From Ceratobasidium sp. AG-K (taxonomy: Eukaryota > Basidiomycota > Agaricomycetes > Cantharellales > Ceratobasidiaceae): a stretch of DNA of 64,000 nt. Where the stretch lies: NCBI GenBank assembly GCA_037039685.1, contig JAWNGF010000005.1, positions 558,001 to 622,000 of the forward strand, read 5' to 3'. A model generated the notes under the pieces. That model was given only the letters and a program-made list of their open reading frames with translations, did not search any database and was not told the DNA's origin. Numbering within the stretch: the stretch's first letter is position 1; every line of letters starts with the position of its first letter. This document shows, piece by piece, positions 1 to 64,000 of this stretch. The translations under genes were made by a program, and so were the position numbers.

Positions 1-815
1 GCGGCATTGAGAATATCTGTGAGGGTTCCTTGAAGAGTGTTGATGGAGTTGTTGAAGATCTGCTGATTATTTGCCAAGACCTGGGTGGCCTGTTCTAACC
101 TGTTGAGTCTTCTGTCAATCACTATTCCCATTCCCTCAATGACCCTTAAGAGTGTGTTGTGTCTTCCAAGGTGAAGATCATCAAGGTCATCAAGATTGCC
201 AATCACGGTTCTACTGCTGGAGCTGGAACTTGAACTGAGATTTCCAGGTACGTCTTGGTCCTCCGTTGTTGGTTGCTGGGAATATCCTTGTGGTCCATAT
301 GGCAGTGCAGGGTTTATGGGTGTCACGGCTTGGGAGCTTATTGGGATTGGACCGGCATTGGTGATAGTACCTCCAATCTGGGGAACTTGCGGAGCATGTG
401 GAATGTGTGGCGTAGGTGGGGGTCTGATAGGGACAAGGGATATGCCCCCATGAGCTTCAGGCTGGGGGGAAAAGAACTGTCTTCTGAATGCCATGGGCCA
501 TAGTGGACGTGAGGGTCCGGGACTTGCGTTAGAAATGGGAATTCAAATTGTGGTTGGTGTGGGGTCATCGGTGATATCTCCTGGTTCCCTATTAATAATT
601 GTAGGTTCTTCTTGGATGACTGAAGCATTTTTGGTATTGAACGTTCTGGGCATAGAAGCTTGACTTTGTGCTCGAGACCTTGCTGGTCCTCCAGCCCGTG
701 CTTGTGCGATATCTTGTTCATTGAGAGAACTTGTGGGTCTTGCAGCCCTACTTGGTCCTCTCCTTGTTGATAGTGGGGTTGAGAGGCGTGATCCTGCATC
801 CTCCTGGATGGACAT
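1..815 (-). pseudogene. Gag (N-terminal part) of element A, broken
   Basis: The reading frame begins with Met-Ser-Ile-Gln at 815 and is homologous to the start of gag in element B (11,854). After about 90 residues it hits an in-frame TGA at 543-545, beyond which the same frame is open again (SPQPEAHGG... region). Element B has the same stop at the homologous codon (ATT TGA). It continues through a Ser-rich linker into the helical part seen in B before leaving the window. This would be a structural particle protein; the copy is interrupted and partial. Confidence 0.75.
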
Positions 816-837
816 GATTGATAAGCTTGTTTTGTAA

Positions 838-1294
838 TGTCGTAAGCTTCTTCTTGGTGGCTATGAGACAAGCTGCAATGGAGAGTGGACGGCACTAAGA
901 CCTAAGCGACCTCTTGAACCGCAACACACTTAAGTGTCTGTAGGCACTTGAGGGTAGGGGTGGTTCAAAGTGTCACTCAGAAGGGATGTTTGACGAGACA
1001 AAACAAGCTGGGGTTTACCCGGCTTGTTAGTCCTCTATATATATTCAAGAAGAGGGCAAGTCATACAAGGTGCAGCCACATGAGTCAAAGCAGTCAACCA
1101 ATCAGGAGTGTCTGTATGAGTCATGCTGTATGAACAGACATGACTTGTGCAAAGCACACCTGCGTTACACAATGTAACAGGAAAACCACACGGAGGTGGC
1201 AACGCTGTGGGAAAAGAGAAACAAAACATAACACACAGTCACAAGACAGGGCAAGACGCAGACAAGTCCAATGGAGTGAGCAAGGCCCACAACA
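838..1294 (-). repeat. 5' LTR of element A
   Basis: 457 bp, closely similar to the 455-bp LTRs at 11,377 and 18,127. It keeps the TATATATA promoter core (plus-strand position about 1,035) and, about 33 nt downstream in the direction of transcription, the 12-nt AGCTTGTTTTGT motif (minus strand, 998-1,009). That motif is complementary to the primer-binding stretch at 824-835. Confidence 0.85.
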
Positions 1295-2903
1295 GAAGCC
1301 TTCTAGCCACTTGTTGGTGTTTTCCAGTAGCGCATCTGTTTCAGGGTGGTATGCTGTGCTGAAAGTAGGGTGTATTCCTAGACACCTGTATACTACTTCT
1401 AGGAACTGTGATTTGAAGGTTGTTCCTCTGTCTGATACTGTGGTTTTGGGGAATCCATGGATTTGCCATATATGTTGGACAAAGATCTCTGCTGGTTGTT
1501 CCAAGTTTGTTGCTTTTTTACAGGCAATGAAATGTGCCATTCTTGAGAAGTGATCAATTACTACCAGGATACTATCTTTGCCTTCCAACTTTGGTATCTT
1601 GACAATGAAGTCATATGCAATGTCTTCCCATGGCTATTCAGGATGAGGTAATGGTCTCAGGGGGACTGATTGTTTACATCCCTTCCCCTTTGGCATGTTG
1701 CACATGAGTCAACATATTGGTTGACTTGTGCTTTCATGCCTGGCCAGTAGTATTTTGTTGATGTAAATTCAAATGTTCAGGCTTGTCCTTGGTGTCCAGC
1801 TATTTGGCTGTTGAGATATAGCCTTAGGATATTTAGTCGTATGTCCTTATCTTCAGGGATGACAGTTTTCCTTTGGTACCAAAGAAGGTTTTTGTTGAAC
1901 TCATAGTCCCTGAATTGCTTTTTTATGGTTGGGGGTAGATCTTCCTTTCCCTTGACCATTGATACCTGGGTACTAAGGTTTTTGTCCTCTTCTTGTCCTT
2001 CCTTGATTTCTGAAATGATATCAATTCCAAGGGCAGCAGAGAATCTTTTGAAAGTTTTGGCAGACATCATGACTTGTTTTTCAGTAGGTCATTGTAGTTG
2101 CTTCTTCTAGGCAGTATGTCTGGCTTTGTGGATATTTTTACTGGTCAATAGTGTGATTTGTAGTTATATGATGATGGTAGTTGGTACCATCTGCTGTGTC
2201 TTCTATTGAAGATTATGGTATTTTGGCAATCAACAAGGTTTCAATGGTCCATATACACAATTATTAGGAGCTTTGTTCCTTTGAGGTGTACATGCCAGTG
2301 GGTAAGGGCTTCAATGATGGCTAGGAGCTCCTTGTTGTGGGTATTGTAGTTGAGCTCAGCTGGCTTGAATCCCTTGGATTGAAAGCCAATTGGATGTAGA
2401 TACCCATCTGATTGTCTCTGGGACAGTATTGCTCCCATCACTACTCCTGAGGTGTCTGTCTCTAGGTAGTACTGTTTTGATTTGTTGGGGTGTGCAAGCA
2501 ATGGATCTGTTGATATGAGTGGTTTTGGTTCATCAAAGGCATTTTGATGTTCCTCATTCTATTCCAATTTCCTGTCCTTATGAGTCAATTGTGTTAGGGG
2601 TTTGACAGCTGTCAATAGGGATACTACAAATTTTCTGTAGAAGTTTGCAAATCCTATGAAGGAATGTAGTTGTTTTGCTATTTTGGGTATATGCTATTCT
2701 AGGAATGTCTTGACCTTGTCTTTGTGCATGTAAATCCCATGTTCATCTATGACAAATCCCACCCAGTCAGCCTTCTTCTTGTAGAAGTGGCATTTCTTGA
2801 TGTTTCCATATAGGTGGTTTTGTTGTAGCCTTTCTAGGACTGCTCTCACATCCTTTGTGTACTGTGATCTTTCTCTGGATATGAAAAGGATATCACCAAT
2901 ATG
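1295..2903 (-). pseudogene. Gypsy pol relic F (RT C-terminus, RNase H, integrase core)
   Basis: Decayed minus-strand pol of the D family. Running from 2,903 down it shows the end of the reverse transcriptase (ILFISRE..., then VGFVIDEHGI and SFIGFANFY). RNase H follows at 2,501-2,241 (YYLETDTSG, NYNTHNKELLAIIEALTHW). Then come a spacer (2,070-1,777) and an integrase core to about 1,300 (DSILVVIDHFSRMAHFIA, TVSDRGTTF, HPETDALLEN). Several stops and frameshifts separate the blocks. The integrase frame is cut by element A at 1,294/1,295, and the RT frame is cut near its YIDD motif by the Tc1 end at 2,904. No LTR of its own is visible in the window. Confidence 0.8.
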
Positions 2904-2975
2904 CAGTGCTGCAAAAAATCAATCACAAAAACCATGTGCAGGTAGTGCAGGCCAGCTGGGGGATGGTGTGTTGAA

Positions 2976-4246
2976 TTATGTCAGCCAGTTGCCATATGCA
3001 AGGTCACTGTGCTTTTTGGCTACCAAATGAGTCATGTTTGGCCTTGTTTGGATCTGTGGTTGGGGAGAAATGCAACATCTGCCAAAAAGGTTCTTGCAAT
3101 CAATTGTTTGCAAGGCATACATGGATAACAAAGTCAGACAAAATCTGTAGTTAATGGACCCCCCCTTAGCCTTGATCACCTCCCTCATCCTATTGGGCAT
3201 GCTGCTGATCAGATTCTGACACAGCTCTGGCTCCACCTTCTCCCACTCCACCTGAAACCTTTCCCACAGCTCCAAAACCCCCCTTGGAGGATGTTCATGC
3301 TCCCCCAGCCTCCTTTTGATGATGCCCCATAAGTTTTCAATTGGATTGAGATCTGGGGAGTTGGAAGGCCATTCCATGACCTCAAAACCATTGTCAGCTA
3401 GCCAATTTGTTGCCAATTTGGACTTGTGAGCAGGAGCATTGTCCTGTTGGAAGATAATGTCTTCCACCTCCTTCCCATGATACTCCAAAGTCTGCATCAA
3501 CTCATCCTCCAAAATCTCCACATAGACCTCCTTGGTAACTGTGTCTTCAATCTTGGTAGCATAGCCAGGCCCATCCCAACAAAAACAGCCCCAAATCTGA
3601 ATAGACCCTCCACCTGAGTGAGCTGTGGGCTGGATAGCTGCACCACTAAGCTCCTGGCCAGGCCTAATCCACACCCATTGTTGGCCATCTGACCCTAGGC
3701 GGTTGATTTTGGTCTCATCTGACCACATGACCCCTTTCCAGTCCTTGACAGTCCAGTGGCAGTGGGCATGAGCAAAGGATAGTTAAGCATTGCAGATATG
3801 TTTAGGGAGTTTGGGCTTTGTAACCTTCTTCTTGGCCTTGAAACCAGCATCCTTGAGTGTCTGGCAGACAGTTTCACGGCTAAGAGTGTGCCCCTCAGCT
3901 GTCCTGTATGTCCTAGCCACAGAGGAAGCAGTTGCAGAGTTGCCATTGGTGACAGAGCAAACCAGGTGGTGAGTTGTAGCAGGGGTGACTTTGAGAGGAT
4001 GGCCTGGGGGTTTGCAAGGAAGGTTGGGACAGTGTATATTGCGCAGTTTAGAGATGTGTCCCTCACTAACTCCAGTAGTCCTAGAGATTTCAGCATGACA
4101 GAGGCCAGCATCAAGCTTAGCAAGCACAGAAACAAGCTTGGAGGGGGAAATGGCCTTAGGCATGAAGGACAAGAGCTGGAGGGGTGCTGCAGTCCTGGGT
4201 GGTGAGCAGGGTGGTAGATATACAACTGGGGGTGCCACTGACATCA
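2976..4246 (-). pseudogene. Tc1-type DD34E transposase, one internal stop
   Basis: The frame runs from the D insertion point (4,246) to about 2,976. The N-terminal half holds a helix-turn-helix region (LVSVLAKLDAG...ISRTTGVSEGHISKLR) and a second DNA-binding segment. The catalytic half has WSDETKIN, then QQDNAPAH, then SPDLNPIENLW. There are 34 residues between the second Asp and the Glu, which defines the Tc1 DD34E type. A TAA at 3,783-3,785 interrupts an otherwise open frame between the two halves, and element D separates the extreme N-terminus (about 19,341-19,420). The frame runs past the usual C-terminal end to 2,976. The enzyme would cut and paste the element at TA sites; this copy is very probably inactive. 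Confidence 0.88.
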
Positions 4247-4801
4247 TGTTGCAACCCTCTATGCCGGTTGACCAACAACAGTGACTGTTCTTGCCTTAGT
4301 CATAGAGACTGGCCTCAATATGCCTGACAGGCTCCTTAGACTGTTTGCTAAGTTGCTAGTGCAACCTTAGCGTCAATATTGATGATGGTCAAAGGCCCAC
4401 TTAGATGAGAGACAAAGGCTGTAAGGCCTTTGGGACTTAGAGTGCACTCTGAGGGGAGAGATGATGAGGCAAAGCAAGCTGGAGTAATTCCATGCTTGCA
4501 AGCCAGTATATATAGCCTGAGGCAAAAATGCCTCAAAGTGGTACAATACAAATACTGGCCAATCAGGCACCAGTATCAGTCAGCAATCACAAAGTACTTC
4601 TGGAAGAATATTCCAGAAGCACAATCCTTCCAAGGGAAAAGATCCAGAAGACAGCAAGGCCGTATGGGCCATGGTGACACATCATCCATACACTGCACTA
4701 AACGCAGGAGAGGGCACTACATTGTACATTGGGCGCTTAAGGGGCCAGAGTCCAAGCCACACACAGTCAGAGTCCAAGGATGTTGTACATGGGTCATGAC
4801 A
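4247..4801 (-). repeat. 3' LTR of element D
   Basis: 555 bp, TGTTGCAACC...TCATGACA in plus orientation, a near-identical partner of 18,786-19,340. It is flanked on the left by CATCA and on the right by the polypurine tract. It contains a TATATATA box near 4,509. Confidence 0.93.
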
Positions 4802-4815
4802 TTGCCCCCCCTTTA
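4802..4815 (-). other. Polypurine tract of element D
   Basis: On the minus strand this reads TAAAGGGGGGGCAA directly before the 3' LTR. It is the expected primer for plus-strand DNA synthesis. Confidence 0.8.
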
Positions 4816-4841
4816 GGTCGGGCATATGGGACCATGCATGA

Positions 4842-6107
4842 CTACTTTTGGGCAATCCATTCCTTGATTGCCACCCATCCCTCTTGTTCTGCCAGGGCCT
4901 GCATGTCCTCCTCCAGATGCACGTTCATCGCATCCCACTTTGCCTGCTCAAAGTCCCGCTCCTGCTGGAGCAGTTGGGAGAGAGCCTGGGAGCATTGACG
5001 TTCCTGTTCAAGGAGGCACCAGCGTTCCCTGTTGACCCAGGCCTCTTGGCACGCGTTGTGCCATTGTTCGAGGGCAGGGGGGGAGATCTCCCCCCATTGG
5101 ACCATTCCATGGGCCTCAAGGACCTCGGTGTCACAAGGCATTTGGTCGTATGCCGGGGCGGGGGGTGTGTCATTGAGTTCCTGCTCAACCTCAGCCATGA
5201 GACGTTTGATTTGGGCCCGGGCCCGCTCCATTGCTTCATTGAATTGCTGCTTGAGCAGCAAGGGATTGGCGGGGATTTCAGGAGGGGCAGGCAGCTCATC
5301 GGCTGCCAGAGAGGGAGCAGGGACCATGGGTGCTGGGGGGGTCCCGGAGGACTGCCGCATAGGAGGGTTGGCTTTGGGGCGCTTCCCAAAAGGGGGCTTG
5401 GTGGCGGTGGGAGCTGGGCTGGGTCCCCAGGTTGCTCAACTACTTTTGGCCTGCTCCAGTGCAGGCCAATTGTTGTTGGCTTCTGTTGTGGTAGGCCGGT
5501 ATGAGTAGTTGCTAGAGGTGAGGGGGTTTGGCATACTGGGTTTGGCCTTGGGGATGTTGACGTCCCATCCCAACTCAGTGTCCTCCTCCACCCACATCAA
5601 TCCTTCTCCTGCCTCCCATCGTGTCGCCTTGTAGGATAGGCAGCAATCGTCGATTCACTTCCACCACCCGTCTTCCCTCCACTCATATCCCATGTCGACA
5701 TTCCAGGCATCGGCACTTTTGAGGACCACATCATGGATGGTGTGGCCGATGCAACCTTGGCAGGTGTATATCTTGTGCTGCTTGAGGGCGGCACGGTCAA
5801 GGGGCTTTGCATTGGGTCGCCCCACCCATAGCATATTGCCGTAGTCGTTGTGCTTGAGGGACTTGAGGTCGGGTGTCCAGCTGAGCACATTGCGCTTCTT
5901 GATGGGGATATACCCCAGTCCACATCCTGGGTCAAGGACTTTGGCCAATTCCTTGGCCTCGATGAAGGTCCAGGGGGCAGTCCCCCGGTTGACGACGGCG
6001 TACTTGCCTTGTCCAGCAAGTTGGAGAGCCCTGCCAAAGGCAGTGGTGGAGGCATTGGCCCGGCAGGCAGTGTGGATGGCGGCCTTTGAGATGCGGACAG
6101 CAGGCAT
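4842..6107 (-). pseudogene. 3' accessory reading frame of element D (two stops)
   Basis: One frame runs from ATG 6,107 (MPAVRISKAA) to a stop at 4,842, broken by in-frame TGAs near 5,655 and 5,440. It is about 420 residues in all. The first 150 residues contain WVGRPNAKPLD and then CQGC (5,751-5,762) followed by VVLKSADAW. This core is also present in the 3' frames of elements B and C. The C-terminal 170 residues are Pro/Ala-rich, then strongly charged and helical (QQFNEAMERARAQIKRL..., QALAEQEGW), probably coiled coil. I recognise no known domain. It lies after integrase in its own frame. It could be a retroelement accessory protein. Confidence 0.6.
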
Positions 6108-6347
6108 GTTTTAGTTAAAACAGGTTGTTGGTGTTGGGCTTGGTAGAGCAAGTTTGGTTGAGTGAGCTGAGTAGCTGGAGTGATGATTTCTGCCGCTCTG
6201 GCTCTTGTCCTTTTATCCTTCAACAATTTCACATGCGGTTTGATGTTTGGCAGAAGTGGTGCCAATGGGAAGTCCTTCTGGAATTTCCTTAGCAGTTCTG
6301 TCATTTTGGCAAACTTTTCCACTCATTCTTCAGTGTCTTCTTGGGCG

Positions 6348-9300
6348 CTATATCCCTTCCATAGGTCTGGTCTTGAAGTCCTTAGTAAGGAGCCATAGGT
6401 GATCACCTTCCTTGTATTGTTGTTCAGGGGTTTCTTTGGTGATTCTGTGGTATTCCATCATTGCTTTTGTTTCTTCCCATACGGTGTTTAGGTTTTCCGC
6501 CCACTGGTTCCCTTCTGGTGATTCAGTGACATATTCCTCTATGGACCATTTGGGGTTCTTTCCAAAGACCACTTTGAAAGGAGTTTTGCCAGTTGTCCTA
6601 TTGATGTGATTGTTGTGACAAAATTCCGCAATAGGTAGCCATTTAACCCAGTCGTCCTGGTTATAGTTGCAAAAGATTCTTGGGAATCCTTCTAGCCACT
6701 TGTTTGTGTTTTTGGCTAGCCCATCAGTTTGTGGATGAAAGGCCATGCTAAAAGTGGGGTGTATCCCTAGTCGCTTATACACTGCCTCCAGGAAGTGTGA
6801 TTTGAAGGTTGTTCCCCTATCAGAGACTGTTGTTTTGGGGAGCCCATGGATACGCCATATGTTCCGCACAAAGATCTTGGCTAGCTGTTCTGAGTTGGTG
6901 CTTTCATTGCATGCAATGAAATGTGCCATCCTTGAGAAGCAATCTACTACCACAAGGATGCTATCATTTCCTTCTGATTTGGGTAGTTTGACAATAAAGT
7001 CATATGCAATATCTTCCCAAGGTTTCTCCAGTATCCGCACGGGTTTGAGTGGGACTGGTTTTTTGTGTCCCTTTCCCCTTTGGCATACTTCACATGTGTC
7101 CACATATCTATTGATTTGTGCCTTTATGCCAGGCCAGTAGTATTTCCTTGCTACAAGCTCAAGCGTCCTTGCTTGTCCTTGATGTCCTGCTATTGGACTA
7201 TCATGTGTAGTCGTAGGATGTTTAAGCGCACATCCTTATCTTCAGGGATGACAATCTTCCCCTGGTACCAGAGGAGATCTTTGTTGTACTCATAGTCCTT
7301 GAATTGCTTTTTGACTGTGGGAGGCAGATCCTCCTTTCCTTTGACCGTTGTGGTAAGGGTTCTGAGATTTTCATCTTCTTCCTGCCCTTCCTTGATGTCT
7401 GATATGATATCCACCCATAGGTCTGCCAAAAAGCCTTTGAAAGTTTTGGCAGCAATCATTACTTGTTCCACATTGGGAATATCATCATGGTCGCTTCTTC
7501 TAGACAGGATATTGGGTTTTGTTCCCATTTTTCTGGGTCGATAGTGTATCTCATAATTATATGAGCTAAGGAGCAGGTACCATCGTGCATGTCTTCTGTT
7601 GAAGTTTCTATTACTTCCCCAATATATGAGATTCTGGTGATTGGTGTATACAATTACCGGTAGACTAGTCCCTTCCAGGTGTATGCGCCAATGAGTAAGT
7701 GCTTCTATGATAGCTAGGAGCTCCTTATCATGTGTATTGTAGTTAAGCTCAGCTGGTTTGAAGCTTTTTGATAAGAAGCCAATGGGATGCAAATACCCAT
7801 CTGATTGTTGTTGAGACAATATTGCTCCCATTGCCACCCCTGAGGCGTCGGTTTCTAGGTAGCATTGCTTTGATTCGTCAGGGTGTGCAAGGACGGGTTC
7901 TTCCAAAAATTAGTTGCTTGAGTTCTTCAAATGCCTTTTGATGCTCTTCTCCCTATTCCCACTTCTTATCTTTATGAGTGAGCTGAGTCAAGGGTTTTAC
8001 AACAGAGGAGAAGGATACAACAAATCTTTGGTAGAAGTTTGCAAATCCAATGAAGGATTGGAGTTTTTTTACTGTTTTTGGTGTGGGCCATTCCTGGATA
8101 GTTTTGACTTTGTCCTTGTGCATGGAGATACCATGTTTGTCCACAACAAATCCCACCCAGTTGGCTTTCTTCTAGAAGAAGTAGCATTTTTTTGATATTC
8201 CCATAGAGATGATGTCCTTGCAAGAGTTCCAATACTTCTTGGAGATCTTGTGTGTGTTTCTCGCAACCTCTGGAAATGACTAGGATGTTGTCAATGTATA
8301 CAACTACAGACACCCCTTTCTTGTATCTAAAAATGTGGTCCATGTATTGTTGGAAGGTAGACGGGCCGTTCTTTAGTCCCATGCCCATTACCGTGTATTC
8401 GAAGAGACCTTCCGCTGTTCTAAATGCTGTTTTCCATTTGTCTCCTTCCTTGATTCTGATGTTCCAGAATCCATTCTTCAAATCTAGGGTAGAAATGAAA
8501 GTTCTTTGTCATGTTCTTCCCCAGTTTTCTTGAAGACATCAAGTAGTTCTTCCAGAAGCAGTACAGTGTATCGATCAGCTATTGTTATAGCATTTATTCT
8601 GGTCTAGTCTATCACTGTTTGGAGGTTGGGTATGGCTTGTCCCGGTTTTAGTGCCTTTTCAACAAAGAAGGCCCCGGCGGCAACGGGGAATTTACTTGGC
8701 CTTATTCTTCCTGAAGCCAATTCCTCTTTCACATATTGCTTCTGTGCTTCTCTTTCTTTCGGGGAAAGAGGGTATGCCTTTCTGGGTTTGGGCAGCGCTG
8801 CTCCCTCGATGAGGTCTATTGTGCAATCCCATTCCCTATGTTCTGGCAGCTGGTCATATTTTTCTTCATCAAAGACGTCTTGGTAGTCCTGTAATTCTTC
8901 TGGTAGGCCTTCCAATTTAGCTGCTTTAGCTTGGATAAGATTGTCACGCCAGTTGATTTCAAAGGGTGCCCATGTAATATCCGGGTTGACTTCTTTTAGC
9001 CACGTCATTCCCAGTATCATAGGTTGTGTTCCTGTTGGCATGCAGTAGAGCTTTTGCGTGAAGGTTCTTCCTTGGAGCGCAAAGGTGACCTTAGTCCGGA
9101 AGTGTATAGTTCCCTTCTCCGTTTTTCCATTGATCATTTCAACACTTCTGGGAGTTTGAAGTTCAATGAGAGAGAGATTATTTCTCCTAGCATACTTGAT
9201 ATCCATGAAGTTTCTTGTAGATCCTGAGTCAATGAGTGTTGGTGTTTTATCCGTGATTCCCTCTATCTTTGTATATACCATGGGTGATTCATTTGATGCT

Positions 9301-9350
9301 TTGCAGTAATATACATTTGATAGAGGTTTGTTTGAGGTATCACTAGACAT
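6348..9350 (-). pseudogene. Pol of element D (protease, RT, RNase H, integrase), broken
   Basis: The blocks shift among three frames. From 9,350: aspartic protease (LIDSGSTRNFMD), a linker, and the RT N-terminus to 8,604. The RT core is at 8,481 (WKTAFRTAEGLFEY, then YIDNIL where YIDD is expected) and its C-terminus at 8,156 (FIGFANFYQRF). RNase H is at 7,906-7,190 ([31 protein letters not shown]). Integrase is at 7,103-6,348 (CEVCQRGKGHKK, TVSDRGTTF, HPQTDGLAKN). The expected catalytic Glu of integrase is Lys in the last motif. The frame ends soon after the GDHLWLL motif, and the chromodomain seen in the other elements is missing or deleted. It is inactive. Confidence 0.9.
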
Positions 9351-9367
9351 GGTGCTAGGACACCTAT

Positions 9368-11371
9368 CTAGTTTTCTGACTCCGAGGCAGTTGAGACTAC
9401 CTCTTCAATGGTAGCGGAGACTTCTGCCGCTTTTCCTTTGATTGGTTGTTTCCCTTTGTCAACGTAGGCCCATCCTGTGTGGCAATCCTTCATCATATGG
9501 TTGGGTTTGCCACATTTGATGCACAGGTTCTCCTTCTTGTGGCGTTCCTTTTCTTCATTGGGTACTTGGATGATAGTAGTATTTCTGCCAGTGTTTGGGC
9601 CTTGAGGTTTCCTTTGATCCTTCTGTTTTCCTTTATCCAATTTCGTCAGATTCAGTTGCTTGGCCTGGAGTGCGAGCTGCATCCAATCTTGCAAGGTCCT
9701 TGCATTATGGTGGTTGTAGTTGTGCATTTCTTCCCTTATGAGTTCCTGTTTGATGGTGTGTTGCAGGCCATGTCAGAAGCGTGTGATGAGGGCGTCTTTG
9801 TTCCATTCTACGTCTTGCTGTAGAAGGCAGAAGTCTGTGATGTATTCCGACGCGCTCTTGTTTTGGTAAAGCTTCTGTAGTTTAGTTTCAGCATCTAGTT
9901 GTTTAGCCAGATCCGTCCATTGTTCAATAAAAGCTGTCTGTAGTTCATCCCAGCTTGTGAGCCAAAGATGGGGACGTTGATCATTATAGGCATTCAGGGT
10001 GGGTTGTGCCCAATTTGCTGGTTGTCCTTCTTTCATATTGATCAAGAAGGTGGCAATTTTGCTAAGATCAGTGTCATAGTAGTTTTCATTGATGCAGAAG
10101 TAGGCCTTCATTTGTGAGAGAAAAGTTTCAGCAGCTGTTCCTCTTGTTCCATCAAAGGGTTTTGGCATTTTCTGTTTAGATGATGGTCTGCCTCCATTTC
10201 CTCTCTGAGTCTGGATGATGATTGTTTGGTCCCTTTGCCACACTTGATGTCCTGATTGATTTTCCACATGGGAAGATGGAGGGGATGGGGACGATGATGG
10301 ACTGGGCACTCTTCTTGGTCCACCCTGTCCATGACCCAAGGGCAATGATGGAGGAAGCAGAGGGTTGGGAGGAGGTGGTGTTCTCCTACTTTCCTGTGAG
10401 CGTCGCTCATTTCTATCATCCATTTGCCGCTTGCCAATATTTTGGACGTCAAGCATGATTTGGTCTACAGTTGTTTCTGTCCTTCCAATGTGTGTAGCCA
10501 TGGCAAGTAGTGCTAGTTGTTGGGCTTCCGTAGTGGTTTGGTATTCCCTTTACAGGGCTTGGATTGTTGCCTCCATTGTTTCTAGTTGGGTATTTTTGTC
10601 CATTGATAGACAGATTGATACCTGCTTGATGACAACCAGTTGTTCAGTCAATTTGTTCCATAGTGTTTGTTGCTGTGTCCATTTGGTTCTGGACTTGCTG
10701 CATTACATTTTCTACAGTTCCAATCCTTTCTAAGAAGGTATTGACTGTATCTTTGGTTTGTTGCCCAATACATTCAAGTATCTGTAAGGAGTTAGTTGTG
10801 TCAGCAATTTGAGTGTCCCACCTTCTTTCCAGGGTCTCAATTCTTGCTGCCATGATTGCGTTGTTTTCCATGTATTCTCTCTGTATTCTGTCATAGATGG
10901 CCTGGAAGACTTCCACTTCTCTGCCTTCTGTGTTGACAATTCACTGGTTCCTTTGGATAGTTCTATCAGTTGATGTTGTATCAATTGACCCACTTGCGCT
11001 GGTGCGCAATACTGATCTAGATGGTACTGAAGAAGCGTTGTCTCCCTTTACATAGTCAAGTCTTGGCATAGGGTTTTCTGTATTGCCACTATTGGATTTG
11101 TGATGGATTGTTGAGAAAGTAAGTGGTGACCATTGTACGGTTATCCTGGGATGTGAAGGACCTGGTGTGGCATTTCTTGGTTGGTCACCGACAATCTGTA
11201 TCTTTCGTTCAGCCCGTGGTGATTCAATGATTGGGACGGTTATTGTTATTGGTGCCGGTGGCTCAGTTCCCGTTGTGTTGGGTATTGTTATTGTTCCTGG
11301 TGTAGTGTCTTCTACTTTGGCCAAGTTTTCCCTGATGTTTCCCAAGCCTCCTGGGACAGTTCCTGCGCTAG
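9368..11371 (-). pseudogene. Gag of element D, main part
   Basis: This continues from the short N-terminal exon-like piece at 18,582-18,735, from which it is separated by element B. It contains a helical region (10,916-10,644: ARIETLERRWDTQIADTT...), a Pro-rich linker, and a capsid-like helical core (10,170-9,773: FDGTRGTAAETFLSQMKAYF..., LQKLYQNKSASEYITDF). A CCHC zinc knuckle, CIKCGKPNHMMKDC, follows near 9,500. Stops occur at about 10,941, 10,644 and 9,773, with one frameshift near 10,550. The true end is at 9,368, 18 nt before pol. Confidence 0.85.
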
Positions 11372-11376
11372 GTGGT

Positions 11377-11831
11377 TGTTGTGAGCTAGCTCTCTCCATT
11401 GGACTTGCCTGTTGTCTTGCCCACCTGTGTTCTCTTTTGCTTTGTGTTTCTGTTTCTGTTTGCCGCGTTGCCACCTTCTTGTGGTTATTCTGTTACATTG
11501 TGTAATGTGGCTGTGCTTTTTACAAGTCATGTCTGTTCATACAGCATGACTCACTTGGACACTCCTGACTGGCTGCTGTGTATGACTCGCGTGGCTGCGC
11601 CTTGTATGACTCGGCCACTTTCTGAATATATATAGAGAACCAACAAGCCTGGCAACCCCAGCTTGTTTTGTCTCGTCTAACATCCCCTTTGAGTGACACT
11701 TTGAACCACCCCTACCCTCAAGAGCGTACAGACGCTTAAGTGTGTTGCAGTTCAAGAGGTTACTTAGGTCTTAGTGCTGTCCACTCTCCATTGCGGCTTG
11801 TCTCATAGACACCAAGAAGAAGCTTACCACA
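11377..11831 (+). repeat. 5' LTR of element B
   Basis: 455 bp. TATATATA at 11,627-11,634 is followed about 33 nt downstream by AGCTTGTTTTGT (11,660-11,671), the likely start of the transcript. It ends ...CTTACCACA and matches 18,127-18,581. Confidence 0.93.
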
Positions 11832-11833
11832 TT

Positions 11834-11845
11834 ACAAAACAAGCT
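11834..11845 (+). other. Self-priming primer-binding site of element B
   Basis: ACAAAACAAGCT lies two bases after the LTR end. It is the exact reverse complement of AGCTTGTTTTGT at 11,660-11,671, the predicted 5' end of the element's own RNA. No tRNA 3'-end complement is apparent. In the Tf1 family the RNA 5' end folds back on such a site to prime reverse transcription. Confidence 0.8.
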
Positions 11846-11853
11846 TAACAATC

Positions 11854-13838
11854 ATGTCCATTCAGGAGGACACCGGATCGCGTCTCACAACTCCATTATC
11901 AATAAGGAGAGGACCAAGTAGGGCTTCAAGACCTACAAGCTCCCTCAACGAGCAAGATATTGCACAAGCACGGGCCAGAGGACCAGCAAGGTCTTGCCCA
12001 CAAAGCCAGGCCTCTATGCCTGGAACATTTAACACTGAGAATGTTTCAGTCATACAAGAAGAACCCACCATTGTTACTAGAGAACCAGGCGATATTACCA
12101 ACAACCCCACACCAGTCACAATTTGAATCCCTATCTCAAACACAACTCCAGGCCCATCATGTCCACTATGGCCTATGGGATCCAGAAGACAGTTTTTTTC
12201 CCCTCAGCCTGAAGCTCATGGGGGTGTATCCCTTGTTCCTATCAGACCCCCCCCCACGCCGCACATTTCCCACGCTCCACAAGTACCCCCAGATTGCGGG
12301 GACTATCACCAAAAGCCAGTCCGGTCCCAATAAACTCTCAGGACGCGACGCCAGTTAATCCAGCACCGCCATATGTACCACAAGGGTATTCCCAGCAACC
12401 AACAGCAACTGAAGGCCAAGAAGCCCCTGGGATTCCCACATCAAGTTCCAGTTCCAGCAGTAGGACTATGATTAGCAATCTTGATGACCTTGACAATCTT
12501 CACCTCGGAAGACACAATGCACTCTTAAGGATTATTGATGGAATGAGGATAACAATCGATAGACGACTCAACGGGTTAGAACAATCTACTCAAGTGTTGG
12601 CCAACAACCAACAAATCTTCAACAATTCCCTCAACAACCTACAAGGAACCCTGACAGATATCCTTACCGCTGCACAAAACAGTGAACATAACAGCTTCCT
12701 GGTTGGTCAAGACGTAATCCGCCTAAGAAACGAAGTCACAAACACACAAGGACTGGTAAACAATGTACAAGAAGACCTTAACACCACAAGGCAGGCACAG
12801 CTAGCCTGGAATGAAGCAATCACCCAAGGACTAGAAGGACTAGGGGGAGACAGAAGGGTTGCTATCGGACAAATTAACACCATGCAAGAGACAATCAACA
12901 ACATGTGCGAGCAGATGGACAAAGCATCCCTACATGCCGTCTCTCCTCCCCACCCTGAAGCAGAGTCTACCAGACTTGACGAATTGGAACAAAGGCTACG
13001 TCAGCTTTCTGAAAACCCTGACAACAGAAGGGAAAACAGGCGTCCAAAAGTAACTAGACCAGAAGCTTTTGACCGGAAGAAAGGAGAGGGAGCAGAAATG
13101 TTCATCACCCAAATGGAGAGCTATTTTGTCAGGTTGGGCAACCAATACAGCTCAGGACAAGAACAAATTAGAGAAGCTCTAGCAAATTTCAAATCGGATA
13201 ACAGATCTGCTACACATTGGGCACAGGTGCTACTCCGATCCATGAACAATGGAGTACCTGATCCAAACCTAGTGTCATGGGAAACATTCAAGTTGCACTT
13301 CATGGAACAATTTAGCAACCCTAACAAGAAGGCCAAGGTGGAAGCCGACATCCGTAAAAGCAAACAAGTCAACTCAGTAGCAAATTATGCAACAGAATTC
13401 CGCTTCCACATGGTTGACGTCAACTGGGGGGAAGAAGCCCTTATCAACCAATTCAAGGAAGGACTCAAGCCGGAAATCAAAACAGAATTGGCACGATTTG
13501 AACTCTCCCTCATCAATGAAGATGGAACTGAAAGGCACCTTAACCTTAACCAATGGATCACTCTTGCGATCTCCATTGACCAGAAATTGCAACAGATCAA
13601 GGCATTCACCGGGAAGAAAACACCCCAATCGACCACTACTGGGCAAACCTCTACAAAACGGCTTCCAGACAAAGTATACAAGGCAAGAATAGCATCAAAC
13701 CGATGCCTGAAGTGCGGCCAAGAAGGCCACCGTTTGCTCAAATGCTCATCCAAGGAGTGGATAACAACTGAGCCCAGCATAAAGGGAAGAGAAGCTACGA
13801 TAATAGAAGATTTGGGAAAAGAAGGGGTCTCCCTCTAA
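11854..13838 (+). pseudogene. Gag of element B
   Basis: It starts at ATG 11,854 (MSIQEDTGSR). An in-frame TGA at 12,124-12,126 matches the stop in element A, and a frameshift follows near 12,300. From 12,294 the frame is open to 13,838. It carries a Ser/Pro-rich N-terminus, long helical stretches (LEQSTQVLANNQQIFNNSL...), a capsid-like core (RPEAFDRKKGEGAEMFITQMESYF..., FKEGLKPEIKTEL) and a CCHC zinc knuckle CLKCGQEGHRLLKC near 13,705-13,750. Its role is assembly of the particle and RNA binding. Pol begins 2 nt after the gag stop, in another frame. Confidence 0.85.
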
Positions 13839-13840
13839 CT

Positions 13841-16800
13841 GTGTGTGGAGAGACCAAAGAACCGGCAATGGAAACAATGTACTTTAGAGCAACAAACGAA
13901 TCAACCATTGTTTACACAAACATCGCCGGAATCACAGAACCAGTCCCTACTCCCATTGATTCAGGAGCTTCTAAAAACTTTATGGACATCTCTTGGGCCC
14001 GCTCCAACAACATTCCTCTCATTGAGCTTCCCTCTCCACGAAAAGTAATTGGCATCCAGGGAAAAGAACTCTCACACCAAATAAGCTTCAAAGCCAAGCT
14101 TGTACTGGACGTAGAAGGAAAAACCTTTAAACAAATCTTTTTTGCTATGCCTACTGGAGAAACTAAGCTCATTTTAGGTCTTGAATGGTTTGAAGAGGCA
14201 AACCCCAATATTAACTGGATAACAAAGCACATATCATGGCGACCTGAACCCATACAAGCAAGAACAGCCTCAATAGACAACCTACCAGAAGAATTCAAGG
14301 AATTTGCCGATGTGTTTAGCGAGGAAAAGTTCAAGAGAATTCCGGATCATTGCCCATACAACTGCGCCATTGACTTCAAGGAAGGGGCTGAACTTCCCAA
14401 ACCGGCCAGACCTATCCTGCTCTCACCAGCTGAATCAATTGCACGAAGGGAATACCTGGATGAGGAAATTGCCGCCGGGAAAATTTGACCCAGCAAATCC
14501 CCCATTGCATCACCTTGTTTCTTTGTCAAGAAACCTATTGATCCAAAGAATCCAGAAGCAGTATGACAATTATGGCTTGTTCAAGACCTCAGAGGAGTAA
14601 ACGCCATTACAAAGGATGACAGGTTCCCAATGCCCTTAATGGAAGACCTTCTGGATAAAATCAAGGATGCAAAAATTGTCTCCAAAATCGATCTGCACAT
14701 GGGTTTCAACAATATCAGAATTAGGGAAGGGGACAAATGGAAGACAGCTTTCAGAACCAAGGAAGGCCTGTTCAAATACATTGTCATGCCATTTGGACTA
14801 AAAAACGCACCTGCTATATTCCGAAGATACATGAACCACATCTTCCATGACCTTATTGACGTATGTGTCATAGTATACATTGACGACATTCTAGTCTTCT
14901 CTAAAAACAGAAGCCAACATACTATAGATGTCAGGAAAGTGCTGAAGATCTTACTGGATGAAAACCTATTTGCAAAGCTCCCAAAATGCGAATTCTTTGT
15001 CACCAAACTTACATATACCGGACTTGGAATCAGTGATTCTGGCATCTCTATGGAGGAAGAGAAGGTCAAGGCAATAAAGGAATGGAAGGAACCAAAAATG
15101 GTCAAGCAGGTTCAGGTGTTCCTAGGATTCGCAAACTTCTACCAAAGATTTGTGCCAAATTTTAGCCGCTTAGCAAAACCCTTGACAACCCTAACAAGAA
15201 AGGATAACAAATGGGAATGGGAGAAGGATCAACAGGAGGCATTCAATGCCCTAAAAACAGATATTAGCAAGGAGCCCACACTACGCCATCCTGACCCTGA
15301 GAAACCCTTTTTTCTGGAAACGGATGCAAGCGGAGTAGCAATGGGGGCAATCCTTTCTCAAAGGCAAGAGGATGGCTACCAACACCCTATAGTGTTCCTG
15401 TCGAAATCCTTCAATGAGGCGCAGCTCAACTACGACGTCCATGACAAGGAACTTATGGCAATCATAGAATCATTGACACATTGGAGGTTGTACCTTGAGG
15501 GAACCAAGGATCCAATCACTATCTACACCAATCACAGGAACCTACAGTTCTGGAAAGAAGCTAGAACATTCAACCATCAACACGCAAGATGGCATCAACT
15601 ACTGGCTTCCTACCACTTTGATATCATATACCGTCCTGGAATTCTTTCATCCAAACCAGACCTGTTGTCAAGATGATCTGACCATGAGGATATTCCCACA
15701 CCGGAACAGATTATGATATCCGCCAAAAGTTTAAAGGATTTATGGGGCAGATGGACACAGACATTATGGCAACTATCAAGGAAGCACAAGAAACTGACGA
15801 AGGACTGGCAAAAATCAAGGAAATCTGCGAATGAAGGGAAATGCTTCCAAGAACCCTGCAACATAGCACAAAAAATTACAACTTCAAGGAAGGACTTATA
15901 TGGTACAAAGGAAAGATTTACATGCCAGAAGATAAGGAAGCCATACTGTCCATCATGCAACTACACCATGACTCTAGGATTGCAGGGCATCAGGGACAAG
16001 CCAGGACGTTGGAACTAATAGCAAGAAGATACTTCTGGCCAGGAATGAAGCAGAACGTAAACAGATATGTGGAATCCTGTGAGACCTGCCAACGAACAAA
16101 GGGATCAAAGTCAATAGTACCAATCAAACCTCTAGAAATTCCAAAAGGTCCCTGGGAAGATATAGCATTCGACTTTGTAGTAAAATTGCTGAAGTCCAGA
16201 GGATCAGACAGCATCATGGTGGTGGTGGACTGGTTCTCAAGAATGGCGCATTTCATAGCCTGCAAAGAATCTCACATGGCAAGCAAGCTGGCAAATCTTT
16301 TTGTCACAAATGTTTGGAAACTACATGGCTTCCCAAAAAGCACGATCTCAGACCGAGGGACTACTTTCAATTCTAAACTTATGAAGGCCATTTACAAAAG
16401 AATTGGAACTAGCCCAAGTTTCAGCACTGCCTACCACCCCCAGACAGATGGAGTGACAGAGAGAATCAACCAATGGATGGAAGGCTGGCTACGATCCTTT
16501 GTCAACTACCAGCAAGATGATTGGGCGGACTTGTTACCAATTGCAGAATTCAGTTACAATCTGCAGAAGAACCGGGTAACGGGTAGTTCCCCTTTTGCAA
16601 TAGTCTACAGCAGGGAACCATTGTGGAACATCTCATCAGAAGAAACAATGGTCCCTGAAGCAAACACCATTACAGAAAAATGGCGTAGCATCCACGACAA
16701 AGCAATTGCATCAATGGAGAACCAAAGGCTCCCAGAGGAAGAACCTAAAAACGAGTACCAGGAGGGAGATCTAGTATGGCTGTTGGGAAGAAACATCCAA

Positions 16801-17318
16801 GCAAAAAGACCCTCAAAGAAACTGGATAACAAGAAGCATGGACCATTTGTTGTGAAGCGGAAGATAGGATCACATGCTTATGAACTCACCCTGCCAGCAA
16901 CAATGAGGGTACACCCAGTTTTCCATATCGACTTGCTCAGCCCCTACATGGAAGACACAGACTTCAAGCGAAACCAACCCTGACCACCGCCAATAATTAC
17001 TGAAGAAGGAGAGGAAGAATATGAAGTAGAAAAGATTTTGGACTGGAAAGAGACAAAGGATGGTCTTTTCTACAGGGTCAGATGGAAGGGTTATGGAAGT
17101 GAAGAAGACATGGAACAAAGGGCGGAAGATTTTGGTCACCTTTCAAAAATCATCAAGGACCTTAAACGCCAACACCCGGAAGCTCCCACACCATCTAACT
17201 ACGTCCCAGGAAAGATAAAAGGCAGAGGGGGCGCAACCGGTAGTGATATCTGCAAAACTTGCTACTACTCCAGAAAACACTTCCAACTCAACGCTCTAAA
17301 TCCTTTTTGTTCTCCACC
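13841..17318 (+). pseudogene. Pol of element B with C-terminal chromodomain, broken
   Basis: The domains in order: protease (PIDSGASKNFMDI, about 13,955) and RT (14,630-15,100; KTAFRTKEGLFKYIVMPFGLKNAP, YIDDILVFSK, with the catalytic YIDD intact). RNase H comes next (15,310-15,500; FLETDASGVAMGAIL, DVHDKELMAII). Integrase follows, with an HHCC region (LHHDSRIAGHQGQ..., CETCQRTKG) and core (VVVDWFSRMAHF, ISDRGTTF, HPQTDGVTERIN). The chromodomain is at about 17,015-17,180 (EYEVEKILDWKETKDGLFYRVRWKGYG). Stops lie at 14,486, about 14,563, 15,674 and 16,981, with a frameshift near 15,780. Most stops look like single C-to-T or G-to-A changes when compared with element C. Confidence 0.92.
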
Positions 17319-18084
17319 ATGCCTGCTGTCACCCATGCCACCATTGCCAACAACCTCACCCGCGTCCTCGAAGAACCTGCCTTTGCCACAGCAAGGATCC
17401 TTGACGCCAGAGCAGCCCTCTACGTCTTCAAGAGGTTGCAACAAGGCTCCGGAAGAATGCACTTCAGGGCCTCGGACAACATCCTCCACTCAGACCTGGG
17501 GGGAATTCCAGTGGGTCGGAAAGAAATGGCTGACACACATGCAACTTCTGTGGAAAGACATCTTTGTTTGCTGAGGATGCGCTGCATTCCAGGTCTCAGA
17601 GGTTGTCCTCCTCTCCACCCATATGCTCGGAGTGGTCAAATGGGGACAAGAAGGAGCGTACTCAAGCAAGTGGGTACCGGGGTATGACGGAAGGCAGCCA
17701 ACGCTCCGACCTAGATGGAATGATGCCTGGGACATCAACTACAAGAGGGACCTGAGCAACTGGAAGATGGAAAGGGGAAGGTACCAGAAGGAAAAATTCA
17801 AATGGGCGCCGAACTGGTGGAAGTGGGAGGAGGCGGACATGTCAGCATGGAAGGAGGCGGAACCTGACATGCGACAATGGGATGAGGAGTTTGTGGAGAC
17901 CCAGAAGAGGGTTTTGGACTGGTCCAAGGCCAACTGGACAAGGGAGGAGACATGGGAGGAATGGGAAAAGTTCTTGGATGAGCCGGGTAACACTGTATTC
18001 AATCCCATCGACCTGACCCTGGAGGAGGACAAGGGACTGGAGGAGTACATGCTTGCAAAGGGCAAGGATTGTGGGATCCAGTAG
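17319..18084 (+). pseudogene. 3' accessory reading frame of element B
   Basis: It begins at ATG 17,319 (MPAVTHATIANNL), in a different frame from pol and overlapping its open C-terminal tail. A one-base gain in a G run near 17,503 shifts the frame relative to the copy in element C. A stop at 17,572 follows, after which the frame is open to 18,084. It would encode about 255 residues, rich in Trp and acidic/basic residues. The WVGKKW...C-x-GC...EVVLLSTHML core aligns with elements C and D. The C-terminus reads PIDLTLEED (18,004-18,030), an Ile-Asp-Leu-Thr plus acidic run like a SUMO-interacting motif. I recognise no known domain family. Confidence 0.65.
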
Positions 18085-18112
18085 AGCCCATCCAGGTCCC
18101 CTAGACGGACTC

Positions 18113-18126
18113 TTAGGGGGGAGTAA
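18113..18126 (+). other. Polypurine tract of element B
   Basis: TTAGGGGGGAGTAA sits immediately before the 3' LTR. The same block precedes the 3' LTR of element C (26,401-26,413). Confidence 0.8.
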
Positions 18127-18581
18127 TGTCATGAGCTAGCTCTCTCCATTGGACTTGCCTGTTGTCTCGCCCACCTGTGTTCTCTTTTGCTTTGTGTTTC
18201 TGTTTCTGTTTGCCATGTTGCCACCTTCTTGTGGTTATTCTGTTACATTGTGTAATGTGGCTGTGCCTTTTACAAGTCATGTCTGTTCATACAGCATGAC
18301 TCACTTGGACACTCCTGACTGGCTGCTGTGTATGACTTGCGTGGCTGCGCTTTGTATGACTCGGCCACTTTCTGAATATATATAGAGAACCAACAAGCCT
18401 GGCAACCCCAGCTTGTTTTGTCTCGTCTAACATCCCCTTTGAGTGACACTTTGAACCACCCCTACCCTCAAGAGCCTACAGACGCTTAAGTGTGTTGCGC
18501 TTCAAGAGGTCACTTAGGTCTTAGTGCCGTCCACTCTCCATTGTGGCTTGTCTCATAGACACCAAGAAGAAGCTTACGACA
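18127..18581 (+). repeat. 3' LTR of element B
   Basis: 455 bp, TGTCATGAGC...CTTACGACA, matching 11,377-11,831 with roughly 15 differences by eye. It is followed by the target duplication GTGGT. Confidence 0.93.
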
Positions 18582-18735
18582 GTGGTCTAGACCATTGTTG
18601 TGGTCTCAATGATTCTGTAAATGCGGGTGGAGGTCTAGCCCTTTGTGCTGGGTTCATTTGTACCTCCTGTATCCATGAGTGTAGCTGTTCTATTTCCGCT
18701 CTTGAGGAGGGTCTTGTAGGGTCCATAGTAGTCAT
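18582..18735 (-). pseudogene. Gag N-terminus of element D, cut off by B
   Basis: A minus-strand frame starts at 18,735 (MTTMDPTRPSSRAEI) or at the second Met at 18,726, and runs into the B insertion site. The reading continues in frame at 11,376 downward once B is removed. The partial element G at the right end of the window has the homologous start, ATGGAC. Confidence 0.85.
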
Positions 18736-18771
18736 GTGACTATATTGTGTTTTCTTGTGGCTTGCAGTTGG

Positions 18772-18783
18772 AGCTTGCTTTGC
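18772..18783 (-). other. Self-priming primer-binding site of element D
   Basis: The minus strand reads GCAAAGCAAGCT two bases after the 5' LTR. It is complementary to AGCTTGCTTTGC in the same LTR (19,008-19,019, minus strand), which lies just downstream of the TATA box. Relative to elements B and C, two positions differ, and both partners have changed together. Confidence 0.8.
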
Positions 18784-18785
18784 AA

Positions 18786-19340
18786 TGTTGCAACCCTCTA
18801 TGCCGGTTGACCAACAACAGTGACCGTTCTTGCCTTAGTAGTAGAGACTGGCCTCAATATGCCTGATAGGCTCCTTAGACCGTTTGCTAAGTTGCTAGTG
18901 CAACCTTAGCGTCAATATTGATGATGGTCAAAGGCCCACTTAGATGAGAGACAAAGGCTGTAAGGCCTTTGGGACTTAGAGTGCACTCTGAGGGGAGACA
19001 TGACGCGGCAAAGCAAGCTGGAGTAATTCCATGCTTGCAAGCCAGTATATATAGCCTGAGGCAAAAATGCCTCAAAGTGGTACAATACAAATACTGGCCA
19101 ATCAGGTGCCAGTATCAGTCAGCAATCACAAAGTACTTCTGGAAGAATATTCCAGAAGCACAATCCTTCCAAGGGAAAAGATCCAGAAGACAGCAAGGCT
19201 GTATGGGCCATGGTGACACGTCATCCATACACTGCACTAAACGCGGGAGAGGGCACTACATTGTACATTGGGCGCTTAAGGGGCCAGAGTCCAAGCCACA
19301 CACAGTCAGAGTCCAAGGATGTTGTACATGGGTCACAACA
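18786..19340 (-). repeat. 5' LTR of element D
   Basis: 555 bp, partner of 4,247-4,801. It is followed on the right by the target duplication CATCA (19,341-19,345). A TATATATA box lies near 19,045. Confidence 0.93.
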
Positions 19341-19618
19341 CATCATCAATGAGGTCACCATGATGGCATCTGAGGTCATAATGATGTAACATGACATCAG
19401 TGCCAAGCCTGCAAACAATTGATTGCAAAAACTGTTTTGCCAAAGTTTGCATATCTCCACAGCCACAAGACCAAACAAGACCAAACTGCCACACAGATGT
19501 AGCAAGGAAGCAAGGGTAACCACAGCTATACCCTGAGCTTATGTAAGCTTATATGTGCCTTTCTATTTGGCCAACTCCACCCATGTATGGTTTTTGTGAT
19601 TGATTTTTTGTAGCACTG

Positions 19619-19735
19619 TATATCAGCAACACAAGTCTTGTGGAGACAAGACTTGTTCTCTTGTTGTTTTCCCCATATATTTGTGTTACTGCTTAGCTGA
19701 GGCCTAAGAGCCATCCATTGACCTTTGTTGCTGTC
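19619..19735 (+). repeat. LTR fragment of the E family, left part
   Basis: About 115 bp matching the LTR of element E from its TATA box onward (TATCAGCAACACAAGTCTTG..., compare 62,990-63,110). It starts exactly at the right end of the Tc1 element and stops at the insertion point of element C. Its continuation is at 26,881-26,949. Confidence 0.75.
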
Positions 19736-20202
19736 TGTCATGAGCCAGCTCTTTCCATCAGGCTTGTCTTGCGTCTTGCATGCCTGCTCTTGTGTTTGTT
19801 GTTCTGTTTGTCTGTTGTTTGCCCTTTCCTGCACCGCGTTGCCACGTTCTTGTGGTTGTTCTGTTACATTGTGTAATGCGGCTGTGCTTTGTACAAGTCA
19901 TGACTGCCCGCGCAGCATGACTTACTTGGACACTCCTGACTGGCTTGTATGTATGACTCATGTGGCTACGCCTTGTATGACTTGGCCACTTTCTGAATAT
20001 ATATAGAGGACCAACAAGCCTGGTAAACCCAGCTTGTTTTGTCTTGTCAAACATCCCCTTTGAGTGACACTTTGAACCACCCCTACCCTTGAGAGTCTAC
20101 AGCCACTTAAGTGTGGTGCAATTCAAGAGGTCTCTTAGGTCTTAGTGCCATCCACTCTCCTTTGCGGCTTGTCTCATAGCCACCAAGAAGAAGCTTACAA
20201 CA
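19736..20202 (+). repeat. 5' LTR of element C
   Basis: 467 bp, TGTCATGAGC...CTTACAACA. TATATATA at 19,998-20,005 and AGCTTGTTTTGT at 20,031-20,042, the likely transcript start. Confidence 0.93.
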
Positions 20203-20204
20203 TT

Positions 20205-20216
20205 ACAAAACAAGCT
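20205..20216 (+). other. Self-priming primer-binding site of element C
   Basis: ACAAAACAAGCT, two bases after the LTR, is the exact reverse complement of 20,031-20,042. It uses the same spacing as the other elements here. Confidence 0.8.
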
Positions 20217-20223
20217 TCACACT

Positions 20224-22160
20224 ATGTCTACAAGCGCTTCAACACCCATTGAACGGGGACTACAAGAGGATACAGTCTCAAGACCCATGTCCACTACAAG
20301 CATACAAAGAGGACTTACTAGAGCCGCTAGACCAGCCTCATCACTCAGCAAAAGCGTACTTGCACATGCACAAGCAGGGGGCCCAGTTCCATCAAGAGTA
20401 CCCAGCCAAAGCAAAGTATCAGGAACATTTCAACCAGAGGTATCATTAGGCAAAGAACATCCCCAGGCAGAAGAACGGGAACCCAGCAACAAAACTTATG
20501 TACTGGAACCCAAAGTAATAACCATCACGTCTGATGGAACAACTCCTTGTCAAGGATTCAGGCTCAGTTATTTTTCTCCCCAGCCCAAGCCACACAGTGG
20601 AGTCTCCCTAATTCCAATTTGTCCTCCACCTACACCACAAGTCCCATGCATCTTGGGAACAATCACCAACATGGGCCCTACTCCTTTGTCTTTACCCAAA
20701 AGACTGCAACCACTGGTAACCCCAGCAGCAGGGCCTTCCACTGATCCACAACCCATTAGCAGTAGTTCTTCTAGTACACAAAGAACTGCCATCCAGAGCT
20801 TAGATGAACTAGACAACCTCCTGATCAGATGTCATAATGCAATGCTAAGGGTTATTGAAGGACTAAGGGTCGGTCTTACACAAAGAATCACTGGACTAGA
20901 GCAAGAAGCAAGAGTACTAGCAAACAACCAAGAAATTTTCAACAATATGATCAGAGGAATACAGCAATCCCTTATGGATATTCTTAATTCCGCCCAAAAT
21001 GCCAAGCATAACAGCTACCTCACAGGAAGGGAGGTAGACACCATCCAAAACAAAGTCACAAACACTCAAGGACTCATAACAAATGTACAACAAGACCTCA
21101 ACACTACACGCCAAGGACAGCTTCAGTGGAACAAAGCAGTGACTCAAGGGATCAAGCAAGTGAGGGAGGGATTCACAACATTGAACAAATGAGTGGCAAC
21201 TATGGAACAATCCCTTACCAACCTAAGGGAAGAAGTCAACAAGGCCTTGTTGCATGCACCTAGCAAACAATCCGCACCAGAAGCTGAATCTACAAGAATT
21301 GACAACCTAGAACAAAGACTCCAGTGCCTACTCAACTCCCAAGATGGAAGCCCACCAAGACAACCTAAGGTCACTAGACCAGAAGCTTTCAATGGGAAGA
21401 AAGGAGAAGGAGCAGAGATGTTCATCACCCAGGTGGAAAGTTACTTTGTCAGGTTGGGTGACCAATACAATTCTGGACAAGAATGGATTAGAGAAGCATT
21501 AGCCAATTTCAAATCGGATAACCAGTCTGCTACACATTGGGTGCAGGTGTTACTCCAATCTATGAACAATGGGGTTCCAGACCCAAACCTAACGTCATGG
21601 GAAACATTCAAGACACACTTCATGGAGCAATTCAGTGACTCTAACAAGAAGGCCAAGGCAGAGGCCAACATCCAAAAAAGCAAGCAGATCAACTTGGCAG
21701 CCAATTATGCAACAGAATTCCACTTCCATACGGTCAACGTGAATTGGGGGGAAGAAGCTCTTATCAACCAATTCAAGGAAGGACTCAAGCCGGAAATCAA
21801 AACAGAATTGGCACAATTTGAGCTCTGCCTTATCAACAAGGCGGAACCAAAAGACACCTTAACCTTAATCAATGGATCACTCTTGCAATTTCTATTGATC
21901 AGAAATTGCAACAAATCAAGACATCTACTGGAAAGAAAGCATCTTAATCAACCACTAGCAGACAGACCTCTACAAAGTGGTTGCCAGACAAAGTATACAA
22001 GGCAAGGATGGCATCAAACTGATGTCTGAAGTGCAGACAAGAAGGACACTGTTCACTAAAATGCTTGTCCAAGGAGTGGATAACAACCAAACCCAATGTA
22101 AAAGGAAGAGAAGCAACAATCATAGAAGAATCAGGAAAAGAAGGGGTCTCCCTCTAACTG
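20224..22160 (+). pseudogene. Gag of element C
   Basis: It starts at ATG 20,224. The frame is open to a TGA at 21,190-21,192, continues in the same frame to about 21,840, and is then shifted. The C-terminal part, homologous to B's zinc knuckle (CLKCRQEGHCSLKC, near 22,025-22,070), is read in another frame and ends near 22,157. It has the same domain order as B. It lacks the shared TGA seen in A and B at the corresponding early position. Confidence 0.85.
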
Positions 22161-22184
22161 TGTGGGGAGAGACCAAAGAACCAG

Positions 22185-25100
22185 CAATGTACTTTAGAGC
22201 AAACAAAGAATCCACAATTGTTTACAGCTATGTTGCCGGAATCACAGACCCGATTGCCATGCTTATCGACTCTGGAGCCTCCCAAAATTATGTTGATATT
22301 GCTTGGGCCAGGAAGAATAACATTGCCTTGAGTGAGCTCCCGTCCCTCAAAAAGTTATTGGAATACAAGGAAAAGAGCTGTCCCACACTATCCGTTTCAA
22401 AACATGTATGGAGATAATGGTCAAAGGAAAAATGTTTAAAGAAGAATTCTTTGCTATGCCTACAAGCAACACAAACATCATCCTAGGACTTTCCTGGCTA
22501 GAAACTGCAAACCCTAGCATTGACTGGAAGCAAAAAAGCATCTCTTGGAGAGACAAGGAAATACACGGAAGAGAAGGAACCTTAGACCTTATTCTGGAAG
22601 AATTGAAGGAGTTTGAGGACGTTTTTAGCAAAGAAAGGTTCAAACACCTTCTGGATCACTGTCCTTACAACTGTGCTATTGATTTCAAGGAGGGTGCGGA
22701 ACTTCCAAAGCCAGCAAGACCTATACCTTTATCCCTGGCCAAATCCATTGCAATGAGAGAGTACCTTGATGAAGAACTTGCTGCAGGAAAAATCAGACCT
22801 AGCAAATCCCCAATAGTGTCAGCATGTTTTTTTGTCAAAAAACCAGGCCGACTGGGGGGATTACAACTGGTACAAGACCTACAACCTGTTAATGCCATCA
22901 CAAAGGACGACAGATTCCCTATGCCCCTTATGGAAGACCTGCTTGACAAAATAAAGGATGCCAAAATCTTCTTGAAAATTGACCTAAGGATGGGGTACAA
23001 TAACATCCACATCAGAGAAGGAGACAAATGGAAGACTGCATTCAGAACAAAAGAAGGACTATTCAAATACGTTGTCATGCCGTTCGGACTGAAAAACACA
23101 CCAGCCACATTTCAACAAGATATGAATCACATCTTCCACAACAAAATTGATGTGTGCATCATTGTTTATATTGACAAGATCCTTGTCCTTTCAAAAACCC
23201 GTTCTCAACATGTAGTGGACCTACAAGAAGTACTCCAAATCCTGAAGGAGAACAACCTTTTTGCGAAGCTGCCGAAATGTGAGTTCTTTGTCTCAGAACT
23301 AATTTACACAGGACTAAAGATCAGCAAGGAGGGTATATCCATGGACAAAGAAAAAATCAAGGCCATAAAGGAATGGAAGGAACCAAAGACAGTGAAGCAA
23401 GTGCAAGCATTCTTAGGTTTTGCAAACTTTTATAGAAGATTTGTACCCAGTTTCTCCACAATTGCTAAACCACTCATGGGATTGACATGGAAGGATCTTC
23501 CATGGAAATGGGGAAATGAAGAACAGAAAGTGTTTGAAGGGATCAAGGAAATGATTTGCCAGGATCCTGTACTCCAACACCCCAATCTGGAAAAACCATT
23601 TTTCCTCAAGACTGACACTAGTGGAGTAGCAATGGGGGCAATACTTTCCCAGAGAGAAGAAGATGGAAGACTACACCCAATTGCATTCCTTTCCAAATCC
23701 TTCAACCCGGCGCAGATGAACTATGATGTTCACAATAAAGAACTTATGGCAATCATCAAAGCACTCACACATTGGAGGCTTTACCTGGAAGGGACAAAAG
23801 AGGAAATCATGATATACACAGACCACAGAAACCTCCAGTTCTGGAAAGATGCAAAAACATTCAATCAGAGACATGCACGCTGGCACCAAATACTTGCTTC
23901 TTACAACTTTGTGATTATATACCAGCCAGGAATCCTCTTGTAAAAACCAGACCTACTGTCTAGAAGGGCTGACCATGCCAAAATTCCATCAGCAGAACAA
24001 GTCATGATTGCTGACAAAAAGTTCCGAGGCTTTGAAGGAGGATTCAAGGAAGACATCATTAGTGATATTATCAAAGCGCAACAAGAAGATCCAAGTCTAC
24101 ATGGAGTAATTGAACTCTGCAAAAAGAAGGAATTGCTACCTAGGAGTATTCTGTCCAGTGTAAAGGATTAGAAACTATGCAAAGGACTACTGTGGTACAA
24201 GGGAAAGATAGTAGCTCCAGAAGACAAGGATTGCCGTTTATCGGTATTAAGGCTGCATCATGATTCACCTATTGCTGGTCACCAAGGACATGCAAGAACC
24301 CTGGAACTTGTTTTGAGATGCTACTCCTGGCCAAGAATGAAGCAAAGCATCAACAAATACATAGATTCATGCAAACAGTGTCAAAGAGCAAAAGGTACAA
24401 GAACACAAGCTCCTTTGAAACTGTTACAAATTGCAAATGAGCCATGGGAAGACATAGTGTACGACTTCATTGTAAAACTCCCTAATTCAAAGGGAATGGA
24501 CAGCATTCTCATTGTAGTGGACAGATTCTCCAGGATGGCACACTTCATACCTTGCAAGGAGTTGCACAAGGCAAACAAATTAGCAGAGCTATTCCTGAGC
24601 AACATCTGGAAACTTCATGGATTTCCCAAAAGCACTGTATTGGACCAAGGAAGCACTTTTAACAGCAAACTGCTGAAAGCAATCTACAAGAGAATTGGGG
24701 TCTCACCTGCTTTTAGTACTACATACCACCCTCAAACTGACGGAATTACGGAATGAGTTAACCAATGGCTAGAAGCATGGCTGCGCACCTTCATCAATCA
24801 CCATCAGGACAATTGGGTGGAATTGCTGCCTACCACCAAATTCTGTTACAACATGCACAAGCACAGGGTAATGGGAAAAAGCCCTTTTGAACTTGTCTAC
24901 GGAAAGGAACCTTTATGGAATATATCCAGTGGAGTGACAGAGGTGCCTGAAGCAAACACTGTAACAACAAGATGGGAAGAGGCTAGGAAGGAGGCTATTG
25001 CCGCTATGGAACTACACCAGATAAAGGAAGAGAATGTCAAGGAAGAGTACCAGGAAGGAGATCTCATATGGTTATTTGGACCAGACATCAAATCAAACAG

Positions 25101-25607
25101 ACCATCCAAAAAACTGGATAACAAGAAGTTTGGACCCTTACCTGTGAAAAGAAAAATATATTCTCACACTTATGAGCTGGATCTACCACCCACTACAAAG
25201 AAGCACCCTGTTTTCCATATTGGCCTTCTAAGTCAGTACAAGGTTGACAAGGAATTCAATTGGAACCAACCACATCCTCCACCAATTGTCACGGAAGAAG
25301 GAAGCAAAGAATATGAAGTTGAGAAAATTGTTGATTGGAAAATGACAAAAGAAGGGGTTTTCTGTAGAATCTGATGGAAAGGATATGGAGAAGAAGATGA
25401 TATGGAACAACGGGCAGAGGATGTAGGGCACCTAACCAAAATAGTGCAGAAGTTTCTGAAGAAACACCCTGAAGCTCCAACACCTGCAAATTTCAAGGGG
25501 AGGAAAAAAGTCAGAAGGGGGAGAGAATGGGAACCCATCTGCAAAACCTGCAACTACACCAAGTCCCACACTTCACTCTATGCTTTAAATCTTTTTTGCT
25601 CTCCACA
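22185..25607 (+). pseudogene. Pol of element C with chromodomain, broken
   Basis: Protease (MLIDSGASQNYVDI, about 22,260) is in one frame, then shifts near 22,400. RT, RNase H, integrase and chromodomain then share one frame to about 25,500. The RT motif is VYIDKILVLSK, so the second catalytic Asp of YIDD is Lys. RNase H has FLKTDTSGVAMGAIL, where the first catalytic Glu-Thr-Asp context is altered. Integrase shows CKQCQRAKGT, VVVDRFSRMAHF and HPQTDGITE followed directly by a TGA (24,754). The chromodomain (EYEVEKIVDWKMTKEGVFCRI, then TGA, then WKGYG) is also interrupted. Stops are at 23,941, about 24,169, 24,754 and 25,372. Confidence 0.92.
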
Positions 25608-26372
25608 ATGCCTGCCGTCACCCGCTCCACCATTGCCAACAACCTCACCTGCGTCCTCGACGGACCAGCATTTGCTACGGCAAGGATCCTCAACACCAGA
25701 GCTGCCCTCTATGTCTTCAAGAGGTTGCAGCAAGGCCTGGGCAGAAAGCAATTCCGGGTGTCAGACGACATACTCCACTCAGACCTGGGGGAGTTCCAAT
25801 GGGTTGGAAAAAAATGGCCAACACAAATGCAACTCCAACAAAAGGACATCTTTGTTTGTCAAGGATGCACCACATTCCAGGTCTTGGAGGTGGTCCTCCT
25901 GTCCACCCATATGCTCAGAGTTGTTGAGTGGGGGCAAGAAGGGGCATACTCAAGTGAATGGGTACCAGGTTATGACAGGAGGCAGCCAACACTCTGACCC
26001 AAGTGGAACAACACCTGGGATGCCAATTACAAATGGGACCTGAGCAACTGGAGGATGGAGAGGGGTAGATACCAGAGGGAGAAATTTGAGTGGTTGCCAA
26101 ACTGGTGGAGGATGGAGGAGGCAGATGTGTCAGCATGGAAAGAAGGAGAGCCAGACATGTAACAATGGGATGAGGAATTTGTGGAGGCCCAGAAGCGCGT
26201 GTTGGACTGGTCCAAGGCAGATTGGACAAAGGAGGAGACATGGGAAGAATGGGAGAAGTTCTTGGATGAATGGGGTAACACCATGTTCAACCCCATTGAT
26301 CTAACCTTGGAGGAGGACAAAGGACTGGAGGAGTTTATGCTACGGAATGGGAAGGACTGCGCTGTACAGTGA
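25608..26372 (+). pseudogene. 3' accessory reading frame of element C
   Basis: ATG 25,608 (MPAVTRSTIANNL) to stop 26,372, about 255 codons in one frame, with two internal stops (25,995 TGA and about 26,159 TAA). The core is WVGKKWPTQMQL, then CQGC (25,857-25,868), then VVLLSTHML. The second half is dense in Trp (PKWNN, LPNWWRMEE, ETWEEWEKF). It ends with PIDLTLEED (26,292-26,318). It overlaps the open tail of pol in a different frame for more than 200 nt, as in element B. It is the best preserved copy of this family in the window. Function unknown. Confidence 0.68.
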
Positions 26373-26413
26373 GTCCATTTGAGTCCCCCAAATGGACTCT
26401 TAGGGGGGAGTAA

Positions 26414-26880
26414 TGTTGTGAGCCAGTGCTCTCCATCAGGCTTGTCTTGTGTCTTGCCCGTCTGCTCTCATGTTTGTTGTTCTGTTTGTCTGTTGCTTGC
26501 CCTTTCTTGTGCTGCATTGCCACATTCTTGTGGTTGTTCTGTTACATTGTGTAACGGGGCTGTGCTTTGTATGAGTCATGACTGCCTGCGCAGCATGACT
26601 CACTTGGACACTCCTGACTGGCTTGTATGTATGACTCGTGTGGCTATGCCTTGTATGACTTGGCCACTTTCTGAATATATATAGAGGACCAACAAGCCTG
26701 GTAAACCCAGCTTGTTTTGTCTTGTCAAACATCCCCTTTGAGTGACACTTTGAACCACCCCTACCCTTAGGAGTCTACAGCCACTTAAGTGTGGTGCAAT
26801 TCAAGAGGTCTCTTATGTCTTAGTGCCGTCCACTCTCCTTTGCGGCTTGTCTCATAGCCACCAAGAAGAAGCTTACAACA
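26414..26880 (+). repeat. 3' LTR of element C
   Basis: 467 bp, TGTTGTGAGC...CTTACAACA, preceded by the polypurine tract TAGGGGGGAGTAA (26,401-26,413) and followed by the duplication CTGTC. Confidence 0.93.
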
Positions 26881-26949
26881 CTGTCCCAACCATGGTCCTC
26901 ACTCCCTGATTGACCCATGGTGTCATCAGGTTTGACTAGGGTTGTGACA
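26881..26949 (+). repeat. LTR fragment of the E family, right part
   Basis: This continues the fragment at 19,619-19,735. The sequence CCAACC...GGGTTGTGACA matches the 3' end of the element E LTR (63,108-63,171). Its terminal CA at 26,949 joins directly to a cyclin-like coding relic. Confidence 0.75.
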
Positions 26950-27281
26950 CTGGCAGAATTTGTAGCCTATGCCATGTGCCATACTAGCTTCAATCTGTTG
27001 GTCACTTTTCATGAGCTCTACCTCCTCCTGTGCCTCAAAGGCTGTTTTCAAAAGGTCCATGGATCAAATGGACATGCACTATCCCTTACATCTCTGATGG
27101 TTGCTGCAATGTTTCTTGTTGACCTCCAGATATTCAACACTCAATGGTGTCTTGTTGGGCAAACATGTTCAGTCTGCAGGAACTCAACCACATGGAGCAA
27201 GAGCTATGCCATCTTCTTGATTGGATACTTGATGTCACACCCAAAGACCTCATAGAGTTTGAACACTGTGTCTACAATTAG
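26950..27281 (+). pseudogene. Cyclin-domain gene fragment, frameshifted
   Basis: The first frame reads LAEFVAYAMCHTSFNLLVTF and then LYLLLCLK, SLMVAAMFLVD, NTQWCLVGQ. The reading then shifts at about 27,163 to MFSLQELNHMEQELCHLLDW followed by DVTPKDLIEFE and a stop at 27,279-27,281. The order matches the N-terminal cyclin box of fungal PCL/PHO80-type cyclins as I know that family (tissue of helices ending in a conserved ...E-L-N-x-M-E...L-L-x-W...). The N-terminus is missing because an LTR end abuts it. It is probably a dead gene fragment, and I see no cyclin continuation after 27,281. Confidence 0.6.
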
Positions 27282-28715
27282 AATGGGCCCCAATTTCCTG
27301 TCTCAGAGCTGATTACATCAACAGCCAGTGTTGGGCCCCCACCTTTTTGCAAACTGGCTGACTGTTGCAGATGGAGCCTGCAATTACATTTTGCTGAACA
27401 TACCAGCAGTTGCAATTATTCCAGGGCCCACTGACCTGTATGCACATGCATTCACATGCTACTTCTGGTTGTGCACCATCTTGACACAATTCAGCTTGTG
27501 CTGCAGGCAAACATTCAAACACAAGTGCTCTTCTTTTGCAGAGGCTTTGGTGTCAGTTCAATAACTTGGGATACAGATTGGGTGCACAGTTACAATTGGC
27601 TGAGAGTCAAGTAGCTTGTTTTGAAGCACCTGTATATAGTTCACAAATCACTGTGTCTTGAGCATAATACTGTGCAATCATTGTGTGTATGTATACCTTG
27701 TTGACAGGCATAGTTAGTACCTTATGTCTGTAAAAAGGGACAGACCTAATTGGCACTAATCAGCACTAATAAGAATTGTTGCTACAGTCAGTGAGCCTAA
27801 TTAGGGCCAATTAGTGCCAATTAGCACTGGTTAGCCAGACATTTTTTCAGACATTAGGCCAGAGAGCTAGCAGAATACTGGCATTGTTTCTGTCTGCCCA
27901 AATACCTGCCCTGCTCCCAAGAGTAGGATCTCTTGCCCAGATCTTGGGGTGTGAGAATTCTTGTGCAGATCCTGAGAGCAAGAATTCTGGGAAATGAAGC
28001 AAGAATATACAAGAATTTGGGCACTTAACTTCTGAGATTCTGCAGGATCTTGGGCCAGATCTGGCCTCAACTTTTCAGTTCTGGCTCTGTACCTGCTCTT
28101 GGGATGCCAGAATTTCCAATGCAGGTACCAAGAATTTCTCCCATTCTGGGCATGACTGATCTTTGAGGACATGCCTTAGGTCATGCAGTTGTAAATGTAA
28201 GTGTTTGATGTCTGAGCACCATGTATCCAATTACACTCAAAGCATTGCCACCTACTCGGAGTGAGCCTGAAAAACGGCCCTGGATACATGAACTGGGGGT
28301 TGGCAGACATTCAGCTTAGTTGATGGTCATAAATTTGTAGCCCAAATTGAACTAAGAGTTTTGTGTTTGTGACTGTGTTATTGGACTGAATCTCCATATG
28401 AGTTTCTCGCATATGTATGATTCCCTGTTTTATTGTGTTCTCAATTGCTGTAGAACCTGTTATACTGGTACCCAATTTAGACCCTACCATGTGCTGACCC
28501 CGCGGATGCTCAGTACCGACCATATCCAATTCGAAGTTACCCAAGCAAAGATATCTCCGGCCGATCTTCTGTGCAGCTTTGTATACCAGCAAGTCTATAA
28601 CTGGTTGCGAGGATTATACACATCAAATCAATGATGACCGTCCTGCTATGAGTGGGTACTAATGTTGACTTCTGACATTCCCCTACAGGTAAAAGGGAAT
28701 AGCTTGGACCTCGAG
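27282..28715. other. Repeat-derived stretch without a recognisable gene
   Basis: No convincing coding frame. Around 27,745-27,840 there are several copies of CTAATTAG/CCAATTAG-type palindromic words. Around 27,910-28,160 there are repeated AGAATTCTTG and CAGATCTTGGG-like words in both orientations, suggesting a degraded foldback element. The part from 28,180 to 28,700 shows nothing I recognise. It marks the edge between the repeat block and the host gene island. Confidence 0.5.
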
Positions 28716-31579
<2,864 letters not shown>

Positions 31580-31726
31580 CGCAATTTTAGTGGTAGAGTC
31601 AAGCACAAAGAGCGCTTTCGGACTTCGGATTCCTCTTATCACGTGCGCCCAGCGCTAATTTCATGCATACAACGAACAAGCCATGGCATAGCAGCATATG
31701 TCTGAATACATAAAAGTACAATCCGC

Positions 31727-32366
31727 TCATCGTCCGCCCTTGCCACCCTTCATCTGCTGCTTCGACACCTTGGGCGCCGCAGCCGGTGCCCTCGTGGTGG
31801 GCTATAGTTATATGAGCGTGGTTCATTCGTTATCGCCAGACGTACCTTTGCCTTTGCCTTTGCGTCCTCCTTTTTCTTCTTGTCAGCCTTGGCCTTTGCG
31901 ATCGCAGCCGCACGAGCGGTCTCACGGTCAGCCGCCGACTGATTGCGCTTGGCCGCAATCGCAGCGAGGTCGGCGCCAACAATCCCACGCTGGTGCTTGA
32001 CCGTCTTGCGCGACCGCTTCTTTACAGCCTCCTCAGCCAGGCCCTGTTCTCGCTGTTAGCTGATATAATAGATTATTCGTCGACTCGCCTTCTTGTGCAT
32101 GCGCCTGTACAACACGGTCCATGCGATCTTGCGGGGGTTCTTGCGCTGCAGGAACAAGCTCGCAGATTTCGACGTCGAGAAGCGGAAGACCTGAGCACCA
32201 CTTAGCATACTGCAAGCACTGCCCTGACGGTCCTGACCTTGGAGTCGCCGCGGACGTAGAGCTTACCCTTGGAAGGGTAGATCTTGCGGTTAGAGAAAGA
32301 ATCGATCTCTACTTTCTACTCCCAACAGTAAGCACAACATCAGGCGATAGGCATACTACTCACCAT
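31727..32366 (-). CDS. RPL24: 60S ribosomal protein eL24
   Basis: About 155 residues in five exons. The first exon is only the ATG (32,364-32,366), followed by an intron starting GTGAGT, a common layout in ribosomal protein genes. The protein reads [20 protein letters not shown], then [19 protein letters not shown], then [19 protein letters not shown] and a Lys/Ala-rich tail ending GGKGGR with TGA at 31,727-31,729. The third intron seems to use a GC donor (AAG|GCGAGT). The N-terminal zinc-ribbon region lacks the Cys residues seen in archaeal versions, as usual for eukaryotes. Its stop is only about 150 bp from the ARG5,6 start. Confidence 0.92.
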
Positions 32367-32680
32367 CTGTTGACAATACCAGACCGACAGTCCGTCAGCA
32401 ATCCATCCAAACAATCATTCGTCCATCCGACCAAGCGCCACGCATCCACTCGATCTGCCCCTCCAACGCCCCTCTGCTCTTCACAGCTCCGCTTTCCCCT
32501 CACAGTTGCATCCTAGGCTGTCATTACAACTCACTTTGGGCTAGTCTTGCGGCGACAAGTGTCGATGTCGGGTCGGTCAGTGTACTGCGATTCGGAACTC
32601 AGCGGATCCAAACCGGATCAAAGTCACACAGCCACCAGTCTAAATCAAGCAATTATCCCAGAGTATAAAAGTACAATCAT
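32367..32680. other. Spacer between GLE1-like gene and RPL24
   Basis: About 310 bp holding the 3' end region of the GLE1-like gene and the promoter of RPL24, both read on the minus strand. Pyrimidine-rich tracts occur near 32,410-32,520 on the plus strand. I see no gene. Confidence 0.5.
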
Positions 32681-34781
32681 CTATCGCTCAGCCTCTCTGC
32701 CCTCGAGGCCAAACTTGCCTTCACGTTGCCACCGCTCAACCATCAGACCCAGCCGGACCCGAGCGCCTGTCTCGCCCTCGCCGCCTATGCCCCGCTGCAC
32801 CACCTCGCCCACTGCCTTCATGAGCTTTCCAAACTGAGCACCATACACCTCGTGCAACCTATCTCCAGCCACCTCGAGTACGACGCCGAGACACTGAGGC
32901 GCACTCGGCGACCCGACAAGCTCGGGCGAGTTGAGCACCCGTGCGAGCCACGTCCACAACCGAGGCAATCTGAACGGCGCCGGTATCGAATCGGGTTTGA
33001 GCGACGAGGGCAGAGGCGAAGTCTGTAGCAGAGCGGAATATAGCGCAAGCTGGCCGACTATTCGGTCCGTATACTGCGCGGTGGTCTCCAGTGTAGGGGG
33101 CTTATCGTCTGGGTCATTTTTGCCTTCCAGCTCCCGACCAACAGTCTTTCGCCATTCCGTGTCGCTCATGCCAGGCTATCGGACAGACGTCAATCCTAGT
33201 AAATATCGACATGTATAATACGTACCTTGCGTGTCAAATGCACGCCCACACCCCATCCACCAGTTCGCCCAACAAACCTCGCCCAAAATACATCCATAAG
33301 TCGATCATGCCCACGAGCCACAACGAGCCATACGAGGCGGGCAAGTGGGTAGGCAGTGGGGAGTTTTGCCGTGACTTCGGTTTCAGACTGGAGTAGCAAG
33401 TATTTGGAGAGTGCACTGAGGAGGGAGGTGTACACTGCCGGAGGATGGGCGGAACTCGGAGCAAGAATCTCGTGGATTGCGTCGGCCTGGACCCAGGTTA
33501 GACAAGTCAACCCAAGATATGGAGACTCACCAATTTCTCGAGCTCGGCCAGCGAGTTGGTGACTTGTCCGACTCGAGTCCTCAGTTTGCGACGTAGACGA
33601 CCAACCACTGGGCGCAGCTCTGCATTCTCCTCGAGCGCCTTGGCCACGTTTTTGAGTGCCTGTGACCGATCAATACCAGCCGACAACAAGGAGCGATAGA
33701 CTCACTGCACGCTCGGTCCATGCGTTCTCCCATTCTTGCATGGCCGACCGGCCACTACTAGCCGCCTTGGCCTTTTCGGCCTGCTCCTTTTCAGCCCGCT
33801 CCTTTTCAGATGTGGCCTTGTCCAATGCGTCCTGCGCTGCCTTTTTCGCCTTGTCCTCCTCGTCCTTTCGTTTTGCCTCTTGCTCTTCCTTCTCCTTCGT
33901 TTTCCTCTCCTCCTCGGCCTTTTTCTGCTTTTCCTCCTGCTCGACACGACGTTTCTCCTCCGCTACCCTCTTCCTCTCGCGCTCCTCCTCTTGTCGCTTT
34001 TGCTCCTCTTCCTTCCGTCGTTTCTCCTGTTCTGCCCGCTTCTTCTCCTCGTCCCTCCGGATTGCGCCCTCGATTCCCTCCCACATCCCACGTACACCCT
34101 CCTTGACCCGCTTCATCCCGTCCTCCTCTCGTCCAGCTCGCTGCATGTCCAATTGAGCGAGCGACCGAAGTACAGCTGCCATCTCGTCCGCGTTTCGTTT
34201 CGCTTGAAGTGCTGCGTGGGATTGTTCCAACGTCTGAGCCTGGGCGAGCAGGTGCGTCGAGGACGGTGGATTTGCATTCTGCAATGGCCGGAACAAAGGT
34301 TGGTTGGGAGTCTACCTAATGAAAGCACTGAACTTGCCTGGACAGCAGCTCTTTCGGCCTTTTGATACTCCTCCACTGGGTCAACTTTCGACCTAAGCCT
34401 TACCGCAGTCAAAAAATTGTCGACTGTCCGTTCAGGATTTGAGCGCGCCAACGCACGGGAGAGTGTTCTAAAGAGCCAAGTGGCGCGGTTCAGAGTCGTC
34501 ATAGGAGCCGCTCAGGGACAACTCACAGGGACGAACTATCCCTTCCAGCATGCGAAAAGGACAAGACAGCGGCCCGCTCATTATCCTTGTCATCCTCGTC
34601 GGAAGAAGTGGAATTCGACTCGTCGTCATCGGAAACATTGTGGATGCTGTACCCGTTAGTAGGACGCCGTGTTGTTCTATCGTACCAAATGAACAGGGCT
34701 TTTCAGTACAAATCGAGAACCGATGTCATTTCAGGCGTACCGCTGAACCGGAGAAGGAGAACGCGAGACCGAATACCTCAT
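32681..34781 (-). CDS. GLE1: GLE1-like mRNA export factor
   Basis: This would be a nuclear-pore-associated factor that activates the DEAD-box helicase Dbp5 during mRNA export. I trace seven exons from ATG 34,781 (MRYSVSRSPSPVQR) to TAG 32,681, about 590 residues. The N-terminal part is acidic/serine-rich. A long charged coiled coil follows (about 34,130-33,790: DEEKKRAEQEKRRKEEEQ...). The C-terminal GLE1 domain includes YTSLLSALSKYLLLQSETEV, then PLARLVWLVVARG, then DTEWRKTVGRELEGK, QLALYSALLQT and RLPRLWTWLARVLNSP. That last pattern, (alpha-helical repeats with W-x-W-L-A-x-x-L-N), fits GLE1. The third intron appears to be of GC-AG type (CAG|GCAAGT). Confidence 0.85.
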
Positions 34782-35359
34782 GGTCGAGACTTGGGAAACG
34801 TGGGGTCAAAAGTCATGTGACAAACTCGGTCACATGACCTTGTCTCATCCGCTCTTCCTTTCGCGTCCGTAATGTTGTCACTTCGCCGGGATTGCTCAGG
34901 ATCACAGATACGACCCGCCATCGCAATATATTCTCTCCCATTGGCTGACAGTTACCACCTCGGCATGTACGGCGTACGGCGATCGGAGAACCCGCAGCGA
35001 TCGACGTCATTATGAATCAATCGACACTTGTGTTCGCCCAATCATCAGGCTGCCATTGGCTACCTGAACGCGGCGCTCGCGTGGTACATAGTCTCCTGAC
35101 TTGATCACTCCCCTGTCTTCTTGATGCCTGTCACCCTCGATTGCTTTTCTTTGACGGCTATGATGCCATAATCGTCATACCGAGTTCTGTACCTGTGCTA
35201 TGAGACTACAACGCGCAATGCCTTGCGTCTTTCACGCTTGCGTATCGATCGAATCGGCGCTGCTATTGACCGCATAAAAGATGGCCGTCCATGTCGCTAT
35301 TTCCCTCACTACCGGTCACTCCTCCACTAGTTACCTTACTTACCAGTTTGCTCTTCAAT
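34782..35359. promoter_or_regulatory. Divergent promoter region between GLE1 and HHE1
   Basis: 578 bp separate the two divergent start codons. Two CCAAT-box-like ATTGGCT words on the plus strand lie near 34,938 and 35,054. A CATAAAAG TATA-like box lies at about 35,273, some 85 bp before the chosen HHE1 start. An ATG at 35,291, in frame with HHE1, falls very close to the expected transcription start and is probably untranslated or an alternative start. Confidence 0.5.
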
Positions 35360-36161
35360 ATGTCCGCTCTCGACTACTACAACGAAATCTTGGTCCGTTA
35401 TTTATTCTATTCGCTCACGCTGTCGTCTAACTCCATTATACAGGTCGACCACAACAACGTGCGCGACCTCCACAAACGTTTCATTGCAGCATACAAGAAC
35501 AAGGACGAGGAGCTCATGAACAATATTGCCAACACCATTGTTCACGAAGCCGCCTTGCACTCTGACGGCGAAGTAAGAGCTCAGTCTCATATTTCGATCT
35601 ATCTAATGCCGCATCCTCAGGAACTCTCGATCTACAAGGTCCTTGACGCGCACGGCCTGCACGATGCCGCTGAAAAGGATCGCGAGGAACATGCTCAGGT
35701 CAAGAAAGCCATGTCCCACATCGACTCGAACTCGGTCAGCTCGCTCGGAATCGACGAGTTTGCCAACGCAGTCGAGAAGGCGTGCCAATTGTTCATTCAA
35801 CATGCCGAGGTAGCTCTTTACTACCTTTGCCTGAATTCGCAACTTACTCTTTTCATCCTAGGACGAGGAGAACACACAGTACAAAGAGCTCTCAGCCAAG
35901 CTCTCGACCGAAGAAAAGGCTTCCCTTGCCAAGGACTTTTTGAAGGCTCGTGAGATGGCTCCGAGCCGACCCCATCCTTCGGCTCCTCAACACGGTGGCG
36001 TGGGCCAGAAGCTCATGGGTACCATGGGTACGTTGGTCTCTTCTCAAGTCCAGTGGCTATGGCTAACGCTCAGTAAATATTTAGCTAAGCCAGTGGACGC
36101 AGCTGTCACAGCAACTCGCCATCTTGTCGACTTGAAGTACCAGCATACGAGTGCCGTCTGA
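35360..36161 (+). CDS. Hemerythrin-like HHE-domain protein, copy 1 (no presequence)
   Basis: About 197 residues in five exons. The start is MSALDYYNEIL, then an intron, then VDHNNVRDLHKRF. His, Asp and Glu pairs typical of HHE cation-binding helices follow (VHEAALHSDGE, GLHDAAEKDREEH, LFIQHAED). The tail is PSRPHPSAPQHGG and DLKYQHTSAV, ending TGA 36,159. The family binds a di-iron centre in a four-helix bundle and is linked to oxygen, NO or iron sensing; which applies here is unknown. Unlike copies 2 and 3 it lacks the Arg/Ser-rich N-terminus. Intron positions match those of the other copies exactly, showing gene duplication. Confidence 0.87.
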
Positions 36162-37059
36162 ATTGCATACGTTGACCGGCCATTCGACCAAGTGGCTCGA
36201 GGGATTTCTGGATGTATCACTAGTAGCTAAAGTTGTATACCTCTTTTGAATGAAGTGTAAATGCCTGCCCGATCTCATTCTGTCAGAGGTTTTCCTTGTC
36301 ACGTTTTTTTCTTTGATGAGAAATTATATCTGCAATGCAGTATCCTGGCGTGCCAGCATATAAATGCTAACTGATATTACTATATAGTCTTGAGGGCTAC
36401 GCGAACCCCAGTGCTCTGACTCTACCTTCTGCATTACACGTGAGGCTAGCCTCACTCACATGTTTGATCAGTCAAACGTTCCGCGGGCCTTTCCGCGATT
36501 AACCAAAGGTACGATCTCCAACGAAGTCCTGTCGTAAGCTAAATATTCATTACTCAATTCGACACTTGACGCTAGACAATAACGGTGAGTATATGCGACA
36601 TGCTACTTCTTCCCTGCCAACTCGCTCACTACAAAATTTAAAACAGGGGTCACACGGGCCGAGCAGCTCATCCAGCGGGTAGTAACCGTTGACCACTGTC
36701 CAGTTGCGTGACAAGACGCCAAGACAGATACCTCCCACACCGACCGCTCACGGGTACCTTGGATACGAGCGCGTTTACGGTAGACCAGGAACCTAATGAT
36801 CAAAACTTTAACCATACATGTACGGTGGCCAATCCTTGGCTGATTATTATCATACTCGAATATGACTTGGCCGGGGTCATTGTCGTTGGACAACCGCCCT
36901 GTGGACGCTTCTGCTAGGGTGGCCGTAGAGCTGTGCGTAACCATCGTCATTACACACATGGGTATAGTATTGCATGGTCAACGACGGCTCAATCGAGAAA
37001 CCGTGATTGGCTGGAACTACGGTTCCCTGCGATGATCCACGGGCGGGTTTTGATGACGT
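36162..37059. other. Spacer between HHE copies 1 and 2
   Basis: About 900 bp. Minus-strand open stretches at 36,959-36,550 have no recognisable domain and no supporting splice signals, so I do not call a gene. No repeat was recognised. Confidence 0.45.
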
Positions 37060-37124
37060 GACGAAAACAGCGTCATGGCGCCAACCTGGTCACCACATCT
37101 GTTGATGGAGCGTGCATATATAAG
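37060..37124 (+). promoter_or_regulatory. HHE2 promoter: conserved 21-bp block plus TATA box
   Basis: GAAAACAGCGTCATGGCG within 37,060-37,080 is followed, 40 bases after its GCGTCAT core, by TATATAAG (37,117-37,124), 57 nt before the ATG. The same block (GAAAACTGCGTCATTGCG) with the same 40-base spacing to a TATA box precedes HHE3. GCGTCAT contains the TGACG half-site recognised by many bZIP factors. This looks like a shared regulatory input. Confidence 0.65.
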
Positions 37125-37180
37125 TCAACCGATAGCTCCCTCTACCCCCATCATATCTGCTTGCATATTACAGCTCCACA

Positions 37181-38105
37181 ATGCTATCTCGACTAGTCCG
37201 CTCTCCCTTGTTAGCTCAAACTGCAGCACGAAGTGGTATAGGGATTGCTAGCCGACGGTCAATATATGCGTCGGGGGTGCTAAGGCAAAAGGCGTTGGAT
37301 TATTATGATGAGATTATGGTGAGGCTAATGACCACGGTTTAACTTTGTTCATCGTAAAACTAAAAGCTTCAACTTGGAGGTTGATCATAACAACTTTCGC
37401 GACTTGCATAGTCGTTTTGTTGCCGCATACAAGCGCCGCGACGAGGGTGAAATGACCAAGATCTCGAACACCCTAATCCGCGAGGCCGCCCTTCACTCGG
37501 ATGGCGAGGTCCGTTTATGACACCTTGTCTCATCGAGGTGACCATGCAAATTACTAACAGCATTTGGTTAGGAACTCTCTATTTACAGGACTCTCGACCA
37601 GAAGGGTCTTCACGATTGCGCTGAGAAAGATCGAGAGGACCATCAGATGGTTAAACAAGCTTTGAAACACGTGGACTCGAATAGTATTTCATCCTTGGGA
37701 ATTGAGGAATACGCCAACGCCGTTGAGCGCGCGTGTCAACTTTTGTTCAAACATGCGGAGGTGAGTCTGGTTGATCCCTTTTGCGGAAACAGACGTCAAT
37801 TTTCGATGAATTTCAGGAAGAAGAGCACGATCACTACAAGAAGCTATCCGCAGCTCTTACCCCTGAGGAAAAGGCAAGTCTGGCTAGAGACTTCCTCAAA
37901 GCCCGTAAGCAAGCGCCAAGTCGGCCCCATCCATCAGCTCCTCAGCACGGTGGTGCCAGCCAGAAGTTGGCTGGAGGAATGGGTGAGCCTGATTTACATT
38001 GAATGACCCACTCATAATAACTTATTCGTAGCGAAACCCATGGACGCCGCTGTGAATGCGATGCGGGACCATGTCCCGCTCAAGCACGCCCATGCAGACG
38101 CCTAA
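37181..38105 (+). CDS. Hemerythrin-like HHE-domain protein, copy 2, probable mitochondrial form
   Basis: About 230 residues, five exons. The first exon encodes MLSRLVRSPLLAQTAARSG followed by IASRRSIYASGVLRQ, an Arg/Ser/Ala-rich, acid-free leader typical of mitochondrial import. It leads into KALDYYDEIM. Then VDHNNFRDLHSRF, REAALHSDGE, GLHDCAEKDREDH and LLFKHAEEEEHDHYKKL give the HHE helices. The usual first His of the second motif (VHEAALH in copy 1) is Arg here (IREAALH). It ends DHVPLKHAHADA, TAA 38,103. Intron positions are the same as in copies 1 and 3, and it is closest to copy 3. Confidence 0.88.
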
Positions 38106-38898
38106 CTGACCGCCTCGTCTGCTGCGTTGAACTCTTGTGTTACTATCCCCTGTATCGAGCCTGTGATTTTATCTTCCAGAATGAGACTGGACAGCTCTTA
38201 CCCTCCACGGGACGAACTACAATGCATATGCGTCGCAATGTCCACGCAGTCAAATCCCTAATAAATCCCAAACAAATTTCTCATCAGACCACAGCAGAGT
38301 TGTGAGTGAGCTCTAGGTTAGGTCCATTTGCTTCAGAGACACCCACCGATCCTCATGGTTGCATTCACTGCTAATAATGACAATGTCATCTCGTTCCCTG
38401 TGTGATGTTCGTCAGGAGTCTGTTATCGCTGCCAACAGCTATGGGGAAACATAAATTTATCATGCACTGAAGCTATTGGATACTCATTGCTTATCTGGTG
38501 GCGAAAATGTCATGTAGTGAACCTTCGCATCGACATTAGTGAATACTAGGGAATATGCGCCCGCGCCGCAGCCTGCGGAGACGCACAGTCGATAATTGGT
38601 CGCAGCGGGCAGGCTCCTTTTGCTCGTAAATGGAGATTAAGTATTGCACGCTCTCTAATTTCGCGTGCGACCATACACGCACGTCTCATCCCTGTCTATT
38701 CTGTCTTCTCCTTGCAGGCACATTAGCAAAAGTGGAGAACTAATTCGGTCTAAAACGACCCAAGATTAGCTGACCCATGGCAAACTCAGCTAATAAGGGT
38801 CCTACTCAATTGTGGCATGGCTTCTATTAGCCCTTTTTGTCATGCCCCCGCTAACCTTGGGCGGATTAGCACGGATTAGCCTGCCGCCTTTTTCTGAT
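38106..38898. other. Spacer downstream of HHE2
   Basis: About 790 bp between the HHE2 stop and the inverted repeat. It ends with clustered TTAGC/GATTAGC words (38,760-38,880). No gene seen. Confidence 0.45.
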
Positions 38899-39797
38899 GT
38901 ACTAGGCCATTCCAAAGGTTTGGAAACACGTGACCACTTCGGGCGATATTTTGTGCGTGTCCTGGGACTCACGGGCCATAGGCTATATGTACCAGACAGA
39001 AGGGGGTGTATATAGAATAAAGAGCTTCTTTTCCTATATGTGCCAAATCCTTGTAATAAAATCGCCACTCCTTGGCGAGTTTTGTGGCATACAGTCGGGA
39101 GGGTTGCCACCATGGTCTTATGGGTGTACAGGAGCAACGGCATAAGCTGGGAGCATACTCACTAGCTGAGCAGATATAATACATCCAAATGCAAATCATA
39201 TGTGCTTTTTACATGGCTTTTATTTGTGCAGGACTAAGGTAAGTCCCCCACTAGTTTGGTCCATGATTCTGCATTGAGAGAATTTGGGAATCATAAGCAC
39301 CAGAACGAAATAGATGAGTATTTAAAGCTATAATCATTGTTACATAGGCCCAAAAAGCCTTCAAATTTCGCTTTGGCGCCTTTTGAGACCTCATTTACTT
39401 AATTGAGGGCAGCAGTTGGTTGTGGGGGAGGTGCTTCTATCGATGACATTGCAGGTATCTTGGTCATACATTGGCGGAACTCGTGGAAACGCGCCAGAAA
39501 GATGAATTTGGATGTATTATATCTGCTCAGCTAGTGAGTATGCTCCCAGCTTATGCCGTTGCTCCTGTACACCCATAAGACCATGGTGGCAACCCTCCCG
39601 ACTGTATGCCACAAAACTCGCCAAGGAGTGGCGATTTTATTACAAGGATTTGGCACATATAGGAAAAGAAGCTCTTTATTCTATATACACCCCCTTCTGT
39701 CTGGTACATATAGCCTATGGCCCGTGAGTCCCAGGACACGCACAAAATATCGCCCGAAGTGGTCACGTGTTTCCAAACCTTTGGAATGGCCTAGTAC
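38899..39797. repeat. Perfect 292-bp inverted repeat with 315-bp spacer
   Basis: The left arm 38,899-39,190 and right arm 39,506-39,797 appear to be exact reverse complements end to end (GTACTAGGCCATTCC... and ...GGAATGGCCTAGTAC). The spacer is 39,191-39,505. Each arm contains an open stretch (MPLLLYTHKTMVATLPTV...) and a TATATAG word, but no known protein. No clear target duplication flanks it (CTGAT left, CGCCA right). It could be a foldback transposon, a recent inverted duplication, or a source of hairpin RNA. It separates HHE copies 2 and 3. Confidence 0.88.
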
Positions 39798-40352
39798 CGC
39801 CAGGATTAGGCACTAGCAATCGACTCCCGAGTTGTTCTCTCGTCTCGAGGCCCCGGTTCCCTAACTTGCTGAGTTTGCTCCGATACCCCCAACTTGCACC
39901 GCTTCCAAGCGGTATCCGTTATCCTTCGTTTGCGTATACGCATATATGTACTTCTCTTACAACCCGTTGCTTCTGTTATACGTGCTTTACATTGTCCCCA
40001 CTCTTGAAATACGCCAGGTTAAGCGGTTCACGGTGCGAGCGCTGGCGCCGAAGCCCAAGAGTTGAAACAACCGAATGGTCAGATGGTCTCATGACTGCCC
40101 GCAACCCCCAGAAGATAAGTCACTTCGATCACGAGGTCTGATGAGCCCCACAAGCCCTCCCGTTTTATGTAGCGATAGTATCAGAAACTATTGCCATTGG
40201 CCGTCTTGCAGTGAGATCTACCATCAGGCCACTCCTTCTGTAACGGCCGTAATACAGGCGTACAGTCTTGTAAGTCCACAGGTCAACCGCGACCCTTCGA
40301 TTGGCTAGGCTGGTCTACGTGGCGAGGATCCGCAGGATGCGTCGGAGAATGC
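39798..40352. other. Spacer upstream of HHE3
   Basis: About 550 bp without a recognisable gene or repeat. It leads into the HHE3 promoter block. Confidence 0.45.
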
Positions 40353-40417
40353 GATGAAAACTGCGTCATTGCGGCAGTCCAATTACCAAATACATCGCTG
40401 TCTAGCGGGTATAAATC
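40353..40417 (+). promoter_or_regulatory. HHE3 promoter: conserved 21-bp block plus TATA box
   Basis: The block at 40,353-40,373 matches the HHE2 block at 18 of 21 positions. TATAAATC at 40,410-40,417 lies 40 bases after its GCGTCAT core and 48 nt before the ATG. Confidence 0.65.
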
Positions 40418-40465
40418 AATCAAACGATCCTCCCATCATACCAACCCGTGTCTGTTCCCTTAACC

Positions 40466-41386
40466 ATGCTCTCACAGCTTGCTCGCTCGCCCTTGTTTTC
40501 TCAAACTATAACTCGCAACGGTGTCGTCGCTGTTGGTCGTCGATCGGTGCACGCATCGTCTGTGTTGGGGCAAAAGGCGTTGGACTATTATGATGAGATA
40601 ATGGTGAGGTTGTATCTCACTCCCGGAATCCTGTTTGTTGCAACACCGGTACTTCAACTTCTAGGTCGATCATAACAACTTTCGCGACCTGCATGGTCGT
40701 TTTATCGCCGCATACAACCGCCGTGATGAGGGTGAAATGACCAAGATTTCGAACACCCTAGTCCGCGAGGCTGCCCTTCATTCTGATGGCGAGGTCGGGC
40801 GCGGTACCTCGAGTTACTTCATGAGCTGATACCATTTGACACAGGAGCTTTCCGTTTATAGGACTCTTGAAAAAAAAGGCCTTCACGACTGCGCTGAAAA
40901 GGATCGGGAGGGCCACCAACTAGTAAAACAAGCATTGAAATATGTTGAATCCCACAGTATCATGTCCCTGGGAATCGAGGACTACGCCAACGCCGTCAAG
41001 CGTGCCTGTCAACTCCTCCTTAAACATGCAGAGGTGAGCCTAGCTGATTGGCGACGTGCGAAAAATTATGACCATAGCATCCTGTTCAGGAGGAGGAACG
41101 GGATCACTTCAAGAAGCTGTCGGCCATTCTCACTGCGGATGAGAAGTCGGCTCTAGCCAGAGATTTCCTGAAAGCACGGAAACAAGCACCAGGTCGACCG
41201 CACCCATCAGCTCCTCAACACGGCGGTGCTAGTCAGAAGTTTGCTGGCGCAATGGGTGCGTTTGTCATTGGCTCAGTACCAAACGTCCATTCATGTGGAT
41301 TTGCTGTAGCGAAACCCTTTGACGCTGCAATTAATGCGACCCGACTCCACACCCCGCTCAAACACACCCATCCAGATGCCTACTAA
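40466..41386 (+). CDS. Hemerythrin-like HHE-domain protein, copy 3, probable mitochondrial form
   Basis: About 230 residues, five exons with the same splice positions as copies 1 and 2. The leader is MLSQLARSPLFSQTITRNG then GRRSVHASSVLGQ, again mitochondrial in type. HHE motifs: VDHNNFRDLHGRF, REAALHSDGE, GLHDCAEKDREGH (the Glu before His in DREEH of copy 1 is Gly here) and LLLKHAEEEERDHFKKL. The tail is PGRPHPSAPQHGG, and the stop is TAA 41,384. Changes at likely metal ligands (Arg for His, Gly for Glu) suggest altered metal binding. Promoter shared in design with copy 2. Confidence 0.88.
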
Positions 41387-41618
41387 CCTCAGCCTCACTG
41401 AAGCACCATGACCCGACCAAAAGAAATCAAATTGGGGTCTTGTATTTCTTTTAGCTATCTATCAGAGTGACGGCGACTAGGAACATGGGTTTCAACAAAC
41501 AATGATGCATTCGGAGCTTGTTGGGTCTGATGAAACTGGCTCTGTGCAGTACCATGTATTTATAGCAGTTTGGATCGTTTACGTAATATACATTTCATTC
41601 AAATGTCGTTCCCGAGAT

Positions 41619-44600
41619 TTAAGCAGCCAACCCCCTAACAACTTCCTTGCTGGACGACAAGACAATCGTGGGTGTGAGTTCTAGGTTGGCCACTTTGGCT
41701 CCAGCGGCATCTATGATTCGGCGTTAATGGGAATTGCGGTTCAATCCTGTTACGAGAACGTACCAAGTGACCAAAGTGTTATAAGCACGTCGTTTTCTCC
41801 ACGATGGTTCAGGATTCCCTCGGGGATCTGACACCAACAATATTAGGAACGCATATAATAATCGGAGATCAGAACCACTCACAGGATATACGGTCTGAGG
41901 GCCAAAGTTCGAAGTGAACCTACGCAAGATCGGTCAATGCCGTTTTCAACACCCAGAAACTGGCGCTTACCGCCCGAACTGCCAGCCGTTGACATATAAC
42001 ATCACTCGATAGTTGCTCGTAGGCGTACGCTCAAATTTGAATGCCACGGGCACATCCGTTGACTTGTCGATGTTGAGGGAGAACTTGGTCTTGTACGCCT
42101 TAATTCCGGCCTTGTTAATTCCCGCAAACGGCGTGCAAGCCGCGTCTGACTTGCTCGAGTTCCAGGCCGAGGTGAACTTATACTTGGGATAGATTGCTCC
42201 GATACGTTCGACATAGAGGCCACCCTGGTTCAACGGTCCGCGGATGATATCAGTATTGGCTTCGCCATCGACATTGCCAGTGAGTTTCCAGGATGAGAAG
42301 TCGCCGCCGCCAATAAGCTCGTAGCCGCGAATACCGCGTGGTGCCTAGTCACGAAGTCAATATCGACCCAAACTAGGATCTAATTGAGCCTACCTTGAAT
42401 TCATCTTGAGAATTCCAATCTTCATCCAAGCCCATGTTATCAATGACGACGGTTACAACATTTTCAGTGCCTACAACACCGGCCGGGAATGTATATGTGG
42501 CGTTCACGAGGTCGATGCCACCCGCCGAGTCGCTGCCCGATCGACCTTGACCAGAGCCGAGGAAGACACCATTAAGGAAAGCGCTAAAGCCGAAGTTGTA
42601 GCCCCTAGCCAAATCTTTAGCACGGGTTGAAGAACTCGTGAGCAAACACTCACCCTTGAACAGAGAGTCTGACGCCCGTAGCGCTGCTTGAGAAGTGACC
42701 ACGGTACAACAGATTGCCTGTTCAACCTTGAGCGCAGATCAATAAGCTCAAAATCGTACTCACCCTGATGGTACCCATACTCATCCGAGTACAACATCAT
42801 CTTGCCTCCGAGAGGCTGGTACCTGGCCGGTCGAGCAGTCGTAGTCCTGTTCGCAGTCACCCACTTGGAATCGTCAAATCCAAGGGCAACTTCTGGCAAC
42901 GAGTCGGTACACCTCCACTCCAAAGTCTTCAAGTTCGGCAACTTGGGTGTGAGATCCTTGACGGCGATGCTCCCCTTGAGTGTTCCCGTGGAAGTCTTGG
43001 ACACCTTGACATTCTTGCCGTTGAACGTGACACTCTTCACAGCGGCGGGAGCGAGAACCTCCAGTTCTGTAGTTGCGCTGTTCGCCAGATCACCGGAAAT
43101 AGCCAGCGTCGAACCCTTGATTGTTGCGTTTCGCACAAGATATGGGCCAAAGACCAAAACACTCCCGGTGCGTGGGCTGAGATCGTATTTGCCGTTTCCA
43201 CTTGTGCCACTGACGCGGGGCTGCCAGATGCGGGGTGCGAGCCAAGTCTTGTCCGCAAGCCAGACTGAAGTCTTTCCCACTGTGACACGGGTCAGACCCG
43301 CGGCCGGTGCCGGGCCGGAAATGGCAGCGGTGCCGTTGGCGAGAGTAGCGGTGATCGACGAGGTGGCTCCGGAGACGGTGGGCTTGGCGGTCGAGTTGGT
43401 GGGTACAACGGTTTGAGTAGTTTGGTTGGAGGTATAGAGCACAACGTGGTCTTCTCCGTCGAGGGTGGTCCATGTAGCAACCTATACACCTATTAGTATT
43501 ATTCAAATACTGAGCAATTGTCACGCACCTCAGCGGTAGTGTACCGTAACGAGCTTTTCCCGAATGGATATTCACTCACTATGATCTTGCTCTCTCGACC
43601 CTGAAGCGCGAGCCCATTAAGCGTGACGGCCCCGACTGTGGTATTAACCTTCAAACTAAACTCGACACGAGCTGTGTTTGCGTTCGTGGTTTGACGGACG
43701 ACGTATAAATTTTGCCCGGCAAGAGTGGCGAGGTGAGTAGTAAAAATCTGGTTGGATGAGGAGAGCGAGGTTCCTGTGCTGATCCGTCCTGCAAGGTGAT
43801 AGTGCGGTGTGGCATGCAAAAAAAAGCCCTGGAGCTTGAGTTCCGAGTACTTGACTGTGAGTGAGCGGTCCTCGGATATTGCCTGAAACCCCATGTCAGA
43901 TGAATTCTCCCCTTCACCTTGGCAGAGCATGACTTACTGCACCATAATCATACCTATCCTGAAGTCAGCTTTCACTAATCGAACAACAGAGTTATCAACG
44001 CTCACGAAGTGTAAACAGTTGGCGTAGCCAGGTTACCCCAGTTGGTTCCCCCATAACTTTCCTCGGAATTAGCTCTCGCTAGGCCAACACATCGTAATTA
44101 CGTACGTCATGTAAATATTCTGCAGATACACTCCTGCTGCGTAGGCGTTTTTGTAGAAGACATTCGCAAACTATAGCTCTCATTATTAGCCAACTTGCTA
44201 ACCGAAGGAGCTCGCAATCTACTCACCTGCTCGTTGATGAGGTTGTAGCAAGCGCCATAACCGGGTCCGTTCCTGTACAAGTTGAAAATGTTTAATAACT
44301 CGGAGGAAGCGGCGGATAAGATGCATACCATGGATCGAACGCTCCACCTTGGTACTCTGCGGGGCCCAACCCACATCAGTCGCACGAACCGTCAACAGAT
44401 CCACGGATCAGAACCATCAAGTCCAGGCCGGTGATCGACCAACCAACAGCCGATCGTGAAACGAATCCGCCGGGTCGCAAAGAGTAATCCCAAAGAGCAA
44501 CCAGAAATGACACGATAGCAATCAATTGCTGTTTCTATACTCAAGAGTCACTTCACGTACCGCCAAGGTACAGTGGCTCTGCCGGGTTCCACTTCTGGTG

Positions 44601-45822
44601 GTTGGCGTCCAGAGCAGAATCAACTTCTTTCCAGCTAAAATTATATTAGCGTGAAGTCCTAGGCACCTGCAACAAACTTGCTTACACCTCTGGGTGCGAA
44701 CAATCAAATCCAAGGGGGTAACCGTCCCAGCCGTACAAGTCAACCTTGGCCTCGCCTGATGCATATTGTCCGGCAGAACGCCAGTCGTTGTGCGTGCTGC
44801 AGCCCCATGTGTGTTCGAGTAATGATCCCGCAAACAAGATGAATGTGCTCACATAGGCACCTTGGTAATTCCGTTCTCCCTCATAACTTCAATGATCCAT
44901 TTCATGTGATCAGTATGACCATACGTATACTGGTTCTACAAGCCAAACGTCAACACTTGCCTGCGCCCACCTTGATATCCAGCTCACCGAAGGATCACTC
45001 ATGCTAAACTCGTTCTCGCTCTGAACCAAAATCACAGGACCAGCAGGGTACTGGTACGGTGCTGTGTATTTTGATACCTCGGTAATCCAGGGCTTCCAAG
45101 CAGCAGTAAAGTCAGAGCCGTTTGAACGGGCTGCATCGGCCAGGGTGGCGATCCACCCAGGGAAGCCGCCAGCAGATGTTTCGGCGTTGATGTAGCTGCA
45201 GGATGTTAGTAACCAGAATGATCCAATTTTAGTGGGCTTACGGGCCAGGTCGGACAATGACCAGAATTCCGACGCTTTGAGCGACGTCCAAAAACTGCGT
45301 AACCGAGCGGTGTCCCTCAAAGTTGAGGGTTCCACGCTTCCCCTCGGTAATACCCCAGTGTAAGTAAATGGAGACGGCATTGAATCCAGCCGCCTGCGCA
45401 ATTTTAATGAGAGGGATTCGAAGGTTCGGCGAACTCAGCAACACGTACCTTCATCTTCTCGAGGACATCGCGCCAAAGCGGGATGGATGGCAGTCGCCAA
45501 GGATGGAACTCCCCACTAGGCAACCCGTTAATATGTGACCTAAAGACGACCAATGAAGACAAACCTAAAGACCATGATGCGTTTTCCATCTAGCAAAATC
45601 GAGTGCTGGTCTAAGGTGACTGCAGCAGATGAATTTCCAGCATAGAAACCGGGCGAGCCGGGGGATGGAACGTATCTGTTCGCACATCAGTTGTATTCAG
45701 CTTTCGACATGTTGAACTTACTTTTGGGACAGGTCAACATTGGATTGCCGAGCAACGATCTCTCCCAAAGCGGGAAGACCGAGCAAGGACCCAACTCCTA
45801 GCAAAGTCGAGGAAAGCTTCAT
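41619..45822 (-). CDS. Secreted GH35 beta-galactosidase, copy 1
   Basis: It hydrolyses terminal beta-galactosides outside the cell. The start ATG 45,822 gives MKLSSTLLGVGSLLGLPALG, a signal peptide. The (beta/alpha)8 domain includes MVFRxxSGEFHPWRLPSIPLW, AGFNAVSIYLHWG and LVIVRPGPYINAE. The acid/base Glu is in VILVQSENEF (about 45,020) and the nucleophile Glu in EYQGGAFDPW (about 44,345). The later beta domains include VNGWQFGRFTSNFGPQTVYP, and the end is VVRGLAA at TAA 41,619. Many introns of about 50 nt interrupt the gene, so the exact exon list is not given. Length fits the roughly 1,000-residue LacA family. An in-frame upstream ATG at 45,912 would put a membrane-anchor-like segment before the signal and is less likely. 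Confidence 0.9.
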
Positions 45823-46549
45823 GCCGACAAGCCAAAGCAAAACCACACCAAAAATCACCCCCACACGCGGTCTTAAGTAGGTTCGAGCCGGTGGCTTCTC
45901 TTTAGACCACATGGTATTGAACTGGAATGTGGACGGGAATTGTCAGGCTTCCTTGTGCGGCGAATTCAACTTTAGAGGCTCTCAGCCCCGTCGTGGTCTC
46001 CATTTGGGGTATGAGAACGTTGATTGGCGCCCGGCGCTCACTGGATGACCTCATCAGAAGGCAGATGTCGGGCGACTGAGGTATATTTGGATGCTTCTAC
46101 GGCTTGGTCAGGCCATGGAGACTGTTCGGACTTGGCTAGTTCGGTATTTTTCTCGCCGAAGCTGCCAGTTCAATGCGGCTCCCGGCATCTGAGAGCACAC
46201 CGTTTGGCTTGGCTAGTGTATTCCCCGCCGGTTTCACTGGTTCTATTCAAGATATGCCCATGTTCACTCCGGTTGGTAGAACGCATCCAAACCTGAGCCT
46301 TCTCCTTCAATAAATCTATGCTCCCGACCGCTGTATACCGTAGCCATCGGGATGCATAACCATACTAGCTATTACAACGCCTTGGATTCATTACCTTTGG
46401 CTGCTTACCAAGTCACCCATCATCGCTACTCCCGACAAAAAGTAGTGCCAAGTAATATCAGTCACTTGAATTCCAGCTACCATCACATCAACATCTTCAG
46501 GGTACGTTTAAGCAACCATTCAATAACCTCGTGAGCCGTATGTCTGCAG
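45823..46549. other. Spacer between the two beta-galactosidase genes
   Basis: About 730 bp: the promoter of copy 1 (minus strand) and the downstream region of copy 2. No further gene seen. Confidence 0.5.
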
Positions 46550-49500
46550 TCAGGCAGCCAGTTCCCTGACAACCTCTTTGCCCGACTGTAACACAACCGA
46601 TGAGATCAGCGCCAGTCCAGCAATTTGGGCGCCTTTTGCATCTATGTGCCAACCCGGATCAGTACCCGAGCACGGGCAGGCGCGCTAGAAAACGTACCCA
46701 AGGACCAGACGGTTATGAGGACGTCATTTTCCCCTCGGTGATTCAGAATACCCTCGGGGACCTAGTATTGTGGAAATTAGATACGCGCATATAATCCCTC
46801 CAGAGGCACTCACGGGGAACGTGGTCTGCGGTCCATAGTTTGATGTAAAACTAGTCGAATCCCGTTATCACCACGATCCCCGTCACCCCAAACAATCACT
46901 CACCGACCAAACTGCCAGCCATTTACATATAACATGGCTCGGTAATTACTTGATGGTGTACGAGTAAATTTGAATGATAGTGTTAAATCCGTCGTCTCCT
47001 CTGCGTTGAGCGAGAATGTCGTCTTGTATGCCGTGATTCCCGCCTTGGTAAGCCCTACAAATGGAGTGCACGACGAGTCTGTCAAACTTGAATTCCAGGC
47101 GCTCGTGAAGTTGAAATTTGGATAAATCGCTCCAATGCGCTCGACATACAGTCCTCCCTGGTTAAGTGGACCTCGAATAATGTCCTTGGTTTCTTCTCCA
47201 TCAACGTTCCCAATCAGCTTCCAGGAGGTAAAATCGCTACCTCCTAGAAGTTCGTACCCTCTGATACCCCGAGGTGCCTGTGAATGCGCCGAGGTGTTAT
47301 TTGTAGCCAAACCCTACTGGAAAATAACTAGCCTTGGACTTGCCCTCCCATTTTCTTCATCTATGCCCGTGTTATCTACCACGACGGTTATAACGTTTTC
47401 GGCCCCGACTACGCCCACGGGGAACGTATAAGTCGCTTCCACAGTGTCGCTACTCGACTGGCCAGAGCCAAGGAACACGCCGTTGAGGAACACGCTGAAT
47501 CCAAAGTAAGAGCCTCTGAAGAATTGTCAGCGTACACCCAATATGATCTAAGCCAGCCCTACCCTTGCACAACGAGCCTCACCCCGGTGGCCTGACCTGA
47601 GAACTTGCCACGATAGACAGTATTACCTAGCCGTCTGGTCAACTGGATGCAGAACTTATATTAGTGATCGCTCTCACCTTGATGATAGCCGTACTCGTCT
47701 GCATACAGCATCAACTTTCCTCCGAGTGGCTGGAACCTAGCTGGACGGGTTGTAGTAGTTTTGTTTGCTTCCACCCAAGTGGAGTCATCAAAGCCGAGTG
47801 CTATTTCAGGAAGCGAGTCCGAGCATCGCCATTCGAGACTCTTCAAGTCGGGGAGTTTGGGCTTCAAGTCCTGGACCTTGATACTTCCTTTGAGTGTCCC
47901 AGTAGCAGTTTTTGACAGCTCCACATTCTTGCCGTTCCAGGTAACGCTTTTCACGCTGGACGGAGCAAGAACTTCCAAATCGGTGCTCGCATCACTATTC
48001 AAGTCGCCAACGATAGCAAGGGTCGATCCACTGATGGTTGCATTTCGTACGAGGTATGGACCAAAGACCAAAACACTCCCAGTGCGTGGGCTGAGATCGT
48101 ATTTGCCATTTCCGCTGGTACCACTGACGCGAGGCTGCCAAATGCGAGGGGCCAGCCAACTTTTGTTTGCCAGCCATACTGAGCTTTTGCCCACCGTGAC
48201 GCGGGTTAGGCCGGATGATGGGGCGGAACCCGAGATGGAGGCCACGCCATTGGACAAGGAAGCAGAAAGAGACGATACAGATCCCGAGATGATTGGTTTG
48301 GTGCGAGACGTAGTGGGGATCACGGTTCGAGTCGTTTGATTCGAGGCATATAGTACGATGTGATCTTCCCCATCAAGCGTGAGCCAAGTTGCAACCTTCT
48401 CGTCGTCAGCCCCGCGAATTGCAATAAAAGATAATTACCCACGCACCTCGGCGGTAGTATATCGAACCACGCTCTTTCCAAATGGATATTCAGTCACGAA
48501 AATCTTACTATCCCGGCCGTCCAACGCCAACCCGGAAAGAGTAACACTCCCAGTCGCGGTTTTGACGTCTAATGTAAACTCGACGCGGGCAGTATTTGCG
48601 TTAGTGGTCTGTCGCACGATGTAGAAGCGTTGGCCAGCATCGGTCGCAAGATGGGTGGTAAAGATCTTGGAGGATGAAGCGAGCTCGATACCGGTGCTAA
48701 TTCGGCCTGCGACATGATAGTGGGGTGTGGCGTGGAGGAAGAGCCCGTGAAGTTTGATTTCGTGGAATTTGGGAGTGAGTGCACGGTCTTCCGAAATGGC
48801 CTAGCAGAGCATACAATCCGAAAGAAGGCTGTCCGTGAAAGACTAGTACTGACCGCTCCCCAATCATATCTACCGCCAAATTCAGCTCGCGAATCCGCTG
48901 CATTCAAGTTCGGATACTCACGACGTATACACGATGGGAGCAGCCAGGTTCCCCCAATTCGTCCCCCCATAACTATATATTCCCGATTAGCCGGGTATAA
49001 CGGGCCGCAAAGAAAAACAAACGCACATCATATAGAGCGACTGCAAGGACGTTCCAGCCGCATAATTGTTCTTGTAAATAACGCTAGCGAACTAAGTTCA
49101 TGATTAGCAAACGGGAAAGGCTGATCCAAGTTATTTACCTGTTCGTTGAGCAGCTTATAACAAGACTCGTAGCCCGGTCCGTTCCTGCAAGTTACTTCCT
49201 TAGAGCCTCAACTAGGCAGAGTGAGAAGGACTGACCATCCATCGAGTGCCCCACCCTGGTACTCTGCAAACGACAGGTATATTAGAGTTGTCGCAGATCG
49301 ATCAGGGTGCCGATCAATCGAAATTACCAAGGCGGTCCAGATGAGTACTTGGATACTACAGTGGGGAACACCACTCACCAGCCAGATACAACGGCTCGGC
49401 TGGGTTCAGCCTTTGGTGATCAAGATCGAGGGATGCGTCCAACTCCTTCCACCTATATCCAAGTTAGAGACATCAAGAGACGTCCAAAACCAACACCTAC

Positions 49501-50601
49501 ACTTCTGGTTTGGAGCAGTCCCAACCGAGGGGATATCCGTCTCTGGCATACAGATCGACCTTGGCTGCCCCGGTTGCATATTCTCCTTGGGGACGGTAAT
49601 CGTTGTGCGTTCTATCGATCCTAGTTAGTAGAATCCGAACCCCGATCAACTCAAGCTCACATTGGAACCTTGGTAATCCCATTACTCCTCATCGTTTCCA
49701 TAATCCACTTCATGTGGTCGGTATGTCCATACGACCACGGGTTCTATCCAGATGTCATCAATATCCAGTCATTTGGTTAGACGCCAGTCTTACTGTCGGG
49801 TTATCTCCTCCATACTCATTCTCACTTTGCATGAGGATGACTGGTCCGTCCGGATACTGGTATGGCGCAACAAACTTGGAAACCTGGATAATGTATGGTT
49901 TCCAAGCGGCGGTAAAATCTGTGCCATTGGAGCGAGATGCGTCGGCGAGGTTGGTGACCCAGCCAGGCATACCACCCGAAGTGGTCTCGGCATTGATATA
50001 ACTGTCACGGAACATGAGAAAAAAGTATGAAACGCAGGATAATACGTACAGTCCGGGACGAACGATAACTAGAATACCAACTTCCTGGGCCAAATCTAGG
50101 AATTTGGTAACGGAACGGTGCCCTTCAAAGTTGAGTGTGCCTCGTTTTCCCTCGGTAATACCCCAGTGAAGGTATATCGACACGGTGTTGAACCCCCCAG
50201 CCTGTCCATCCCGAATCAGAAGGTAGTTGATATTGATAATCATGGATCCACCTTGATCTTCTCGAGGATATCGCGCCAAAGCGGGATCGAAGGCAGTCTC
50301 CATGGGTGAAATTCCCCACTACTCAAACGTTAACGCGGGCACCACAAAGTCACCAACCAAGGACAAACCTGAACACCATCACACGTTTTCCATCGAGCAG
50401 AAGCGAGTACTGGTCAAATGTGACCGACGCAGACGAATTACCGGCATAGAACCCCGGCGATCCAGGCGATTGGACATATCTACTCGCGGTCAGTACAGTC
50501 AAACAACTCCATGACGCTCACTTTTTAGACTGGCCGACGGTAGTTTGCCCAAACGCTAGTCCTCCCAGCGCAAGAACGCCAAGTAGCGAGGAGACCTTCA
50601 T
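46550..50601 (-). CDS. Secreted GH35 beta-galactosidase, copy 2
   Basis: Tandem paralogue of the gene at 41,619, in the same orientation. The start ATG 50,601 (MKVSSLLGVLALGGLAFGQT) encodes a signal peptide, with a TATTTAAGG box just upstream. The acid/base Glu lies in VILMQSENEYGG (about 49,820) and the nucleophile in EYQGGALDGW (about 49,250). The C-terminal beta domains include VNGWQFGRFTSNF, and the stop is TGA 46,550-46,552 after ELAA. Large blocks (for example SNGNGKYDLSPRTGSVLVFG-like region near 48,090 and 43,170) are nearly identical to copy 1, while flanking blocks differ. This suggests duplication with later divergence or gene conversion. Many short introns are present. Confidence 0.9.
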
Positions 50602-51166
50602 TTTTCCCCACATGCGGGATAACCCCCAGCGCGAGGCCTTAAATACACATGCTAGTTGCTTCTGACTGGGTCATATGAGACTCGGTGAACCAATCGACAG
50701 GCTTGCCGTAGGCGAACGGCTCATTCACCATTCGAGACTCTCAGCCCCGCATCTGAGATTCCTGGTTTTGAATCCGAGACAGGTTCTGGCTGGTACTGCA
50801 TTTGTTCATCCTGGTTTTTGTAGATTCGGTGAAAGTCATGAGTGCGCAAGTTCGAGGATAGTGAGTGACTAGCTGGAAGCTCGCAAGGTAGATGGATATG
50901 TTTGAGCGTAAACCAGTTGATTGTGCCAGACTCCTACGCTGGGCGATGACAGCCGCCTCCGGACCTCCGCCCAATTTAGACCACACAACCGCCCAGCGCT
51001 TCTAAAATAGCATCATGCCGAACCAACCATCCAACGATTGTGGAATATTTGAACGCTTCCAAGACCTTGGCCGAAGCCTCTCGAGTGTTCGTACTGGTAT
51101 ATCGGCAGCTTGTCGGCGCAAACGAATCCTATCGATTAAATGTGTATAAATGTACAGATGTCACTT
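50602..51166. other. Spacer upstream of beta-galactosidase copy 2
   Basis: About 565 bp. It contains the copy 2 promoter and the 3' region of the MFS gene. No gene seen. Confidence 0.45.
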
Positions 51167-53313
51167 CTACTCTAATGCGATACCCCTCCGAGTCCGACTT
51201 CTCCACGTTGCAACCCCGCTCAGAATGAGCGCCATCACACAGCTGACAAGAGCTACGTAGACGCTAGACCTCTGTTAGACTTGACCGGGTCTCACATTAT
51301 AATTAGCTCACCTTTGGATGTAGCACCCTCTTCCCTCGAGACACACCATTCCCTCGCCGCTCAGCATGGAAGGTTTAGAATTGCTATCAAAATTTCGTCC
51401 GAATGCATAGTTGTATATGTTTCCAAACAAGGCCTACCATACGAGTCAATACCTATCGCCTACATTTGAACCTTAACTTACCGCGGCGATACCCATCAAC
51501 CCACATTCTGGGAGAAATGTCCTACGCTCGACGTCAGCTTCGTTCAGTTATGAAGGCCGACCCACACTTACCAATTCCAAATCTCTCCAACACAAGTGCG
51601 GGGAACAACGCAAATGTCGACCCGTAGGCAACACCTAGCGTTGAGCTGACTGCCCATAGGTGTTCTATACACATGTCATTCAGCACGAGACAGAACAAAC
51701 GAAGAACGGAGTGAAGTACCTGGTTTGGTAACGTTGAAAAGAATCGAGCTTGCGGCGATTCCGATTATGGACGATAGGATCAAACATGAGGTGCGTGGGA
51801 TCGTGTGGGTGTGCGAAAGATGGTCGGCGAGGAAGCCTGTGGTCGCGTCAGCACGTGCCAGTGTACCAAAGATAAAATGATTTACCGACGCCAAGACGTC
51901 CAACAAAACTGCACACGCTCAATAGTCCAACTTGACTCGCCTGGGCGGCCACAGCGGCAGTCTTGTCCCAGTCGTCATTTCCAGAAGAAAACAGTGCTTG
52001 TACAATCGAGCCGACGTTATTGATATCTGTGGATGGATTAGCACACGGATTGGGCGCTGAAGAATGGACGTACACATTAGACCTGGTCCACCAACTGTCC
52101 GACGCGTGATTAGCAACCAGAATCGAGATGGAAATCAAGTGGACATACGGCATCCAACAACCCCAAAGATGACCCAAAAATCAAGCGACTTGGCCAGTCC
52201 CAACCCATGTGCATCCTCTTCTTTTTGTCGATCCAGGGTCGAGCTGCGGGGAGTGCCGGCTCCACTGGCAACAGGCGTAGCAGCCTGACTTGCCCAGGGA
52301 TTGCGCTCGCCATACAACACGCTGTCGTCTGTCGAGTATCGCAGCGGGGTGTCTTCGCCCCACACAGGTCTTTCTGGTCCATGATCCTCCTCCTCTTCCG
52401 CCGCCCCTTCGTCGTCCTCAGTCAACTGGACCTGCCCATCGACTGGCCTCGAGCGCACCAGCAACCCACCCAGAAAAACCGCCCCACCCGTGCCCACACA
52501 CAACACAACCAAAAACGCCCCAATCCGACCGGGGAACAACTCGCGCGCAATCGTCGAGAAGAAAAATGCCGATAGCCCAAATGCAGAGTTGATCCCTCCA
52601 GTGGTCGAGGCGTGCTGGTGTTGAAGTTAGCCTCGAGCCAGCCGAGCTTACAACAGACTCACGTATTTATCCTCGACGACTTTGACGCCGGCGTTCATGG
52701 CGCTGATAACACCCGCACTTCCAGCTACCCCAGTTGCAAAGCTGCACAATGCCAGGACAGACACAAGTGGACTGAGAATCCATCCCGTAGACGAGGGCTG
52801 AGGAGTCGCACGGGAGAAGAGGAATGCGATGCCCCCATAGCCCAGGAAGAGCAGGATTGACGCTGTAAACAACGGTCTGCGGTGGGTGAGCACAAGTCTG
52901 ACGTAAGAACAGAGAGACATACAGTTTTGGACCCCGTCGGTCCACAACGTATCCTGATACAGGTGCAAAGCTGGGTGCATGTTCATACCAGTGGGTCACG
53001 CGATCGGATAGGAACTTACAAGTACACTCCAACTAGCGGCACAATCAGTGTTATTCACAAGCAGAATACAGAGTATCTCACTGTTTCCCGCTATTCCAAT
53101 CACATTCAACTGCGTGTGGTTAAGATTCAACTTTTGCCCCAGTTGAGGCGCGTAAGCCGAATAAACCTATCCAACATCCGTCAGCCAACTCATATCTGAG
53201 CGACATAAGATACTCACATAGTTGGTCCCCGCTGCGAGAGCGACCAACACACATCCCGCAAGAGTTTGAATCTGCACCCTCCGACTCGGAGCAGAAAGGC
53301 TCATCGTCGTCAT
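51167..53313 (-). CDS. Major facilitator superfamily transporter (NFD4/nodulin-like type)
   Basis: A multi-pass membrane transporter of unknown substrate. The start ATG 53,313 (MTTMSLSAPSRRVQIQTLAG) leads into a first helix, CVLVALAAGTNY. Further segments are SAYAPQLGQKLNLNHTQLN, APVSGYVVDRRGPKL, ASILLFLGYGGIAFLF, ALCSFATGVAGSAGV and FLVVLCVGTGGAVFLGGLLV. A long acidic cytoplasmic loop (about 52,440-52,220) sits between the two halves. The second half has SVCSFVGRLGV, LILSSIIGIAASSILFN, GSTFALFPALVLERFG and FGNIYNYAFGRNFD. The final helix is VALVSCVMALILSGVATW, then TAG 51,167. Introns are short; the last acceptor seems to be TCTAACAGAG. The fungal family with this layout is poorly characterised. 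Confidence 0.82.
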
Positions 53314-54932
53314 CTGTTGCAGAAGCACAGTTGGGATTTCGCACGTGACTTGACCCCATCAACGGATTTTGGCTTTGATGGGCCCCCATTTTAGCTCGTT
53401 TCAGCAAGTCTCATAGCAAGCTACTCTTTCCGCTATTTCTCGCCGGAACTCCTATTGGCTTCACGGCCTCTTCTCAGCTCCATTAGACAAGTTCAGCCAC
53501 AACTGGATTTTGAGCTTCGTTTTCTTACTCTGTGAGCTCCTGGGTCTCAGTTGCCTCGATGCTGATCAGAACCCGCTCTGGTTGGAAAGCCAAGCCACTG
53601 GTGGGGCTAGACGAACTTCCAACATCCTCTTGATACTGCTCGAGTTACATGATTCTCTGGCCTGGGTTTGTCGCTAGGTCGATCGCCGGGCTGTTTCGAG
53701 GCTTGAGAGTACAATGCGCGAATGGTCAGTGTAGTTCTTAACGCAAGATTGTAGGACTTCACAGTGTCACGGTTAGTATCAATATATGAACACTTAGGCA
53801 ACGAGTGATCGGTGGAGGTGTGCGTGACGAAGCAGCCCGAACCGACGGTGCGACTAGTCCGGCACTTATGCTTCCCTACAAGCGAATTCCCCTTCCGCAT
53901 ACTTACAATGCCTGGACGTAGACAATAGACGATAGATAGGCGATAAAGTTCAGGCAAAGTATCCGGGACTCCTGTGGAATCATTTACTAGGCTCCACCTC
54001 GGCTTAAACAGAGATCTTAGGAGCCGACAACCCAAGAACAACGAACCCGAGGTTGGTGGGGCACTATTTCCGCTTCACAGGTGCCATTTTGCCCAACGTG
54101 AACGTCGGGAGTGTTTAATGGGGAAAGTATCTGAGTAATAACTCATATCAAAGAGAGTATTCTCAGTCACCCGGGCTGATCGCACTCTGGTATTTGCTTT
54201 GCCCGACTTTCCCCATATGTTATATCATGATTGTATATTATCCGGCGTTTGATTGTAACCAGTGCCCTTCCCCTCCAACTCCGTATCCCGTTCCATGTGA
54301 GTCGAGCTCCCCATTGTCAGTTTCATCTCTACCATACTTGTTCTTATACCTCTTCTAAGGCATTGGCAACCACATGGTATAGGCACTTGCTTGCTCATAA
54401 TCTGGTTGACGTTGTCCAATATTATACGTGGGGTAAACTGCATCATTTGGGGCGGTAATGTTGACAAAAAGTTTGTAACCTGGTGTGACATCAGTAGGTA
54501 GCTTAGTTGTCACGGTGGTCATGTGCTCACGTGCATAAAAACAGCTACAAATATTCTGACTGGGGCTGGTATTGGTCTTCCCACTTCAGTCATATGTATG
54601 AATCGCCACCTTGCACAGATGGTTTCTCCAACCCATAAAATATTTGACTCAAGCATCAAGGGCTGGCACATGGTATTTGACCTCAAAATGTGCCTGGTCT
54701 TGCCCATGATTTTTACAGCCTTGCATAGGTTAGCGCCTTGGGAATCTCAGTTATCACTGACTTGTCAAACTCAGACTATGGGGTTCAAAACTGTCACTTC
54801 ACTATTTACAAGGATACCAGATGTACTTCTGTTTGTATCCTCAATCCACCCACTTTGCAAGCCCTCATTGGCATTATGCTACAGTCCCCCTATCCATCCA
54901 TAGCTAGCTTGTTTATTGTTAATCTCCCTCCA
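53314..54932. other. Intergenic stretch, no gene assigned
   Basis: About 1.6 kb after the MFS gene. A 144-codon open stretch on the minus strand (54,041-53,607) has no domain, motif or splice support. Between 54,230 and 54,920 the minus strand shows short protein-like runs (VTPGYKLFVNITAPNDAVYP) broken by many stops. It may be a decayed gene, but I cannot name it. Confidence 0.4.
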
Positions 54933-55178
54933 CATCAGCAAAAACCTGCTGGGATATGGAGTGATTTAGAGTGTTTTCAGAAAGAGACTATGCTTACAGT
55001 GGTTTGGAGCACTTTCAAGCCATTTCAATTGCACCAATTCAGATTTCAGGGTTGTTGGAGTAGTTGAAATCTGAGCCCTGAATTTGGAGTGCTCCAAAGC
55101 GCTTCAACTCACTCAAAGCTTAGTCTGTTTCCCATATCACTTCAAAGCACTGCAAATCCTGGTGGGTTTTTGCTGATG
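54933..55178. mobile_element. Foldback MITE-like element 1
   Basis: A 246-bp imperfect palindrome. The left end CATCAGCAAAAACC and the right end GGGTTTTTGCTGATG are inverted, and the similarity continues inward over most of the element (AGTG-TTT..., GGAGCACT..., CAGATTTCA). It has no coding capacity. It is probably a non-autonomous DNA element or its relic. No clear target duplication. Confidence 0.6.
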
Positions 55179-55258
55179 CAGTCTTCCTGTCCTTTGCTGG
55201 GGTTGTGTACAAGGGTACAAGTGATGGTATTCAATCCAAGGATTGATGTCTAATCATT

Positions 55259-55567
55259 CAGGACTACACACATCTACTGAGCACACCAATTTTGGTGTGC
55301 ATATGCACATAGACTATTATATTATACATGCCAAATTTCAGCTGGGAGATCCTTCTTGGGTAGGATCTAAGGATCTATTACTTTCAGAATCATTTTCTTC
55401 AGGCCTATTTCATTGTATTTTGTAATAGAAGGCACTTTCCTGAAAATAACAGCTCCTTAAGTCCTGCCCAAGAAGGATCTCCCAGCTGAAATTTGGCATG
55501 CATAATATAATATTGTATGTACATATGTGTGCTAAATTGGTGTGCTCAGGAGACATGTGTAGTCCTG
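55259..55567. mobile_element. Foldback MITE-like element 2
   Basis: A 309-bp element with terminal inverted repeats of about 110 bp. The left arm starts CAGGACTACACACATCTACT and the right arm ends ACATGTGTAGTCCTG. The inner parts share GCCAAATTTCAGCTGGGAGA and then TCCTTCTTGGG in opposite orientation (about 55,330-55,360 and 55,465-55,495). There is an AT-rich middle and no coding frame. It is a typical MITE layout. Confidence 0.75.
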
Positions 55568-55976
55568 TAGCTCTGCTGCAACTTTAGCCACAGCACAACA
55601 CCTGTCCCTCAAGTGGCATGGGGCAACATGTGAATTTGTGAGCAGCTCAAATAAATTTCAATAATGTAACTCTGCCACTTCTACTGATGAGCCAACTGCC
55701 CAATGTCTATGCCTACTGAGGTATGAGGTGGCTTTCCATATTTTTCTCATTTTTAAAACCAGAGCCCCATAGTGCATGTCAAGATTATGACCCACCAGTG
55801 CAAACCCAAAAAAGAGATGCACAGCCACTCTGATTGGATCTTGGCCCTACAATGTTGGAAAATACTGGGAACATCCTGGAAATTTGTATACATAGACTAT
55901 AACTGGTTATCTACGAGTTATACTAACACAGTTAAGCCACCTGAACCCTCTGTCACTTGTTGCTGTCCATATACAC
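55568..55976. other. Stretch left of element E without gene
   Basis: About 400 bp of AT-richer DNA between MITE 2 and element E. Nothing recognised. Confidence 0.4.
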
Positions 55977-56421
55977 TGTCACGACCTTTTCCTTCTCTCT
56001 TTGTTTTGTCCTGTTTGTCTTGTGCTTGGTCTCGTTCTTCTCGCCTTGGCGCATTTAGTCGCCTTTATGTAAGCCATGACCGCGGGACATGCCTGCCTGG
56101 CCTGTTCCCTTGCCTCCTTGTTGTCCATGGGCTTATCACGTTTCCTTTGTCTTGCCTTTGCTTCTCCCAGACTCTTGTCTTTTCTTGTTCTGGTTTCCTT
56201 TGTTGCTTGCTCTCTATTGTACATAGCCACAGTAGGTAGTATATATACCATCGACACAAGTCTTGTCTCCACAAGACTTGTTCTCTTGTTATTTCCCCAT
56301 CACTCCCCGCGTGACTCACTTAGGCCTTAGTGGCCGCCCATTTGACCTTTGCCGTCGTCCCAACCCCCATCCTCACTGCCTGTGGAGTCTCGGCCTCCAA
56401 GGTTTGGTTAGGGTTGTGACA
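55977..56421 (+). repeat. 5' LTR of element E
   Basis: 445 bp. TATATATA at 56,240-56,247 is followed 31 nt later by ACAAGACTTGTTCT (56,271-56,284), the likely RNA 5' end. That RNA end also overlaps a local ACAAGTCTTGT / ACAAGACTTGT inverted repeat. Confidence 0.92.
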
Positions 56422-56423
56422 CT

Positions 56424-56437
56424 AGAACAAGTCTTGT
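56424..56437 (+). other. Self-priming primer-binding site of element E
   Basis: AGAACAAGTCTTGT, two bases after the LTR, is the exact 14-nt reverse complement of 56,271-56,284. The sequence is unrelated to that of the other two families, but position and logic are identical. Confidence 0.8.
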
Positions 56438-56835
56438 TGCCTTTGTCGCGGATACAGCCTTTGTTGCTGTCGGAACCAGGTTTATCATCACCGGGTTATC
56501 TCTGAGCACTGCACACCCTTCACCATTGATAGCTAATACCCCTATCTCTCCCCTGCATCATTTACACGTCGAGGCATATTGCAGCTCGCATCTATTAGCA
56601 TGTTGACGACGTCCCCTATCCTCTGATATCACTGAGCCGTTGCCACCTAATCAGGAAGCGCCGCTCATATATCCTATTGGAACAAGGACCTCTGACACTT
56701 TTGCCTTGAACCTACTGTCGACTAGGTTCCCCCTTCTATCCATCTCTACCCAGGGGACCTTTTTTCATTTTCTTCAATCAACACTACTAGCCAATTTTGG
56801 TTGCAGTGCACCAGGAAGCGCATTTATTATAGCTC

Positions 56836-58551
56836 ATGTCGGTTTACCCACAGGGGGAATCGGTTTCAGGACGCATCAGTAGAACTTTTGGCCTAGGACG
56901 CTCAACATCCCAGATTCCAAGTGCAACCGGCGTCATGTCAGGCAAGACAGGGACCTCTCGATTGGATCCTACAGTTCAGGGAACCGAGCCGTATCAAGTA
57001 TCATTTGGTGTAGGGGCCCCAGCGGCTACATCGTTGCCACCCAACGCAAACCGCAATAATGCCTCCATGTGAACTGGGGATCTCCAAGCCCCAGAGCCAG
57101 AAGCAAGTGGATGAGTGGAAACCAGACCATCAGATCAATATATTGAAAGCCATCTAGAAAGTGGTCAATGGTACAACACTTGCGGGACCACCAATGAGGA
57201 TATTGCTGCCTTCCTACTTAGAATTGCACAACAAGTCAAAATCACCAGTAGACGTGTCGATAATATCCACCAATGGATACTCTACAATTCAGGGGATGGC
57301 GACCTAAATCTTCAAAACATTCAAGTGACTCAAGCCAACGTTCAAACCAATCAAGCGCTCCTCAATACTATGCAAAACGATATGGACATTCTGATTTGCC
57401 AGGCTGGGGGACGCACTTATCAGCCTGGTAACCAAGGAAGAGGGGGGAATCTCAGCACATCGCAACCTCAGGGCGGGGCCCCTCTTAATCAACAAGCACT
57501 TGGAAGGTCTATTGGACAATTTATACTCGGTCCAGCCCCCGCGGCTCCACCTGCCACTAGCACTACTCCTGCTGCCCCCAGGACTTCCAAGAAGAGTTTG
57601 GCCAGCAAACCCCCTGAGTACAATGGCAAACGCGGTCAGAAGGCCAGGGACTTTACCTTTGCCTGCAACCTCTACATCAGTACCTCAGACCTGCGTTAAG
57701 ATACGATGGATCAGCAGATCCTCTTCATCATTTCATACCTGAGGGGGGAAGCCAGGGAATGGATTTGTCCTTTCCTTGAGCAGGAAATGGCTGGTGTTCC
57801 TCAACCAATCCTTAACGACATGACCCTCTTTGAAGAAGCCTTCGAAGAGGCCTTTGGCAAGGTAGAACAAGCGGAAGTTTACCGGCAGAAATATCGAAAT
57901 CTGAAACAAACCAAGTCGGTGGTCGACTATATTTCAAATTTCCGAACTTATTCCAGTGCTCTGGGCTACAATGAGACTACCCTCAAAGACGACTTCTATT
58001 CTGGCCTCAAGGACAAAATCCAAGATGTCATGTCAATTCAAAACATTGATTGCCACGTTGTTACCCTCACACAGTTGATGAATCATGCGGCTAGGATTGA
58101 CGCAAACCTTATTGCACAAAATTTGGAGAAAAAGGCCAAGGGCCCAGAGAAGGCGACACCAAGTGGAACCTTCAAAAAGGTGACCACAAGCACAACAGCA
58201 CAGAAGATGGAATTCAAGGAAGGGGACAAGATTTACACCATGGGACCAAAAGGCGCAACCAGGGGACAAATTACAAAGATTGGCAAGAACAAGAAAGGGT
58301 TCAAGATTCCTACTATCAAATGGGAAGACGGATCTGAAAGCAAACTTCCATTCCCCTACCTACGCCTAAACACTCGCACAGTGGCAGGAGTTGAGGTGGC
58401 AGCGTCCAGCAGTTTGGAACTCACCTGTTACTGCTGTCAAAAGAAGGGTCATATTGCCAAAAATTGCGTCGTCAAAATAGCCGCTTTAGAGGAAGTTTCT
58501 GATGAGGAATTGGGAAAAGGCAGTGTCTGGAGGGAGCATCAGGCGCCCTGA
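56836..58551 (+). pseudogene. Gag of element E, three internal stops
   Basis: One frame from ATG 56,836 (MSVYPQGESVSG) to 58,551, interrupted by TGA at 57,070, TGA near 57,112 and TAA near 57,698. It contains a coiled-coil-like region (IQVTQANVQTNQALLNTM), a Pro/Ala linker and a capsid-like core (ILFIISYLRGEAREW, FEEAFGKVEQAEVYRQKYRN, VVDYISNFRTYSSALG). An additional SH3-like segment (KMEFKEGDKIYTMGPKGATRG) and a CCHC zinc knuckle, CYCCQKKGHIAKNC, follow near 58,425-58,470. The upstream region 56,438-56,835 holds no clear frame. Confidence 0.85.
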
Positions 58552-58574
58552 AGACAGAATTAGATTGCGTTGCT

Positions 58575-61500
58575 ATGGAGAATCGAAATCAGTCTGTAAA
58601 CAAAATATATTTATGTTCCACCAAATACGCAGACCAACTCCGTGTGCCAATAACAATCAAAAGCCTGAAAAACCTTATCACAGTTGCTATGATTGACTCC
58701 TCTGCCTCCGGAAACTTCGTTAATTCCGAATATATCAATAAACATAAAATCCCTACAAAAAAGAAGAAAGTGGCGTGGCGGGTACAGGTCATTGATGGAC
58801 GGCCAATAGCAAATGGACTTATTGAGCGGGAGGCTACCTTCCAAATTATTATGAACAATCATGTGGAGGAAATCACTTGCAACGTAGTGCCTTTGGGACG
58901 ACACACAGTAGTCTTAGGCATACCATGGTTGAAAAAGCATAATCCACAAATCGATTGGACAGGAGGAACACTAGAATTCAATTCACACTTCTGTGCGTCC
59001 GAATGTCTTTACAAAGAGTGCAGCACATTAGAAGGAGGGGTAGTGGGAAAACTTCCCAACGAGTATCTGGAGTTTCAGGACGTTTTTGTCGCAAAAGAAC
59101 TTGATAAACTTCCACCACATCGACCCTATGACCTCAAAATTGACCTGGAACCTGGCGCTAAACCCAAGATTGGGGTGGTCTATTTGTTAACCAAAGAAGA
59201 AGACCAAATCCTGAAAGCATGGATTGATGAAAACTTGGAAAAAGGATTCATTGTTCCATCCACCTCTGAATGGGTGTCACCAGTCATGTTTGTCCGTTGC
59301 CATGATATTGACGGCGTTCCCCAACCACCAAGACTGTGCATGGACTACAGGTACTTAAACAGGTGGACAAAGAAAAACCATTACCCACTCCCAAGGACTG
59401 ATGATCTCATCAAACAAGTTAAAGGAGCCAAGATCTTCACCAAATTGGATTTAAAATCTGGTTACAACCTGGTCAGGGTTGCTGAAGAAGACGTATACAA
59501 AACGGCGTTTAGAACAAAATGCGGCCTTTATGAAACCAAGGTCATGCCGTTTGGTCTGACCAATGCACCGGCAACCTTCCAGAACATGATGGACGCAGAA
59601 TTCAGGGACATCAAAGGAGTCTATGTGGAAATTTACATTGACAACATCTTGATCTTCTCCAAAAACCCAGAAGAATACCCCGCTCATGTCAAAGAGGTAC
59701 TGCGTAGACTACAACGGATGGGCCTCTATTGCTCCCTCAAGAAATGTTTGTTCCATGTGCCAAAAGTGGACTATTTAGGCTTGGTAATTTCGGGAGAAGC
59801 AGTTGAGATGCAAGAAGAAAAAGTGTCGGCAATCAAAAAATGGCCAGTTTCCAAGGAATGTTACCAATGTTCAAACCTTTCTGGAATTTGCAAACTTCTA
59901 CAGGCAGTTCATCAAGGGTTATACGCACATTGCCAGACCCCTCTATGACCTCACGATGAAAGGGAAACCTTGGGAATGGAATGCAGAGACACAGGCTAGC
60001 TTTGAAAGAATGATCCAGGAATTTCTACAAGCACCCATCCAGTTACAACTGGATCAAGAAAAAGGGTTCATCATTGAATGTGACACATCAGACAAAGCCA
60101 CAGGAGCGGTCCTTAGTCAATATGGAACAGATAACAAACTGCATCCTGTCGCTTTCATGTCCAAGAGCCTATCACCAGCAGAGTGAAACTACGATATTTT
60201 TGATAAGGAACTCCTGGCAATTATCAAAGCTTTCAAGGAATGGCGTCATCTATTGGAAGGAACAGAAATTCCGGTTCTACTCATCACCGATCATAAGAAT
60301 CTAGAGTATTTCATGACCTCCAAAGTCCTCACCAAGCGTCAAAACAGATGGGCAGTCTTCCTATCAGAATTCAATTTCCAGATCAAATATCAGGCTGGCG
60401 GACTCAATGGAAAAGCCGACGCACTCAGTCGGTGGAGCGACCACGATCTAGAAGGGGGGGTAGTCCCTCAAAAACCCCTACTTGCTCCTCACATCTTCAT
60501 CAATTCGGCGGAAGAAACATCTACTGGCATAGCATCAATGGCGGAAATTCACACTTCCTTTCAAAATTAACTGCCAAGTGACAAATACACCCAGTCCATT
60601 TGGGCGTTCCTCAGCAATCAACCCAAGAAAGCACCTGCCACAGTCCGGAAGGAATTCGAGGATTGGAAGATCCGAAATAACTTGCTATACAGGAAAGGTT
60701 GGGTCTATGTTCCTAACAACAACGAGCTCAAGCAACAAATCTTGGAACTCCATCATGACAACAAGGCAGCTGGTCACATGGGGCAAGCAAAGACTTTGGA
60801 ATTGATCAAGCGGGAATACTGGTGGCCATCAATGAAGGCGTTTATCAACAAATACGTGTCATCCTGCGACTTGTGCCAACGAAGCAAACCAATCAACCAG
60901 CGCCCCCTAGGAGAATTGCAACCACTAGAACTCCCCTCTAAACCCTGGCAACACATTTCAGTTGATATGATTGTCAAACTACCCCTATCAAGAGGCCTAG
61001 ACTCTATTCTGGTTATTGTCAACACACTCACAAAAATGGCACACTTCATTCCCTGTACTGAGAAGATCACATCCCCCAAGTTAGCAGAATTGTTCATGGA
61101 ACACTGTTGGAAGCTGCATGGTACCCCAGAAACAGTTGTGTCAGATTGAGGCCCCACCTTTGCATCAAAGTTCATGAGAGAACTCTATCAGGCCCTGAAG
61201 ATTAGACCCAGACTCTCTACCGCTTATCACCCTGAGACGGATGGCCAGACAGAACAAATCAACCAAATGGTAGAGGCCTTTCTGCGGACCTACGTATCCT
61301 TTAGACAGCATGATTGGGCTTCTTTGCTTCCCTTTGCCAAATTTGCATATAACAATTCCTTCCACTCTAGCATTGTCATGACCCCTTTCTTCGCCAACTT
61401 GGCTTGTCACCCATCCATTGATGGCACACCATTAGAAGACGGTTCAGTTCCAGAAGCCTCGGCCCACGCCCAGCGCATCCACGACAACCTGGAAGAAGCC

Positions 61501-62253
61501 AAAGCAAGCCTGACCCTGAGTAAAGAACGGGACAAGGAATATGCGGACCAACGGTGTCTAGAGGATCCCTTCATCATTGGGGACAAAGTTTGGCTTAGTC
61601 ATGATCACATCTCTTCGAATTGACCATCAATCAAACTTTCTCACAAGCCTCTGGGTCCCTTCACAATCTTGGAAGCAGTTGGAAGGAATGCGTACAAACT
61701 GGAACTTCCACCATCCATGACCATACATCCAGTAGTCAACATATCCCGCCTTGCCAAGTATGAAGAAGATGAGATTGAGGGACGCGTTATTGAACCACCA
61801 CCACCCATTGAGACCCCTGAGGGTGAGGAAGAATATGAAGTTGAACAGATCCTGTCCTCCAAGGTGGAAAGAGGAATCCTCAAGTACTACGTCAAGTGGA
61901 AGGGCTACACGTCAGAACACAATTCCTGGGAACCGGTGGAGAACCTTGGCAACGCATCAGAACTCATTAGTGAGTTCCACAGGGAACATCCAGAAGCCAT
62001 CAAGGGAGTCACCAAGGTTACAAGGAAGCATCGCCATGAGGAGACAAAGGACGATTCAACTGCCGAAGAAAAGGAAGAACGGCCCATTCGGCGTTCCAAA
62101 CGTATTAAAGAAGCGGCAGGAGTCCAAGCTCCCCACCAAAAGGTTTTTACTTCCCTCTCCTGCGTGCTTAACACATCCACCCCTCGTACTCACACTCCTG
62201 CGCCATGCCTGCCCCCGCCAATCCTCCAACTCGTTCATGGTCCGTGTCTATGA
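58575..62253 (+). pseudogene. Pol of element E with chromodomain, broken
   Basis: Protease-like domain first (MIDSSASGNFVNSEYI; the usual DSG is DSS). RT follows (LKSGYNLVRVAEEDVYKTAF, VMPFGLTNAPATF, YIDNILIFSK; YIDD has become YIDN). The frame shifts near 59,850, then RNase H ([27 protein letters not shown]) and integrase (LHHDNKAAGHMGQ, CDLCQRSKP, VVSD then TGA then GPTF, HPETDGQTEQIN). A chromodomain at about 61,834-61,990 reads EYEVEQILSSKVERGILKYY then VKWKGYTSEHNSWEP. Stops lie at 60,184, 60,568, 61,147 and 61,621. The final tail overlaps the 3' frame. The chromodomain suggests targeting to modified chromatin. Confidence 0.92.
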
Positions 62254-62701
62254 CAACCTCTATACCTGCTCCAGGTCCTTCAAACGGACGCTGGAACCCA
62301 CCTGCGACGAGGGCCGTTATTGGCACTCAGGCCTCCAGCAGGCCTTCTACTTCATTGTCTCTGGCTGCTATTGGTCAGCTCGTGCCCCCCACTCCTTTGT
62401 GGGCAAGCCCCTTGTGCGCTGGCGCAACTGGATTGCCCTCGACGCCCAAGACATCCACAATGCAGTTCGCTTCATGGATGCCTCGTGCAAGGCCTGTCTC
62501 GGCCACCCATTCGAGGTCATTGACCTCACCCAGGACGACAAATGTGCCGACCTCATCATCGACTTGACGGACAAGGAGGATTGCGGTTTGTGGAAGGGAA
62601 ATGGGACGGCTGAGGACCCATTTGTGTTGGATGACGGGGCGGAGTTTGTGCTTGTGGCCCACGGGCCTTCTGATATGTCTGTTTCGCCTCTTTCCGAGTA
62701 G
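62205..62701 (+). pseudogene. 3' accessory reading frame of element E
   Basis: The start ATG 62,205 (MPAPA) overlaps the end of pol by about 49 nt in another frame. A probable one-base change in the following C-rich run moves the reading to the frame that is open to TAG 62,701. About 165 residues. It contains SFMVRVYDNLYTCSRSFKRT, WHSGLQQAFYFIVSGCYW and, near the end, two motifs VIDLTQDD and LIIDLTDKED (62,516-62,580) that look like tandem SUMO-interacting motifs. It ends SVSPLSE. It occupies the same position as the frames in B, C and D. I see no known domain. Confidence 0.6.
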
Positions 62702-62710
62702 GCTCCGACC

Positions 62711-62726
62711 TAGAAGGGGGGGGTAG
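62711..62726 (+). other. Polypurine tract of element E
   Basis: TAGAAGGGGGGGGTAG sits directly before the 3' LTR. Confidence 0.8.
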
Positions 62727-63171
62727 TGTCACGACCTTTTCCTTCTCTCTTTGTTTTGTCCTGTGTGTCTTGTGCTTGGTCTCGTTCTTCTCGCCTTGGC
62801 GCATTTAGTCGCCTTTATGTAAGCCATGACTGCAGGACATGCCTGCCTGGCCTGTTCCCTTGCCTCCTTGTTGTCCATGGGCTTATCACGTTTCCTTTGT
62901 CTTGCCTTTGCTTCTCCCAGACTCTTGTCTTTTCTTGTTCTGGTTTCCTTTGTTGCTTGCTCTCTATTGTACATAGCCACAGTAGGTAGTATATATACCA
63001 GCAACACAAGTCTTGTCTCCACAAGACTTGTTCTCTTGTTATTTCCCCATCACTCCCCATGTGACTCACTTAGGCCTTAGTGGCCGCCCATTTGACCTTT
63101 GCCGTCGTCCCAACCCCCATCCTCACTGCCTGTGGAGTCTCGGCCTCCAAGGTTTGGTTAGGGTTGTGACA
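62727..63171 (+). repeat. 3' LTR of element E
   Basis: 445 bp partner of 55,977-56,421, followed by TGCAC. Confidence 0.92.
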
Positions 63172-63419
63172 TGCACTGATAGATGTCATGTGTGTATTTC
63201 TTTTTTGGCTCAGTGTACTGTACCCACCAAGGAAGAATATTGGTCCTCGTCCCAGTCTTCAGTGACACAACATTTGAATTTCACATGTCCCTTGTCCCAT
63301 CTGTCCCTGACACAGGGGGACAGACCATTCCCAAAAATGGAAAAAGAATTTGTAATAGGATTTCTTTGTGTAACTAATTGAACTACAAATAATACTAATC
63401 ACTTCTACCTGCTGTAAGG
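63172..63419. other. Spacer between elements E and G
   Basis: About 250 bp with no recognised feature. Confidence 0.4.
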
Positions 63420-63917
63420 TATCATGACCTGTCCCTCCCTCTGTCTCTGTTTGCGGACTTGTGCCTTGTACTGGCGCCTTAAGTGCCCTTTCTCTTTGTT
63501 GTGCCCTCTCCCTTGTTTAGTAAGGCGTATGGATGATGTGTCACCATGAGTCATATGACTCATGCTGTTTTCTACTGGCTGGCCTGCACAGCCCCCTTTA
63601 TGACTTGGACATTGACTCAGACAAGTGACTCATGTATTTACTTTGACTCACCTGTTTTCTGAGTATATATACTGGCTTGCAAGCATGGTCATCCCCAGCT
63701 TGCTTTGCCTTGTCAACTCTCCTGGCAGTGTGATCAGAGGCACTTGGCTACTTAGCCTTTAGCGCAGCCACTTGGACTTAGGAGCTAGTGACTTGTACTG
63801 ACAAGACTAGCATTTGTCCACCTTAGTGATAGAGTTGTAGAAGACTTATCACATATTGTTCCCACATCTCAAAGGCCATTAGCAGTTGTCAACCATAGGC
63901 ATTAGCAGGTTGCGACA
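63420..63917 (+). repeat. 5' LTR of element G
   Basis: About 498 bp. TATATATA at 63,664-63,671 is followed by AGCTTGCTTTGC at 63,697-63,708. The end ...GGTTGCGACA resembles that of element D. Confidence 0.72.
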
Positions 63918-63919
63918 CT

Positions 63920-63931
63920 GCAAAGCAAGCT
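63920..63931 (+). other. Self-priming primer-binding site of element G
   Basis: GCAAAGCAAGCT, two bases after the LTR, is the exact reverse complement of 63,697-63,708 and is identical to the site in D. Confidence 0.75.
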
Positions 63932-64000
63932 CTTAGTATGCTGAGCCACAAGAAAACAAAGTCACGTGACAACATGGACGACTGATCCTCAAGTGCAGCG

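What the first reader, a model, noticed from the sequence alone, without database searches (positions are those of the whole stretch)
4842..6107. Undescribed 3' accessory protein shared by divergent Tf1-like retrotransposons
All four elements with a 3' end in the window (B 17,319; C 25,608; D 6,107 minus; E 62,205) have a reading frame after integrase starting ATG-CCT-GC (Met-Pro-Ala). In B, C and E it lies in another frame that overlaps the pol tail. D and B/C belong to different families, yet their products share a core: WVG, then about 20 residues, then I-x-x-CQGC (stop in place of Q in B), then VVL-x-S. I know of no named domain with this signature. Retention over deep divergence suggests selection while the elements were active.
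Basis: partly seen in the sequence, partly recalled or inferred. Interest (0 to 1): 0.78.

Follow-up and report, generated by a model that had tools for sequence, protein, structure and literature searches.

The report
Selected accessory gene overlapping retrotransposon pol
Several families of jumping genes in this fungal genome carry an extra protein gene at their 3' end, written over the tail of the pol gene in another reading frame; selection appears to have kept both readings open, but what the protein does is unknown.

Summary
All four start codons are where stated. All four window copies are broken, but naturally open copies are common elsewhere in the genome. Among open copies median dN/dS is 0.21 (D type), 0.08 (B/C type) and 0.37 (E type), so the frame encoded a selected protein. 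D and B/C products share a core (profile P 7e-6; 0 of 300 shuffles reach it); homology of E to them is not shown.

New here: in all three types the gene lies in the -1 frame of pol. In most open copies pol's reading continues into it (about 350, 144 and 120 codons) to a stop at one aligned place. Codons that would put a stop into pol are avoided inside the overlap (1 of 19 columns against 47 of 69, P 6e-7; significant by itself only in D). A G-poor leader and a purine at -3 (51 of 51) precede the ATG. E-type proteins carry paired SUMO-binding-like motifs (15 of 18). 135 of 150 listed E-type pol tails have the gene downstream. Function and expression route remain inferred.

The parts
4842..6107 (-). 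D accessory frame (421 codons, two internal stops; core domain in 5658-6107)
5597..6322 (-). D pol tail frame running over the accessory frame; its codons begin one base after the accessory frame's codons
   Evidence: frame arithmetic on its coordinates
6108..6157 (-). D leader before the ATG (G-poor in open relatives)
4246..4796 (-). D 3' LTR (97.6% identical to 18785-19335)
18785..19335 (-). D 5' LTR; element B is nested between the two D LTRs
17319..18084 (+). B accessory gene copy, broken by a frameshift and a stop
17038..17574 (+). B pol tail (chromodomain) overlapping the accessory gene
11382..11831 (+). B 5' LTR as aligned (97.1% to 18132-18581)
18132..18581 (+). B 3' LTR as aligned
25608..26372 (+). 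C accessory frame (two internal stops)
25402..26043 (+). C pol tail overlapping the accessory frame
19741..20202 (+). C 5' LTR as aligned (93.9% to 26419-26880)
26419..26880 (+). C 3' LTR as aligned
62205..62701 (+). E accessory gene copy: start ATG at 62205, frameshift, conserved product read from about 62240
61669..62253 (+). E pol tail (chromodomain) overlapping the accessory gene
55977..56421 (+). E 5' LTR as aligned (98.4% to 62727-63171)
62727..63171 (+). E 3' LTR as aligned

Best explanation
Shown: chromodomain (Tf1/Ty3-like) elements of at least three lineages in this genome carry a third gene after integrase and chromodomain. It starts at its own ATG inside pol, in the -1 frame of pol, and in open copies encodes a protein of 152-394 aa under purifying selection. 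In most of those copies pol does not end before it: pol's reading runs on as a Ser/Pro/Thr-rich tail, and the accessory gene's synonymous choices avoid stops in the pol frame (clear in D, too few sites to tell in C and E alone). Both readings were therefore under selection while the elements were active, at least in D type. Inferred: the product is made from its own ATG, most likely on a shorter (subgenomic or spliced) mRNA, because the ATG lies in a good start context after a G-poor leader and pol gives no nearby stop for re-initiation. Inferred: the product is a non-enzymatic accessory factor that binds host proteins. For E type (paired VIDLT / IIDLTDEED motifs) and perhaps C type (NPIDLTLEE) I think a SUMO-binding adaptor, acting on chromatin, silencing or integration, is the likeliest role (about 0.25). 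Inferred: the pol tail is selected to stay open rather than for an exact sequence, as expected if it keeps translation going towards the 3' end or only needs to be disordered. Confidence below is for the shown part.
For: NG86 dN/dS medians 0.206 (D, 15 sequences, 105 pairs), 0.084 (C, 15, 105 pairs), 0.373 (E, 18, 153 pairs) at median dS 0.7-0.95; differences are most frequent at third positions of this frame. In C the part beyond the pol stop, read in this frame only, is also constrained (pN 0.076, pS 0.539). First pol-frame stop at one aligned place: D Met|Asn in 14 of 18; C Leu|Ser in 13 of 15; E after the second I/V-D/N-L in 13 of 18, three codons earlier in 2 more, earlier still in 3. Synonymous shuffles keep pol open so far in 0.000-0.062 of trials for 14 of 18 D genes; the other four D copies have earlier stops. 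Stop-forming Leu/Val codons before A: 1 of 19 columns in the overlap against 47 of 69 before other bases; 5 of 5 outside the overlap. Controls without significant loss: K/E/Q NAG before A 15 of 15; T/A/P/G ending in A or G 27 of 49 against 91 of 138; T/A/P NCG 5 of 41 against 27 of 105, P 0.12. Leader G 6%, 6%, 10% against 22%, 25%, 26% upstream (medians); purine at -3 in 51 of 51. Paired SIM-like motifs in 15 of 18 E proteins, 0 of 9000 shuffled. The gene follows 135 of 150 listed E-type pol tails, median gap 141 nt.
Against: No expression data. Copies were chosen for open frames and share ancestry, so per-sequence P values are not independent. The overlap boundary was set from where most copies stop. 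Synonymous divergence is not consistently lower in the overlap (pS 0.53 against 0.38 in D, 0.43 against 0.54 in C, 0.52 against 0.58 in E), and the pol-frame tail has pN/pS near or above 1, so its amino acids are not conserved. Most E and many C sequences taken alone do not beat synonymous shuffles, and in C and E alone the column test is not significant (P 0.14 and 0.21). Ile ATA before A/G is rare in the overlap (1 of 18, against 5 of 7 before C/T) but also absent outside it (0 of 3). The codon third-base change falls at the pol stop in E (122 against 121) but not in C (104 against 145) or D (137 against 347). The SIM reading rests on a short motif recalled from known proteins, with a pattern I wrote after seeing the alignment. 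Both structure models were unusable (pLDDT 39.7 and 33.3).
Confidence: 0.85

Rival explanations
1. The frame is a chance open frame at the 3' end, with no product.
For: D's 3' end is GC-richer than the rest of the element (0.55 for 4001-6000 against 0.43-0.46 for 6001-12000; not so for B, C and E), and the window copies are all broken.
Against: dN/dS medians 0.08-0.37 at median dS 0.7-0.95; the gene follows 135 of 150 listed E-type pol tails; D-C core homology.
Confidence: 0.03
2. The product is made as a Pol fusion by -1 ribosomal frameshifting, since it lies in the -1 frame of pol, rather than from its own ATG.
For: Same -1 relation in all three types; the frame opens 3-273 nt before the ATG. 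Some copies have a slippery-type heptamer at -24: AAAAAAC in 4 of 18 D, TTTAAAT in 5 of 15 C.
Against: No heptamer is conserved: any X XXY YYZ in 9 of 18 D, 5 of 15 C and 2 of 18 E copies, at differing places. The ATG context is conserved (purine at -3 in 51 of 51).
Confidence: 0.15
3. An envelope-like protein that makes the element a retrovirus-like agent.
For: Position between pol and 3' LTR, like env-like plant ORFs (PMC7264820, passages read). C type is borderline hydrophobic: best 19-residue Kyte-Doolittle mean, median 1.56, highest 1.80.
Against: D and E types have no such segment (medians 0.70 and 0.88); the C-type segment was not examined further. No signal peptide search was run.
Confidence: 0.05
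4. A Rev-like RNA-export factor comparable to CERV of Cer1: the accessory protein brings unspliced element RNA out of the nucleus.
For: CERV is an LTR-retrotransposon accessory protein made from a spliced mRNA and needed for genomic RNA export (PMC10309623, passages read, parts of the abstract among them); a spliced mRNA would explain expression here.
Against: No sequence comparison with CERV was made. No AG lies within 30 nt before the ATG in the four window copies (read), though some open D copies have one there.
Confidence: 0.15
5. Pol-frame openness reflects only selection against a long untranslated 3' end (nonsense-mediated decay), not a useful Pol tail.
For: Openness is kept while tail amino acids change freely. 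NMD of RNAs with long 3' UTRs and viral evasion of it are in print (PMC6277124, PMC2925335; start of abstracts in the search listing only).
Against: Tail composition is similar in three types (40-48% Ser+Pro+Thr), which a useful disordered tail would also give; not separable here.
Confidence: 0.35

Closest known systems
Additional sense 3' ORFs (aORFs) of plant LTR retrotransposons (PMC7264820, passages read)
   Same: Extra sense gene between integrase and 3' LTR, function unknown or env-like.
   Different: Here it overlaps the pol reading frame for about 120-350 codons in most open copies, is not clearly membrane-bound, and the pol frame also bears marks of selection.
'add. ORF' of fungal Gypsy elements in a 2010 survey (PMC2864245, section 5 read)
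   Same: Gypsy elements of fungi with an additional ORF of unknown function.
   Different: No sequence or place given in the section read; cannot tell whether it is this gene.
CERV of Cer1 (PMC10309623, passages read)
   Same: Accessory protein of an LTR retrotransposon, partly in a frame other than the polyprotein's.
   Different: Spliced from polyprotein exons, found in Caenorhabditis; no sequence comparison was made here.
Proteins with tandem SUMO-interacting motifs, such as RNF4 (recalled, no call)
   Same: Two hydrophobic I/V-I/V-D-L-T cores followed by acidic residues in E-type proteins.
   Different: No known domain found beside them; binding untested.

Membership tests
Chromodomain (Ty3/gypsy, Tf1-like) LTR retrotransposon | Integrase with Tf2-1-like SH3 and chromodomain in pol | tested here: met
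   Pfam hits Integrase_H2C2, rve, SH3_Tf2-1 and Chromo in one C-type and one E-type locus; Chromo in one D-type locus whose tested stretch begins after integrase
Chromodomain (Ty3/gypsy, Tf1-like) LTR retrotransposon | Paired LTRs | tested here: met
   LTR pairs of B, C, D, E at 93.9-98.4% identity
Sense additional 3' ORF (aORF) | Sense ORF between integrase and 3' LTR under selection | tested here: met
Env-like protein | Transmembrane segment | tested here: inconclusive
   Hydropathy scan: D and E types none, C type borderline
SUMO-binding protein | Hydrophobic core plus acidic flank, repeated | tested here: met
   E type only: 15 of 18 have two such motifs, 0 of 9000 shuffles. C type has one NPI[DN]L in 15 of 15; D type not established
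SUMO-binding protein | Binds SUMO | not testable with these tools
   Needs a binding assay
Single shared protein family for D, B/C and E | Profile similarity above shuffled controls | tested here: inconclusive
   D-C met (0 of 300); D-E 83 of 300, C-E 7 of 300
Known Pfam family | Match above curated cut-off | tested here: not met
Rev-like / CERV-like export factor | RNA export activity from a spliced mRNA | not testable with these tools
   no expression data

The most novel reading that the evidence does not exclude
A long-lived overlapping gene pair in fungal chromodomain retrotransposons: an accessory gene whose synonymous codons are held so that Pol can read on through it as a disordered tail, and whose product (at least in one lineage) is a tandem SUMO-binding adaptor through which the element engages host SUMO-dependent control of LTR retrotransposons.
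Probability: 0.2. Interest if true: 0.82.

Novelty: new variant of a known kind. Interest (0 to 1): 0.62.

Why it matters
Extra 3' genes in LTR retrotransposons are known, often as env-like or orphan frames. A selected gene read for hundreds of bases over pol in several lineages shows how such elements may gain accessory functions by overprinting. The many open copies in one genome make function and expression directly testable. In yeast, Ty1 transcription is already tied to SUMO handling at nuclear pores (PMC8585004, abstract read), so an element-encoded SUMO binder would be a natural countermeasure.

Tried and rejected
Pfam, PDB sequence and PDB profile searches gave no family (best PDB E-values 0.9-2.3, none for C). 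Three viral-contig scans found no relative. Protein database: 1, 2 and 4 relatives, from metagenomes, one unnamed source and two records labelled Globodera pallida; I take it that few fungal proteomes are held. AlphaFold models of the E product and the D core were too poor to search with. The D-E and C-E homology that I hoped to see by eye fails shuffling. Slippery-site frameshifting was considered and not supported. A codon-composition break at the pol stop is present in E only. A lowered synonymous rate in the overlap was sought and not found consistently. A paper on host factors of Tf1 integration turned out to hold the SUMO terms in its reference list only (PMC5741268, one passage). A wider survey of the other chromodomain families, to learn whether they lack the gene, was not possible; the SH3 search shows 1335 first-look candidates, 150 scored.

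Rows dropped: the D set of 18 is 16 of the 20 loci plus L012 and L023, which are the same places as L076 and L075; L067 and L074 were left out for broken or startless frames, and the other loci were not put in. The C set of 15 left out the window's own locus and its duplicate (L039, L040) and two with stops (L044, L045). The E set of 18 left out the window's own locus and its duplicate (L049, L050) and L051. For dN/dS, D_L012, D_L023 and D_L069 were left out; for overlap rates, four D and one E sequence with early pol stops; for third-base composition these and one more E; for the change-point, the four D. Searches used all 18, 15 and 18. All sets were chosen for open frames.

Full report
What was checked. 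The window is part of contig C5 of a 53.6 Mb genome in 17 contigs. Four LTR elements of the chromodomain kind end in it. LTR pairs are 97.1% (B), 93.9% (C), 98.4% (E) and 97.6% (D) identical; B sits inside D, with GTGGT on both of its flanks (read). All four window copies are broken. D, too, overlaps its pol tail.

Copies elsewhere. For C, 141 of the 150 listed places have no stop within the matched stretch, by my count of the table, and most show an open frame of about 279 codons. I collected 18 D-type, 15 C-type and 18 E-type naturally open genes of 350-394, 254-259 and 152-179 aa. With the E-type pol tail as query, 135 of 150 listed places have the accessory gene on the same strand within 2.5 kb, median gap 141 nt; both lists are capped. 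Five of the 15 without it are the weakest matches (56-58% over part of the query), four of them with open frames of 1147-1154 codons, probably other families; at least one miss is a close E-type tail (92% identical). So the frame is not absent from most related elements in the E lineage; D and C lists were too truncated to count this way.

Selection on the protein. Median pairwise dN/dS is 0.206, 0.084 and 0.373. In C the part beyond the pol stop, where only this frame is read, is also constrained (pN/pS about 0.14 from the medians). The pol tail upstream of the ATG gives pN/pS 0.27-0.33, so the accessory gene is constrained about as the pol tail is in D, more so in C and less in E. Copies were chosen for being open, which removes stops but not amino-acid changes.

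One family or more. D and C share a core: hhalign P 7e-6, probability 84.5%, D 51-131 with C 21-99; 0 of 300 column-shuffled alignments reach the score. In two D-C pairs the pol tails are 52-53% identical and the accessory cores 29-32%. Open copies read C-R-G-C in 24 of 33 D and C sequences (my count). E is not shown to be related (83 of 300 and 7 of 300 shuffles reach the score). Nothing in Pfam or the PDB matches. Metagenome fragments at 60-88% identity and two UniRef records labelled Globodera pallida show relatives outside this genome; fungal contamination of the nematode data is my guess, untested.

Two readings of one stretch. In all three types the gene lies in the -1 frame of pol. In most open copies pol's frame does not stop at or before the ATG. 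It runs on to a stop at one aligned place: Met|Asn in 14 of 18 D; Leu|Ser in 13 of 15 C (TGA in 11, TAA in 2); after the second I/V-D/N-L in 13 of 18 E (12 before Thr, one before Met), three codons earlier in two more, and earlier still in three. Shuffling synonymous codons within each gene keeps pol open that far in 0-6% of trials for 14 of 18 D genes; the remaining four D copies have earlier stops. In C the figure is 2-18%, and in E mostly not unusual for single genes, though two E genes gave 0.000 and 0.004. A test by alignment column depends less on copy number: inside the overlap, Leu/Val sites followed by A carry a stop-forming codon in any copy in 1 of 19 columns, against 47 of 69 columns followed by another base (P 6e-7); outside the overlap it is 5 of 5. 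By type the test is significant in D alone (0 of 14 against 23 of 35, P 1.6e-5); C gives 0 of 2 against 14 of 21 (P 0.14) and E 1 of 3 against 10 of 13 (P 0.21). Control codons show no significant loss before A (15 of 15 for Lys/Glu/Gln; 27 of 49 against 91 of 138 for Thr/Ala/Pro/Gly; NCG 5 of 41 against 27 of 105, P 0.12). Ile ATA before A or G, which would also make a stop, occurs in 1 of 18 columns against 5 of 7 before C or T, but in 0 of 3 outside the overlap as well. The overlap boundary was set from where most copies stop, so the first-stop position itself is not independent evidence; the codon contrast within the overlap is better evidence, though zero stop-forming cases in copies open to that point follow in part from the definition.

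What is kept in the pol tail. Its amino acids change freely (pN/pS 1.0, 2.7 and 1.0), and synonymous rates of the accessory gene are not consistently lower in the overlap. Its make-up is Ser+Pro+Thr 40-48% in all three types. Third-base C is commoner in the overlap than beyond (57 against 44%, 45 against 22%, 64 against 14%), but the break falls at the pol stop only in E. Selection for openness, whether for a disordered tail or to avoid decay of RNAs with long untranslated ends, fits better than selection for a precise sequence.

Expression. The 50 nt before the ATG hold 6%, 6% and 10% G (medians) against 22%, 25% and 26% further upstream, and -3 is a purine in 51 of 51. Slippery heptamers are not conserved. 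Because pol has no stop near the ATG, stop-and-restart is unlikely. A subgenomic or spliced mRNA is my inference; no AG lies within 30 nt before the ATG in the four window copies, though some open D copies have one.

Function. D- and E-type products have no strongly hydrophobic segment; C type is borderline. E-type proteins have two I/V-I/V-D-L-T motifs followed by acidic residues towards their end (15 of 18 by a loose pattern written after seeing the alignment; 0 of 9000 shuffled proteins); C-type proteins have NPI[DN]L before an acidic stretch in 15 of 15. That these resemble SUMO-interacting motifs is recalled, not tested. In yeast, SUMO handling at nuclear pores limits Ty transcription (PMC8585004, abstract read). 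I give a SUMO-binding role about one in four.

Literature. Nine searches listed no paper whose title or abstract start describes this gene. [quoted passage not shown] PMC3248453 and PMC3411680 gave no such gene in the passages shown. Subscription papers and Repbase were not searchable. On checking, I lowered one claim: the env-like rival is now 0.05 rather than 0.03, because the C-type hydropathy is borderline.

Noticed in passing
window 1-64000 (contig C5 558001-622000): The window lies in a long duplication on the same contig: D, C, E and other matches recur with equal identity about 519 kb away (for example 43421 and 562842, 64460 and 583608, 101096 and 620240). Real duplication or assembly artefact was not tested.
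   Followed up: partly
window 38899-39193 and 39503-39797: Near-perfect 295-nt inverted repeat (99.7%) with a 309-nt spacer.
   Followed up: no
window 42753-43813 and 47667-48731; 45299-45677 and 50107-50481: Diverged direct duplications, 71% and 75% identical, about 4.8-4.9 kb apart, suggesting a duplicated block.
   Followed up: no
whole genome G000: 1335 first-look candidates (150 scored) for the Tf2-1-like SH3 domain, many of the best in open frames of 1161 codons: another large chromodomain-type family whose 3' end was not read.
   Followed up: no
P0005, P0006: Two UniRef proteins labelled Globodera pallida are close relatives of the E-type product; either fungal contamination of the nematode assembly or transfer.
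   Followed up: no
window copies against open copies: Many differences between copies look like C-to-T or G-to-A changes (Arg to Gln, Cys or Trp; Asp to Asn), as from repeat-directed mutation; seen by eye only.
   Followed up: no
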